A DNA stretch of 64,000 bases from positions 68,095,381 through 68,159,380 of the forward strand of contig CM068581.1 in NCBI GenBank assembly GCA_035048485.1, read 5' to 3'. Position numbers and translations under genes: made by a program. The notes under the pieces are model-generated. The model had not been told where the DNA came from. It made no database searches and saw nothing but the letters and a program-made list of their open reading frames with translations. The stretch comes from Pteria penguin. Its lineage: Eukaryota > Mollusca > Bivalvia > Pterioida > Pteriidae. Position 1 is the stretch's first letter, and every line of letters begins with the position of its first letter. Below, one piece after another: positions 1 through 64,000 of the stretch.

Positions 1-484
1 GAGTTTTTGCTTCCTTCCCCCACGTCTGACGAATAAATTCCCTTTCCTCGAATTCTCCCGGTGCACTATAAATAGCAACCAATAAGGTTAACTCCTCGTT
101 ATTTTGTTTTCTACATATGTAGGGTTCATTTAACACATAAGAAAAATAAGAATTCTGAGTGTGACTCTTAACAGACATGTTACCATAGTGATCACTTGTG
201 CTTCCAGCATTGGTTGATATTGATGTCATTGACATACTTTTGATAAAGATATTACCATGGTGATTAACGACGCGACTGACATCATACGTAAATGACGTTT
301 TTTGTTTTGAAAGAGTCGTTGTGGCGGTTGGATTGCCATTGTGCGAATTGTTGTCACCGCCGTCTGCTAGAGATTTTCTTGACTTTAAATTCGTATATTT
401 CAAACGGAAATAACATATAATTAAGCAAAACGTCAATGATAAGATCGATATATACAGCATATGTTTTAAACTTCTTGGAATCAT
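1..484 (-). CDS. GT31 beta-1,3-galactosyltransferase-like protein, N-terminal part (cut by window edge)
   Basis: The minus strand is open from an ATG at 484 to the window edge (161 residues). The layout is that of a Golgi type II glycosyltransferase: a short basic cytoplasmic head (MIPRSLKH), one hydrophobic segment at about residues 9-26, a Ser/Thr/Asn-rich stem to about residue 115, then the start of a GT31 catalytic domain. The domain start shows LNEPYIC near 118-124, LLVAIYSAPGEFEER near 134-148 and IRQTWG at 151-156, matching the family pattern of a hydrophobic strand, SAPxxFxxR and IRxTWG. The family transfers Gal or GlcNAc from UDP-sugars in beta-1,3 linkage. The DxD motif would lie outside the window. 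The frame stays open a little way upstream of the ATG, so an earlier start or 5' exon is possible. Family confidence is high; the exact acceptor is unknown. Confidence 0.85.
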   Translation of the reverse strand, partial: MIPRSLKHMLYISILSLTFCLIICYFRLKYTNLKSRKSLADGGDNNSHNGNPTATTTLSKQKTSFTYDVSRVVNHHGNIFIKSMSMTSISTNAGSTSDHYGNMSVKSHTQNSYFSYVLNEPYICRKQNNEELTLLVAIYSAPGEFEEREFIRQTWGKEAKT

Positions 485-1920
485 TCTGACATTCACAAGT
501 AATTTCGAGCTTTTTCTTTTTTTTTTTTTTTAGATTTGAATAACTTTTAAATCCATTGACATTTACCTTAAGCGCAATTCCTATCGTTTCAATTGTTCAA
601 TGACCAGGAATGACTGAAATATCGTTGAAATGCAGTAGGTTCTTTCTATCGCCATGTCTCATAGATGTATTCCTCTAGTGTAATATCTGCTACTTGTCAG
701 TTAATGCAACATCCATTAAAATCTTTTCTTTGATTTTGAAACTTTGTACTTATCGATTATTTTGTATTCACACCACCATGGATTGTCAATATCCACCGAC
801 ACACGGGATTTAATCACATTTACCGCATATAATATTGATGAAAATGGCTTCTTATATCCACACACAACTATCAGCATTCCATAATTGTTGTATATCCCTT
901 GAACTCGCGTGTAGGAAAGATGTTATTTCACCTGCTTCCTCTGTAATGACAATAAAGGGAAATCTATATATACTGTACCCTATACATCTATAAAAGGAAT
1001 TCGTTAGCGTTATTCAATTAGAGCACGTTTCTGTGTGACAGTTCGACAAAATATTAATGGTTGTTCAAGCATAAACTAAGTAAACGTAATAGTGAATGAT
1101 CGAGCAAAGGCAAGGACACAAGGTATATATTCTTTTTTAAAATCCAATCCAACTGTGAAAAACGAAGCATTGCACTTATATGTTCTGTAACAATAATTTA
1201 CAGAATATGTTAATCCAGTGTAAAACGAAAATAAAAAAAGAACAACTAATCGGTAATATTCCTTACCAAGCACAAAGGATAATAGAATGAACACCATTCA
1301 ATCTCTTTTTCCCTCCGTGTCAGTGTTGGTCTACAACATAAATCGCATATACTGGTGCACATAGTAAAGTTGTCCTCACTTGACACCCATATACAAGGTA
1401 CTTTACGAGTGATATCATGCATGCAATACACATATATGTTGATTTTATTCACATGTCTAGTGTCCTCATAAATTACTACTTGATATAAATACGAAGCATA
1501 CACGTATTTTAGGAAAAGCGATAGACAGGAATTCAATACATTTCCGGCATGTCGTGTAATTATACAGAGAACTTCATTATCTAGGTTTAATCTCGTACCT
1601 ACTTTGCACGGGTGATTTTCACCTGTGTGAATAAACAGACCTGATATTTTGCTTAATATGCATTTGTGCATAGAAGCGCTTATGTTTTATAGTGAGATGA
1701 TCGGCGGCATAATACTATTATTACCAAAAGTAGTGTGGGAGGACCAGCTATGATATTTATAATAACAAAGACAAAAACTGACGGGTTACACGCGCAGTCG
1801 TCCTGTAGTAAATGATAAAATAAAATAAAGAAGGCTCTGCCGCGTGTTATGTCACTGTAGCATTCCACGGTGTATCTTCTTGATCCGAAGAAAAACAGTC
1901 AAGCTGAGGTACAAGAATGG
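485..1920. other. Stretch without recognisable gene
   Basis: AT-rich DNA upstream of the GT31 start, likely holding its 5' UTR or promoter, though I see no clear element. A minus-strand open frame of 141 codons (1246-1671) shows no domain, signal peptide or repeat that I recognise and is probably chance. Confidence 0.4.
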
Positions 1921-1921
1921 T

Positions 1922-2005
1922 TGATTGATTGAATATAATTGTTTTACGTCATTCCACGATTAATATTTCACGTATATGGTGATGGCATCTGCTTGATGCA
2001 TCTCT
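1922..2005 (-). repeat. SINE 3' fragment
   Basis: TTGATTGATTG followed by a GTTTTACGTCA motif and a CACGTATATGGTGATGGCAT stretch is the tail of the SINE seen complete at 2920-3157. The tRNA-like head is missing, so this is a truncated copy. Confidence 0.6.
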
Positions 2006-2192
2006 CAGTCTTTAAATCAATCCAGCTACTTTTTATTTATGTTAATCTATGTATGATTAACATACTGTCTTTTTTTTCTGACCATGTATTGTATTATTAC
2101 ATGTATTGTAATGACTATAAGCTGTATTCCTTTTGACCAATAAACTAACTATCTGTACTTGTACTTGGTACACAGAATATCAAAGAATTATA

Positions 2193-2462
2193 AAGCCGGC
2201 ATGGCCTAGTCGTATCGCGCTGGATTCCTGATCGGGAGGCCGGGGTTCGAGTCCCGCTCTGGCCATGCCGCTGTCCTGTCTTTCGGATGAGACAGTAAAA
2301 ATCGAGACCCCGTGTCGTGATATGCATGGCACGTTAAAGATCCCTCACTGCTTCGTGTGGGTCCGTTGCAAAGGTCAAAATGTGTATGCCCCGCATCAGG
2401 CAAATGGCGTCACCATACGTGAAATATTGGTGGTGTGACTTTAAACAAAAACCAATCAATCA
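2193..2462 (+). repeat. tRNA-derived SINE, near complete
   Basis: The head has an A box (TGGCCTAGTCG) and a near-perfect B box (GGTTCGAGTCC) spaced as in a tRNA, which would act as an internal pol III promoter. A central part containing CGGATGAGACAGTAAAA and GCACGTTAAAGATCCCTC follows, then a 3' end with CACCATACGTGAAATATTGG and an AACCAATCAATCAAAG tail. The same body and tail occur in the copies at 1922-2005 and 2920-3157. The central part resembles a conserved SINE core domain found in many metazoans (recollection). It is not a functional tRNA gene because the head runs straight into the SINE body. Confidence 0.8.
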
Positions 2463-2489
2463 AAGAATTATATGGTCAGGTAAATTTAT

Positions 2490-2605
2490 ACCCCTCATTA
2501 TCATCCGAAAGGCAGGACATCGGGTTCCCCACGGAAGTCGAACCCGGGACCTCTAGGTCATGAGCCGAGTACATCATCCAGTGAGTTACACCTAATCTAC
2601 ATACT
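2490..2605 (-). repeat. SINE head fragment
   Basis: On the minus strand the B box GGTTCGACTTC and the ATGACCTAGAGGTCCCGGG segment match the head of the SINE at 2920-3157, followed by CCTTTCGGATGATAATG. The tail is missing. Confidence 0.6.
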
Positions 2606-2919
2606 TTTTCATTTTCTTAAACTTATTGCAAGTACATGTATCTACTAATAAACAACTGCGTCTCGAAAATTTATCTCTGATATTAGTTGAATATTGCTGC
2701 ACATTTCTTCATATATCCTCAAACGGTCTTTTTACATGTGTGTAAATGGGGAAGTAGTTCCTTTTTAATTTTTGAATTGAGGCTTCTGACACACTCCCCT
2801 CTGAAAAGAAATAATTACAAAATCAAACTCTTTTTATGTTTATGTTTATGTAATCGCATTTTAACCTATCAAAGGTAAAGATTTTACGGAGATTTTTCCA
2901 TTGATAGATAGATAGATTG

Positions 2920-3157
2920 ATTGATTATTGTTTTACGTCACACCACGATGTTTTCACGTATATGATGACGGCATCTGCCTTATGCATTGCATACAAATTT
3001 ATACCTTTCGGAATTGACCCATTCGAAACAGACACGGAACCTCAGGTTTTACTGTCTCATTCGAAACTCAGGACATTTGTGTGCCCGCGGCGGAAGTCGA
3101 ACCCGGGACCTCTTAGTCACGAGCTGAGCACCTCAGCCACTGAGCCACACCGGCTTG
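2920..3157 (-). repeat. tRNA-derived SINE, full length
   Basis: On the minus strand the element starts with GCCGGTGTGGCTCAGTGG (A box), then GGTTCGACTTC (B box), a body with CGAATGAGACAGTAAAACC, and ends in CGTGGTGTGACGTAAAACAA plus ATCAATCAATC repeats. It is the same family as the copy at 2193-2462 in the opposite orientation. A plus-strand open frame running through it is not a gene. Confidence 0.75.
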
Positions 3158-3307
3158 AGATTTCTTTCAAGATGCGTTATGTCTCTTTCACTTTCACTCT
3201 CACGTGTATAGTAACATACATTATCACCTGTGTATCGTGTATGTGTGTCTCAACTGATACGAAATGCAAGTTTCTTATAAACGATAAAATATCGGGATAC
3301 AAAAAGC

Positions 3308-3376
3308 CAATCTCCAAAGCAGAGTTGTCGTTCCTTTACAGGGAATGCAAGGACCGTAACTCTGCTTTGGAGATTG
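3308..3376. repeat. 19-bp perfect inverted repeat
   Basis: CAATCTCCAAAGCAGAGTT at 3308-3326 is perfectly inverted at 3358-3376, with a 31-base spacer. In RNA this would form a strong hairpin. No transposon terminus is obvious around it. Confidence 0.7.
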
Positions 3377-3429
3377 ACAAAAAGCCACACATATGTATTA
3401 TCAATATTACGGTCGGTAGCGGTAACTAA

Positions 3430-4878
3430 TACTAATCGTGTCTATATACTAATTTTGGCGATATACTGTCTCAGTGTCTGTGACTGTGGCTGTATCTTTG
3501 ATGATAAATGTGACAACGGGCTTTGATAGCGTGGTTAACCATTAGTGTTATTACTATGGCAGGTGTGACTGGTCAACAGGGGAAGCTAACTTCTCCATTG
3601 CAACTACATCCTACCTTTTGTACTTCCATGTTAATGTGATTTATCTGTTCTCAATTTTGTTTTGAAAAAAAAAATATACTAGCGATTCCGTTAATTGGCG
3701 TAATTGAATAATGAAAAACAAACAAACAAATTAAAACAACCCCCCCCCCAAGATAAAACAAAACATAACCCCACCCCCGGATGGTAACTGTAGATATATG
3801 CGCATTCTCTCAGAAATACGCCCATTCATTTGAAATCAAAATTCCAACCCATCTCAGAAACAAAATGTTAAGAGAGGGTTTGAAATATAACCACTTCACA
3901 CAGCATACACAAAATCATCGGTATTATGCATCTGGTTCGATCAGCTATCTCCCTCAGGCATAGCTCTTTCCTTAGATTTATTCTTTCGTTCATTTTTTTG
4001 TCATTTTGGTTTCAATACTGCTCTTCAAATATTTATATGATATGAGAATTCCAACTATTCGGCCACGAGCATCACTGAAGAGACATAAGTTGTCGAAATG
4101 CGCATCTGGTACACAAAATTAAAATGTATATATTTTCTATATCTATTGAAATGAGAACAAGAAACAGCATACGCCCAAATAGATTACTCTTTGATACAAA
4201 TGTAATTCTTTCTGTAATATTCGCTCTATACACACATAATCCTTTTCTGTAATAATATAGTCCGACTTAGCGTTTAACTGTATAGTACATCTGTCACACA
4301 TAATATCCCCTGTGGCTAGTAAATGTATGCCGTTGCTGAATTGATGTCTCCGCTTTGTCGATGTACAATATGCATTAACGTAAGGTTTTCCTTTCGGAAA
4401 ATGGATTCAATTGGATATTTATTATCCTTTTGAAAGTCCGATCCTGGCGTGAAATTACTGGCGAGTCCTGCTTAATAATAAGTTATCAGATATTGTTGGT
4501 AACCATGAGCACTGCATCTTATACAATCGTGTTTCGTATCAAGTACAATAAGGCTGTTAGCTTTCGTATGGTAACACTTAAATTTGTTTTTATAATATTT
4601 TACTAAAGGAGAGAGGCATGAAACCACCCTAAAAAATACCTAAATGATTTTTTTTTCAGTGAAAAAGGGGGATTGTAACCCAAAATCCCGAAGTTAAAAA
4701 CGTTACTGGACCTATGCTAGATGTCACCCCAGTAACCTCCTACGTTTGTGACATGTTGAATGGAAACCATGTTTGAATAGCTTCATTACAATATTTAAAG
4801 TAACGGTACTATGACACTGTCGTACTCGCAATGAGGTGCCAGAATGGACATTTGTGAACACTAGAAATCAGTGTTAAG
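3430..4878. other. Stretch without recognisable gene
   Basis: AT-rich DNA with short homopolymer tracts (poly-C near 3740-3750, poly-A near 3665). I find no exon, RNA gene or repeat border that I can support. Confidence 0.4.
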
Positions 4879-5375
4879 ACCAGGGGTCAGTTGTTCGAAT
4901 CTTTTTACCACTAACCAATGGTTAAATGTATTCTAACTATATCTCAATCTGATTAAAACTATATCTTTATTCCGTTTCTCTATTTGTTCCATTGCAATTG
5001 AACAAATAGAGAAGCGGATTAAAGATATGGTTTTAATCAGATTGAACTAATTCTCTGAATTGAGAAGACTTTATATCGTAGTCTGTTTTCTAGTTTGTAG
5101 CATATGTAACCAGCATTGTAATGTAATTTAGATATTTATATGGAAATCTTATAAATTTAATTTTCTCTCAGACTTTAATAACTGGTTAAGCTACCCAATG
5201 GTTAAATTTCTTCTGACTATATTTTTGAAATGAGAAGACTTTAAGTCATATGCTGTGTACTGAGTTGCTGCATATGAAACATGCTTTGTAAAGTAATATA
5301 GAATTTTACACAGAAATCTTACAAATTAAATTAATTGTCTCTTAAACTTTAACCACTGGTTAGCTTAACTGGCCC
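4879..5375. repeat. TIR-bearing repeat made of two tandem units
   Basis: The ends carry inverted copies of a GGGGYCAGTT motif (GGGGTCAGTTGTTCGAA left, TTAACTGGCCCCA right). Between them are two diverged direct units. Each starts with an ACCAATGGTTAAAT-like motif, passes through a GAGAAGACTTTA motif and ends with ACTTTAAYMACTGGTTA. The first unit carries a 100-bp fold-back element (4945-5044) that the second lacks. It looks like a non-autonomous DNA element that duplicated internally before being hit by the MITE. Confidence 0.6.
4945..5044. mobile_element. Fold-back MITE (short form), Mutator-like candidate
   Basis: The element is an almost complete palindrome. CAATCTGATTAAAACTATAT at the left is inverted as ATATGGTTTTAATCAGATTG at the right, with about 45-bp arms. 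The same ends occur in a 384-bp copy at 53968-54351, so this is an internally deleted derivative. It is flanked by AACTATATCT (4935-4944) and AACTAATTCT (5045-5054), which may be a diverged target duplication. The neighbouring tandem unit at about 5205 shows the unoccupied sequence. Confidence 0.8.
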
Positions 5376-5479
5376 CAGGTGTCGATGAAAAATAAAGAAC
5401 GTCTCCTGTTTGGCCAGAGACAACCGCAACAAATGACCAAAACATAGTCAGCACGTATTTGAATACTGTTTAGAAATCG

Positions 5480-5700
5480 ACATAGCCATTCACAGCAAAA
5501 GTGGACACTCATGGACCTCTAGAATTCAGAGATAAGGCAGGTTATTCTGGAGGTATAAGTGCCTCCTATTTAGAAATTCAGATCCAAAGAAAGGCGGCCT
5601 ATACGGCATTCGAACACAAGACATTCAAGATGCGAGCGGAGCACCTTCATTTTCTTTTATTTCTATGGCGATTTTGTTTGCTACTCGCCTAACAGTTAAT
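5480..5700 (-). repeat. Array tail repeat, unit A
   Basis: This block (ATTCAGAGATAAGGCAG, then ACGGCATTCGAAC, ACATTCAAGATG, GGCGATTTTGTTTGCTACTC) is repeated at 13710-13905 and 27255-27480 in the same orientation. In each case it lies a few hundred bases on the 3' side (lower coordinate) of the minus-strand exon array, so it probably marks the 3' flank of each duplicated unit. No coding capacity is seen. Confidence 0.65.
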
Positions 5701-6239
5701 TTTTTCATTTTGTCTGGATTTTACTGCATAACTATATGACATGTCAACATATTTTTCTAACAAGTCGACTTTACATTTTGACATGTCAACATATTTTTCT
5801 GACAAGTTCTTATAATATTTACCATACAATTCATTTTCAGTTTTTAGTTTATTTTACACAAAAACAAATTATAAGTACTAGAAAAGTAGAAAGAAGTCAT
5901 ATAACTTTCTTTTTCATTATTTATATCTAATTTAATATTTATTTATAATAATGGCGTCGCAAATTTAGATGTAGCTAAAACATGATTAATTCATTCCCAA
6001 CAATAAACTAGTAACTTCCTTAATTAGCATTGTCATAATACAAAGCTATAATATGAAATATACCTCATGATTTCAAGAACCATAAAATATCGGACACAAA
6101 AACGCAACTTGTCAATTATGAGTGCTTTTATTATCATCATTTCTTAGAGAATGTGCAGAAATTGAATTATTTCAACGCACAATCTATTTTTCTTTCGTTT
6201 CTTTACAAATGATATTAAGTGCAATAAGTAATATACTTT
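5701..6239. other. Array unit A spacer
   Basis: AT-rich DNA homologous in blocks to 13905-14270 (shared AAACATGATTAATTCATT) and to 27990-28330. It links the tail repeat to exon 3 and shows no separate gene. A TGACATGTCAACATATTTTT motif is repeated twice near 5737-5800. Confidence 0.5.
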
Positions 6240-6397
6240 TAGTGTTAAACTATTTTAGATTCCATCTTCCATTTCCTGTGCCTTCTTTTTTCTGAAGATG
6301 CATCTGAAAGGTGCAGTAAAGCATCCAAAAGTTGGAGCTATTCTTTTTCGGAGAGATAATTTTTTTTTTATTTTCTTCTTTTTTAATTGAAGAATCA
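6240..6397 (-). pseudogene. Unidentified array gene, exon 3 (unit A)
   Basis: A minus-strand acceptor (polypyrimidine plus CAG, intron side 6398 upward) leads into a reading frame with SSIKKEEN and a lysine-rich segment, then sequence equivalent to the FGCFTALFRCLFRKK stretch of unit E. Frame and residues match the copies at 37560-37724 and 49500-49670 only in part because of small indels here (the GCATCTTCAGAAAAAAGAAG region). The protein family is not recognised. Exon 2 of this unit is absent, and Gypsy copy 1 occupies the interval where it should lie. Confidence 0.55.
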
Positions 6398-6479
6398 CTG
6401 AAAAAAGATATATATATATATAATAAATTAATAATAAGAGTATTTTTCATAATTTTTTTCATTATTTCTCAAATTTAGG

Positions 6480-7026
6480 ACTTAGCAGTTATTGCTGCTA
6501 ATGGTTACCAATAATAAACATTTAGGTGCATAACTTAGCTGTTGGTTTAAATAACTGTGTGAAATAATAATTATATTTAAGTGAATTTGGAGTACTATAT
6601 ATATTATTAGGTTAAATTTAAATTTTTCTAGTCTAGATTTCCTCTGACTATACAGTTTTTTGGCACAGTAAAGGCTGAAAGGCATGGCTGTATTTGTCAT
6701 TCTGTAGTTTGTAAATAATCTAAATTATAAATTACAACAAAAATATTTTTGTGTAAAGGATTGCATTTTTTGCATCATTTTAGTGATTTAACGCTTTAGT
6801 GGTGTGTCATAGTGCTTAGTGAAATTTTTGGAAATTTTTGCTTGAAGTAAGTTTATGTAATAAGGAATTTATTGAATAGTGCTCAGTGCTTTTCAGTAAA
6901 TTATTTCAACCCAAGAACTGAAAATTAATAAATTCATAAGAGTAGGTAAGGGCCTAGTCACTGTAAGTGTAATAGTAGTCAAGTATAGTAGTTGTAGTAA
7001 GTTAGATAATTAATACAGGTAACATT
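6480..7026 (+). other. Leader region upstream of Gypsy copy 1 gag
   Basis: AT-rich sequence before the gag ATG. I looked for a 5' LTR matching the 3' LTR at 12081-12292 and see none, so the left end of the element is lost, very diverged, or hidden in this stretch. Confidence 0.35.
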
Positions 7027-7895
7027 ATGGCATCAATCAAAAACAAAATCTGTATTAATTTTGCAAATGAGAAAGAGTTGCAAAAACTGCATGGAGTTGG
7101 TGTTGCAACTGCTAAGGTAATTATGGAGTTGAGTGTGAAAGAGGGAAACCTACACCAGGACTCCTTAAGTCACATTTAACATTTGAAGGTGACGGGGGAG
7201 TTTCTGGAATGGGTGGATTTTACTTCAAATCCTGAGCTTGGCGTTAGTAAGGTTAATGCAAATAAAGGTGATGAAGATCAAATGAGTAAAATGTTAGAGA
7301 GATTAATACCTGTGCTGGATGAAAATAATAGATCTAAGCACAGGGGAGATGGAGTCGCATCTATTGATGTTAATGTCTCCGATTCTGAGGCTCGGTTACA
7401 TACGACCTCATTATCAGGAGAGTCGTCTGTCTCTGGTTTTCTTCATCGAGTTAATGCAACCTCCTTGACCTCATTCAGGCCAGAGGCGGAGGATTTCAAT
7501 AGTGACATCGTTTACAGTCAAAAGGAGGTGCCTGTAGAGTTAAAGTTGGGAATGGGAAAATAACACCGGCAGTGAAACTGAAGGTGCTCGCCCGAAGCAG
7601 TCACATTTACAAGTAACTGAGCCTGCAGGCCAGGGCTATTATAGTCAGGGCAGTCAGGATGTTAGTGAAGTAAATGGGATACGGGGTAATCAAATGCACA
7701 ACTTTATGCCCAATGGCAATGGACAAAGCAATATCCAAAATACCGAAGCAATTCAATTCCCATATTCTGGTCCAATGTTGCATCCATCTTGGAGTGGACT
7801 AAATAATAATGCTATACCATCAGCCACTCATAGTACAAATACTATGCAGGGTGGCTGGCCAGTAAATTCTCATCTTGGTTTTCAAGGGATGACTA
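7027..7895 (+). pseudogene. Gypsy gag-like ORF with helix-hairpin-helix head
   Basis: From the ATG at 7027 the first about 45 residues contain ANEKELQKLHGVGVATAKVI, a ComEA-type helix-hairpin-helix pattern (Leu-x-x-Leu-x-Gly-Val-Gly-x-x-Thr-Ala). One in-frame TAA at 7177 interrupts it. The frame then continues to 7563, and after a frameshift an Asn/Gly/Gln-rich tail (GNQMHNFMPNGNGQ) runs to about 7895. Position before pol and low-complexity composition fit a Gag, but I see no CCHC knuckle. At about 7896 it joins RNase H sequence (MTIKHREW), so the gag C-terminus, protease and RT are deleted. Confidence 0.6.
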
Positions 7896-8330
7896 TTAAG
7901 CATAGGGAATGGGATAAACATGTCAATGCAGATTCCTTGTCTAGAATTCCCTCTGAGGATCAATGTAGAACCAACCAGCACGGCAAGGGATCTTCCTTGT
8001 GGCGGTTGTAATTACTGTGAGAGGATACATGCTAACTGGGGACAATTCATCCATCATGTAGACGAGGCTGTTCCATTGGTAAGTGGAATAGTTCCTCATG
8101 CTACAGGAGAGGTAAGAGTGAATGAAATTCGTACAGAGGCTAAAAGTGACAAGGAGAAGTTATGGATGGATGGGTACTCTGTTGAGGCTATTCAAAAAGC
8201 ACAATCAGAGGATAGAGACTTGAAGTTCGTGATCAACTGGCTAAAATTTCAGGAAGTGCCATCTGAACCAGACCGTGTTAAGCTCACCTATGGCTAAAAA
8301 TTTATGGCTTAACAGAAAATTGTTATTTGG
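7896..8330 (+). pseudogene. Gypsy pol: RNase H tail and linker
   Basis: MTIKHREW and DSLSRIPSEDQ correspond to the end of Ty3/Gypsy RNase H (compare HRPGNKHRNVDALSR in copy 3). A Cys-containing linker follows (LPCGGCNYCERIHANW) that is conserved in all three copies, with PCGGCxYC as a possible zinc ligand set. The reading frame changes at about 8010. Confidence 0.75.
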
Positions 8331-9503
8331 ATAGTAAGGGGGTATTACGGAAACAGGTTGAAACTCAGTTGGGAGAGCCTGTTTCGGTTCTACCTTCCCA
8401 ATATAGAAAGAAGCTATCCAACTATGTCATGACATACCCACAGCAGGGCATCAAGGTCATGACTGTACCTTACATAGGTGTAAGGATAAATATTACTTGT
8501 ACAGGATGTCCGACGATGTCAGGAGATATGTAACAAGTTGCCCTACTTGTAGTCGTAACAAAAAAGCCAGTAGGAAGGCCAAAGGTAAGTTAATGTTGTA
8601 CCATGCTGGTTCTCCAATGGAAAGGGTACACATGAACTTTCTTGGGCCACTTACTGTTACAAGAAAAGGCAATTCATACATATCAGTGATGATAGATCAG
8701 TTCACAAAGTGGGTAGAGTGTGTGGCATTGCCTAATCAGACAGCTGAGGTGACAGCAACAACTGCAGTCAATGAGTTCTTCTCTAGATTTGGTATCCCGT
8801 TCCAGATTTGTACAGACCGGGGGACCAATTTCGAGAGTAATCTGTTTCAGCATTTGTGTCAACGGTTGCAAATACACAAAACACGTACAACTCCATTCCG
8901 GCCTAATGGAGAGGTACAATAGAACTTTAATGGATGCAGTTAGGTGCTTTTTAGTAAAACACACAGTTTATAAGATGAATATCTTCTTAACTAGCAGTGG
9001 CTCTGCGTTCCGCGGTTTATTGTAATACTGGATTTACTGCCAATATGCCCATGCTAGGTAGGGAAGTGAATGTCCCCGCTGACTTGGTGTTTCCAGGTAA
9101 GAATAGCGGAAGACAAAGTCCTGATGAATTTGTTGAAAGATTGGTTGAGAAAATTAAATTTGCACACAATGTGGCGAGGGATAAACTTAAAACAACACAG
9201 GAGCAGATGAAGCGAGATCATGATCTAAAAACTAGATCTACACAGTTCACAGTTTGCGGAGTTGTGTATGTTTTAGATACCCAGCCTATTGTGGGCAAAT
9301 GCAAAAAACCGGTGTCGAAGGGACCAGCGGTAATAACTAGGAAACTGAGTGACTTGATTTATGAAATCAAGATTAGACAGAAACTGGAAACTGTTAATCA
9401 TGACAGGTTCAAGGCTTGTCATGACAGAGAGGTGCCACAATGGATATCAAAACATAAAGAGGCAAACAACACAGGAGCAGATGAAGCGAGTGACCTAAAC
9501 TAG
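8331..9503 (+). pseudogene. Gypsy integrase, copy 1
   Basis: The frame shifts between 8327-8533, 8497-8922 and 8997-9503. Visible parts are the CxxC half of the HHCC finger (SCPTCSRNKK), the catalytic core with MNFLGPLTV (first Asp changed to Asn compared with MDFLGPLTV in copy 2), CTDRGTNFES (second Asp present), then a broken stretch around the Glu (RPNGEVQ then MERYNRTLMDAV). A C-terminal GPAVITRKLSDLIYEI segment resembles a GPY/F module. The changed Asp and the frame breaks make it inactive. Confidence 0.85.
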
Positions 9504-9760
9504 ATCTACACAGTATGAAGTTGGCGGAGTTGTGTATGTTTTAGATACCCAGCCTATTGTGGGGAAATGCAAAAAACTCAAGCCGGTGTTGATGGGACCA
9601 GCGGTAATAACTTGGAAACTGAGTGACTTGGTTTGTGAAATTAAGATTAGACTGAAACTGGAAAGAAAAAAGAGGAGTTGATCATGTTAATCATGACAGG
9701 TTATTGAAACTGGAAACTGTTAATCAGGACAATGGATATCAAAACACAAAGAGGCAGGGG
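9193..9760 (+). repeat. Internal 284-bp tandem duplication in copy 1
   Basis: The segment from CAACACAGGAGCAGATGAAG at 9193 is repeated from 9477. The second copy again carries GTGTATGTTTTAGATACCCA and the GGTAATAACT segment, but with small indels. It duplicates the integrase C-terminal coding region and is specific to this copy. Confidence 0.75.
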
Positions 9761-9777
9761 GTTCGAACCAGTTGAGG

Positions 9778-9950
9778 CCAAAACAGTTGACAAGTTGTGT
9801 TTATGTCAGGGTCCGGATAAGGGTGAGTTTATGAAACGAAAGGTTGTATCATGGACATTGTGTCAACATAACACCAGAAGAGGCGACTATAATTAATTTA
9901 TATTTATGTCCAAGCTGTGAGTCCGAATCTCATGTATCAATCTCTTTGTT
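9778..9950 (+). pseudogene. PHD-finger remnant at pol C-terminus, copy 1
   Basis: CLCQGPDKGEF matches the start of the PHD finger seen better in copies 2 and 3. The central CxxCxxWYHxxC part is lost by a small deletion. LCPSCE near 9904-9920 is the last CxxC pair. The frame is broken. Confidence 0.7.
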
Positions 9951-9962
9951 GCAGAATCATGA
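9945..9962 (+). promoter_or_regulatory. Putative 3' splice acceptor before accessory ORF
   Basis: TCTCTTTGTTGCAG precedes AATCATG at the start of the accessory ORF. Copy 2 has the same context with CAG changed to CAA, and copy 3 has CTATTTTAG before AATTATAATG. A pyrimidine-rich AG just before the start codon in the env position suggests a spliced subgenomic RNA. This is inference. Confidence 0.45.
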
Positions 9963-10611
9963 GCTCAAAAGCCCAAAAGCAGGTGAATTCATAGAAGGCT
10001 AAGTCAGTGAAGAGGACTTTCCCTAAGGTAAAGGAAAGGCGACAAAAAGGTGAAGCACCGCTTCCTTTTTTGAAAAGGATGAGTGAGGATGGTGTCCTTA
10101 TGGGTACACGTAGTCTTGAAGGCGCACTCTGGACGGACCCATGTCTGACTGTTTCTCAGATTCAGCAAGCCTGGATTCTCCAGTATAAAGCTGCATTGGG
10201 GAAGCAGAATAGGGTCTGGATTCGGCTGGCTCGGGAAGAGTGCGTTGAGCTCTTGGGGACAAAATGGGTTGATGCCGACCTGCTTCACTGGACGGCTCTC
10301 TAATGCCAAAGAAGAGGGGTGACTCCGGGCGCAAGCCGTGTGCATCCACTTCTGAGATGTCATGTACTCAGATGGCGAGGGATGTCAGGTTGGAGCGAGA
10401 CCCTACTTTGCCAGTGTTCCGAGAATATGTGGGGTCAGAGGTGTCACTCAGGCTACTTCTGACACCAACATTTCTGACTCTCATGAAATTGGGAGTAGTG
10501 TGACGCCTGATTGGAGACTCGCAGACTCTAATAATAATGAGTGAAAAGGTCATTTCGAGTCTGTCCTTAGCCTGGATCCAGAGGCTAGTAGGTTTGATGT
10601 AGAGGAATGAG
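9959..10611 (+). pseudogene. Accessory ORF, basic N-terminal module, copy 1
   Basis: Starts at ATG 9959 (MSSKAQKQ). A stop near 9998 and frameshifts follow, but the segments KRTFPKVKERRQ, LTVSQIQQAWILQ, QNRVWIRLAREECVELLG and VRLERDPTLPVFREYVG line up with copy 2 (21364-22044) and more distantly with copy 3 (RAWIRQVRQEGRVIFSDGWI, DIRLQTDPSIPVLRE). I know no family for this module. The charge pattern and a conserved helix with Trp-Ile-Arg suggest a small folded domain followed by a linker. Confidence 0.7.
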
Positions 10612-10631
10612 ATCTTTCATACTAGTTCAAA

Positions 10632-10920
10632 ATGAGGTGTAGGAGGAGGAGATGGAAATATGTTTATCGGTGGCACATTCCCCTTCTGTTTTCTCTGAAC
10701 TCCAAGGAAACCCTGGGTAACTTGTGTATTAAGCAAGATGAGGCTCTGAAGGCTTTGGTAAAGGCTGCGTTGGGTCCAGAGGCATCTTTGGATGATGCAG
10801 TGAAATATGTTAATAGCTGAGGGGACCTGCCAGAACTATCTGAAATGGCCCCTGAAACTAGTGAGGTTCTCTCCAATCGGTGGAGAGAATACGGTTGGGT
10901 CAGGCCAGCTTAGCTTTCGC
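10632..10920 (+). pseudogene. Accessory ORF, middle zinc-finger-like module, copy 1
   Basis: RWHIPLLFSLNSKETLGNLC and KALVKAALGPEASLDDAVKY align with copy 2 at 20602-20976, where a C-x4-C...H-x4-H finger precedes RRHIPPLF. In copy 1 the Cys pair is degraded (MRCRRRRWKYV) and a stop follows at about 10818. Confidence 0.65.
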
Positions 10921-11077
10921 TTAGGCCGGTCAATTCGCCAATAGCATTGTTTCACTTGAGGTGTCTTTTGTACTTAATTAGTCCGTTACCAAAGGGCATG
11001 CAGGGGAAATGGCAGCAAAGAGGTCTGGTGTCTTCGACCGATGACAGTCATATTGCGGGACCAGCCGTAAAGAGGCT

Positions 11078-11947
11078 GTGAAGAGGAGAGGTAGTTCTGA
11101 GGAAGAGGTGAAATCAAAAGTAGCCCGTTCGGAGACTATTCCTTCGTCGATCGCCAGGACGTCTCAAAGGTATAAGGAACCAATACGGTCTGTGGAGCAT
11201 CTTGTGTCATGGGGTGTTCGGGAACATCCCGCGGTAAAGGTCGACTTGGTGGGAGGGCTTTTGGTGTTCTGCGACCCAAAGACCTATCCTATCAAATTTA
11301 ACCAGGTCCTCAATTGGGAGTATGCCATTGGCGTGCATTCCAAGAGGGTGAAAGAATTTACAGAGGAGCGCTTCAAGGTGTTTCAGAGGCCCATTGATGG
11401 GCCTCGAGTAGTGGCTATAGGTGAGGTCGGGCTTGATAGAACCTCAGCCCCAGAAGAGTGGCCCTTGCAGGATGAAGTACTGTTCAAGGTGCTCGACCTG
11501 GTTCACGTTTTAGTACTTCATCTGAGGGGGATGTCATCAGGCATCTATAATTATGAGACAAGCTTACGTGGTTTGGGGATGCTTGTGACGGCTAGGTTGG
11601 ACAGACAGCAACTAATTCACCTGCACTGCTTCGCAGACAGTCGGGTGATGGTCCAACGCTGGCTGGAGGTGTTCCCAAATACACATTTTGGGTTTACAGC
11701 TTTGGTCAAGGAGTTTAACCATGAACAATCCTTGACCTTGCGGTCGGTTCCCTCCCAGAGGTTGTTGGTCGAGACAGATTCGCCTTATCTGTCTCCATCT
11801 GGTCAGGCCATCAACACTCCTGCATATGTGGGAGATGTAGCGAGCGTCCTAGCAGATAAGCTATACCTAAGTACCCGTGAGGTTCTGAACCTAACGGCGG
11901 AAATGGGCGCAAGCTATATAAGCTGTAGATTCAATAGGCTGGTGTGA
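11078..11947 (+). pseudogene. TatD-like metallohydrolase domain of accessory ORF, copy 1
   Basis: A 289-codon open frame holds most of a TatD-family TIM-barrel hydrolase: VAIGEVGLDR (metal-binding Glu), LVLHLRGM (His), LIHLHCFADS (His) and LLVETDSPYLSP (Asp). TatD enzymes are metal-dependent DNases acting on single-stranded or damaged DNA. The N-terminal HxH motif (FDSHFHL in copies 2 and 3) is missing because about 100 bases between SSIART and SQRYKE are deleted, so catalysis should be lost. A frameshift near the end replaces the normal C-terminus. The position, after the pol-PHD region and just before PPT and LTR, is the same in all three copies, which argues that it belongs to the element and is not a host TATDN gene. 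Confidence 0.85.
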
Positions 11948-12066
11948 GTTATAGTATAGTTAGAGGGTAGGTATGTAGACAGGTATGTATTAGCGGTTGT
12001 AAGTCTTAGTGGAGACTCGTAGTGGCTGAGTCCAAAGGGGAAGGAAGACGCTCAGAGTCCTCACAT

Positions 12067-12292
12067 AAAAGAGAGAGGAGTGTGGTAATATTGGGTTGGG
12101 CTCAGTATTAGTACTACATAAATCCTCTGGGGATTCTGGGTAATTCTTGAGTCAGCAGCCATCATCTTAACAGTGCATATTCTTGCCAGTGTTTCCACTG
12201 TCTACATTTGCTGATTCAGGACTTACTGAACACTTCTACTAGTCAGGTAAGAAGCCCCTGTAGTTAAGGTTGCTAATGTGACTATAATATAG
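12067..12292 (+). repeat. Polypurine tract and 3' LTR of Gypsy copy 1
   Basis: The purine run AAAAGAGAGAGGAG (12067-12080) is followed by TGTGGTAATATTGGG, the LTR start shared with copy 2 (AAAAGGGGGAGGAG then TGTGGTAATATTGGG) and, diverged, with copy 3 (TGTGGTAGAATTGG). The LTR is about 212 bp and ends near TGCTAATGTGACTATAATA. The end is set by where similarity to copy 2 stops, so it may be off by a few bases. Confidence 0.8.
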
Positions 12293-12659
12293 ATTAGCGA
12301 CCAACAGACTACCCATCTTGAGAAGATTGAAAAAAGTGTAATTGATAGAAAAAAATGCTATTTAGAATATAAAAGTTACATCAATTTGAGCCTACCGTGC
12401 TCTGTTAAGCTAAGGCCCTTGTTCTATCGGAGTCCACACTAAGAGTCAGAGGGGACACGGCTCAGGACTTTATCTCCTTTGATGAGGTTTATACAAGGTC
12501 CGTCAAAGAATTCTCACCGGCCTGTTAGTCAGAGTGTAAAAGGCTCTAGAGAGGTCCAGTACAAGACTTATTGTCTTAGCGATCATAGTAGAGTCATACT
12601 GTCGATGGCGTAAGCTTCTGGCTATTTTAAAAGCTGATGAAATCATCGACTTTTCACCC
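12293..12659. other. Stretch without recognisable gene
   Basis: Flank between the 3' LTR of Gypsy copy 1 and a SINE. No open frame or repeat that I can name. Confidence 0.4.
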
Positions 12660-12838
12660 TTTTATATACAAGGTTAGTTGGTTGGATGATTGGTGTTTTA
12701 CGTCGCTTTCAAAAATTTTTCAGTTATACCAACCTCTTATACATAGTGGCGTAACCCAGGATTCGGACCCGGATCGTCGATGCCGCAAGCCAAGCGTTTC
12801 ACCACTACACAAAGCCTGTCCCTTATATACAAGGTCAT
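12660..12838 (-). repeat. tRNA-derived SINE (second family)
   Basis: The minus-strand head GGCTTTGTGTAGTGGTGAAA is followed by CGCTTGGCTTGCGGC and a B box GGTCCGAATCC, then a short body GTATAACTGAAAAATTTTTG and the tail AAAGCGACGTAAAACACCAA. The same family is at 28097-28215 and as a tail at 36612-36680. It shares the ACGTAAAACA tail with the longer SINE family at 2 to 3 kb but has a different head and body. Confidence 0.75.
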
Positions 12839-13070
12839 TGTAGAAATGAGGATAGGAGATTCTGTTGGACACGTATACCTTTGGAAAGTTATATTTCCGA
12901 ATTTTGATAAAAGCTCTGAATACTAGTAAGATCTATAGAATTTTCCGATTTCCTTCTCGTTTATTTCTATCATGAAAAAATTCACACATATATACACAAG
13001 AGGCCTACAGAAACTACATACATTGATCATGCATGTATATGATCTCAAAGACTTGTGTCGCTTGCCTTAC

Positions 13071-13165
13071 CTGAGTTTTTGGTCATCTAGCAATGGCTTT
13101 GTACCAATGTCTCCTCGATCAAAACTCTCGTTATGTAAGAATGTTCCTTCCAAATCTGTATTCAT
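13071..13165 (-). pseudogene. Unidentified array gene, exon 1 (unit A, open)
   Basis: ATG at 13165 opens MNTDLEGTFLHNESFDRGD and continues IGTKPLLDDQKL to a good donor (CTCAG then GTAAGG at 13070). This matches exon 1 of units D and E, and the 5' flank (GCTTTCGCACAAATCG, TGACGTCATAATA) is shared with units C, D and E. The peptide is acidic with no signal peptide and no family that I recognise. The exon is open, but its partner exons are missing or broken, so the unit is probably dead. Confidence 0.6.
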
Positions 13166-13709
13166 TTCTTTTTATCAAAATACTATGACAAGCTTACGGT
13201 GTTGCTTTCGCACAAATCGCTTTGACGTCATAATATGGTTAATTGGTTGAATATAACTTCCGGGTCATGGCAGAGTTCTTGTTATTAAGGACATTTCCTT
13301 AAAAATAAATGCAACAATGACAAATATGAAAAATTTGTATTACTGTATTCTATTGGAATTAAAGAATGAAAAGACGCCAAATAGATTAGATTCCAATCGC
13401 TTGGAGTTACAGCTATTAGGCAGATGAATGAATCTTCACACACATACTATCCATGAGCCGAAGATGTGCCCTATTGAGTTCGGGATCAAAAGGCCATAGG
13501 TTCTAGGGTCTTGATGACTGAAAATGATTTCCGGACTATAACTGTATATACATTCCACCTATTGTCATGAAACTTCACACATACATTCCCCATAAGCTGT
13601 GGATATGTCCTATTGATTTTGGGATCAAAAATCAAATGTCTGAATCAAATGTTATAACGCCTTGATAAGCGAATATGACTTCTGATCTATAACTGTATTT
13701 ACATTCACA
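13166..13709. other. Array 5' flank and spacer
   Basis: 13166-13270 is the promoter-side flank shared with 37312-37500, 48302-48530 and 50833-50970, containing a TGACGTCA palindrome (CRE-like, 13224-13231). The remainder holds two related units about 130 bases apart (ATGAATCTTCACACACATAC and ATGAAACTTCACACATACAT), a diverged tandem repeat. No gene seen. Confidence 0.5.
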
Positions 13710-14270
13710 GTAGAGATGAACACACATGGACTTCTGGAATTCAGAGATAAGGCAGAATAGACTGGCGGAATAAGTGTCTCCTGTTTAGAAATTTAGATCC
13801 AAAACAAGGCGGCTTTACGGCATTCGAACTTACGACATTCAAGATGTGTACGGAGCAACTTCACTTTCTTCATTTCTGTGGCGATTTTGTTTGCTACTCA
13901 CTTGACAGATTTTTTTTTCAATATGTTAGGATTTGTAAACAGCATAGCTATTTGAGAAGTTAACGTAATTTTCTAAGAAATCGACATTACAGTCTGACAT
14001 GTCGACATATTTTTCTGACAAGTTGACATAAAATGTACCATACAGTAGTTTTTAGTTAAATTTACACAAACATATTGGAAATACAAGACCATTAGAAAAG
14101 GTCATATATCTTTTTCATATTTATAGTTAATCGTCCATAATAGCCTCGCAATTTTAGCTGTAGCTTAAAACATGATTAATTCATTTCAAATGATGTGCAA
14201 GTAACCTCTCCAGCAATGCCATGATACAACGCCACAACATGAAAAAAGTACCTCAACAACAATAAACAAG
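13710..14270 (-). repeat. Array tail repeat, unit B
   Basis: Homologous over its length to 5480-6075 (ATTCAGAGATAAGGCAGAAT, ACGGCATTCGAACTTACGAC, GATTTTGTTTGCTACTCACT, then AAACATGATTAATTCATTTC). Similarity ends at about 14270, before any exon, so only the 3' flank of this unit survives. Confidence 0.65.
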
Positions 14271-14310
14271 AGAATCGATAGAACCGATGGGTGCTCCCCG
14301 AATAAAACTT

Positions 14311-14311
<1 letters not shown>

Positions 14312-14355
<44 letters not shown>
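14312..14355 (+). repeat. (GA)n microsatellite
   Basis: About 22 uninterrupted GA units. Confidence 0.95.
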
Positions 14356-14358
<3 letters not shown>

Positions 14359-15095
14359 ATTCCGTATTCATATGTATTTATATATTTATGTATCTATTTA
14401 GTACGAGATTCTCTGTCCTTCTCCCAGTTTTGATATCGGCAGTTTCTGGAAGAGGGTCAGAGAGACTTTGTTCATCAAAAGTTGGAATTTTAGCGATACC
14501 AGCCGGTATCGGGATGTACAAGCCTCTAGCGACAAATAAACGCTTGCCCAGCGAACTTGCAATCTATAATCCAATAAATGAACATTTAACTTACTTGATC
14601 ATAGCAATATATTTTCCAAATAAGATCTATAACTTCTACTAGCTTCCATTTTATCTGAAAACACGACAAGATTCTCCATTTCGTCATTTGTGTATACAGT
14701 ATGACGTCAGCATGCGCGAATACAGAGGGGGACCGTAAATCCCCCCCCCCCCTCACTTTCAGGAAATATATATTACCTTACCAGGTATCAAAATCACCCT
14801 ATTGTACAATGGTTAACTTAAATGTTCCGAACCTGTTTTCTCATCTGCCATTAAAGTTTATTAAAATGTTAGATCTAATCAAGACTATCGATATTGTCTT
14901 CTTAAAGAATCGGGATGGCACTGTATATAATACACGGGATCTTAGTTCAACTTTGAAAATGACGTAACTTTTAATCCCTGTAATAATTTGGTAAAGGCAT
15001 TGCCGCAATCGATTCGGGCTCGTTATATAATATCGGTTACATCTACCAGCGCGTGCTGAAGTCAGACAGCTGAGCCACGTGCTGAGTTAGAAAAG
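14356..15095. other. Stretch without recognisable gene
   Basis: AT-rich DNA with a poly-C tract at 14740-14752. A minus-strand frame near 14400-14560 reads GLYIPIPAGIAKIPTFDEQS, which I do not recognise and which lacks splice or start context. Confidence 0.35.
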
Positions 15096-15185
15096 GTGTA
15101 GTGTACCTAAAGTGATATATATGGCTATTTACACGATATGATGGTCATGTACTTAAAGTGATATGGCTATTTACACGATCGCTGT
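15096..15185 (-). repeat. Short tandem array, left inverted partner
   Basis: Two units of a 37 to 45 base repeat (TAAAGTGATATGGCTATTTA, then CACGAT). It is the reverse complement of the unit in the larger array at 15951-16245. Confidence 0.7.
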
Positions 15186-15950
15186 GTTACTTATGTACAT
15201 TGCCTGAGTAGACGACGGGTATACAGCCCGTACCTGTGAGGTGCCCCTTTTCTCGCAAACTTTCGAGAGTAAAAGGCTGAGGATGCCCGAATGCGGTCAG
15301 TTATTTCATTTGATTGTTTTATACACAAATAGATCTCTTCAATGAAAGATTTTATTATTTTGAATAGAAATTTTCTTTATAAGAATACTGCTCAGTATAA
15401 ATACTTTAATAAAGTAATAGATAAGATGAAAATATTTGACATAATTAACATCCAGAAACATGTCAGGGAGCTTGAATAGCACCCCTCCCCCATTTTCAAT
15501 ATCTCTTATTTAGCAAATCATTTTAAGTACACTATTGGCGGATTAGAGGGGGAAGCAATCTCCCTTTTTTGTTCGGAAAAGTTTACCCCTACAAAAAGGT
15601 CATTTTCGACCATATTTTGTGCTGCAACGTTACTCCCTTTCCAGGCCGATAGTGCAAAACATTTGTCATGGGAGAATGCAACCCTTCTCCCTGTCAAAAA
15701 TTTCTAGATCCTCCTATGTACACGAGTGTAACTTCTTGCAAATAGACAAATAAACAATTATTTTGTTTGCCGACTTTACATTTGACAGAGACCTAATATA
15801 TGTATCTGCAATTGATACGTCTAAATACAATGTTTTTTAAGTTCATGTTACGATTTTCGCATATATATAGGACACAAAGTTTCTGTATCAAACTTCCCCA
15901 GCATTTCTTTGGGGACAAGGCCGGGCTCAACAGGGAGTCTTAGGAACACC
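15186..15950. other. Interior between inverted arrays
   Basis: No open frame of note. It contains the short palindrome CTCGCAAACTTTCGAGAG near 15253-15270 and AT-rich DNA. With the flanking inverted arrays it could be the core of a non-autonomous DNA element. Confidence 0.4.
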
Positions 15951-16245
15951 ATGACACGTCGTGTAGATAGCCACATCACTTTAGGTGGTACCCGACCGTA
16001 TACAGCCATACTGTATCACTTCAGGTACACAACCGTCGTGTATATAGCCATATCGCTTTAGGCACACGACCTTCGTGTAAATAGCCAAATCACTTTAGGT
16101 ACAAGACCGTCGTGTATATAGCCGTATCACTTTAATTACACGACCGTCGTGTAAATAGCCATAGCATACTACTTCACCTATTTACACGACCGTTGTGTAT
16201 ATAGAATACCGGTTTACGTACACGACCGTCGTGCGAATAGCATCG
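15951..16245 (+). repeat. Tandem array of about 37-bp units
   Basis: About seven diverged units with the pattern CGTGTAAATAGCCATATCAC then TTTAGGTACACGACCGT. Each unit contains the small palindrome ACGACCGTCGT or a variant. The array ends about 150 bases before the hAT-like coding region, and an inverted pair of units lies at 15096-15185. Confidence 0.8.
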
Positions 16246-16398
16246 GCCTAGAAAAAGACTGTCATCAGCTCTAATATATCGATGTGTAGCATCGTGCACT
16301 GCTGCTACACTGACTAAATTGTCGGCTTTCAAATTAGTTATTCTTATCTATTACGTTCAATTTCTTTTCCATTTAGGCAGCGAAATGCAAGGTAATTA

Positions 16399-18780
16399 TG
16401 TCGACGGACGTAAATCAGGAAATTAAGCGGTGGGAATCGTCAATTGCTAATCTTTGCAAGGCGGCAAGGAATGGATGGGGTGCATTTAAATTTTAAGTTT
16501 CAGTGCGATACCATATGTTAAAAATATCTTAGCCCCGATACTTACAATTCTATGTCATCTAACTCAACAAGCTTACAATATATTTTTGAAACGTCTATTT
16601 CCGATGAGTCTAGAGTGCCAGGCGATCTTTCAAAATCTTTGTACAATGAAATCTTAAGATCGGTTAAAGACGGCCATTACTCTGCACTTGTTCATTTGTA
16701 TGCATCTGCAAATGCGTTCAACAGGTCAATTGTCACAATTTTCCCTGAAATAAATAATGTGACAATCAACAGACAAGTCCACAATCAGGTTATCAGTCCA
16801 CTTCCCCAGTCTTCACTACCAGCAGGCCCTCCCATTTATATAATGTGGACCCACTACGGACACTGATACAGAAAACTGGAATCCAAACCATTTTGTTTCT
16901 TGTCATGAAACTTGTGATTCTAATAATGATCATCCATTGAGTGTAGAACCCGACAAGAAACGACAGAAGGTATCTGCCTGTACATGAGCAAGAAAATGAA
17001 CTTGAATGCCCCGATGTCCCAGAAAAAGATATAAATATGCCCGATGACCCTGGTGCGGCAGCGCATATACAAGCTAAGTTTGACCTTGGTTTAATTGTTG
17101 CTGGCAAAATCTCTCTATCTGCAATGTCATCGGCTGAAAACGCTAGATGTGCTGAGTATAGTCCAACTCCGCAAAGCTTTAAAAATCTGCCATTCAAGTC
17201 TGTTGCAATTGGTAAGGGCAAGAAGTAAAAGAAACTTTATTTTCAGCCATCGTGGATTGGCGAAGCACGAACATTCTGAATACAACAAAGTGGCAAGTAT
17301 AGGGTATCAAACTTTGAAGGCAAGTCTTTTAAAACCAGCCAGAACAATGCCTTATAAGATCAGTCAGCAAAATCAGGAACTTTATGATAGGAATAAGAAA
17401 TTTCTGTCAAAAATCACAGAAACAATTATCTTTTGTGGAACCCAAAACATACAGTTGCGTGGTCATAGAGACGATTCCACAAGCTCTGCTCCCAACAAAG
17501 GCAACTTTTTGGCGATCTTGAATCTCTTGGCAAGTCACGACGATCAGTTGGCAAAACACTTGCAAAGCTCGAAAAAGAATGCCACTTATACAAGCAAAAA
17601 TACCCAGGATGACATTATAAACATAATTGATCAGAACATTCGCAAAACTATTGTAAACAACATTCAAAGTAGAGGGTTTTACTCTATTATAGCTGATCAG
17701 GTAACAGACAAGTTTGCAAACCAAGAAGTTCTCACTTTATGTCTAAGATTTCTTGATGACACCAAAAAAAAAACAAAAACAAAAAAAAAACATTCGTGAA
17801 GTTTGTACTACCAGAGGGGCAATACCTGCATGCATTATCGACATTCCAGTTGATAAAATGAGGGACCAGGCTTATGGTGGTGCTGCAGCAATGTCATCTG
17901 AAAAAAAGGATGTCAAAGTAGAATTAAAAACCTAAACAAGCTAGCAGTGTACACACACTGCAGAAGCCACGGGCTTAATCTCAGTATTGCACATGCATGT
18001 AAACTACCTCTCGTACGAAATATGATTGATGTGATAAACTAAACATACATCTTTGTTTAATCATCACCAAAGAGACAGCGGTACTTTGAGCAGGAGTTAG
18101 ACCAACTTGGAGCAGAAGCCTCAAGAAAGAACCTGTAGGGTTTATGCAAAACAAGATGGGTTCATAGACGCACTTGTTTTAACTCTTTCTATAGTATGTA
18201 TGTTAGCATTGTCTACAATACATCTTGACCCCAAGTTTGGACAATATCCATGATGGTTGGTCTTCGGATGGCCAAACCAAAACTAATGCACAAGGATTGC
18301 TGTCCACAATTACTTCCTTCCACTTTTTGATAACATTTGTTTACATCAAAGCTGTCCTTGAAATTGTGAAACCTCTTGCATCTAAGCTTCAGCAGCGTGA
18401 TCTAGACGTGTACCTGGCATGCAGTTTAGTCGATGAACACTTTCAAATGGCAAAAGATTATGCGCGCAGACATCGATTCTGAATTTGAAGTTTGGTACTA
18501 AGACAGTAAACAACTAATCACCAAAGAATTAGATATAGAGGTAAAAATACCGAGAATACGCAACAGGCAAGCACAAAGAGCTAATTTTGGCGGTAGCACA
18601 GATTCTGATGACTACTATAAGAAAAACATTGCTATCCCATTTTTGGATTACTTGCTGCAAGAATTGTTTTCAAGGTATCAGAAAAGTGAAGTCGAGGTCT
18701 TATATGCATGTCTATCTTACAAACAGAAAGTCACAAGATCGACACAAGACAAATTATGGAAGCAACAACACTTTATGAGG
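16399..18780 (+). pseudogene. hAT-type transposase relic (DUF4371 class)
   Basis: A chain of frames broken by stops and shifts. An N-terminal piece (MSTDVNQEIKRWESSIANLC) and 16552-16866 are unrecognised. From about 17160, KHEHSEYNK, LRGHRDDSTSSAPNKGNFLA, SRGFYSIIADQVTDKFANQE and VLTLCLRFLDD match the DUF4371 domain of hAT-like transposases (ZMYM1-like proteins). The first catalytic Asp would be in IIADQVTD. A poly-A tract at 17763-17790 breaks the frame. Then RGAIPACIID, AYGGAAAMSSEKK, a TRWVHRRT remnant and RIRNRQAQRANFGGSTDSD with DYYKKNIAIPFLDYLLQEL appear. No C-terminal hATC motif was identified. The element is dead; its TIRs were not found. Confidence 0.8.
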
Positions 18781-18794
18781 TTTACACAAGAATA

Positions 18795-19022
18795 GACAGT
18801 CGGAGAGAGAGAGAAAGCGTAGTAGAAATACAAGACAGCCAAAAACAGAAATACAAACTATACAGAAAGTGAGAAAAAGCAAACAGACAGAAATACAAGA
18901 CAGACAGACAAGATTGGCTATGGATGGACGGACGGACAGACAGACAGATAAATATAGGCGGAGTGACAGGTAGGTAGATGGGTGGGTAGGTAGGTAGCAG
19001 GCAGACGGACGGATGGATAGTT
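18795..19022 (+). repeat. Low-complexity GACA/GGTA-rich tract
   Basis: Runs of GACAGACA, GACGGACG and GTAGGTAGGT characterise a degenerate tetranucleotide microsatellite. No coding potential. Confidence 0.8.
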
Positions 19023-19204
19023 GGGTCTCGCTTTAAATTGCTTTAGGTGGAAGCCTGATATTACAATGAAACTTCCCCCTAGGGGGGGCTTACTCTAGAA
19101 CAATACTTCCCAAGGGATGTATGATTATGGGGGAAGGCTCACTCTGGAACACTGGGCCGATAACCATCTGTCACAACATTATAGGTCTACTGAACCTACA
19201 TACT
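19023..19204. repeat. Dispersed repeat shared with 47880-48165
   Basis: TTTAAATTGCTT, GGAAGCCTG, ATGGGGGAAGGCTCACTC and CACTGGGCCGATAACCAT recur near 48000-48130. The right end adjoins the LTR of Gypsy copy 2, and the array exon 1 flank follows the same repeat at 48150. Confidence 0.6.
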
Positions 19205-19401
19205 ATAGTAAAATTAGCAACTTTTACAGGGGCTGTTTACCTGACTACCAGAAGTGTTCTGAATCAGCAAATGGAAACACTGGCAAGATTATGTACTGTT
19301 AAGATGATGGCTGCTGACTCAGGAATTACCCAGAATCCCCAGGGGATTTATGTAGTTTTTATACTGAGACAACCCAATATTACCACACTCCTCCCCCTTT
19401 T
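19205..19401 (-). repeat. 3' LTR and polypurine tract of Gypsy copy 2
   Basis: On the minus strand AAAAGGGGGAGGAG (19388-19401) precedes TGTGGTAATATTGGG starting at 19387. A TATA-like AGTATAAAAAC lies 26 to 36 bases into the LTR. Similarity to the copy 1 LTR ends near TGCTAATTTTACTATA (about 19205). Length about 183 bp, shorter than copy 1 by small deletions. Confidence 0.8.
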
Positions 19402-19567
19402 ATGTGAGGACTCTGAGCATCTTCCTTCCTCTTTGGACTCATTCACTACGAGTCACCACTAAGACTTACAACCGCTATAAATACCTGTCTACCTACCCTC
19501 TAACCATACTATAACTCATTAAAAGGTATATATGTTCTATATTTATTATCAGACTAGCCTATTGAAT

Positions 19568-20542
19568 CTACAGCTTATATAGCTTGCGCCCATTTTCCGC
19601 CGTTAGGTTCAGAACCTCACGGGTACTTAGGTCTAGCTTGTCTGCTAGGACGCTCGCTACATCTTCCCACATATGCAGACCAGAGGGTTACAGATAAGGC
19701 GAATCTGTCTCGACCAACAACATCTGGGAGGGAACTGACGGCAAGGCCAAGGATTGTTCATGGTTAAACTCCTTGACCAAAGCTGTAAGCCCAAAATGTG
19801 TATTTGGGAACACCTCCAGCCAGCGTTGGACCATTACCCGACTGCCTGTAAAGCAGTGCAGGTAAATTGGTTGCTGTCAACCCAGCCATCACAAGCCTCC
19901 CCAAACCACGTAAGCTTGTCTCATAATTATATATGTCTGATGACATCCCCCTCAGATGAAGTACTAAAACCTGATCCACGCGAACCAGGTCGAGCACCTT
20001 ACACAGTACTTCATCCTGCAAGGGCCAATCTTCTGTGGCTAAGGTTCTATCAAGCCCGACCTCACCTATAGCCACTACTCGAGGCCCACCAATGAGCCTC
20101 TGAAACACCTTGAAGCGCTACTCTGTAAATTCTGTCACCCCCTTGGGATGCACGCCAGTGGCATACCCCCACATGAGGGCCTTGTCAAACTTGATAAGAT
20201 AGGTCTTTAGGTTGCAGAACACCATAACCACTCCCACCAAGTCCACCTTCACCGCAGGATGTGCCCGAACACCCCAGCGCCAAAAGATGCTCCACAGACC
20301 GTACAAGTTCCTTGTACCTATGAGACTTCCTGTTCAAATGGAAGTGGCTATCAAAGGCTTGATAGCGCCTTTCCACTGGCAGACCGCCCTGGCTTTGAAT
20401 GCCGGCACAAGACTTCTTTACCGAGGCCACTGTCTTTGGCGATCGACGAAGGAGTAGTTTCCGAACGGGCTCCTCTTGATTTCACCTCCTCCTTAGAATT
20501 ACTTCTCCTCTTTACGGCCTGGTCCTGCAACAGGACTAGCAT
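19568..20542 (-). pseudogene. TatD-like domain of accessory ORF, copy 2
   Basis: Fragments in several frames give YQAFDSHFHLNRKSHRY (HxH metal motif present), AVKVDLVGVVMVFC, VAIGEVGLDRTLATEDWPLQ (Glu), LVLHLRGM (His) and VETDSPYL followed by a stop. The frame of copy 1 near the end, restored here, would finish LTAENGRKLYKL at a TAG (19568-19570), which probably marks the natural C-terminus. Frameshifts near 20300, 20130 and 19860 and the premature stop kill the gene. It keeps the HxH motif that copy 1 lost. Confidence 0.85.
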
Positions 20543-20601
20543 CGGTCGAAGACACCCGACCTCTTTGCTGCCATTTCCTCTGCATGTCCTTTGGTAACGG
20601 C

Positions 20602-20976
20602 CTAATTAAGACACCTCCAGTGAAACAATGCTATGGGCGAATTGACCGGCCTAAGCGAAAGCTTAGATGGCCCGACCCAACCGTATTCCCTCCACCGATT
20701 GGAGAGAACCTCACTAGCTTCAGGGGCCATTTCAGATAGTTCTGGCAGGTCCCCTGAGTTATTAACGTATTTCACTGCATCATCCAAAGATGCTCCTGGA
20801 CCCAAAGCAGCCTTTACCAAAGCCTTCAGAGCCTTCTCTTGCTTACTACACAAGTTACCCAAGGTTTCCTTGGAGTTCAGAGAAAACAGAGGGGGAATGT
20901 GCCGCCGATAAACATGAAGGGACAGCTTCGTAGTGATTTCCCCACATCCCGAAACCTGACAACGGACACCCTTCAC
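20602..20976 (-). pseudogene. Accessory ORF, zinc-finger-like module, copy 2
   Basis: A 124-codon frame opens with VRCQVSGCGEITTKLSLHVY then RRHIPPLF, a C-x4-C-x9-H-x4-H arrangement typical of a C2H2-like finger. A helical stretch (KETLGNLCSKQEKALKALVK, AALGPGASLDDAVKYVNNSG) and WREYGWVGPSKLSLRPVNSP follow. Copy 3 has RCPFTDC and KRKHLPWIF at the matching place. It may bind nucleic acid or the partner domain of the same protein; this is inference. Confidence 0.7.
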
Positions 20977-21363
20977 ACTCCCTTCGGCACCTCTCCCTCC
21001 AAAATCATTGGATCCACAGAACCCTCATCGTAGGAAACCCTGACAGAAACATCTGCCTGGCTGCCCTTACCACCTGAGGTCACCACTGAGACGTCGCAAG
21101 CCCGTCTCAAGTGGTGATAATTCCTCAAAAGGCTTTTTCGCTCCTTCTTTTTCCCCGTATTGAGATAGGTGATCTGCTTGTTTCACAGGAGAACTCTGAT
21201 AGTTCACACCTGGGGAGCCGCTCACTACTGCTCGGCTATCAAGAGGGGAGCAGATCTCCACTTCTTGTTTCCCTACTTCAACAACACAGTAGAACCCAAC
21301 TTCCCATCAGGTTCTCCAGCAGTGTAGCATAAGTCCATCTCCTCCGACACCTCATTTTGAGAG

Positions 21364-22044
21364 CTAGTAGGAAAGACCTCGTGGAGAACCTTCCTCTACA
21401 TCAAACCTACTAGCCCCTGGATCCAGGCTGAGGACAGACTCGAACTGACCCTTTGACTCCTTATCATTAGAGTCTGCAAGACTCCAATCAGGCGTCACAC
21501 TACTCCCAATTTCCGGAGAGTCAGAAATGTTGTCAGAAGTAGCTTGAGTGACCCCTTCTGACCCCACATATTCTCGGAGCACTGGCAATGTAGGGTCTCG
21601 TTCCAACCTGACATCCCTCGCCATCTGAGTCCCTGACATCTCAGAAGTGGATGATCTCGGCTTGTGCCCGGAGTCACCCCTCTTTTTTGGCATCAGAGAG
21701 CCGTCCGGAGAAGGCAGGTAGGCATCAACCCATTTGGCCCCCAAGAGCTCAACGCACTCTTTCCGAGACAGACGAATCCAAACCCTATTCTGCTTCCCCA
21801 ATGCAGCTTTAGACTGCAGAATCCAGACTTGCTGAATCTGAGAAACAGTCAGATCTGGGTCCGTCCAAAGTGCGCCTCCAAGACAACGTGGAACCATAAG
21901 GACACTATCCTCACTCATCCTTGCCAAAAAAGGAAGCAGTGCTTCACCATCTTGCCGCCTTTCCTTTACCGTAGGGAAAGTCCTCTTCCCCGACTTAACC
22001 TTCTTTGAATTCACCTGCTATGGTGCTTTTGACCTCATGATTTT
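21364..22044 (-). pseudogene. Accessory ORF, basic N-terminal module, copy 2
   Basis: The longest surviving version: 216 codons from 22014 with KRTFPTVKERRQDGEALLPF, LTVSQIQQVWILQSKAALGK, QNRVWIRLSRKECVELLGAK and KKRGDSGHKPRSSTSEM, then VRLERDPTLPVLREYVGSEG and an acidic tail. The probable original start is the ATG at 22041 (MRSKAP), after which a TAG interrupts, so this copy is dead. Function unknown; conservation between copies 1, 2 and 3 is clear. Confidence 0.7.
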
Positions 22045-22215
22045 GCAACAAAGAGATTGTTAACGGAGATTAGAACTCACAGCTTGGACATAAATATGTC
22101 AATTAGAGTTGCCTTTTCTGGTGTTACATTTACACAATGTCCATGATACCACTCTTTACACTCTTCGCAGTGTATCATAAACTCACCCTTATCCGGACCC
22201 TGACATAAACAGAAC
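22045..22215 (-). pseudogene. PHD finger at pol C-terminus, copy 2
   Basis: FCLCQGPDKGEFMIHCEECK, then EWYHGHCVNVTPEKATLID and, after one frameshift, YLCPSCEF and a stop. The C4HC3 order (CxC, CxxC, H, C, CxxC) is complete. The Trp in EWYH and the aromatic before the first Cys are the residues that form the methyl-lysine cage in H3K4me-reading PHD fingers, so chromatin reading during integration is plausible. Confidence 0.8.
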
Positions 22216-22372
22216 TTGTCAACTGTTTTTGACCTCAACTGGTTCGAACCCCCTCTTTATGTTTTGATATCTATTGTGGCACCTCTCTGTCATGGCAAGG
22301 CTTCAACCTGTCATGATTAACAGTTTCTGTCTAATCTTGATTTCACAAACAAATCTCTCAGTTTCCGAGTTA

Positions 22373-23290
22373 CTACCGCTGGTCCCTCCACACCGGCCTG
22401 AGGTTTTTGCATTTGCCCACAATAGGCTGGGTATCTAAAACATACACAACTCCGCCAACTTCATACTGTGTAGATCTAGTTTTTAGATCATGATCTCGCT
22501 TCATTTGCTCCTGTGTTGTTTTAAGTATATCCCTCGCCACATGTTGTGCAAATTTAATTTTCTCAACCAATCTTTCAACAAATTCATCAGGACTTTGTCT
22601 ATTCTCACCTGGAAACACCAAGTCAGCAGGAACATTCACTTCCCTACCTCGCATGAGCATATTGGCAGTATATCCTGTATTACAATTAACCGCGGAACGA
22701 AGAGCCCCTGCTATTTGAGGAAGATACCCATCCCATAAACTATGTGTTTTACTAACAAAGCACCTAACTGCATCAACTATTGTAAATTTCCACCTGACCA
22801 TTAGCTGAAGGCCGGAATGGAGTTGTACGTGTCTTGTGTATTTGCAACCGTTGACACGAATGCTGAAATAGATTACTCTCGAAATTGGTCCCCCGGTCTG
22901 TACAAATCTGGAATGGGATACCAAATCTAGAGAAGATCTCATTGACTGCAGCTGCTGCTGTCACCTCAGCTGTCTGATTAGGCAATGCCACACACTCTAT
23001 CCACTTCGTGAACTGATCTACCATCACTAATATGTATGAATTGCCTTTCCTGGTAACAGTAAGTGGTCCAAGAAAGTCCATGTGTACCCTTTCCATTGGA
23101 GAACCAGCATGGTCCAGTATTAACTTACTTTTGGCCTTCCTACTGGATGTTTTGTTACGATTACAAGTTGGGCAACCTGTTACATATCGCCGGACATCCC
23201 ATACCAATAATATTTATGCTTACACCTATGAAAGTACGGTCTTGGCCTTGATGCCCTGTTATGGGTATGTCGTAACATAGTTGGATAGTT
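22373..23290 (-). pseudogene. Gypsy integrase, copy 2
   Basis: Two overlapping frames (22773-23207 and 22373-22942) cover the CxxC of the zinc finger (GCPTCNRNK), the core with MDFLGPLTV (Asp), CTDRGTNFES (Asp) and PSANGQVEIYNS (Glu), and the C-terminal segment LRSAVNCNTGYTANMLMRGR to VYVLDTQPIVGKCKN. All three DDE residues are present, but a frameshift splits the core from the C-terminus. The GPY/F-like part follows near 22330-22390. Confidence 0.85.
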
Positions 23291-23371
23291 TCTTTTCGAT
23301 ATTGGGAAGGTATAACCAAAACAGGCTCTCCCAACTGAGTTTCAACCTGTTTCGGTAATACCCCTTACTAT

Positions 23372-23865
23372 CTATATAACACAATTTCCTGTGAAACCAT
23401 AAATGATTTTAGCCATAGGTGAGCTTAAGAAAAGGTTTGGTTCAGATGGCACTTCCTGAGATTTCAACCAGTTGATCACGAACTTCCAAGTCCCTATCCT
23501 CTGATTGTGCTTTTTGAATAGCCTCACAAGAGTACCCATCCATCCATACCTATTCCTTGTCACTTTTAGCCTCTGTACGAATTTCATTTTCTCTGACCTC
23601 TCCTGTAGCATGAGGAACCTTTCCACTTACCAATGGAACAGCCTCCTCTACATGATGGATGAAATGTCCCCAGTTAGCATGTATCCTCTCACAGTACTTA
23701 CAACCGCCACAAGGAAGATCCCTTTGGATAATGCCGTGCTGATAGGTTCTACATTCATCCTCAGAGGGAATTCTAGACAGAGAATTAGACGAAGACATTG
23801 ACATGTTTATCCCCTGCCCTATGCTTAATAGTCATCCAATATTGGCTTAACCTCTCTAACCATCT
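23372..23865 (-). pseudogene. Gypsy RNase H tail and linker, copy 2
   Basis: SQYWMTIKHRAGDKHVN, SLSRIPSEDECRTYQHG and LPCGGCKYCERIHANWGHFI give the RNase H end and the conserved Cys-rich linker. The stretch to 23372 (KFVINWLKSQEVPSEPNLFL) corresponds to the spacer before the integrase finger. Frames are broken at about 23600. Confidence 0.75.
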
Positions 23866-23867
23866 GG

Positions 23868-24345
23868 CTAGCTGACCATTACTGTTCTCAAAATTAAGTA
23901 ACCTTTGTAAGCTACTAAATTCATAACTCTGGTAAAGGTGACTGGCGCATTACATAAGCCGAAACTCATTCTGGTAAACTGGAAGCCATACTTAGTGATG
24001 AAGGCCGTTTTACACTTGTCTTCATCCTTAATTTTGACTTGCCAATATCCACATGTAGCATCTAATTTTGAAAACCATATATTCCCCGATAGACCATCTA
24101 GACACTCCTCCACAATTGGCAAAGAGAATACTTCCTTTTTGGTTACCTTATTAAGGCCCCTATAATCCACACACCACCTCACGCTCCCATCCCTTTTGCG
24201 AGTGAGAACAGGAGGTGATACCCATTCTGCCATGGATGGTTCTATAACTCCCGAGTTTGACTTCTCCCCTACAGGAGATTATAGTGCCTTGAAGATTCTT
24301 TTTGCCAGTGGATATTCGCTGGAATGTATCCGGGTTTGCTTGCAT
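23868..24345 (-). pseudogene. Gypsy reverse transcriptase, N-terminal half, copy 2
   Basis: SPPVLTRKRDGSVRWCVDYR, GLNKVTKKEVFSLPIVEECL, WFSKLDATCGYWQVKI and FGLCNAPVTFTRVMNLV are Ty3/Gypsy RT motifs 1 to 4. The sequence then jumps from MNLV to RNase H-end sequence (LNFENSNGQLARWLE in another frame), so the YxDD motif is deleted. The part above 24233 is frameshifted. It ends against LINE sequence at 24345. Confidence 0.85.
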
Positions 24346-24349
24346 TTTG

Positions 24350-26010
24350 TTATTTGCGAACCAACTGTTTATAAGATATTGGCCAGATTAAAGAGAGCGT
24401 GTTGTCATCAGCGTAATTATATAGGGATGATTGTGTGACAAAATAGAAAATATCATTTAGGAAGATATTGATAATTACCGGGCCTAAAATTGAACCCTGC
24501 GGGATGCCCTTGTAAATATCTAGTAAACTGCTTACAATTTGGCCTACATTTACACTTTGTTTTCCGAGGAAGGCAATCGAATGCCTTTAAAAGGTCTGTC
24601 AGTATGGCAGCAACATATTTGCCACTATCTAGAGATTTTTTCCCGTCCTCTATTATTCGAAGAAGAGTTGATTGGCAACTAAAGCCTTTTCGAAAAGCTA
24701 TTAAAATGGGTGAATAATGTTCTCAAAATGGAGTGATGGTTGATGGCCTTTTCAAAGAATTTCGAGATAGAGGGCAGGATGCTGACGGGTCGGTAGTTAC
24801 ACTTTTCTAGGATGTTGTTTTTTATTGATAGGGACAACCTGTGCGACTTTAAGGGGGTCAGGGAAAACTGAGGTTGATAGACTAACATTTACTTATTGGG
24901 TTAGTGGTTTGACTATAATAGTTTTAGCTAAGTGTATAATTTTGGGGGAGATGCTATCTATACCAGTTGCTTTTTTATGTTGATTTTATTTATTTGTTTA
25001 TGTATGAATTCTTCATCGTACATTATCAAGGAGAAATGAGTGTTCCTTAGCTCAGGGTTCTGATCTTTAATTACCTTGATGGTTTTCATCAACTTTAAGA
25101 TTGGCGTCTCCAATGTTCTGCGCAACATTTACGAAGAAATTGTTAAATGTTTCCGCTATTTCTGACTAATTTGATAAAAACGTGTCATTCTCATACAGGA
25201 TAGTATCTGTTTTTGTTTTGTTAGTTAATACATAGTTTCTTTGATTTTTGTAGTTTTCCCAGTTTTTATTCCATATTAGAGTTTTGAATTAGAGCATTTT
25301 CTTGAAAAAGATAGCTTGCCTCAAAGTTCTGTTCATATAGGGGGATTGGGTTGGTAGAGTTTTTCTTTTTTCTTTTTTTTTTTTTTTTTATGGGAGCATG
25401 TTTATCTATGAGCCTGTATCAAAATTTCTGACAGAACGACAGTTATTCCATCTTGTCCCTCTAGCTTTTGCACTTAGTTTCAATGGAATGGCCAAAAAAT
25501 ATGAACATCACTAAGGCCACAGTCAAAATTTAAAATGGGAGAGATCTTTTGATCTGAGTTCGTCTAACAGGTATCGAGGAGACTAGGCGTTGAGATTTTT
25601 GTGAAACGTGTTGGATCTTTAACAAAATCCTTCATATCGAAGATATCACAAAATTCCATGAGGTGACAGACTACTCTTTTTCTTTATCAAGCATGTTAAA
25701 ATTCAAGTCCCCAATTACTATGATGTTGTGATATTTGGAGGAGGTCTTATCTAGAGTTCTACAAAAATCTTCATGAAAGATCAGTTATGAACATAATTCT
25801 GGATAACAGATCATTAATGCTGTCATATTTTGATTTTATACTGTTAATGTTCAAATAACCACACACAAAGTCTAATGAGTATTTTACTTTAACCACACGA
25901 ATTGAATGACGTTTGTTACTCCAATTGACCGTCCTAAGTCGGTATCGTATCGGCAGCACAATCGAATATTTTTGTAATGTTTTCCATCTATATTCTACTA
26001 TTATCATTTG
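24350..26010 (-). mobile_element. CR1-like LINE fragment
   Basis: The minus strand shows GIPQGSILGPVIINIFLND and LYNYADDNTL (RT palm, YADD) at 24410-24520, KCNYRPVSILPSISKFFEKA at 24780-24850 and GYLNINSIKSKYDSINDLLS at 25810-25880 (start of the APE-type endonuclease). So endonuclease start, RT fingers and palm are in order, with the 3' part missing where Gypsy copy 2 begins. Many stops. The clade is a guess from the RT motifs. Confidence 0.8.
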
Positions 26011-27254
26011 TGTGTGTCCTTAGTTATTTGTGTCATAACAGCTTTGTCAGATTTCTCTGTTTTCTCTTCTAAATGTATTGAGTTCATGAAGGATGTCATA
26101 ATCATGTGAATCAATGTCCGAATTTCCTCTGTTATGTGAAATTGGTGGTGAGTGGTCGTCGGCAAGGGAATATGGAGCTCATCTCAGAAAACGAGTTCGT
26201 AAAATGTGGTAGACTATACTCCCATATTGAGCAATAGAAATGGTCATCTGATGATCCTAGTCTCTTGTACTCAATGACAAATATTTGAGTACACATCCTG
26301 TGTATCCATTCGTCATAAAAGTCACATTGGATCTAACATAATGTGATAATACATTGTATCCATGCAAAATAGTGTATCATTTAAGTATAGGACAACTACC
26401 TACGTGCTAATCATAAACGTACATGCACTACTATGGCGGGAATACTAGGTATCCAAGTGTACCTACTTTTGTTGTCCCTGTCAACTACAAATTGCATATG
26501 CTTACGTTGTGCACTGTATGCACTTCCTTGTACATACATGGTAAGTATTACACTCTGGACTCTGGAAGTCTTCGAAGCACATAATGCGATTTTTAATCAT
26601 GTGCGTCAATCACGAATAGTTTCTCGTCCCACACGAAAGTAGATTTGGTGCGCCCCTCCTTCACAAGTTTCCTGCAATCTGTGCTACAGCTTAGGAAATG
26701 CCTTTAAATACCATTCATCATCCATCATTTTTGCAGAATATGCGAGTACACGTATCTATAACAGACTAATTGTCTGCCTATTGTAGAATGCGTCCAGATC
26801 AATAAAGACATTTCGTGTATGCATATATTGATGAAGTCAAAACCGAAATACACATTAGATTTGTGCATATTTTCATTCACATTTAGGCAATATTTTCAGA
26901 GACGTATATATTTTAGAAAACAAATCATCCATATAAAATCAGACTTTGTACCTAATACAACTGTATCTTTAGAAAGAGTGTGGAAATTATGTAAAAAAAT
27001 TAATCCTTGTCAAATGACTATAATTTATGTCAGTATACAAACATCTATCAATATCAAATATATGTAAGTAAAAAAAGTTTGTCTGTTTGGTTGGGGTTTT
27101 TTTTAAAAGGTAATCAGTATTTGGCATACGTTTCTCATTTGTATTACATGTACGTATGGTGTCATTTTTCAAGTCGTTCGCCGTAGTATAGGAAGCATCA
27201 TAGTCATGAACCGGGAGATCAGTCAGATAATCAATGAATGTGTTATAATATCAC
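26011..27254. other. Stretch without recognisable gene
   Basis: 26020-26100 (minus) reads RRENREI and resembles 51780-51900 (QRENRRNLKKLYYTNHQG), probably the 5' region of the same LINE. The rest shows no gene; 27080-27110 is T/G-rich. Confidence 0.4.
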
Positions 27255-27480
27255 TGGCATTCATAGCAAAAATGGACACTGAAAGATCTTTGGAATTCAA
27301 AGATAAGATAGAATGGTCAGATGGAATAAGAGTCTCCTGTTTATAAATTCAGATCCAACGCAAAGCGGCCTATACGGCATTCGAACCTACGACATTCAAG
27401 ATGCGAACGGAGCACCTTCACTTTTTCTCAGTTCCATGGTGATTTTGTTTGCTACTCATTTGACACATATACTTTTTAAT
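27255..27480 (-). repeat. Array tail repeat, unit C
   Basis: Third copy of the block at 5480-5700 (GGAATTCAAAGATAAGATAG, TATACGGCATTCGAACCTAC, GATTTTGTTTGCTACTCATT), same orientation. Confidence 0.65.
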
Positions 27481-27544
27481 TTTGTCTGGATTTTACAGAA
27501 TAACTTTCTACAAGTCAACATAATTTTCTAACAATGCATAAATT

Positions 27545-27990
27545 ATGCGAAGAAAATTATGGCTCTTGGATACGGCACTTCTTCTCACCAATCTGTCTAC
27601 TACAAAGCTTCATGTTGATGCCTTTTATAGTTTTCGTTTCATGCTCAGGACAAAATTCAGCCATGAAAGAAAAATAATAATAACAAAGGTCAATAACTCC
27701 TACATTATGGAGAGCAGAGTTGATTTCTTTTGCAATGTCTTTTGCAATTTTCCTCATCGAGATCTTTCTATCCTTGAGTGTCATGTTGATACCTCTTACA
27801 GTTACTGGGTTATGCTCCGGACAAAATTTAACTATGAAATGTAACAAAGGGCAATAACCCCAAAATACTGCAAACGAAAGTTATGGTTCTTGTGCACTGC
27901 ACTGCTTCTCATCGGGATCTATCTGTCTATGAAGTTTTCTGTTGATATTTCTAATAGTTTTGGTGTTATGACACAGAGACGGACAAAGCG
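27545..27990 (+). repeat. Three tandem units of a dispersed about 150-bp repeat
   Basis: Units share a GTTATGGYTCTT-type start, an ATC(T)ATCTATC-like centre, CATGTTGATRCCTYTTAYAG and a TATGCTCRGGACAAAATT end. A further copy lies at 49280-49360. Small open frames through it are not genes. Confidence 0.65.
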
Positions 27991-28096
27991 CCCACTATAC
28001 AATCTCCCTTTAGGGAGCATAAAAACCAGATACAAAAACAATGCGTTTAAATTACGAATGTTTTTATTATTATCATTAGTATCATTTCTTAGAAAA

Positions 28097-28215
28097 TTGG
28101 GGCAGGCTTGTTGTAGTGGTTAAGCGCTTGGCTTGCGGCGCTGACGATCCTGCTTTTATGTCGCGATATAACTGAAATATTGTTGAAAGCGACGTAAAAC
28201 ACCAATCAACCAACC
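28097..28215 (+). repeat. tRNA-derived SINE (second family)
   Basis: GGCTTGTTGTAGTGGTTAAG then CGCTTGGCTTGCGGCGCTGA forms the tRNA-like head, ATATAACTGAAATATTGTTG the body and GACGTAAAACACCAATCAAC the tail. It is inserted in the spacer of array unit C (between AGAAAATTGG and GAAAAAGTGCAC). The B box is damaged. Confidence 0.75.
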
Positions 28216-28339
28216 AACCTAGAAAAAGTGCACTACAGAAATTTAATTATTTCAACAGACAATCTATACTTCTTTGTTGTCTTCACAAATAATATGTAAA
28301 GTATGTAATATAATATCAGTGTTAAAACACTTCAGCTTT

Positions 28340-28412
28340 CATCTTTCATTTCCTGAGCGGTTTTTTATCTAAAGATGCATCTGAAAGGTGCAGTGAAGCA
28401 TCCAAAATGATA
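28340..28412 (-). pseudogene. Unidentified array gene, exon 3 remnant (unit C)
   Basis: Minus-strand sequence matching the FGCFTAPFRC part of exon 3 of units D and E, with a stop. The 5' half of the exon and its acceptor are lost. Confidence 0.5.
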
Positions 28413-28514
28413 GAATATGAATTCAAACTAGCATTGTATTTCAATTGTCGTTGGTTAAACAATGTTCATGAATTTTGAATTTTTTTTTCCTTTCCAAATT
28501 ACCAATTAACTTAC

Positions 28515-28886
28515 AGTTCAGTAATAGAGGATGGTTTTGTTGTTTGAACCATCGTCCCCGTCACGACTTCTTTACTTTATGCTGTCTTCCATATTCACAC
28601 GCATTTCTGATTCACTGTATACGTGCTCATTTTTTAGGACGCCATCGTCCTCTTGGATTTCTGCCTTTTCTTTGTACTCTCCTCATGATGATTGTAGTCG
28701 GATCCTTGGAAAAATTTCTTCCTAATATTGAAGTCAAAACTAACCGGCGTCCCCGACTGCGCCGACATGATGGGTGCACATGAGATCTGGGTACTCCAAA
28801 AACAGGGAGGTCATGTGTAGTCCGTCATGTACAGGGGGTCTTCGTCCTTCCTTACATGGACATCTTCATCATGACAGTCAAAAGAT
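28515..28886 (-). pseudogene. Unidentified array gene, exon 2 (unit C)
   Basis: Bounded on the minus strand by TTTCAG before 28886 and GTAAGT after 28515, the same sites as units D and E. RSFDCHDEDVHVRKDED opens in the phase set by exon 1, but stops and indels follow. Aligned copies share GSDYN and an acidic SESEMRVNMEDSIK-like stretch. Not functional. Confidence 0.5.
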
Positions 28887-29690
28887 CTGAAATACAAACA
28901 ACAATTGAAAAGTTGGAAAACTATAAATATAAATGGAATATAATTCTTATCTTATCTATTTATTTCTTTGTCAACATGTATTTATTTATTTGTTTGCTGT
29001 ACGAAGTACGCTTGTCGAATTTTATCAAAATGACATTATATGCCGTTCTCTAAATATAATTTAATTGATAGACATATACAACCAAATTCATTTTATCTAA
29101 ATGCCTCAGAAATAAATATACCAGTCCTGGTATCCTTCTTCTCGAGACAAGCGTACGTAATATCTTACGTAAGGTACGTAAATATGTACGTCCAAGACGG
29201 GTTCAGTAATGATTTCAAGTACAGAGGAAATATACTGTTTAGTTCATTAAATCACATTAAGGTGTAATTATTGTCCCATTGTAAACAAAAAAGTTATTAA
29301 ACTGAACTAAGGCGTGAAACTGAATGTTAAAATAATTGTATCATTGATTTTTTATATTTGCAGGTTTTCTGTGGACAGTGGATTCCGGAAAGTAGATCAT
29401 GGACTTTGACATTAAAGATTTGTGTTTAAATTTCCCAAGTGTACAAAAGTGCACATTCAATAAAATATAGTGTTTAACTCACTAAATAGGCAATTCTATG
29501 AAAGAAAATATTTCCGAAAATAAGTGTTCTTATTATTTGACATAGATTTGATGTATTAGGGATTCTGGAGACCCTGATTATCAGAAAGTATTTCATTAGA
29601 TGGTAGTTTACATTATATTCATATTGCCGAAATGTGACATAAGGATGCGACACCAAAGTATCAAAAGTTTCACAAAGTTTATTTCAATTC
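28887..29690. other. Array intron 1 sequence (unit C)
   Basis: AT-rich, homologous in its first 150 bases to 38735-38830 and 50240-50310 (AACTATAAATATAAATGGAA). CTTACGTAAGGTACGTAA near 29164-29181 is a local palindrome. No other feature. Confidence 0.45.
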
Positions 29691-30479
29691 CTTTGTTGTA
29701 AACAACATTGAGAATATGTACATAAACAATAATCCCAGTAAATTATATAGCATGCGTGAATACATATAACATTTTAAATAATAAGCTCATAAGATAAAAA
29801 TTATATACATATAGTACAATAAATGTATACAAGGTATAAGGACATTAACCAGGAGGGTTAACTCTCTTACTAATAAATATAATAAAAGTTGCTAGGTTTT
29901 GAAGTAATTGAGTATTTTTTAGGCAAAGAAATCATGAAGTTTAATAACATTTGGACGGTTTCGGTAATAATTTGGAATTAATTAATGTCTTAAATCATTA
30001 AGCAATGTACAATTGAAGATATAATGAAATTCATCACCAATGTCAGAACTGCAGTATGTACAGATTCTATTTTGTCTTTCTGTATTTTGCCATCTACCTG
30101 TTTCAATTTGTAATCTGGCAAGGATATTTTTTGTAATTACAAAGAGCAGATCGAATATACTTTTGACATTAAAAAAAAAATTTGTAAACAATATGTATGT
30201 CAGAACTTTTGATGAATTATCACAATTCATCTCCCATGTCTGCTAAAACTGATCTTTTAAAATTTATTTTTTAAGAAATAAGTGTTAAAAGGAGCATCAG
30301 TATTCCATAAATATGATAAACCAAAGTTTTCTAAAGTACTTTTTACATTATTAAACCATTTAAATTCAATACCATTATTATGTTTAGAATACATCAACCT
30401 GTATAAAACTGAACACTATTTATGATGATTTCCTTAACAGAGTCTAATCCAATAGTTAACAATACGGGTTTTAATAGTA
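29691..30479 (-). mobile_element. LINE-B, C-terminal part and 3' UTR
   Basis: Minus-strand KTRIVNYWIR, GIEFKWFNNVKSTLENFGLS and ILARLQIETGRWQNTERQNR, then ICTYCSSDIGDEFHYIFNC, form the conserved C-terminal region with a CxxC...H...C motif found downstream of RT in many LINE ORF2s. It is separated from its RT part (34057-34930) by LINE-A. Confidence 0.75.
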
Positions 30480-30757
30480 GCAGTTTATTAATCAAATGTC
30501 ATATATAGATACATAGTACATGTACATCAATGACAGTGGAAAGGAGAATGTATAAAATAATTATGATAATACAATACAATACATTAATGCAAGTAAACTT
30601 ACACTATAATAAACAAACTTAAAGTGGAGATACAATGTACGAAGTAATTAAATTAATATAAATTAGCGCAATAAATTAGTTTGCAGATTAAATGCATCAC
30701 AAATATTTTCCCAGAGAGCATAAATCTTTCACATTTACACTAAGTAGTTTAACAATT

Positions 30758-31672
30758 TTAAAACTGACGCTCTGACCCAATAGTATTTCTTAATATATTT
30801 CTTACGAAGATCAGCGTAAGCCTGGCATTTAAGTACTCATCCTCGACTTCAGTATTACAAATAAAGAATGTGCGATCTGCCCTAGGGGTATTATTAACCC
30901 TGCCCGTTTCGGTGTGCAACATATGAGATGATAATCTGATTTTTGCGATATATTTTTTAAGTTGAAAAGGAATAAGTTTGTGAAGATAAAACTGTAAAGA
31001 CACATGGTCAATAAGATGTTTGTACAAAACACATTTTTTCGAATTGTGAATTTCAGTCAACAAATTTTGAGAAAAATTATCCAGAATTCTTTGCTTAATA
31101 ATGGAATAATGCAAATCAAAACATAAAGTGTCTTGGCAGGTCCACATATATTCATGCCCTAATCTAAAGAGCTCATTCTTCACAAATAACAACCAGTTAG
31201 TGCCTTTAAATGAAAAATCATCACACTGACGAAGTAAATATTTGTAGATATCACCAAGTATACAATTATCTGTATGCAAAAGTTTAAACCAAAATTTAAA
31301 AATGCGAATCTTCCGGATAATCTTTAAAGGCAATCTGCCGGTCTCAGCATAAATTAATATATTATTTGTTCTTTTTTTAACACCCAGTGCATTTTTAAAG
31401 AAATCAAGATGGACCTTTGCAATATTACCTGCATGAGCACCCCAAACCTCACAAGCATAAGACAGCACACTTCCTACATAAGTATCGAATAAAGAAAACA
31501 TTATACAATGGTTTAAAACAAGATCAGATATATTTGAACGCAAGGCAAACATAGCTTTCCTACCTTGACATGCCAGCTGTTTTTGTGGAACAAGAAATTT
31601 ACCATTAAAATTAAAAACAATACCTAGATAACAAAACTGATTAACCACTTCAATATTTTCATCATTTTCCAC
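30758..31672 (-). pseudogene. LINE-A ORF2 C-terminal segment
   Basis: A 304-codon open frame. It begins in the RT thumb (NQFCYLGIVFNFNGKF), continues through SYACEVWGAHAGNIAKVHLD (equivalent to PILTYGCEIWG of relatives) and the connection helices to RIRLSSHMLHTETGR and a Cys/His cluster. It is part of one retrotransposon protein and not a separate gene. Confidence 0.8.
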
Positions 31673-32177
31673 CCAAATTTCATTGGCTTAGACATTGCCT
31701 CCATTTCTGAAAATAACAATTTTCGGTTTTTTGGTGTTAACTTCGAGATTCCATTCCCTTGTATAAGAGCTTAAAGCAAAGCAAGGATTGATTCCGAGAA
31801 AAGTACCAAGTCGTCAGCATACATTAATAAGAATAATTGAACATCGACAGGCACACAGCCATTATAAATAAATTGCATTTCAAAATCATTTATAAAAAGT
31901 AAAAATAATATTGGAGACAGTACTTCCCCTTGCATGAGCCCCAACGAGTTCTTAAAAAATTCAGACGGTAATCCATCTATACTAACACAAGATCACAGTC
32001 AACAATTTACCTCTAATGCCCGTTCTACTCAGCTTGTACCACAATAAGTTTCTATCTACAGAATCAAAAGCTTTTTAAAAATCAGCAAAGCAACAGTAAA
32101 GTCTACGTTTATTTAACAGAGTTTTGTTAATAATTGCATGTAACACAAAAATGGCCTCAGATGTTCCTATTTTAGGC

Positions 32178-33356
32178 CTAAAACCAAACTGTGCATCGGT
32201 TGACATCATTAACACTTGACCATTGTAACAATCTATCATTAACGATAGATGTAAATAATTTACACAGACAACTAATCAAGCTAATGCCTCTGTAATTATC
32301 AGGGTCAGATTTATCGGCCTTTTTATAAATAGGTATAATAATTGCAGTTGACCAAGAAGACGGGAATGTGCCGCTATACAAAATCTTGTTAAACATATTT
32401 ACTAAACATGGCAACAAAATATCCTGGAATTCAATTAACATATCATTCAGAATGAGATCAATAGAATGCGCTTTACCTTTCTTTAAACGCTTAATACAAT
32501 TAATTATTTCTGAATCACTATTAGGATTGTCAATTTCTTTAAAAACTACATCTTCGTATTCGGGCTCAACGTGCGAATTACTATTATCATTATCAACAGC
32601 AGCCGATGCAACATTACGAAAGTGTTCATGAAAAGAAGGTAGTTTATCTTTGGTACACCCAGTGCGAGATACTCGTTTTGAAAACCTTCGGAAAAAAGAC
32701 TTTGGGTTAGATTTACGTAAATGGTCCAGCATGTCACCATCCGTTCTTTGGAACTGCCGTTTAAGAGCCTCTAAAACTTTGTAGGAATGTTTACATGTTC
32801 GCAATATTTCAAGATTTGCTAGTGATTTATTCCGATTAAAATTAGAGAGCGCACTCAGGTAAGACCGCCTTTTACTATGTAGCTCGTCGTTAAACCACGG
32901 TCTGAGAAAATTGTTGATGGTTGAGTGATTACGGTTACTATGAGCAGCTGATTGTGGGACATTCGTTACACACGGTTGGTCAACACCTGACCCAGTGACT
33001 TCAAAAAACGGCGAAAGAATGTCAATAAGGAAAGTGGAGAAATTGTCAATCGCAAAATCAATACTATTCTGAGACAAATCACATGTAGATATAGCTTCTG
33101 AAAGACGAGTAAAACTATCTGCATTAACAACCAGAGCTTCACGAGCCAGCCCTGCATGTTCGTTATTCCATTGGAAACTGCAAATCTTGGTACCACCTAT
33201 GTCTTTAGCTGAGATGTTACGTTGTTCACAACGTGTGCATAAAAGCTGGAAACGTAAAGGAGCGTGGTCAGAAAGAGTATTAAAATCGCTAACAACAAAT
33301 GAAGGTATATATTGAAATAAATCTGTAGATATTACTACATAATCCACAACACTCAA
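32178..33356 (-). pseudogene. LINE-A endonuclease end to RT fingers
   Basis: A 392-codon frame. SVVDYVVISTDLFQYIPSFV and LSDHAPLRFQLL end the endonuclease (SDHxP catalytic motif). A divergent linker with two Ser/Asn-rich parts follows, then IKRLKKGKAHSIDLILNDML, IPIYKKADKSDPDNYRGISL and FTSIVNDRLLQW of the RT fingers. It ends at a stop before the palm. Confidence 0.85.
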
Positions 33357-33434
33357 GCTTCTACTACCGGCAAATGTAAAATCATTCGCTTTGTTGTCTG
33401 GGTGTCTACCATTAAGAATGCGTAGACCACTACT

Positions 33435-34052
33435 CTAGCAAAGACTAAGCAGTTTGTATCCATAGTCATTGAACGACTTATCAGGATTTATGCGAGTGCC
33501 AAGGGAAGAATCGGGCGAATAATTGAAAATATTGGTCAGATCTCCATGCAAACTATCATCTGCAATATAGTCCAAGCGGTCACTTGTCCGGGCATTTAAA
33601 TCACCAGTTAGGATCACATTTCCAAATAAAGAATAGTACTGAGTTTGATTTTCGAGGTCAACAAAGAGGTCACACTCATATTTACGAAAATATGAGGAAT
33701 TGCTCGGTGGGATATATACTCCTGCAAGATACCAGTCTACGGAATTCGGTGTAATGGATTGGTCGAATTTTAACCAGACGATAGTATCGGCGTGGTTTAA
33801 TACAACTGATACATATTTGGTAAAGTTGGACCGAATCATGATGACAATGCCGCCACCCTAAACAGACGCAGCTTTAGATCTCGGAAATATGAACGAACAG
33901 AAATCAGGAATATCACACGTAAAACTTTTGTCTATCCAACATTCCATCAAAATTATAATATCATTGTCTATAATGAAGCTTCTGAAGTTGTCATTGGTTA
34001 ATTTAGACTTAAGGCCACCATTAATATTCCATGAGATGGACTTTTTCAACAC
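33435..34052 (-). pseudogene. LINE-A APE-type endonuclease, N-terminal part
   Basis: Two in-line frames separated by a stop near 33857: SISWNINGGLKSKLTN and IIILMECWID (Asn and Glu catalytic motifs), then GVYIPPSNSSYF, NVILTGDLNARTSDRLDYIA and GTRINPDKSFNDYG. Family order is complete. Confidence 0.8.
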
Positions 34053-34056
34053 TCTC

Positions 34057-34930
34057 TAAATTGTTTAATCCCAAAATTTAACATCTATAGGTTAATATAG
34101 GTACAACAATTTTGTCAAATAAATGTAATTGATAATTAATAGATAAATTAAGATTTCTACCTTTTTTAAGTATGACATACATAGCTTTAATTGCTCGATT
34201 TGACGAGAAAAGATCCAGATTGGGCAAAATAAATTCCAAGATATTTGAATTTGGTTATTACTTCCAAGTTGTTGACCATTATAAATATAAATTCATATCT
34301 TTGGGTAGTCTTCCCTTTGTGAAAACAACAATTTTAGTTTTGTCAATATTAACTTTTAGGTTTTGCTCATTACAATATGACGAAAAACAATCAAGTTGAT
34401 ACTGTAAGTCGTCTTTCGATTCAGAAAACAAGAATTTATCGTCAGCATACAATATTAGCATTAGTTTAATCATAATAGTAAGTTCACTTTCTATTTCCTT
34501 TGATATAGTACAAAGACCATTGACATTATGTGAAGATAGAAAATTGTCAAGGTCATTAAAAATAGGGCAAATAAAAAAGGTGACAGGATGTCGTACATCG
34601 ATTTTGCATCGAAAATACTCTGATAATTCATTATTTACAGAAATCCTTGATTGGCTAACAACAGTAAAGCATTTACCTGTAATACCACTATTTAAAAGTT
34701 TTCGCCATAGGCCAATACGCCAAACTTTGTCAAAGGAAGCCTTAAACACACAAAACAATTTTGTTTTTAATTTTCAATCAAACAGTGTAACGAAAACATA
34801 TTATCTAAAGTAGAATATCCAGCTCTAAAGCCAGTTTGGTTTTCACATAATAATTCAACATAATTAGCATAGTCGTTAAATCTATTTGATATAATAAGTA
34901 AAACTTGAAATATATTCTAGGACAATATTT
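34057..34930 (-). mobile_element. LINE-B, reverse transcriptase part
   Basis: Minus-strand NRFNDYANYVELLCENQTGF and RAGYSTLDNMFSLHCLIE (RT motif 2a), FKASFDKVWRIGLWRKLLNS, LILYADDKFLFSESKDDLQY (YADD), and FDKIVVPILTYRC close to the junction. It is 5'-truncated near 34930. Read together with 29691-30479 it is one LINE interrupted by LINE-A, with roughly 100 bases of the expected connection sequence missing at the junction. Confidence 0.8.
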
Positions 34931-35133
34931 ATCGTCGGTCATGCTACTCACAATGATGCCTCTAAATTCGACCCCGGAACAGTAAGAGGAAACAAAGCAG
35001 AAGTTTAAAAAAAAGAATGAAAGAGTGCCGGAGGGAGAAATTTAAAAATAATCAGAACCTATAAAGACTTCCTATTCATCTGTATGATTGTGTAGTTTAT
35101 ACTGTTTTGTTGTGTCTCGGAGGCCAAAAAATA

Positions 35134-35169
<36 letters not shown>

Positions 35170-35607
35170 AAACAAACAAAAACAAAAAAACCAACCAAAT
35201 CAGAAAAGCATAAAATTACCAGTGAGGGCAATCGGACATCTTGCATACTCTCGCTCTCAAATGATTCTGTTATGAACGTACGTCATATACGATATAACAA
35301 TAGAAATAACAATACCTTCCCCAGATATCCACCTGGGTATTACATGTAGTCGTTAAAACAACAAACCAATTAAGGCCGTTACGTAATGTCGTCGTATATT
35401 AATTTACATCAAGGATAGAACCTTTTAACACCGCCTTTTGAAGTAAACATATATAAAAGTGGTTATTCTAAATTCACATAAATGACATATTTAATATCTA
35501 TAATTTTATTGCATAATATTAATATAGATACGTTATATTGCATTGTGCTGGTGTGAGTTGTCATTTTGTTGGATTGTTTAATGTCCGAAATAGCATTTAA
35601 AACGAGG
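34931..35607. other. Stretch without recognisable gene
   Basis: A C-then-A homopolymer tract (35136-35190) and AT-rich DNA. No gene or repeat border I can support. Confidence 0.4.
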
Positions 35608-36178
35608 CTACGACATATTCCTTTATTCATACGAAGCTGAGTTCATTCAGTCTTTGCTTTCGCAAGGAAAAAAACAATTGGCTCTTGGCTTCAATTTTAC
35701 TTACAGATATATAGATGACTTGCTTTCAATTAATAATCCTTCATTCGCGGATTACCTTAGCATCATCTATCCAAGTGAACTGGAGGTCAAAGAAACCACA
35801 GAAACTAGTAATTCTACCTCGTATTTAGATATTATGTTGTCCTTCGACATTAATGGTCAATTGAACACCTCACTCTATGACAAACGTGACGATTTCAATT
35901 TCGCTATCACAAACTTTCCTTTCATAAGTAACAACATTCCATCATCGCCCGCATACAGCGTATTCATATATCTCAGTTAATACGTTATTCCAGAGCATGT
36001 TCAAATTACAATGACTTTGTTCTGAGGGCTAGGCGACTTTCAGTTAAGCTGCTCAACCAGGGTTATATATGTGCTAGACTAGCATCGTCACTGAGGAAGT
36101 TCTACGGTCGTTACGAGACTCTTATTACTCCATATGATATCTCGTTATCCAGACTTTTAAATGATATTCTGGACTGAG
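35608..36178 (+). pseudogene. Reverse transcriptase fragment with YIDD motif
   Basis: DIFLYSYEAEFIQSLLSQGK, FNFTYRYIDDLLSINN, YLDIMLSFDINGQLNTSLYD and KRDDFNFAITNFPFISN, then after a frameshift near 35975 RACSNYNDFVLRARRLSVKL and SSLRKFYGRYETLITPYDIS to a stop at 36176. This RT type is widespread in invertebrate genomes. I think it belongs to Penelope-like or a related RT lineage but cannot settle the clade. The 5' half of the RT is missing. The region 36300-36420 (GGAGATGCTCACTCTCCCCG, GGCACCTGATCTCACTCCAT) is its usual 3' flank. Confidence 0.7.
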
Positions 36179-36611
36179 ACCGATTCCGATCACTTTACAC
36201 AGATTTGACACCTTCTATACTAGAAGGTTACCTACTTCGACTTCTCCATATATAGATACATATGGAATTCACACGATTTGACTCTTTCTACGGGTATATG
36301 TGACGGGTGTTGCTAGCAAGCAGGAGATGCTCACTCTCCCCGGGCACCTGATCTCACTCCATCACAGGGGTTCACATATGCTCTTCAAGTAGACATATTT
36401 TGTTATTTTCCATTTGTTTTTCATTTTCACTGATTTTGTATGTCCTATGGTTTCATGATTTTTGGACTTGTGGTTTGGATTTATCCATCATCTTTACATA
36501 GAACAGGGGGTAGTTGCATATCCCTTTAGATATATACGTCCTTGTATATACATACCCTTTAAGCAATTCTCGTTGACATATTCTGATTCCTTCTCGTTTT
36601 CGTATACATGT
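36179..36611 (+). other. 3' flank of the YIDD reverse transcriptase element
   Basis: Contains the GGGCACCTGATCTCACTCC segment that in my memory follows this RT family in bivalves, then T-rich DNA. No further gene. Confidence 0.45.
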
Positions 36612-36680
36612 AGTTGGTTAATTGGTGTTTTACGTCGCATTCAACAATATTTCAGTTATATCGTGACATGGAAACAGGAG
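36612..36680 (-). repeat. SINE 3' fragment
   Basis: TTGGTTAATTGGTGTTTTAC and GTCGCATTCAACAATATTTC are the reversed tail and body of the second SINE family (compare 28160-28215). The head is missing. Confidence 0.7.
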
Positions 36681-37235
36681 GTTACCAACCTCTTACGCAA
36701 AGCAAAATTACTCGAGAAGACAGGATGGGATACTCTTGAGCAAAGACGCTTTAAGCATAGATTGATTACTTTTTATCAAATGATTAATAAAGAAGTCCCC
36801 TCCTATTTGTATTCACTTATTCCACAGTGTTCATCAGGTCAGCCAAAGAAATCTGAGGTCAAGGTCAAATCTTCAAACACCAGTATGTATGGCGAACCTG
36901 TACCAAAGTTCATTTATTTGTAAAACTGTAAAAGACTGGAATGCGCTATCAGAAAGCACAAGAGACATATGGTCAATTTCAGAGATTTTTAGACAAAGAT
37001 AAAAAGAAAGTTCCAAACTATTTGTATCTAGGAGAACGTGAAGGTTAAATATTGCAGGCTCGTCTTTGATTGGGTTGCAGCTGTCTGAATGCTAATCTGT
37101 ATAAAAATCATCTACGTGATGATGACAACTGTGTTTGTGGTCTCCCGGAAACGGCAAATCATTTCTTTTTGGAATGTAATATAGCTAGCTACAATGAATT
37201 ACGTAATAGAACTATCAAAACATTATAAGTTCACA
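36681..37235 (+). pseudogene. LINE ORF2 C-terminal fragment
   Basis: Plus-strand LEKTGWDTLEQRRFKHRLIT, MINKEVPSYLYSLIPQ, CKTVKDWNALSESTRDIWSI, then NHLRDDDNCVCGLPETANHF and FLECNIASYNELRNRTIKT. The last part is the C-terminal CxC...H...C motif of LINE ORF2 proteins of a family different from LINE-A/B. It truncates exon 1 of array unit C at its right end. Confidence 0.75.
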
Positions 37236-37284
37236 TAAACATAAATATCTTGTTATCAGGTTTTCCCCTGTATGAAATATGGAA

Positions 37285-37311
37285 GAATGTCCCTTCCATA
37301 TTTGTATTCAT
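37285..37311 (-). pseudogene. Unidentified array gene, exon 1 stub (unit C)
   Basis: ATG at 37311 opens MNTNMEGTF and then the sequence is replaced by LINE DNA. The 5' flank up to 37500 matches units A, D and E. Confidence 0.55.
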
Positions 37312-37559
37312 TTCTTTTTATCAAAGTACTAAGACAAGCTTACGCTGCTGCTCTGTCGATATGTGTACGTCACTATAACGTCATAATAAGTTTCTTACGT
37401 TATGTATACATCATGTATTCGTGTTCATTAGTTTAACTTGTAAGAGGGGACTGAAAATATAACAAATTTAAGAACCGACTCAATGTTGCGGATGCAAGAT
37501 CTTTACAGCGCAAAATCTATTCTCCTTTAGTGGATTTACAAATTAATATTAAGTGCAAT

Positions 37560-37724
37560 GTGTTATATAATATTTGTGTTACATTATTTTAACTTCCAAC
37601 GTCCTTTTTATGTGCGTTCTTTCTTCTAGAGATGCATCTGAAAGGTGCAGTGGGGCATCAAAATATTCGAGCCATTCTGTTTCTGAAAGACATTTTGGTT
37701 TTTCCTTTTTTGATTGAAGAATCA
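37560..37724 (-). pseudogene. Unidentified array gene, exon 3 (unit D)
   Basis: Acceptor CTTTTTCAGTGATTC at 37724, then DSSIKKGKTKMSFRNRMARI and, after a stop, CPTAPFRCISRRKNAHKK. One stop codon replaces a Gly codon seen in unit E. No donor identified, so this may be the last exon. Confidence 0.55.
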
Positions 37725-37852
37725 CTGAAAAAGCATAAAAAAAATGATAAACGAGTTTAACTTCATTGAAATAATATAAATTTATACTAGCATTATTATT
37801 TCAATTGCTTATGAGTTTTGATGTTTTTTTTTCAAATCACCAGTTAACTTAC

Positions 37853-38224
37853 ACTTCAATAATAGATGATGGTTCTGTAGTTTAAACCATCGTCCCCATC
37901 ACGCCAATGAAAAGCATAGAACTTGTTTTCTTTACGCTTCCATCCCTATTCAGAGAGATGGTTCATTCATTGGACACTTGCTGAGTGTTGAAGACGTGAT
38001 CGTTGTCTTCGATATCTTCCTTTTCATCAAACCTCTCCCCATGTTGGTTGTAGTCGGATCCATGGAAAACTTTCTTCCTAATATTAAACCAAAACTAACC
38101 GGCACCCCGACTGCGCCGACATGATAGTGAACATGAGATCAGGAAGGCTATATTTAATCTGTCATGTACAGAGGAGTCCTTGTCCTTCTTTGTATGGACA
38201 TCTGCATTGGGACAGTTAATAGAT
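37853..38224 (-). pseudogene. Unidentified array gene, exon 2 (unit D)
   Basis: Bounded by TTTCAG before 38224 and GTAAGT after 37853. The best frame reads GSDYNQHGERFDEKEDIEDN and then DGSVKKTSSMLFIGVMGTMV, with few stops, closely following unit E (GSDYNKHGESVDEKEEIQDK). The first third has stops. Identical exon length to unit C (372). Confidence 0.55.
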
Positions 38225-38240
38225 CTGAAATATAAATATA

Positions 38241-38730
38241 CAGTTGGGTGCAGTCCTAACCTTACATTCAAGTGCACTTGACAAGTGCGCTTCAAGTTTA
38301 GTTTTTCGTCCTGAAAACCAGTCATAAAGTTTAGTCAAGTGCACTTGATATCAAGTTTACTTTAAAGTAATTCCGTCTTCAGGTTTACTATCACGTGACA
38401 CCAAGTTTACTTTCCATATCTGTTTATTACAATTATCCAGTTTCGTATAACACGATAGAAATAATTGTCTTGTTATATGCAATTACATATTTTTTTTATA
38501 AAAATTGGTTTGAATAGAAAACTATAGTAAATGTACATGTGTATAGAAAGTAAACTAAACTTGAAGTGCACTTGGAGTAAACTTGGGATCAAGTTTAGTA
38601 TAAACTTGAAATCAAGTTTACTACTAAACTTGATTTCAGGTTTACTCTGTTGTCGCCATGTAAACTTGAAAAGCAGTCATAAAGTTAACTTGAAGTGCAC
38701 TTTATGTAAGGTTAGGACTGCACCTAACTG
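38241..38730. mobile_element. Tc1/mariner-type MITE with TA duplication
   Basis: Ends CAGTTGGGTGCAGTCCTAAC and GTTAGGACTGCACCTAACTG are inverted, flanked by TA on both sides (38239-38240, 38731-38732). CAGT termini with TA duplication are the mark of Tc1/mariner. TIR similarity continues about 40 bases. The interior is rich in inverted AGTTTACT/CTTGAAGTGCACTT motifs and has no ORF. It sits in intron 1 of array unit D. Confidence 0.85.
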
Positions 38731-38732
38731 TA

Positions 38733-39083
38733 ACAACATGTAGTAGAAAACTATAACTATAAATGGAATAAAATTCTTTTCTTATTTACTTATTTGTTTA
38801 TTTATCCACATGTATTTATTTAATTATTTATTTATTGGGTGCACGTAATCCGCCCAACGTATTTTGCTAAAAACTTACACCAGAAGGACCTTTTTAGCTG
38901 TTCTGTTAAATATGAATTAATTTATATACATATATAATACAACCAAATTCATTTTATCTAAATACTTCAGAAAAGAAAGACATATGTACATATTCATTAA
39001 ACAATTCATGTGGGCATATTCCCATTTCCTTTTCGTTTTCTTTTATCGTGAAAAAATATTCATACATACATACATGAATACAT
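38733..39083. other. Array intron 1 sequence (unit D)
   Basis: Homologous to 28887-29110 and 50230-50640 (AACTATAAATGGAATAAAAT, ATTTTATCTAAATACTT, TTTTATCGTGAAAAAATATT). No gene. Confidence 0.5.
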
Positions 39084-39375
39084 TGTAACAGGTAGGAGAA
39101 TAAGATGTGGTCGGACCCGGAATCGAACTCAGAACTTTCCGCTATCACCATTGAGCTATCCGGGTCGATATCCGTCTGTCACACTCCTTCCCTGCCAGAG
39201 GTTTCCACTCTTGGATCCGAAACACACTACAACCCAAAGATCGTAACCCTCGGCCACTGCACAAAATGTAACAGGCAGGAGAAAAAGATTTGGCTGGACC
39301 CGGGAATCAAACCACATTCCTTCGAGAAAGTCTCGCTCTAGAGAATGACCTCCCCCATGACGAAGTCCCACTCTA
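39084..39375 (-). mobile_element. Miniature LTR element (TRIM-like) with tRNA-like LTR
   Basis: Reading the minus strand: a diverged LTR (about 39375 to 39267) ending TGTTACA, an 83-bp interior (39266-39184) beginning TTTTGTGCAGTGGCCGAGGG and ending CTCTGGCAGGGAAGGAG (polypurine), then a 100-bp LTR (39183-39084) from TGTGACAGACGG to CCTGTTACA. The LTR contains CCCGGATAGCTCAATGG (A box-like) and GAGTTCGATTCC (B box-like) at tRNA spacing, followed by GGGTCCGACCAC. Interior start and purine end sit where a primer binding site and PPT belong. No coding capacity. A tRNA-derived SINE is the alternative reading. Confidence 0.65.
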
Positions 39376-39436
39376 TAACTAATAACGGACTGGCAGGCAG
39401 CCGGTGGCGACAAACAGACAGACAGGTGGGTGTGTG

Positions 39437-39475
39437 GTAGATAGATAGATAGATAGGTAGATAGATAGATAGACA
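39437..39475 (+). repeat. (GATA)n microsatellite
   Basis: GATAGATAGATAGATAGGTA and further GATA units, then a short CACA tail. Confidence 0.9.
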
Positions 39476-39534
39476 CACAGACACACAAATGGTAAAATAG
39501 TATACTCCTTCGTAACCTGTTGATGCTTTAGGGT

Positions 39535-39733
39535 GGGGTGTAGACTAACCATTATCTTCTATAGAGGAAGGTTATGGGTTCGATTCCCTGATCTGGCCAA
39601 AATTTTTCACCCTGCTTGTTACAGATTTGGTGCCGTGGCCAGCCCTCATGAGCTGCACGTTTCTGCACTTTGAGGTTTACGATCTTTGGGTTATTGTGTG
39701 TTTCAGTCTCAAAGGCTGGAAACCTCTGGCAGG
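39535..39733 (+). mobile_element. TRIM-like element, second copy (truncated)
   Basis: The plus-strand LTR end GGGTTCGATTCCCTGATCTG then TTTTTCACCCTGCTTGTTAC, ending at 39625, is followed by TTTGGTGCCGTGGCCAGCCC (primer-binding-site position). The interior with TTTACGATCTTTGGGTTATT ends at GGAAACCTCTGGCAGG (39733). There the LTR of Gypsy copy 3 begins, so the 3' LTR is lost. Confidence 0.65.
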
Positions 39734-39979
39734 TATTTTAAATTAGCAATATGTTTGCTAATTACAAGTATACATAAAGGTAATAAACATGACAAACATG
39801 AAATAGCAAGAAATACCTTGATGATACGAGTAGATAAGCTGTCTGGAAATCGAATGCGCAGCCCCGTCGGTCCTTTGCTGTGTATATCTGGCATGTGGTG
39901 CACCACGTGATATTTACAGGTCAAGTCATTGAATACAAATGTCGAACCCGACCAATTCTACCACACTCCTTCCCATTCC
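39734..39979 (-). repeat. 3' LTR and polypurine tract of Gypsy copy 3
   Basis: On the minus strand GGAATGGGAAGGAG precedes TGTGGTAGAATTGG at 39965. The LTR is about 232 bp and ends near TTGCTAATTTAAAATA, comparable to TTGCTAATTTTACTATA in copy 2. It contains the near-palindrome CACGTGGTGCACCACATG (39892-39909), a double E-box-like site also found in the 5' LTR piece at 47513-47530. Confidence 0.75.
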
Positions 39980-40216
39980 ATGATAAAAGACCAGTGCATC
40001 ATAAACTGAAATATTCCGACTATTTTGAAAAAATAATCAGACTAAAAAGTTTTACATGTATCTAATACAAAAATATCAGTACATTTAAATAGAGTGTCTA
40101 GAATACCTATTTATTACAAAATACTGACATGACAATTCTGTAACAGGCTGACTGAACTGCCCATCAAAGGATATATGTAACAGGCTGTCTATACTGCCTA
40201 TTACAGGTGAAATTCT
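39980..40216. other. Gypsy copy 3 downstream of accessory ORF
   Basis: Untranslated DNA between the TatD stop and the polypurine tract. Two copies of an AACAGGCTGNCTRWACTGCC motif (40142-40165, 40182-40205) form a short direct repeat. Confidence 0.5.
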
Positions 40217-41386
40217 TTATGCTGCCCCGTACAATCTCTGAGCGTTGGTTGTGGTCAACTGCAGGAGATCCTTCACTGACATCTTAAGGTGAGGAGCAAC
40301 CACGCTAGCCACATCTCCCAAATATGCTGGGATGTTAACGGATACAGAGTGTGCAGTTGGCATGTAAGGGGAATTTGTTTCCAATAGCAAGCGTTCAGGG
40401 GGAATGGAGTTAAGGCCCTGAATCTGTTCCTCATTGAACCTCACTGCAGTGGCAGTAATCCCAAAATAGGCACGGGGAAAACGCTCCAACCAGTCCTGTA
40501 CCAACTGCCGGTCTCCAGTGAAACAATGGATGTGTATAAGTTGATGATAGGCACAGTGCTTGTCTAGCAACTGCATTCCTCTGGCATGCACATCCATGCC
40601 TATGACGTCAGATTTGGTACCTCTCAGGTGTAGAACCAATGGTCGATTAGGTTTAGTCAGTGACAACACCTGACAGAATACCTCCTCCTGACGTCTCCAG
40701 AGCCCTGCTGATACAGTCCTATCCAATCCCACTTCACCAAGGGCAACAATCTGGGGGAAATCCAATAATTTCTTTAGGTGCTGGAAACGTTGAGCCGTCA
40801 ATTCCTGATGGTGTTTTGGGTGTACGCCTACAGCGACCTGCCAAGGACTTGAAACGGTTAGATCCCTTGGATGGTTGGCTGGTTCGCTGTACACTATGAT
40901 CCCTCCCACCAAGTTCACGACAATGTTGGGGAGACATTGGCCCGATGACGAAAATCTCAACACATCCTCCACTTTCTGGTCCTTAAATCTTCCCCAGAGT
41001 TTGATGCTGGTCCTGTCCAGGTGAAAATGACTATCAAATGCCTGATACCGTGCAGACTCCTTATTGTTATTATGATCGCTACGGGTTTCCATATCTTCAC
41101 CTGAATCGGAACCTTGGCACTCGTCCACTAAAATCAATTCCTCCTCAGATGTCCCTTCCCGATCATCTCCCACAAAGGCTAAACTGCCAGTCACACAGAA
41201 ACGCTTCTGTGCACTAACAGTCAACCCATGCAGCAAGATGACCAGACTCCTCCAATTGATAAGGACAGTAAGTGAGTCCATGGGATGCAACTGGAAATCC
41301 TCGTTTGGTACCTTCCACTGGCAATGACGACACAAACTAAGCATCCCTTGTCGAGCATTTTCAGTGATGATGGAGGTCCTGGGCAT
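40217..41386 (-). pseudogene. TatD-like metallohydrolase domain of accessory ORF, copy 3
   Basis: A 389-codon open frame, the best preserved of the three. After a CxxC-containing head (SLCRHCQWKV) and an acidic linker, the TatD barrel begins near residue 115: FDSHFHLDR (His 120 and 122), VAVGVHPKHH, VALGEVGLDR (Glu 218), LVLHLRGT (His 253), IHIHCFTGD (His 287), LLLETNSPY (336-341), and it ends LTTTNAQRLYGAA. All canonical metal ligands are present except the catalytic Asp, which is Asn 338 here (ETD in copies 1 and 2). TatD proteins are metal-dependent nucleases. One in-frame TAA at 41393-41395 separates it from the upstream half (41396-41760), so the full ORF is interrupted even though the domain itself is open. 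Confidence 0.85.
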
Positions 41387-41392
41387 CTGGCC

Positions 41393-41760
41393 TTATCTGT
41401 TGATGAACTCTACTGCTATCTGTAAAGCGTCATGTTTCCCAAATCTGTACTCAGCTAAAGCTGTAATGGCTTCAAAACGCCGTTGGTCTAAGCTGTACTC
41501 ATTAGAATTTTCCATAAAGATCCATGGCAGATGCTTGCGCTTCAACTTTTTATCCACAGTGTTACAATCTGTAAATGGACACCTGGAAATCCTCTCCGAA
41601 TCCACTGAAGTAGAAGGAATAGAAATCTGCAGATTCATATCCAGCCGAGGTCTCTTGCTGGAAGTATCAGCTCCATCCTTTACAGCCACTGTCCTGTATG
41701 GTTTTTGTGTAATTTTTGGAGGTAAACACCATGGTTTTCACCCTGGTAGGCATAGTAACT
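41393..41760 (-). pseudogene. Accessory ORF, zinc-finger-like module, copy 3
   Basis: The frame is open from about 41760 and ends in the TAA at 41393 that divides it from the TatD part. It contains RCPFTDC and KRKHLPWIF, matching the C2H2-like module of copy 2, then DQRRFEAITALAEYRFGKHD and ALQIAVEFI (compare KALGPEASLDDAVKYV of copies 1 and 2). Confidence 0.7.
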
Positions 41761-42462
41761 AGTCCAGAAGTTGCTGAATCCTGCTCTGACTGACCTGACT
41801 GTATATTTTCCTCAACATTCATAGCAGAAGCTGGAATGTCTTCAGGAACGGAGGCTGTTACTGAAACATTAATATCTACTGCCAGACTTGTTCCAACAAT
41901 AGATGAGATGATCCAGTCTTGCTCATTGAAACTTACAACGAACAGGAGGTGAATTTACAACATTTTCCTTTATAACGGGAACGGAATCTGTTGAATCAGC
42001 AGCATTTTCTCTCAAGACAGGAATGGATGGGTCTGTTTGTAATCTAATATCCTGACATGTACCTGAAATAGACACAGATGCTGAGACACTAGGATACGTC
42101 GATTTTCTTTTCTTAGGCTGCAAGGTGGCTCCTGTTTGAGACGGCATATGTTCATCGATCCATCCGTCCGAGAAAATGACTCTACCCTCCTGTCTAACTT
42201 GTCGTATCCAGGCACGATCTCCCAACCGTTTTGCCAGATCGTACTGCATTTTCATTGCCCGACACAACTCTTCATGTGGCTCCGAACTCAATACCCCCAA
42301 GTCCCATATCAAAGTTCGAGGTTGGGTCAAAATACCTGCTGTGGTGCGTCGTTTCAAATATCCTTCTCCCTCCTGACGTTGAAATGTGGGAACTGGCCTA
42401 ATATTTCTCCTCTCCCTCTTCCATTGACGTCTTGAATCCTTTTTTTTTTTTTCATTATAATT
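41761..42462 (-). pseudogene. Accessory ORF, basic N-terminal module, copy 3
   Basis: A 144-codon frame (41923-42357) with RTTAGILTQPRTLIWDLGVL, HEELCRAMKMQYDLAKRL, RAWIRQVRQEGRVIFSDGWI, PKKRKSTYPSVSASVSI and DIRLQTDPSIPVLRENAADS. The ATG at about 42460 lies just after CTATTTTAG, a possible acceptor, but the A-run there puts it out of frame. The stretch 41761-41922 continues in broken frames (Ser/Thr/Val-rich linker). Confidence 0.65.
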
Positions 42463-42492
42463 CTAAAATAGTAATACTTAATAATGTAATAA

Positions 42493-42655
42493 TTAATGAC
42501 ATTCTGGACACAGATACACATCAATTTTCTGTGCATTTGCTTCACTAATATTAACACAAGTTCCATGATACCATTCCCTACATTCCTCGCATTGCATCAT
42601 AAATGACCCTGTATCCGGACCTCGACAAATACAGTATTCATTTTGGTGTACCCTA
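42493..42655 (-). pseudogene. PHD finger at pol C-terminus, copy 3
   Basis: Intact C4HC3 finger: YCICRGPDTGSFMMQCEECR, EWYHGTCVNISEANAQKIDV and YLCPECH, then a stop. The spacing (CxC, CxxC, H, C, CxxC) and the Trp before the Tyr-His pair agree with histone-reading PHD fingers. The finger follows integrase sequence where other Gypsy groups carry a chromodomain. A frame change joins it to the integrase C-terminus at about 42660. Confidence 0.85.
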
Positions 42656-43710
42656 GCTAGTGGGGTCAGATGACTTGTGTCTCTGTATCCACATGGGAAG
42701 CTGGCGATCTGGACATCGCTTAAGCCTATCATGATTTATGCTTACAAGCTTTCTTCGTAATGTAATCTCATAAACACAATCACTCAGCTTTCTGGTGATA
42801 ACTCCTGGCCCTTTCCACAGAGACTTCATTTTGCGACATTTACCTTTAGTCGATGAAACGTCTAATACATAAAAAAAAACATCACCAACCTCATAAGCAT
42901 TCTGGCAACATTTTATATCATAGTCACGCTTCATGACAGCTTGTGTTGTTTTCAAAGTTCCCCTGAGCTAACTGAATATGTGACACTAAGGTAGCCACAT
43001 ATTCATCAATACCTTTATCAGATTGATTTTCATGTCCAGGAAATACCAGATCTATTGGCTTGTTAACTTCCCTTCCCAATATCAGCATATTAGCCGTGAA
43101 CCCTGTGCTACGATTCACAACTGATCTCAAAGCTCCAGCTAATTGAGGTAAATACTCATTCCACTGGGTTTGAGACCTGCTCACATCGCACAGCATCCAT
43201 AAGAGTTCTATTAAAACGTTCTACTTGGCCATTAGCTGATGGTCTGAAAGGTGTTGTTCTTGTTTTATGTATATGAAACTGCTCACAAATTTGTTGAAAG
43301 AGCTTACTTTCAAAATTAGTTCCTCTGTCCGAAAATATTTGGAAAGGGTAACCAAATCGACAGAAAAACTCGTTTATGGCAGCTCTCACAGTTTTTTCAG
43401 CAGTTTGGAAAGGTAAAGGGATACATTCCACCCATTTGGTGAATTGATCCACCATCATCAAAACGTAAGAGTTGCCCTTCTTTGTCACTGGCAAAGGTCC
43501 CATGAAGTCAAGATGTACCCGTTCCATTGGTGCCCCTGCATGGTACTGGGTCATTTTGCACTTAGAACGTCGAACAGGCTTTTTATTTCTATTGCAAACT
43601 GCACAGGTTGCAACAAAATTCCTGACATTACTAGACACTGCATACCAGTGAAACCTCTCTTTAATCCGGGCTAATGTTCTGTCAACTCCCTGATGTCCTG
43701 CAGCTGGAAT
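42653..43710 (-). pseudogene. Gypsy integrase, copy 3
   Basis: The zinc finger is complete (HNIPAAGHQGVDRTLARI with two His, then CAVCNRNKK). The core has LDFMGPLPV (Asp), FSDRGTNFES (Asp) and SANGQVERFNRTL (Glu), so DDE is intact. The C-terminal segment reads QLAGALRSVVNRSTGFTANM, LGREVNKPIDLVFPGHENQS, and then KGPGVITRKLSDCVYEITLR (GPY/F-like) and INHDRLKRCPDRQLPMWIQR. Frames change near 43170 and 42950. Confidence 0.85.
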
Positions 43711-43821
43711 ATTATGACAGAGTTCAAGACTTCAGGTCGCATTGAGGAGGGGACAACTAATAAGCGTTCTGTTGATGTTTTTGTATTCTGAACCTGATAC
43801 AATACTCCATGGTCATCCAGT

Positions 43822-44200
43822 TCATAGAGCTTTGTTTATCCAGTAATGCTTTGCCTCTGGACTACTTAGAAATAAATCACTTTCAGAAGGTATGTCTTGG
43901 GATTCTAACCAGCTGACAATCAATTTCAAGTTTTTGTCTAATTTTTGATTTCTACTGGTATCCTCCCAAGAATAACTGTCTAACCGTAATTTATGTGATA
44001 TCACTCTGGCACTGGATACATTTACCTGATCATCTATGTTCATGACAGTTTGTGTATTAGTAAGCCCTTGCTTGTTGACCAACGGTACTGCATAGTCTAC
44101 ATAGTTTGTGTATTAGTAAGCCCTTGCTTGTTGACCAACGGTAATGCATAGTCTACATTTTCCAGGAACTCATTCCAAGTTCGATGCATTTTCTGGCAAT
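43822..44200 (-). pseudogene. Linker between RNase H and integrase with 56-bp duplication, copy 3
   Basis: LPCGGCKYCQKMHRTWNEFL is followed by a 56-base tandem duplication (44047-44102 and 44103-44158) that shifts the frame. Then LDKNLKLIVSWLESQDIPSE and SDLFLSSPEAKHYWINKAL correspond to KFVINWLKSQEVPSEPNLFL of copy 2. Confidence 0.75.
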
Positions 44201-44740
44201 ACTTGCAACCACCACAGGGTAACTCGATTGGTTTTACCTTAGCATTTGAGTGTGGGCAGTATGTATCGACCTGAAAACGGGATAATGCATCTACATTCCG
44301 GTGTTTATTTCCTGGACGATGCTGGATAGTCATAAAATATTGACTTAGCTCCTCCAACCATCTTGCCAGCTGACCATTCAATGTTTTAAAATTCATTAAC
44401 CATTGTAGACTACTATGATCAGTTCGAACAATGAACGTTCTGCCTAGCAAATAGTGTCCAAAATGCCTAGTAGCTCTTATAACTGATAACAACTCCTTTC
44501 TGGTAGTGCAGTAACGTCGTTGCTGAGAATCTAATGAGAAACTACAGTACCCTATACATCTTTCTACTCCATTTTGGATCTGCAACAATTCAGCCCCGAT
44601 AGCAAACTCTGATGCATCAGTATCTAATATGAATGTATCTTTGATATTTGGATTTATGAGAACTGGTGCACTCATAAGAGCTTGCTTCAAGTTTTCGAAA
44701 GCTACTTGATGCTCTTGACCCCAATGAAACTGCTAGTTTG
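44160..44740 (-). pseudogene. Gypsy RNase H, copy 3
   Basis: LKQALMSAPVLINPN, FILDTDASEFAIGAELLQIQ (catalytic Asp), CTTRKELLSVIRATRHFGHY (Glu), FIVRTDHSSLQWLMNFKT (Asp) and QHRPGNKHRNVDALSRF are all present. This is the typical Ty3/Gypsy RNase H after RT. Confidence 0.85.
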
Positions 44741-45964
44741 CCAGTGATAGCTTATAATGGTACTGCAAGTTTTGCAAAACCCTTGATAAAATTTCTGTGG
44801 TAATTTGCAAAACCATACAACCTCTCAACTTCCTTAGTGTTTGTGGGAACTGGCCAATTTTGCATGGTTTCATTTGACATTGGCAGTTTCCACTCCTTCC
44901 TGGCTGACTACTCTGCCAAGAAATTCAACGCGCTTCTTAAATAGGTCACATTTTCGAGCTTTCAGTTTTAGACCATCGGACCTAAAACGTTGTAACACCT
45001 GGGTGAGATTATCTATGTGTTCAGTGATTGTTTTACCAAGGACTAGCAAATTATCCAGAAAGGCAAGTACAATATTCCAATGTAACCCTCTGAGCACCAA
45101 GTTCATAACTCTTATGTATGTGGAGGGCGCGTTACATACACCAAATCCCATCCGAGCATGCTGGAACAAGCCAAACTTTGTAAGAAAAGCTGTTTTACAT
45201 TTGTCAGACTCTTCAACTTCGACCTGCCAGTATGCTGAATTAGCATCTATTTTAGTAAACCACATATTGCCAGTAAGACTATCAATGCACTCCTCGATCA
45301 AGGGTAAAGGAAATACATCCTTTTTTGTGACCTTGTTAAGGGCTCGATAGTCTACACACCACCTAAGTGAACCATCCCGTTTGCGAATGAGAACTGGTGG
45401 CGATGTCCTTTCTGACATAGAAGGTTCAATAACGCCTGCCTCCAGCATCTTATTTGAATGTTTTCCTTCTTCCTCAACAAAACACATAGGGATTCTCCGG
45501 AGACGTTGTTTGATTGGAGGTGATGTACCTGTATCTATTTTATGTTTGATTGCTGTAAAATTACCTAGATCAAAATCTGACTTGGCAAACACATCCTCAT
45601 AATCTATTAGCAATCTTTTTAATCTATCCTTCTCTTCTGAATCCAGGAATTCGATGGACTTTTCATATAGATCAATCAAATGCTCTGGCAATTCAGACAG
45701 TGTTTTGTTTGAGGTTCGAACTTTGTTAACATTCAAATAATCATTACTTTGACTATAAACCTGATCAATCTCTGATGCTGACCCCACAATTTGACCTTTG
45801 TTTAAAATAATATTTCTATCATTGCAATTAACAAAGTTGATAACAGGCTGGGATTTATCAGAATGTAATGATTCAGGAATTAACAAGTGATCATGATATT
45901 CAGGTTCAAATATATAATCCGATAATTGTCTACTAATTTTACAAGGCAACTGTAGGACTGACAA
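44741..45964 (-). pseudogene. Gypsy reverse transcriptase, copy 3
   Basis: A 364-codon frame from 45964 to 44870: a linker (SVLQLPCKISRQLSDYIFEP), then LKRLLIDYEDVFAKSDFDLG, HKIDTGTSPPIKQRLRRIP, SPPVLIRKRDGSLRWCVDYR, ALNKVTKKDVFPLPLIEECI, WFTKIDANSAYWQVEVEE, FGVCNAPSTYIRVMNLVLRG and FLDNLLVLGKTITEH. The catalytic YLDD is FLDN here, so the second Asp is lost. CDLFKKRVEFLGRVVSQEGV follows. A stop falls near 44870, and the connection to RNase H continues in other frames. Confidence 0.9.
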
Positions 45965-47335
45965 TGCCGATGTTATATAGTAGTTTCCCCCATAGTAGTC
46001 CCCCCCCCGGAAAAATGGCTATATAGTAGTTTTCCCCCATGGCGGAAAAACTACTATATAGTAGTCTTTCCCCCATAGTAGTTTTTCCCCATTACGTAAC
46101 GGTTTGGAATTTATACACGTTCGTTCTGTATCAGTCAGATAACATTTGAAATACAAATGTACTATAGTAACAGCCTGTGGATCAAACCGATGGTGTTATG
46201 GTTAACGGGTTTCTATATACTGTTAAGTGTTTTGTGTGTGTATTTATTTTTTGTCTTATTTATTTATTTACAAGTCTTTCTTTATATATATCATTATAAA
46301 AATTGTCGTTTACTTGCGTATAGATGTCAATCGTGACGTCAGGCTATGATTCAAGATCGATCCCAGGCAACTTTTCATAATACATCATAAGTATAATAGG
46401 AATTTATCAATTAAAATGTTCCAATGATAAATAAAAGTTTCAAAGCTCTACACCCTTTTGTGTAGAAGATATAGTCAAGGTTAAAGTTTTTGAAAAGTAG
46501 GTCACACTTCAAGGTCAAGGACTTTAGGTCAAAAGTCATGGTCCCAAATTAAAGATCTTATCACAAGTAATCTATATATGATGTTCAAAACCCCTTCTCC
46601 TTTTTGTACAAAAGATACAGCCAAAGTTAAGTTTTTGAAAACGTAAAGCACCAAGGTCAAAGTCACTAGTTAAAAAATCATGGTCCTAAATAAAATGTCT
46701 CATCACAAGAAAACTATATGTGGAGTTTCAAACTCTTGTACCTCTAGGTAAAAACGATATAGTCAAGGTTTTGCCACAGGGTAAGAGTCACAGACAGGTC
46801 AAAAACTAGATGCCCCCGAATTTCATTTCGGGGCATAAAAACGAACTTGCTTTTCTTTTTTCCATTGTATATATAGAGATTTCTCGAATTAAATAACGAT
46901 ATCTCGAATGAAATTCTAGAAGTTTAATCTCTGTTCTAAATATATGCATTTGTATTGGAAAAGAGATTAAAATTGAAGAAATTTCTACTTCAGAAAATGA
47001 GATATCTCCACATTAATTGGATATATCTCCGCATCAAAAGTTGAAATATCTCTATTTTAAATAGAAATCTATCTATTGTTAACAAGGTAACAAGCTGGAT
47101 TTATTTATGTGTGAAAAGAAAATCTGGAATTTCACATTGGGGGGAAATCCACTATATAGTAGTTTTTCCCCGGGGGGAAAATGGCTACAAGAAGGGGGAA
47201 AATGGCTATATAGCCAAATTTCCCCCGGGGAAAAAACTACTATATAGCCATATTTCCGGGGAGAAAAACTACTATATAGCCATTTTTCCGGGGGGAAATA
47301 TGGCTAGGGGGAAAAACTACTATATAACATCGAAA
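45965..47335. mobile_element. Insertion in Gypsy pol with CTATATAGTAGT subterminal repeats
   Basis: Interrupts pol between the protease (ends 47339) and RT (starts 45964). The outer ends form a perfect 16-bp inverted repeat CGATGTTATATAGTAG (45968-45983 and 47317-47332). Inside each end are several copies of CTATATAGTAGTTTTTCCCC or its reverse, alternating with ATGGCTATATAG. The middle holds TGACCT/AGGTCA-rich repeats (46440-46830) and purine-rich repeats (46870-47060). No transposase. A non-autonomous DNA element of unknown superfamily is likely. Confidence 0.7.
46440..46835 (+). repeat. AGGTCA-rich dispersed repeat, tandem
   Basis: Three diverged units of about 120 to 150 bases with GATATAGTCAAGGTTAAAG, CAAGGTCAAGGACTTTAGG, TCATGGTCCTAAAT and ATCACAAGAAA. 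Related blocks are at 52620-52890, 59160-59600, 60060-60230 and 61280-61560. Confidence 0.6.
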
Positions 47336-47338
47336 CTA

Positions 47339-47490
47339 CCGTCCTTTTATTCACAGTAACCCTAGCAACCTTTGGCCCTCCTACAGGAGCTTTGCCTGAT
47401 GAAAAAGGAAGCTCTTGTTTACCAATAGACAATGTATCTTTGTCCATGTTGATTGTAACTTGATGCTTTTTCAGAAAATCTAAACAAAGT
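47339..47490 (-). pseudogene. Gypsy protease C-terminal piece, copy 3
   Basis: Minus-strand TVKDRLCLDFLKKHQVTINM then DKDTLSIGKQELPFSSGKAP and VARVTVNKRTVVS. LCLDFLKKHQVTI matches the G-x-DFL end of retroviral-type aspartic proteases. The DTG active site lies upstream and is deleted. Confidence 0.65.
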
Positions 47491-47573
47491 CGGTCCTTAA
47501 CTGTATATATGTCATGTGGTGCACCACGTGATATTACAGGTCACAAATGTCGAACCCGACCAATTCTACCACA
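47489..47573 (-). repeat. 5' LTR fragment of Gypsy copy 3
   Basis: TGTGGTAGAATTGGTCGGGT at 47573 down to AAGGACCGAC at 47489 matches the beginning of the 3' LTR (39965 to about 39870). The similarity stops where protease coding begins, so rest of LTR, primer binding site, gag and half of protease are deleted. The double E-box-like palindrome is retained (47513-47530). Confidence 0.7.
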
Positions 47574-47582
47574 CGGGAGAAT

Positions 47583-47698
47583 TGTGACGGACGGGTATTG
47601 GCCCGGATAGCTCAATGGTTAGAGCGTCTTCCTTAATAACGAAAGGTTCTAGATTCGATTCCTGGGTCCGGCCACAATTTTTCACCCTGCCTGTTACA
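47583..47698 (+). repeat. Solo LTR of the TRIM-like element
   Basis: TGTGACGGACGGGTATTGGC to ACCCTGCCTGTTACA, 116 bp, with GCCCGGATAGCTCAATGG (A box-like) and TAGATTCGATTCC (B box-like). Orthologous in layout to the LTRs at 39084-39183 and 39535-39625. Confidence 0.65.
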
Positions 47699-47700
47699 AA

Positions 47701-47843
47701 TGTATAACACAGGGCACGTCAGTTATGCTATATATAATCGTTGACGTCACATGTTGACACATATGCTCTTTTTTATATGACATATGTGTCAACATGTGAC
47801 GTCAACCATTATATATCATAACTGACGTGCCCTGTGGTGTATA
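47701..47843. mobile_element. Fold-back MITE, about 63-bp arms
   Basis: TGTATAACACAGGGCACGTC at the left is inverted as GACGTGCCCTGTGGTGTATA at the right. The arms continue through GTTGACGTCACATGTTGACA with only a few mismatches and a loop of about 15 bases. It inserted right next to the solo LTR. No ORF. Confidence 0.85.
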
Positions 47844-47879
47844 GTCGTACTATATACATTATTAAAATCATGCATAAGA

Positions 47880-48165
47880 TTAAAACTTTTTCTAAATAGG
47901 GGAAAGTCTCACTCAAATATTGCTTCATGAGGAAGCCTGGCTTTAGAGTAAGCCTTCCCCTTATGGCAATCATACATGAGATTATAAGTATTTCTAAATA
48001 GGAGGAAGTCTGTCTTTAAATTGCTTCAGGGAAGCCTGGCTCTAGTGTGAGCCTTCCCCCATAGAGCCAGACTTTCCGAGCAATGTCTGACTATGGGGGA
48101 AGGCGCACTCTAGAACACCGGGCCGATACCCATTGTCACAGCACAATAGTCCTACTGAAACTACA
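47880..48165. repeat. Dispersed repeat shared with 19023-19204
   Basis: Two internal direct units (TCTAAATAGGGGAAAGTC and TCTAAATAGGAGGAAGTC) and then ATGGGGGAAGGCGCACTC, ACACCGGGCCGATACCCAT and CAATAGTCCTACTGAAAC. The same order occurs at 19 kb. Confidence 0.6.
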
Positions 48166-48207
48166 TACATGAATACGATTTCAAAGATGTGCGTTGTGTC
48201 TCCTTAC

Positions 48208-48301
48208 CTGTTTTGTCTTTATCTACCAATGGCTTTGTATCAATATCTTCTTGATCATAACTCTCGTTATGGAAGAATGTCCCTTCCATATCTGTATTCA
48301 T
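48208..48301 (-). pseudogene. Unidentified array gene, exon 1 (unit D, open)
   Basis: ATG at 48301 opens MNTDMEGTFFHNESYDQEDI then DTKPLVDKDK to a donor GTAAGG at 48207. Compared with unit A the exon is one base shorter (94 versus 95), which changes the splice phase and suggests decay or an alternative frame. Exon 2 lies 10 kb away because Gypsy copy 3 and TRIM elements occupy the intron. Confidence 0.6.
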
Positions 48302-48585
48302 TTCTTTCGATTAAGACAATTTACGTTGCTGCTTTCGCACAAGTTCGCTGTCGATATGTGTGCGTCGCTATGACGTCATAATAAGGTTCGTAGATTAAAT
48401 GTCACTTCCGGGTCATTGAACTACAAGTATTAGTATTCATGGTTTTTACTTGTAAGAAGAGACTGAAAATATAACAAATGTCGCATTTAAGAACCGACTC
48501 GATGTTGTGAATGCGGTGTACACTTGGCGGTAGTCGAAACCGAGACCTTTCGATCTGGAGCCGAATGTCTCATGCAGTAAGATTC
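48302..48585. other. Array 5' flank (unit D)
   Basis: Shared with 13166-13270, 37312-37500 and 50833-50970: GCTGCTTTCGCACAAG, CGATATGTGTGCGTCG, CTATGACGTCATAATAAGG (CRE-like palindrome) and GAGACTGAAAATATAACAAA. This is probably the ancestral promoter/5' UTR of the array gene. Confidence 0.5.
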
Positions 48586-48589
48586 ACCA

Positions 48590-49068
48590 GCTCTGTCTAC
48601 CTTTGATGGGCGCTAGAGCAAAGTGTAACATGGGATATTGCCGTTGTTGTAGAATAGGTTTTCCCCTGCATAGCCTTAAAGTTTCCTGAAAAAAGGATGG
48701 ACATAGCACAGATACCATCCACCCCCTCCCCCCAAAACGGACCCAGTATAGAATTTATCTATCAACCTTTGATTCGCGCTGGAACTAACATGGGATATCA
48801 CCGGTGTTATAGAATAGGCTTTCCCTGCATAGCTTTAAAGTTTCCTCTCGAAAAAAAGGCATAGCACAACCCCCCCACCTCCGCTTGCGGACCTAGCATA
48901 GAATTTATCTGTTTATCTTTGATGCGCGCTTGAGCTAACATGGGATATAATATTGCCGGTGTTGTAGCTTTTACTTCCCCCGCATAACCTTAGTTTCCTC
49001 CCGAAATATAAAGAATGGCCTTAATATTGACTCCCTCCCCCAGAGAAAAACAGACCCAGTATAGAATT
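48590..49068 (+). repeat. Three tandem units of about 155 bp
   Basis: Units begin near 48627, 48787 and 48937 with TAACATGGGATAT, followed by TTGTAGAATAGGTTTTCCCC, CATAGCCTTAAAGTTTCCT, a C-rich run and ACCCAGTATAGAATTTATC. Pairwise divergence is high. No ORF. Confidence 0.75.
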
Positions 49069-49499
49069 TCCCCGGTCTTCAAGAAATGTGCTTCTGGTAA
49101 ACAATTTATCATTCTAGAAGTTGACCGTTTTCGGTTTAATATTTATAATACCTGACATGTACATGTATATGAGTCAGTGTATGCGCCAAACTTCATCCAA
49201 CTGCGACGACAGTTTTGACCAATTATAGCAAGATTGGTGCCTATATTATTTTTATTTATCGATATGTTTATTTAGTTATTCGAGATCTATCTATCTATGA
49301 AGTTTCATGTTAATACCTCTTCTAGTTTTAGTGTTATGACGGACGGACAGAGAGACGAAGCGCCGACCATATACTCTCCCTTTTGGGAGCATAAATGCCA
49401 GATACAAAAAGGCTGCGTTTAGATTAAGAGTGTTTTTGTTATTATCATTTCCTAGAAAATAGAAATTAAATTCTTTAGTGTCTTTACAAATAATATTAT
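49069..49499. other. Array unit E spacer
   Basis: 49280-49440 matches 27900-28060 (ATCTATCTATGAAGTTTCAT, CTCCCTTTTGGGAGCATAAA, AGATACAAAAA). No gene. Confidence 0.5.
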
Positions 49500-49670
49500 G
49501 TGCAGTTATATAATATTAATGTTAAAACACTTAAGTTTTCATCTTCCATTCCCTGTGCGTTCTTTTTTCTAAAGAGGCATCTGAAAAGTGCAGTGAAGCA
49601 TCCAAAGATTCGAGCTATTCTTTTTGGCAAAGATGGTTTTGTATTTTCTTCTTTTTTGATTGAAGAATTA
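49500..49670 (-). pseudogene. Unidentified array gene, exon 3 (unit E, open)
   Basis: From the acceptor at 49670 the frame set by units A and D reads SSIKKEENTKPSLPKRIARI, FGCFTALFRCLFRKKNAQGM and EDENLSVLTLILYNCT without a stop in this stretch. The Cys/Phe/Arg-rich amphipathic segment could sit at a membrane (palmitoylation-like Cys near Arg/Lys), but I recognise no family. The plus-strand open frame over this place is antisense. Confidence 0.55.
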
Positions 49671-49836
49671 CTGAAAAGAAAAATAAATAAATAAATAAAT
49701 ATAAATAAATAAACGATCGTAAATTCATTGAATTAATATGAATTCATACTAGCATTGTATTGTAATTGTCTTTCGTTGAACAATATTAATGAATTTTGGG
49801 GATTTTTTTTTTCTTTTCAAATTACTAATTACTTAC

Positions 49837-50225
49837 AGTTCAATGACAGAAGATGGCTTTTGTTGTTTGAACCATCGTCCCCATCGCGTCAATGGAAAAC
49901 ATAGAACTTGTTTACTTTATGCTTTCATCCATATTCAGACGGATTTCTGATTCACTGGATACGTGCTGAATTCTAAAGTCGTGATCCTTGTCTTGGATTT
50001 CTTCCTTTTCATCAACACTCTCCCCATGTTTATTGTAGTCGGATCCATAGAAAACTGTTACTAATATTGGAGCCAAAACTAATCGGCACCCCCGACTGCG
50101 CCGACATGATGGTGAACATGAGATCCGGGTACACCAAAAACAAGGCGGCCATATGTAGTCTGTCATGTACAGGGTGGCCTTCGTCCTTCCATACATGGAC
50201 ATCTTCATGAGAACTGTCAAAGGAT
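49837..50225 (-). pseudogene. Unidentified array gene, exon 2 (unit E)
   Basis: Bounded by TTTCAG before 50225 and GTAAGT after 49837. In the phase of a 95-base exon 1 it reads RSFDSSHEDVHVWKDEGHPV and HDRLHMAALFLVYPDLMFTI to PISFGSN, then a stop. In the frame favoured by comparison with unit D the second half reads GSDYNKHGESVDEKEEIQDK, SSESEIRLNMDESIK, stop, TSSMFSIDAMGTMVQTT. At least one frameshift and one stop separate these parts. Confidence 0.55.
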
Positions 50226-50737
50226 CTGAAATACAAATAGCAAAATAATTTAAAACTATAGATATAAATGGAATATAATACTTATCTTATTTATCTACAT
50301 GTATTTATTTGTTTGTTTTGTTTTTTATTTTATTTGGGGGGGGGGTTGTTTTGTGGGTTTATTTTGGTGATTTTTTGTTCTTTGTTTGTTTGTTTTGTTT
50401 TTGTTTTTGGTTTGTTTGTTTTTTTTTTTTTAACTAAAACTAAAATGAATTTGTATGCAATTCTGCTGAATAGGATTTTCATTAATTTACATATACATGT
50501 ACAATAATCAATTTCACATTATCTAAATACTTTAGAAAAAAAAGATATATGTACACACCCATTTAGCAATTCACGTGGATATATTCAAATTTCTTTCTCG
50601 TTTTTTTCTATCCTGAAAAAATATTTACATATACATACATGTACATGAATATATACAGTTTTTGTAATACTTAGACTACATAAAATATTTATACATGTAT
50701 AAAATGTCAAAAATTTGTGTAGTGCCTCGATCCTTAC
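50226..50737. other. Array intron 1 (unit E) with G/T-rich tract
   Basis: A T/G-rich stretch (50300-50440) with a run of ten G makes a long spurious open frame. The remainder matches intron sequence of units C and D. Confidence 0.5.
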
Positions 50738-50832
50738 CTATTTTTCTGGTCACCTACTAATGACTTTGTACCAATGTCTTCTCGATCATATCTCTAGTTA
50801 TGCAAGAATGTCCCTTCCATATCTGAATTCAT
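50738..50832 (-). pseudogene. Unidentified array gene, exon 1 (unit E, with stop)
   Basis: ATG at 50832 opens MNSDMEGTFLHN and then TAG, where units A and D have GAG (Glu). The donor GTAAGG is retained at 50737. The 95-base length matches unit A. Confidence 0.55.
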
Positions 50833-50969
50833 TTCTTTTTGTCAAATACTAAAATAAGCTTGATCACGCTGCTGCTCTTGCACAAAATCGATGTCGATAT
50901 GTGTACGTCGCTATGACGTCATAATGAAGTTCGTAGGTTAAATGTTACTTACAGGTCATAGATATATTT

Positions 50970-51240
50970 TTACCAATATTTAGCGTAATTCCTCATCTCT
51001 CTCCCTTTTTTTATTTGTATTATCCTTAATTCAGCATGATTCAGATCAAGCTTCGCCATACAAATTAGAAAATAAAAAAACAAAAACAAAAAAAAAAAAA
51101 CAAAACAAAACAAAACAAAACAAAGACAAACAAACAAACCAAAAGAAAAGATAATAATAATAATAATAATAAAACAAAAAACAAACAAAAGGAAAAAACC
51201 CAAAAAACAACCAAAAAAAGTTTAAAAAAAAGGAAATCCA
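50970..51240. repeat. A-rich low-complexity tract
   Basis: AAAAC and AAACAAAC repeats, and a (TAA)n run at 51150-51172. The hydrophobic minus-strand frame here is an artefact of composition. Confidence 0.85.
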
Positions 51241-52204
51241 AATAAGTTGTAAATATGAAATAAATTTTATGTTATCTTAATGTATAAATTCTCTATTTGC
51301 TCTTCCTAATGGAATTCTGCTACAAGCATCTGTGATAACATTACATGAACAAGTATCACAAGACCCACATTCTGACTAGCTGAACACCATCCTGTTTTTT
51401 TTTTTTTTTGTCTTTGATATACTAAGTAGAAACATAATGCGAACTCCAACTTTGATTTTCACCGATTTTCTATTTTGTCAATGAAAAGACTTTCAATGTC
51501 ATTTTCAGTATCTTTTACCACTCTCTGTAAACCTATGACCTTTGTATTCAATACTTTTCAATACTTCGTAACAATCATTTCACTTCTTTCTTTACGATCA
51601 CTAAAGGAAAATGGCAAAAACAGTTAATTTGCTATTGCGTGCCTATAATCATGATGTCAGCTTTTGTTTTGCCTATATACCTTAGAGCAAAGGAGAGGGC
51701 TTTATGATAAATATTTCTTGCTGTCCAATCCTTACTGTTTGTAAATATTTGTCATATCTTTTATGTGTATGTCCTTGGTGATTTGTGTAATACAATTTTT
51801 TCAGATTTCTTCTATTTTCTCTTTGATATTCACTTAAATCAATACTGTTAAAATAAACTTTATGTTGGATATCATCAGGCATACGCATCCAGGGGGTTGC
51901 CACACTGAAGCTGCAGACAGCGTTTTATTTGCTAATGATGTAATGCACTTCGATTCAACATGACTTGTGAGGAGAAACGAGGACTATGACGTTTTATTTT
52001 TTATTTTTCATCTTTCCATATTGTTACATTGAAATGTGTTAACATTTCTGTACATGTATTTTATTGATTCCCGTTCAGAATGACCTTGGAAAGCAACTTA
52101 ATTAGATTCATAATATTTTAGATCTGGTTTAGTTCAGTGCTTTACTCTGGGTCGAGGAGGCCAAGGTGCGAATCACAATGATAATGTATTGGTGTCATGT
52201 CTTT
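51241..52204. other. Mostly featureless, with a LINE-like scrap
   Basis: 51682-51903 (minus) encodes MPDDIQHKVYFNSIDLSEYQ and RENRRNLKKLYYTNHQGHTH and resembles 26020-26100, just upstream of the LINE endonuclease at 26 kb, so it is probably a 5' scrap of that LINE family. Nothing else recognised. Confidence 0.45.
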
Positions 52205-52378
52205 CCATATTCCGGTTTTGATAAATAACGACTTTTTGTCAGAGCTAATACCTTTTGGCGTTGTATTTCATAGTGACGTTATAATGAATCTATGTCATGC
52301 GTTATGACGTCACTATGAAAAACAACAAAATGTATTAGCTCGGACAAAAAGACAGCAATTATCAAAACCGGAATATGG
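52205..52378. mobile_element. Fold-back MITE, 174 bp
   Basis: CCATATTCCGGTTTTGATAA is inverted as TTATCAAAACCGGAATATGG. The arms extend through GAGCTAATAC...GTATTAGCTC and then GTGACGTTATAATG...CGTTATGACGTCAC. No ORF and no clear target duplication. Confidence 0.8.
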
Positions 52379-52955
52379 TCTATTAGACAAGTAACCATAG
52401 ATTTTGGCATGTACAAGTTTTCACTGATTTTGGTCAATTCGTGACACATCGGTCGAAATTTCTGTGCAGTACATCAGATGTATGCCGTTACTATGTGATA
52501 GAACTCGCAAACAAGCATGATGTCTAAACAAGAAGTCTTAATAACCAAGATGTGACACTTTTGTGAAATAATTTCTATTTACTCATGATTAACAAGCTGT
52601 AATGATGAAATAGGAATGCTTTCCACGGCAACTTTGTCAATATAAGCTGTTGTCCTAAATCTAAGTCAAATTCCAAGGTCAAAAAGTCAAAATTTTGGCA
52701 CCGACGGAAAAGTCTTGTCACAAGGAATACACAAGTGAAATGTGAGGGTAAAGGTTATGGTCACAAGATCAAAATTATTTGTACTGATGAAAAGGTCTCG
52801 CTTCACAAGGAATACGCATATTAAATATGAAAGCCCTACCTCTTTGGATTCGAAAGATATATCCAATTCCATGTTAAAGTGTTTTGTCACAATCAAACGG
52901 CCAAGCTAATAACTAGATACCGTCAAATCCTTGATTCAGGGGTCATAAAAAGAGA
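52379..52955. repeat. AGGTCA-type dispersed repeat and flank
   Basis: 52620-52890 has CCAAGGTCAAAAAGTC, AAAGTCTTGTCACAAGGAAT, GGTTATGGTCACAAGATC and GGAATACGCATATTAAATAT, a common dispersed repeat related to 60060-60180. The rest shows no gene. Confidence 0.5.
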
Positions 52956-55900
52956 AACACAGCATTTAAACTGTAATAATTTATTAAGAAAAAAACATAG
53001 TTGATTATACATCTCTTGTACCCGCAATCATAACGAAGAACAAAATGTCTTCCTTTCTTAATCTACTCTTACCACTGAAAAAGATAAGAAAGGTAAATAA
53101 CAACAGCTACAAGTCGAAATTATCACACATTTAGTCCATTAATCATTCTCTAATCTACTCCATACATTCTGTAGATTCAATATCTTATGCTTGTGTACTG
53201 AACAAGTTCCAGGTAAATTACATCACTGCCAAAATAGTAATATTAATGTTTAAATTTGGCTTTAATTCCATGTTAACTATAGGGACCATCAATGAAATAT
53301 AATTTACAAAGGTATGTTGTTGGAGTGCAGTAGTACACTGCCAAACTTCCTCAAATCCTTATAAAATCCAAATCCTGTATCACAGGCAGTAGTGACTTAG
53401 GTTACTCAAAATACAGAAATACAGGCAAGTCTGACATGAAAATAGACATAGAATATTTAAATTTAATTTTTAAATGATTTCAAGGCCTAAGAACAATTTA
53501 AAGTTTCTTTTTCACAGACCGATAAAAATAATGTCTTCATTCCTCCATATATCTGAATAAGATAATTAGTAATGTGCAGATACATGCTTTCACAAGAATG
53601 TACTTCTCTTTTCACTTTAATACCTTTAGTCTTAAACAATAATGCAAAAACATACAAATTTTACATCCCAATTGTAATATTGAGGCAACAAAAATTTCCA
53701 ATGGCCCTTTTGTTTTTCAGATTTTGGTCTAAACTACATGTATAAGATTAACAGGACTTTTATAGATCCCTCTATATTTTGCATTTTGGAATTATAGGAC
53801 AGCTTTGACCCAACCTGTCTTGAGTGCCAGGATTTTCTTAAAAGAAAATGATTTATAATGTTAGAGTCTCCATATGATAATTTTCTTATCTGAGTGAACA
53901 ATATCTTGAATTGTTTGTGTATTCATAATGTATATAACACACTATCCATACTTACCACTTATAAGTTCAATCTGATTAAAACCATATCTTTATTCCACTT
54001 CTCAATTTGTCCCATTGTGGATAAAGATCTGGCGAAACTCCGTCAGGGGTCATGTTCTGGTGAACTGTGATTTTCAGCCAATCAGTGGATCGGCTACAAA
54101 TTCCTAGGAATGAAGTTAACATCCGCAGCATGCGTGGCCCAGAAGGTAGTTTTTCAACAGTGTTTGTTATATATTGCGTCACTATCACATGCCTAGCCGA
54201 GTCATTTATTAGCTACGGGAAATAACGGTTTCAGTGACTGAAATGTCATCAGAATTCACTAGAACATGACCCCTTATAGGGTTTCGCCAGATCTTTATCC
54301 GTAATGGGACAAATAGAGAAGCGGAATAAAGATATGGTTTTAATCAGATTGTTATAAGTTATATATCAACTATTTATAAAACGACTTTGAAGTACATGCT
54401 CCAAGACACACTGGCATTGTTATAAATATAATATCATACAAGTATTTACATGTAATGAATCATAAAAACAAAAATAAAAAAAGACAGTATATACTTTTTC
54501 AGTAAATAATCTACTATTGATTTTTGTTTTCAACACAAGTTCGGATTCATTTGACAAAATTTACCTGGAATAGAAGATGCCTTCGTTACACGTGTCAAAT
54601 TGAGTGCTACCTATTTATACCATAATCATACATGTATATAGATTATGAACTGTTAAAGCAGTGATATTCAAATTAAAGGAAAAATAGAATATGATTACAA
54701 CAGACAATAAGGTGTGTCAATAAATGTTACGCTTATGCTACTAATACATGTAATAATAATAAACGGAAAATGAAACAATCTATATTTCACTCTTGGAAAC
54801 ACAACATGAATTTTTTTTTCACTTTGAATACAAAAAAATAATTTAAGGGGTACACCTGTGAATTACTTTTCTTTTAAACATTTTCTAGTACATACATATC
54901 AAAATAAAATTCTGCCTACAATAATCCAGATACAATATCCTTACTTACTTTATATACATGTCAAATCCAATGGTATACAAAGTTATTGGTCCCATTCATT
55001 CTACACCAAGTCTTAGCACAAGTTTGATTCCAATCTTGGCTAATTAATCTTTCATCCATAAAAGACAAAGTGACAAGTTTATAAACATAACTAATCTAAC
55101 TTTTATGATAAAAGGCATTACAAGTAAATCATGGATATATAAACTTTATATCCACAACAATTTAGTAATTTCTTTATAAAATTGGATATTTAAAAGATAT
55201 CATTTTATCAAAAATTCATAGTGCTCAAAAAGTAGGAAGTATATTTTTGAAAGGAAATGTAAATTTAGTACAAGACAAAATTTCAGTATTAATGTATTCA
55301 CCTTTTTATCTGATCTGTATATTATCAATAAAATACAGGTACTACACTGTATACATGCAAAACTAGGATCAATATAAAATTTTGATTTTCATAGTAACTG
55401 TTGTAGTTTCTCATTTTTCAGACAATCAAAGAAACAGGACTGTAATGTTCACCGTGCTTTTATTATCAAGACAATGTCATATGGTTAAATTTACATGGAA
55501 ACAATTGACCATGATATAGACTTTGCAGTTATGGAATGGATCCAAAAATCTTTCGAAGACACATTTTTACATTATGTTGTGAATTTGGTTAAAACAATCT
55601 TTCACAATATCTTTTGTAGTAAAATTTTCTTGTTCACCATTCTCATACGCCTGATAAATTCCATTAGGCCAAACATAAATATATGCATGTTTCCTGTAAC
55701 ATGCTGAAAAAAAATATTAGGGGCGGTAGGTCAGTATTTCTTTTTTTTCTTTACTTTTTTTTTTTTTTTTTCTTTTTAATATTTTGCATTTTCACTTACT
55801 ACTGAATCAAAGTCTGTGGGCAACTGAATGCATTTGGATCACTCACAAGTAACAATTACTTATTTTTTTCACCAAACAATTATCCCCTGGATATCAAAAA

Positions 55901-56624
55901 CTACATTTCAAGGCAAATATTCAATATTGCAATAATTTTTTATTGAAAAAGCAGTAGAAGGTCGGGGTCAAAAAATAGGGTTGGTCCAGGTTACAGGAAA
56001 CATACATGTTTTTTCTTTTGGCCTTAATGGATCCAACAGTAAATATCCACTGAACAAAATATTGAATATACTTGTAGACACAAACGCAGAACATTTTTCA
56101 TGGGTGTAACTCTTAAATTCACTACCAAAAGGACAAAGTCAAAGTATATAATACCAGACTTTAAACATACTGCATTTTAAATGAAATTACGATCAAAGAA
56201 CCAGCCAAATCTAAAATCAGCAGCTTATTTTCACAACATCTGAATATAACATCTTGCATCAACACAGATAACATGATGTTTAAATTGCAAAAACACCTGA
56301 ACGAAAAAAATAAATACAAAGGCACAAAACAAAGTGTTCTGTTCTGATTTTTAAACTAAATAGTTTAACAAACACTGACAATGCCATTGCTTTAATAGCC
56401 ATTCAGAAAGCAAATCTGAACACATAATGTTAATCACATCACTGTACAACAGTGTTCTCTTTTGTTAGCTTCACTGTGAGCTATTTTCAATTCCGTGTCA
56501 ACGAAATCATGTGAAAATTCAACAGAAGTGTTACACTGTGGCAGACATGAAGTAAGCACGAGGGGATAGAACTGTGTGTAAGTTTGATTAATTCTGGTGT
56601 GTGTACACCTTAGTACTGCCTCAT
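52956..56624 (-). other. Probable 3' UTR of BTBD10/KCTD20 homologue
   Basis: Downstream of the stop at 56625 the minus strand has no coding frame. AATAAA at 52980-52985 (plus TTTATT) is a candidate poly-A signal about 3.64 kb after the stop, with an A-rich stretch between. Other AATAAA-like sites exist, so the end is uncertain. The interval contains a MITE (53968-54351) and an inverted repeat pair (55683-55705 with 55985-56010). Confidence 0.45.
53968..54351. mobile_element. Long-TIR MITE (384 bp) with 9-bp target duplication, Mutator-like
   Basis: Terminal inverted repeats of about 75 bp start CAATCTGATTAAAACCATAT and end ATATGGTTTTAATCAGATTG. TTATAAGTT is duplicated exactly on both sides (53959-53967 and 54352-54360). 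A 9-bp duplication with long TIRs points to the Mutator superfamily. The interior has no ORF. The 100-bp copy at 4945-5044 is a derivative. Confidence 0.9.
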
Positions 56625-63657
<7,033 letters not shown>

Positions 63658-64000
63658 CTGAAAGAAAAACAAAAATTAAGCATTAACTTGGTAATACTGT
63701 AAATATAATGTTTTACGGTATTTTCAACATGGCCTTTTCAAAACATGATATCTGCTTAAATAAAAAGTATTATATTCATTTGCAATACACTGAAAAAATA
63801 AAGTGCCATAATTTTAATTATTTGAATCATATCATGACTATACTATAAATTATCTATTAGAATTAATCAGAAGTTACAAAGTTGTCTAACACTTCTTGAA
63901 TCACTGTAAAATTATCTTTTGCAGCTAAATGTGTATTTGTCTGAATTTTACAATTAAACACTAGAATGACATAAAACTTTTACAGTGAATATTCAATACT
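63658..64000 (-). other. BTBD10/KCTD20 intron running off the window
   Basis: AT-rich intron upstream of the first visible exon. No further exon recognised before the edge. Confidence 0.6.

What the first reader, a model, noticed from the sequence alone, without database searches (positions are those of the whole stretch)
39734..47573. Ty3/Gypsy family that encodes a TatD-type nuclease as an accessory ORF
Seen directly: three copies (7.0-12.3 kb +, 19.2-24.3 kb -, 39.7-47.6 kb -) have the same order integrase, PHD, basic module, zinc-finger-like module, TatD domain, polypurine tract, LTR. Copies 1/2 and 3 are clearly different subfamilies, so the TatD ORF has been kept through divergence. Known: TatD proteins are metal-dependent DNases, here with HxH, Glu, His, His and Asp ligand motifs. 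Inference: the nuclease serves the element, for instance by trimming cDNA or flaps during integration, or by acting on RNA/DNA hybrids. I do not know of a described Gypsy lineage with this gene.
Basis: partly seen in the sequence, partly recalled or inferred. Interest (0 to 1): 0.88.

Follow-up and report, generated by a model that had tools for sequence, protein, structure and literature searches.

The report
Mollusc jumping genes carrying a nuclease
A family of retrovirus-like jumping genes in a mollusc genome carries, as its third gene, an enzyme of the TatD nuclease type behind a zinc-finger module, and a sister family carries a different enzyme on the same kind of module, so these elements seem to exchange helper enzymes.

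Summary
The three window copies are decayed Ty3/Gypsy elements with the order integrase, PHD finger, basic/helical region, zinc-finger module, TatD. In the same 838-Mb genome, 7 of 10 loci examined have two full 253-bp LTRs with matching 4-bp target-site duplications around gag, pol and a third ORF ending in TatD. LTR pairs are identical in 5 of the 7, so TatD moves with the element and a host duplication is excluded. TatD marks one integrase clade, is under purifying selection, and keeps all six metal ligands in 65 of 71 related proteins. New here: a sister lineage has a third ORF with the same kind of zinc-finger/helical module but a GDSL hydrolase, and database protein P0067 joins that lineage's module to TatD. 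Two more loci have a BTB domain after pol. Rotifer LTR elements with GDSL or DEDDy-exonuclease third ORFs are in print (PMC5408684); ten paper searches showed no TatD example. The role, trimming the element's own nucleic acid, is inferred. New variant of a known kind.

The parts
39735..47574 (-). Copy 3: decayed Ty3/Gypsy element with ORF3-TatD
   Evidence: Domains by Pfam, boundaries by L066 tail and LTR remnants
39735..40216 (-). Copy 3: 3' tail with LTR remnant (39866-39966)
   Evidence: 93% to L066 tail; 81-82% between 39866-39966 and 47489-47574
40217..41392 (-). Copy 3: ORF3, part of helical module and TatD domain (Asp ligand changed to Asn)
   Evidence: PF01026 E 5.2e-39; motif check
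41393..41737 (-). Copy 3: ORF3 zinc-finger module, same frame as TatD, separated by one stop
   Evidence: match to family A ORF3 at 41093-41581, E 6.8e-20
41923..42462 (-). Copy 3: ORF3 N-terminal conserved domain and linker
   Evidence: E 6.4e-21 to family A ORF3
42493..42735 (-). Copy 3: PHD finger at the C-terminal end of pol
   Evidence: PF00628 E 2.8e-12
42653..43962 (-). Copy 3: integrase (H2C2, rve, C-terminal domain), broken frames
44097..44732 (-). Copy 3: RNase H
   Evidence: PF17917 E 6.5e-32
44870..46018 (-). Copy 3: reverse transcriptase
   Evidence: PF00078 E 7.2e-29
46233..47261 (-). Copy 3: foreign repeat inside the element
   Evidence: 79-86% match to the flank of L001 on another contig
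47400..47483 (-). Copy 3: protease-region fragment
   Evidence: tblastn E 1.2e-4
47489..47574 (-). Copy 3: 5' LTR remnant
   Evidence: 81-82% to 39866-39966
7006..12197 (+). Copy 1: decayed element; gag N-terminus about 7024-7221, RNase H pieces 7889-8078, IN 8278-8922, IN C-term 8991-9503, PHD about 9708-9918, ORF3 N-term about 9995-10303, zf/helical module about 10626-11042, TatD 11045-11947
   Evidence: Pfam for IN and TatD; the rest by tblastn, repeats and reading
19272..24278 (-). Copy 2: decayed element; RT 23868-24278, IN 22773-23494, PHD about 22092-22214, ORF3 N-term 21364-22017, zf/helical module 20545-21024, TatD 19574-20358
   Evidence: Pfam for RT and IN, TatD profile; the rest by tblastn, repeats and reading

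Best explanation
It is a clade of Ty3/Gypsy LTR retrotransposons with a third ORF after pol. ORF3 consists of a conserved N-terminal domain, a variable basic/Ser-rich linker, a C2H2-like zinc finger (CPxxxC...KRHxxxxHLP), a helical module and a TatD-fold domain. Shown: the gene moves with the element, is conserved and is under purifying selection. Inferred: the finger and basic region hold the protein on the element's nucleic acid, and the TatD domain (a 3'-5' exonuclease fold) trims or clears that acid, such as cDNA 3' ends, primer or RNA:DNA hybrid remnants, around reverse transcription and integration. The enzyme is one exchangeable part, because a sister lineage has a GDSL hydrolase in its place. 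I put the identity (element gene of this clade) at about 0.97 and the mechanism at about 0.5; the figure below is for the whole.
For: LTR pairs and 4-bp TSDs in 7 of 10 loci examined; ORF content of L019/L020. IN tree of 24 rows: 10 of 10 TatD rows in a 100/100 clade of 12. TatD within 6 kb downstream of 22 of 28 IN places at 54% identity or more, of 26 of 94 places, and of 0 of the other 38. TatD part dN/dS 0.07-0.18 in five of six family-A comparisons, Fisher p <= 4.3e-5; w3 vs L066 0.25, p 1.3e-9. Six ligands kept in 65 of 71 proteins that cover them; zf/helical module in 41 of 44 new proteins. Fold: TatD structures lead the PDB search. Other species: named Saccostrea, Pinctada, Crassostrea, Ostrea, Pecten, Argopecten, Ruditapes, Tegillarca, Haliotis and Nucella proteins; P0015, a predicted protein of Magallana gigas, joins a Gypsy protease-RT linker (37% over 130 aa to the window's own pol) to TatD. 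Module exchange.
Against: No activity, expression or substrate was measured. Six of 71 proteins have lost a ligand, among them Pecten maximus P0017 and Crassostrea angulata P0021. The GDSL substitution argues that nucleic-acid cutting is not indispensable to ORF3's role. How ORF3 is expressed is unknown: at L020 it follows pol in the same frame after two stop codons. Two decayed integrases nested inside the clade have no TatD match (L052, L064), so the label needs three changes on the tree, and 0% of bootstrap trees need only one. Near-identical copies give dN/dS from 0 to 0.86, which is uninformative. The cross-species proteins come without genomic context.
Confidence: 0.5

Rival explanations
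1. ORF3 is mainly a targeting or RNA-binding adaptor. The C-terminal domains (TatD, GDSL, BTB) are alternative effectors aimed at the host, for example against host nucleic-acid defences or competing elements, rather than parts of the copying machinery.
For: A module shared while the enzyme differs; BTB domains after pol at two other loci; the N-terminal part has its own conserved domain.
Against: TatD ligands and sequence are well conserved, so its chemistry seems to matter; no host target is known.
Confidence: 0.3
2. TatD is host sequence: a host TatD gene lies next to the integrations or was spread by segmental duplication.
For: TatD genes outside the ORF3 clade exist in the genome (L001), and many matches lie on one contig (49 of 95).
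Against: TatD lies inside LTR pairs with separate TSDs at 7 loci on three contigs; it follows the IN clade; the ORF3 TatD clade excludes L001.
Confidence: 0.01
3. ORF3 is a passenger with no function, carried along by hitch-hiking.
For: dN/dS among the most recent copies is uninformative (L023 vs L019: 0.38, p 0.19); one part of copy 1 vs L067 gives 0.57, p 0.17; rotifer ORF3s were reported as showing no significant departure from neutrality within a genome (PMC5408684, passage).
Against: dN/dS 0.07-0.18 in five pairs and 0.25 between w3 and L066; conservation across several mollusc groups.
Confidence: 0.06

Closest known systems
Bdelloid rotifer LTR retrotransposons Juno/Vesta with GDSL or DEDDy-exonuclease ORF3 (Rodriguez, Kenefick & Arkhipova 2017, PMC5408684; abstract and passages seen)
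   Same: Gag-pol elements with an enzyme ORF3 in the env position; 3'-5' exonuclease or GDSL esterase; the same ORF3 types shared between different retroelements
   Different: TatD is a different fold from DEDDy (recalled); here the enzyme sits behind a shared zinc-finger/helical module and pol ends in a PHD finger. The words TatD and mollusc do not occur in that text
TATDN2, animal TatD protein implicated in R-loop resolution (PMC12709183, abstract seen)
   Same: TatD domain; possible RNA:DNA hybrid substrate
   Different: Cellular gene; no sequence comparison with TATDN2 itself was made here
Bacterial YcfH/TatD and human TATDN1/TATDN3 structures
   Same: Same fold; YcfH 1yix is the best sequence match in the PDB (E 1.8e-18); TATDN1 and TATDN3 among fold matches
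   Different: Not mobile; about 250-300 residue chains without the module
Chromoviruses (Gypsy with a chromodomain after integrase; named in a passage of PMC12440569)
   Same: Chromatin-reader-like domain at the C-terminus of pol
   Different: PHD finger here; no chromodomain reported by Pfam
Bivalve transposon survey PMC10294476 (passages)
   Same: Gypsy common in molluscs
   Different: ORF3, accessory, nuclease and PHD do not occur in its text

Membership tests
Ty3/Gypsy LTR retrotransposon | Paired LTRs and 4-6 bp TSD | tested here: met
   253-bp LTRs, 4-bp TSD in 7 of 7 loci with both full LTRs, 10 examined. LTRs start TG but end TA, not the usual CA
Ty3/Gypsy LTR retrotransposon | Order PR-RT-RNase H-integrase | tested here: met
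   (pieces of one pol searched apart); window copies
Ty3/Gypsy LTR retrotransposon | gag with zinc knuckle | tested here: met
   Retrotrans_gag E 3.7e-7; zf-CCHC E 0.0037, weak and under Pfam's cut-off, in one of two gags searched
Ty3/Gypsy LTR retrotransposon | Placement in a named Gypsy clade by RT tree | not tested
   No named reference RTs were at hand
TatD DNase (PF01026) | Full profile match over the cut-off | tested here: met
   134.6 bits vs cut-off 27; two better-kept copies
TatD DNase (PF01026) | Six metal ligands HxH, E, H, H, D | tested here: met
   65 of 71 proteins; window copy 3 itself lacks the Asp
TatD DNase (PF01026) | Nuclease activity | not testable with these tools
   Needs biochemistry
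TATDN2 orthologue | Groups with TATDN2 in a TatD tree | not tested
   No TATDN2 sequence was obtained; the tree holds one further TatD of this genome (L001) only
Chromovirus | Chromodomain after integrase | tested here: not met
   PHD instead
Env-bearing Gypsy (errantivirus-like) | Envelope glycoprotein as third ORF | tested here: not met
   ORF3 carries the zf module and TatD; no env family in Pfam; membrane segments not tested
Rotifer-type ORF3 capture | Third ORF encodes a captured enzyme within the element | tested here: met
   TatD; GDSL in one copy of the sister lineage

The most novel reading that the evidence does not exclude
ORF3 is an exchangeable enzyme holder: a conserved nucleic-acid-binding module on which different hydrolases do one and the same job for the element. 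A job that both TatD and GDSL hydrolases could do is ester cleavage at the tRNA primer (removing the amino acid or trimming the 3' end) so that reverse transcription can start. (That some TatD proteins are D-aminoacyl-tRNA deacylases is recalled; the only tool trace is the name of P0030.)
Probability: 0.06. Interest if true: 0.92.

Novelty: new variant of a known kind. Interest (0 to 1): 0.8.

Why it matters
LTR retrotransposons are thought to need only gag and pol, with env as the usual addition. Here a nuclease of a class for which I found no retroelement role in print has been kept as a third gene across mollusc groups, on a module that also carries a GDSL hydrolase. With the rotifer cases it suggests that a helper hydrolase in the ORF3 slot is a recurrent solution, which can be tested by assaying one protein domain. 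It may also explain 'TatD' and 'TATDN2' gene models in mollusc annotations, and TatD proteins in bins labelled as clam symbionts, as element ORFs rather than host or bacterial genes.

Tried and rejected
Host segmental duplication: rejected by TSD-flanked copies. Relatives in prokaryote and viral contig collections: none with a single query; with an alignment, 8 loci in bacterial and archaeal records and none in viral contigs. Viral structure library: one match below E 0.001, a protein of Yasminevirus. dN/dS between subfamilies: synonymous sites mostly saturated, not usable. Shared module by one profile against nine ORF3s of TatD-less loci: L068 E 6e-6, L075 E 0.0026, the other seven not significant; profile against profile E 3.5e-5, probability 72%. 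The bridge protein P0067 was needed to settle L068; L075's link is not claimed. tRNA primer identity: not tested. PHD finger in Gypsy integrases: the mosquito paper names a host gene, not an element domain (PMC3286476, passage).
Full report
WHAT IS THERE. The window is G000:C2:68095381-68159380 of an 838-Mb genome with 49 contigs; the named close protein relatives of its TatD ORF are molluscs, mostly bivalves. The finding is correct in its essentials. Copy 3 (39735-47574, minus strand) has RT, RNase H, integrase, PHD finger and TatD in order. TatD matches PF01026 over its whole length (E 5.2e-39). Copies 1 and 2 have the same order. All three are decayed; copy 3 shows no match to family A gag and contains a foreign repeat. 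Its last TatD ligand is Asn instead of Asp. Copy 3's ends are supported by L066, 93% identical up to base 39735, and by LTR remnants at 39866-39966 and 47489-47574.

TATD IS AN ELEMENT GENE. The genome has 95 TatD matches, some of them parts of one locus. I fetched ten of the best loci. In 7 of 10 both full 253-bp LTRs are present, and in all 7 the four bases before the 5' LTR equal the four after the 3' LTR, a different set at each locus; the LTR pair is identical in 5 of 7. The seven lie on three contigs, five of them on C5. Of the other three, L013/L014 has a cut 5' LTR, L009/L010 no 5' LTR in the piece fetched, and L027/L028 no match to this LTR. At L019/L020 the content is gag (658 aa; HHH, Retrotrans_gag, weak CCHC), pol (1340 aa; protease, RT, RNase H, integrase, PHD at the end) and ORF3 (894 aa, TatD at the end). 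There ORF3 is in the frame of pol but follows two stop codons, with its first ATG 24 bases after the start of the first stop, so it probably needs its own start. TatD therefore moved with the element several times; a host duplication is excluded.

IT MARKS A CLADE. With one integrase as query there are 132 matches, the best 131 of 1719 candidates having been scored, so counts are lower bounds. I entered 94 of them and the other 38. TatD lies downstream on the same strand within 6 kb for 11 of 12 places with at least 85% identity, 11 of 16 with 54-84%, 2 of 5 with 44-53%, 1 of 19 with 40-43%, 1 of 42 below 40% and 0 of the other 38. Merging three split places (my inference) and adding L081, whose decayed TatD the profile had missed, turns the first two bands into 21 of 25 elements. 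Of the remaining four, three have no TatD in 3.6 kb downstream (L078, L079, L080) and C5:57903913 was not examined; all four integrases are partial or carry stops. In the integrase tree of 24 rows all 10 TatD rows and two rows without TatD (L052, L064, each with a stop) form a 100/100 clade; the 12 other TatD-less rows lie outside it. Because the two are nested inside, the label needs three changes, and no bootstrap tree needs only one; whether they lost TatD or only decayed was not examined. Window copies 1/2, copy 3 and family A are separate branches. Many TatD places have no integrase upstream (list); with only the best candidates scored this is not evidence of absence.

SELECTION. In six comparisons of the TatD part among L009, L013, L015, L023 and L019, five have dS 0.056-0.085 and dN/dS 0.07-0.18, Fisher p 3e-6 to 4e-5; L023 vs L019 is too close to tell (0.38, p 0.19). 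A different alignment gives 0.069 instead of 0.166 for L015 vs L019, and near-identical copies scatter from 0 to 0.86. Copy 3 against L066: 0.25, p 1.3e-9. Copy 1 against L067: 0.27 (p 6.6e-6) and 0.57 (p 0.17) for the two parts. Two integrase pairs give 0.32 and 0.37, so ORF3 does not look less constrained than integrase. Pairs share branches and are not independent. Between subfamilies synonymous sites are mostly saturated.

SPREAD AND ARCHITECTURE. P0038-P0057 (20 of the 57) are the weak hits, mostly plain bacterial-like TatD, though P0042 and P0044 among them match the module profile (E 2e-4 and 2.8e-12). Three hits are in bins named Candidatus Thiodiazotropha, which I read as host clam contamination (inference). 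Of 44 proteins new, 41 have the zinc-finger/helical module by a profile built on other proteins; the search region (residues 540-894) began after the finger but overlapped the end of the helical module. Of 84 pooled proteins, 26 match the N-terminal domain of one of three families. Of 73 TatD rows of at least 200 aa, 71 cover all six ligand columns and 65 keep all six. P0015, a predicted Magallana gigas protein, joins a Gypsy protease-RT linker, 37% identical over 130 aa to the window's own pol, to TatD. A model of P0003 gives a confident helical module and TatD barrel, and TatD nucleases head the PDB matches. In a TatD tree of 60 rows (P0036 dropped as too short; P0001, P0033-P0035 and the hits not entered) 38 of 39 ORF3-like rows form one clade (98/89) with L001 outside; P0067 falls outside on a long branch with P0044.

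EXCHANGE OF THE ENZYME. A TatD-less lineage with integrase 41-42% identical also has a third ORF. In L068 it starts with the same kind of finger and helical module but ends in a GDSL hydrolase (PF00657, 26.1 bits, cut-off 23.6). GDSL was checked in this one copy. The module lies 1.1-3.0 kb after the integrase in 7 of 7 places that I assigned to this lineage by score (three of them are in the tree). Of 64 matches to P0067 in this genome 16 are to its module; 7 are these, the other nine are short pieces. Profile against profile, the TatD and GDSL ORF3 families align only along this module (E 3.5e-5, probability 72%). P0067 has this lineage's module (35% over 189 aa, E 1e-29) followed by a TatD domain. 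It is an unnamed database protein of 16 member sequences whose genomic place I could not see. One module type thus occurs with either enzyme. Ten TatD-less loci were read 3' of integrase in all (L068, L069; L070-L077); L069 and L070 are one family. By eye 7 of the 8 have zinc-finger motifs; only L073's passes the Pfam cut-off, and L071 shows none. L074 and L076 carry a BTB_2 domain (E 9.2e-15 and 7.4e-16), in L074 in another frame than the finger. No homology of these other ORFs to the TatD ORF3 is claimed.

HOW IT MAY WORK. Shown: location, mobility, conservation, fold, ligands. Inferred: binding of element nucleic acid by the finger and basic region, and 3'-end trimming or clearing of RNA:DNA remnants by TatD. 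Two facts guide this. One enzyme reported for the same slot in rotifers is another exonuclease, of DEDDy type (PMC5408684, abstract and passages). The animal TatD protein TATDN2 has been implicated in R-loop resolution (PMC12709183, abstract). Against it stands the GDSL replacement, which fits a shared ester-cleaving job or different effectors on one holder.

NOVELTY. Ten paper searches of the held PMC library showed no TatD retroelement. The one paper holding TatD, retrotransposon and gypsy is on wheat (listing only). In some searches the lists were cut at 10-20 of hundreds or thousands of papers, and every listed paper has zero occurrences of TatD or TATDN2. Subscription papers and Repbase were not searchable. 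Captured ORF3 enzymes as such are in print, so this is a new variant of a known kind.

Noticed in passing
G000:C5: 49 of 95 TatD matches lie on one 70-Mb contig, many between about 34 and 60 Mb; cause unknown.
   Followed up: no
L074:1629-1940 and L076:1094-2467: Two other Gypsy loci have a BTB_2 domain after pol, next to zinc-finger motifs; in L074 the two are in different frames.
   Followed up: partly
L068:836-2167: GDSL-hydrolase ORF3 on the shared zf/helical module in a sister Gypsy lineage; Saccostrea relative P0062.
   Followed up: yes
L020:1657-3630; window 7006-7179: gag begins with a helix-hairpin-helix motif (HHH_3 E 2.9e-7); window copy 1 matches that part of gag.
   Followed up: no
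P0110: A 1085-aa database protein joins a B-box, TatD and a Schlafen AlbA_2 domain and lacks the zf/helical module.
   Followed up: no
P0025, P0027, P0032: TatD ORF3-like proteins are filed in bins of the clam symbiont Candidatus Thiodiazotropha; probably host element contamination.
   Followed up: no
window 16015-16162: Short tandem repeat of 37-bp units (family D7).
   Followed up: no
window 9229-9390 and 9497-9664: Internal direct duplication inside copy 1, 91-93% identical.
   Followed up: no
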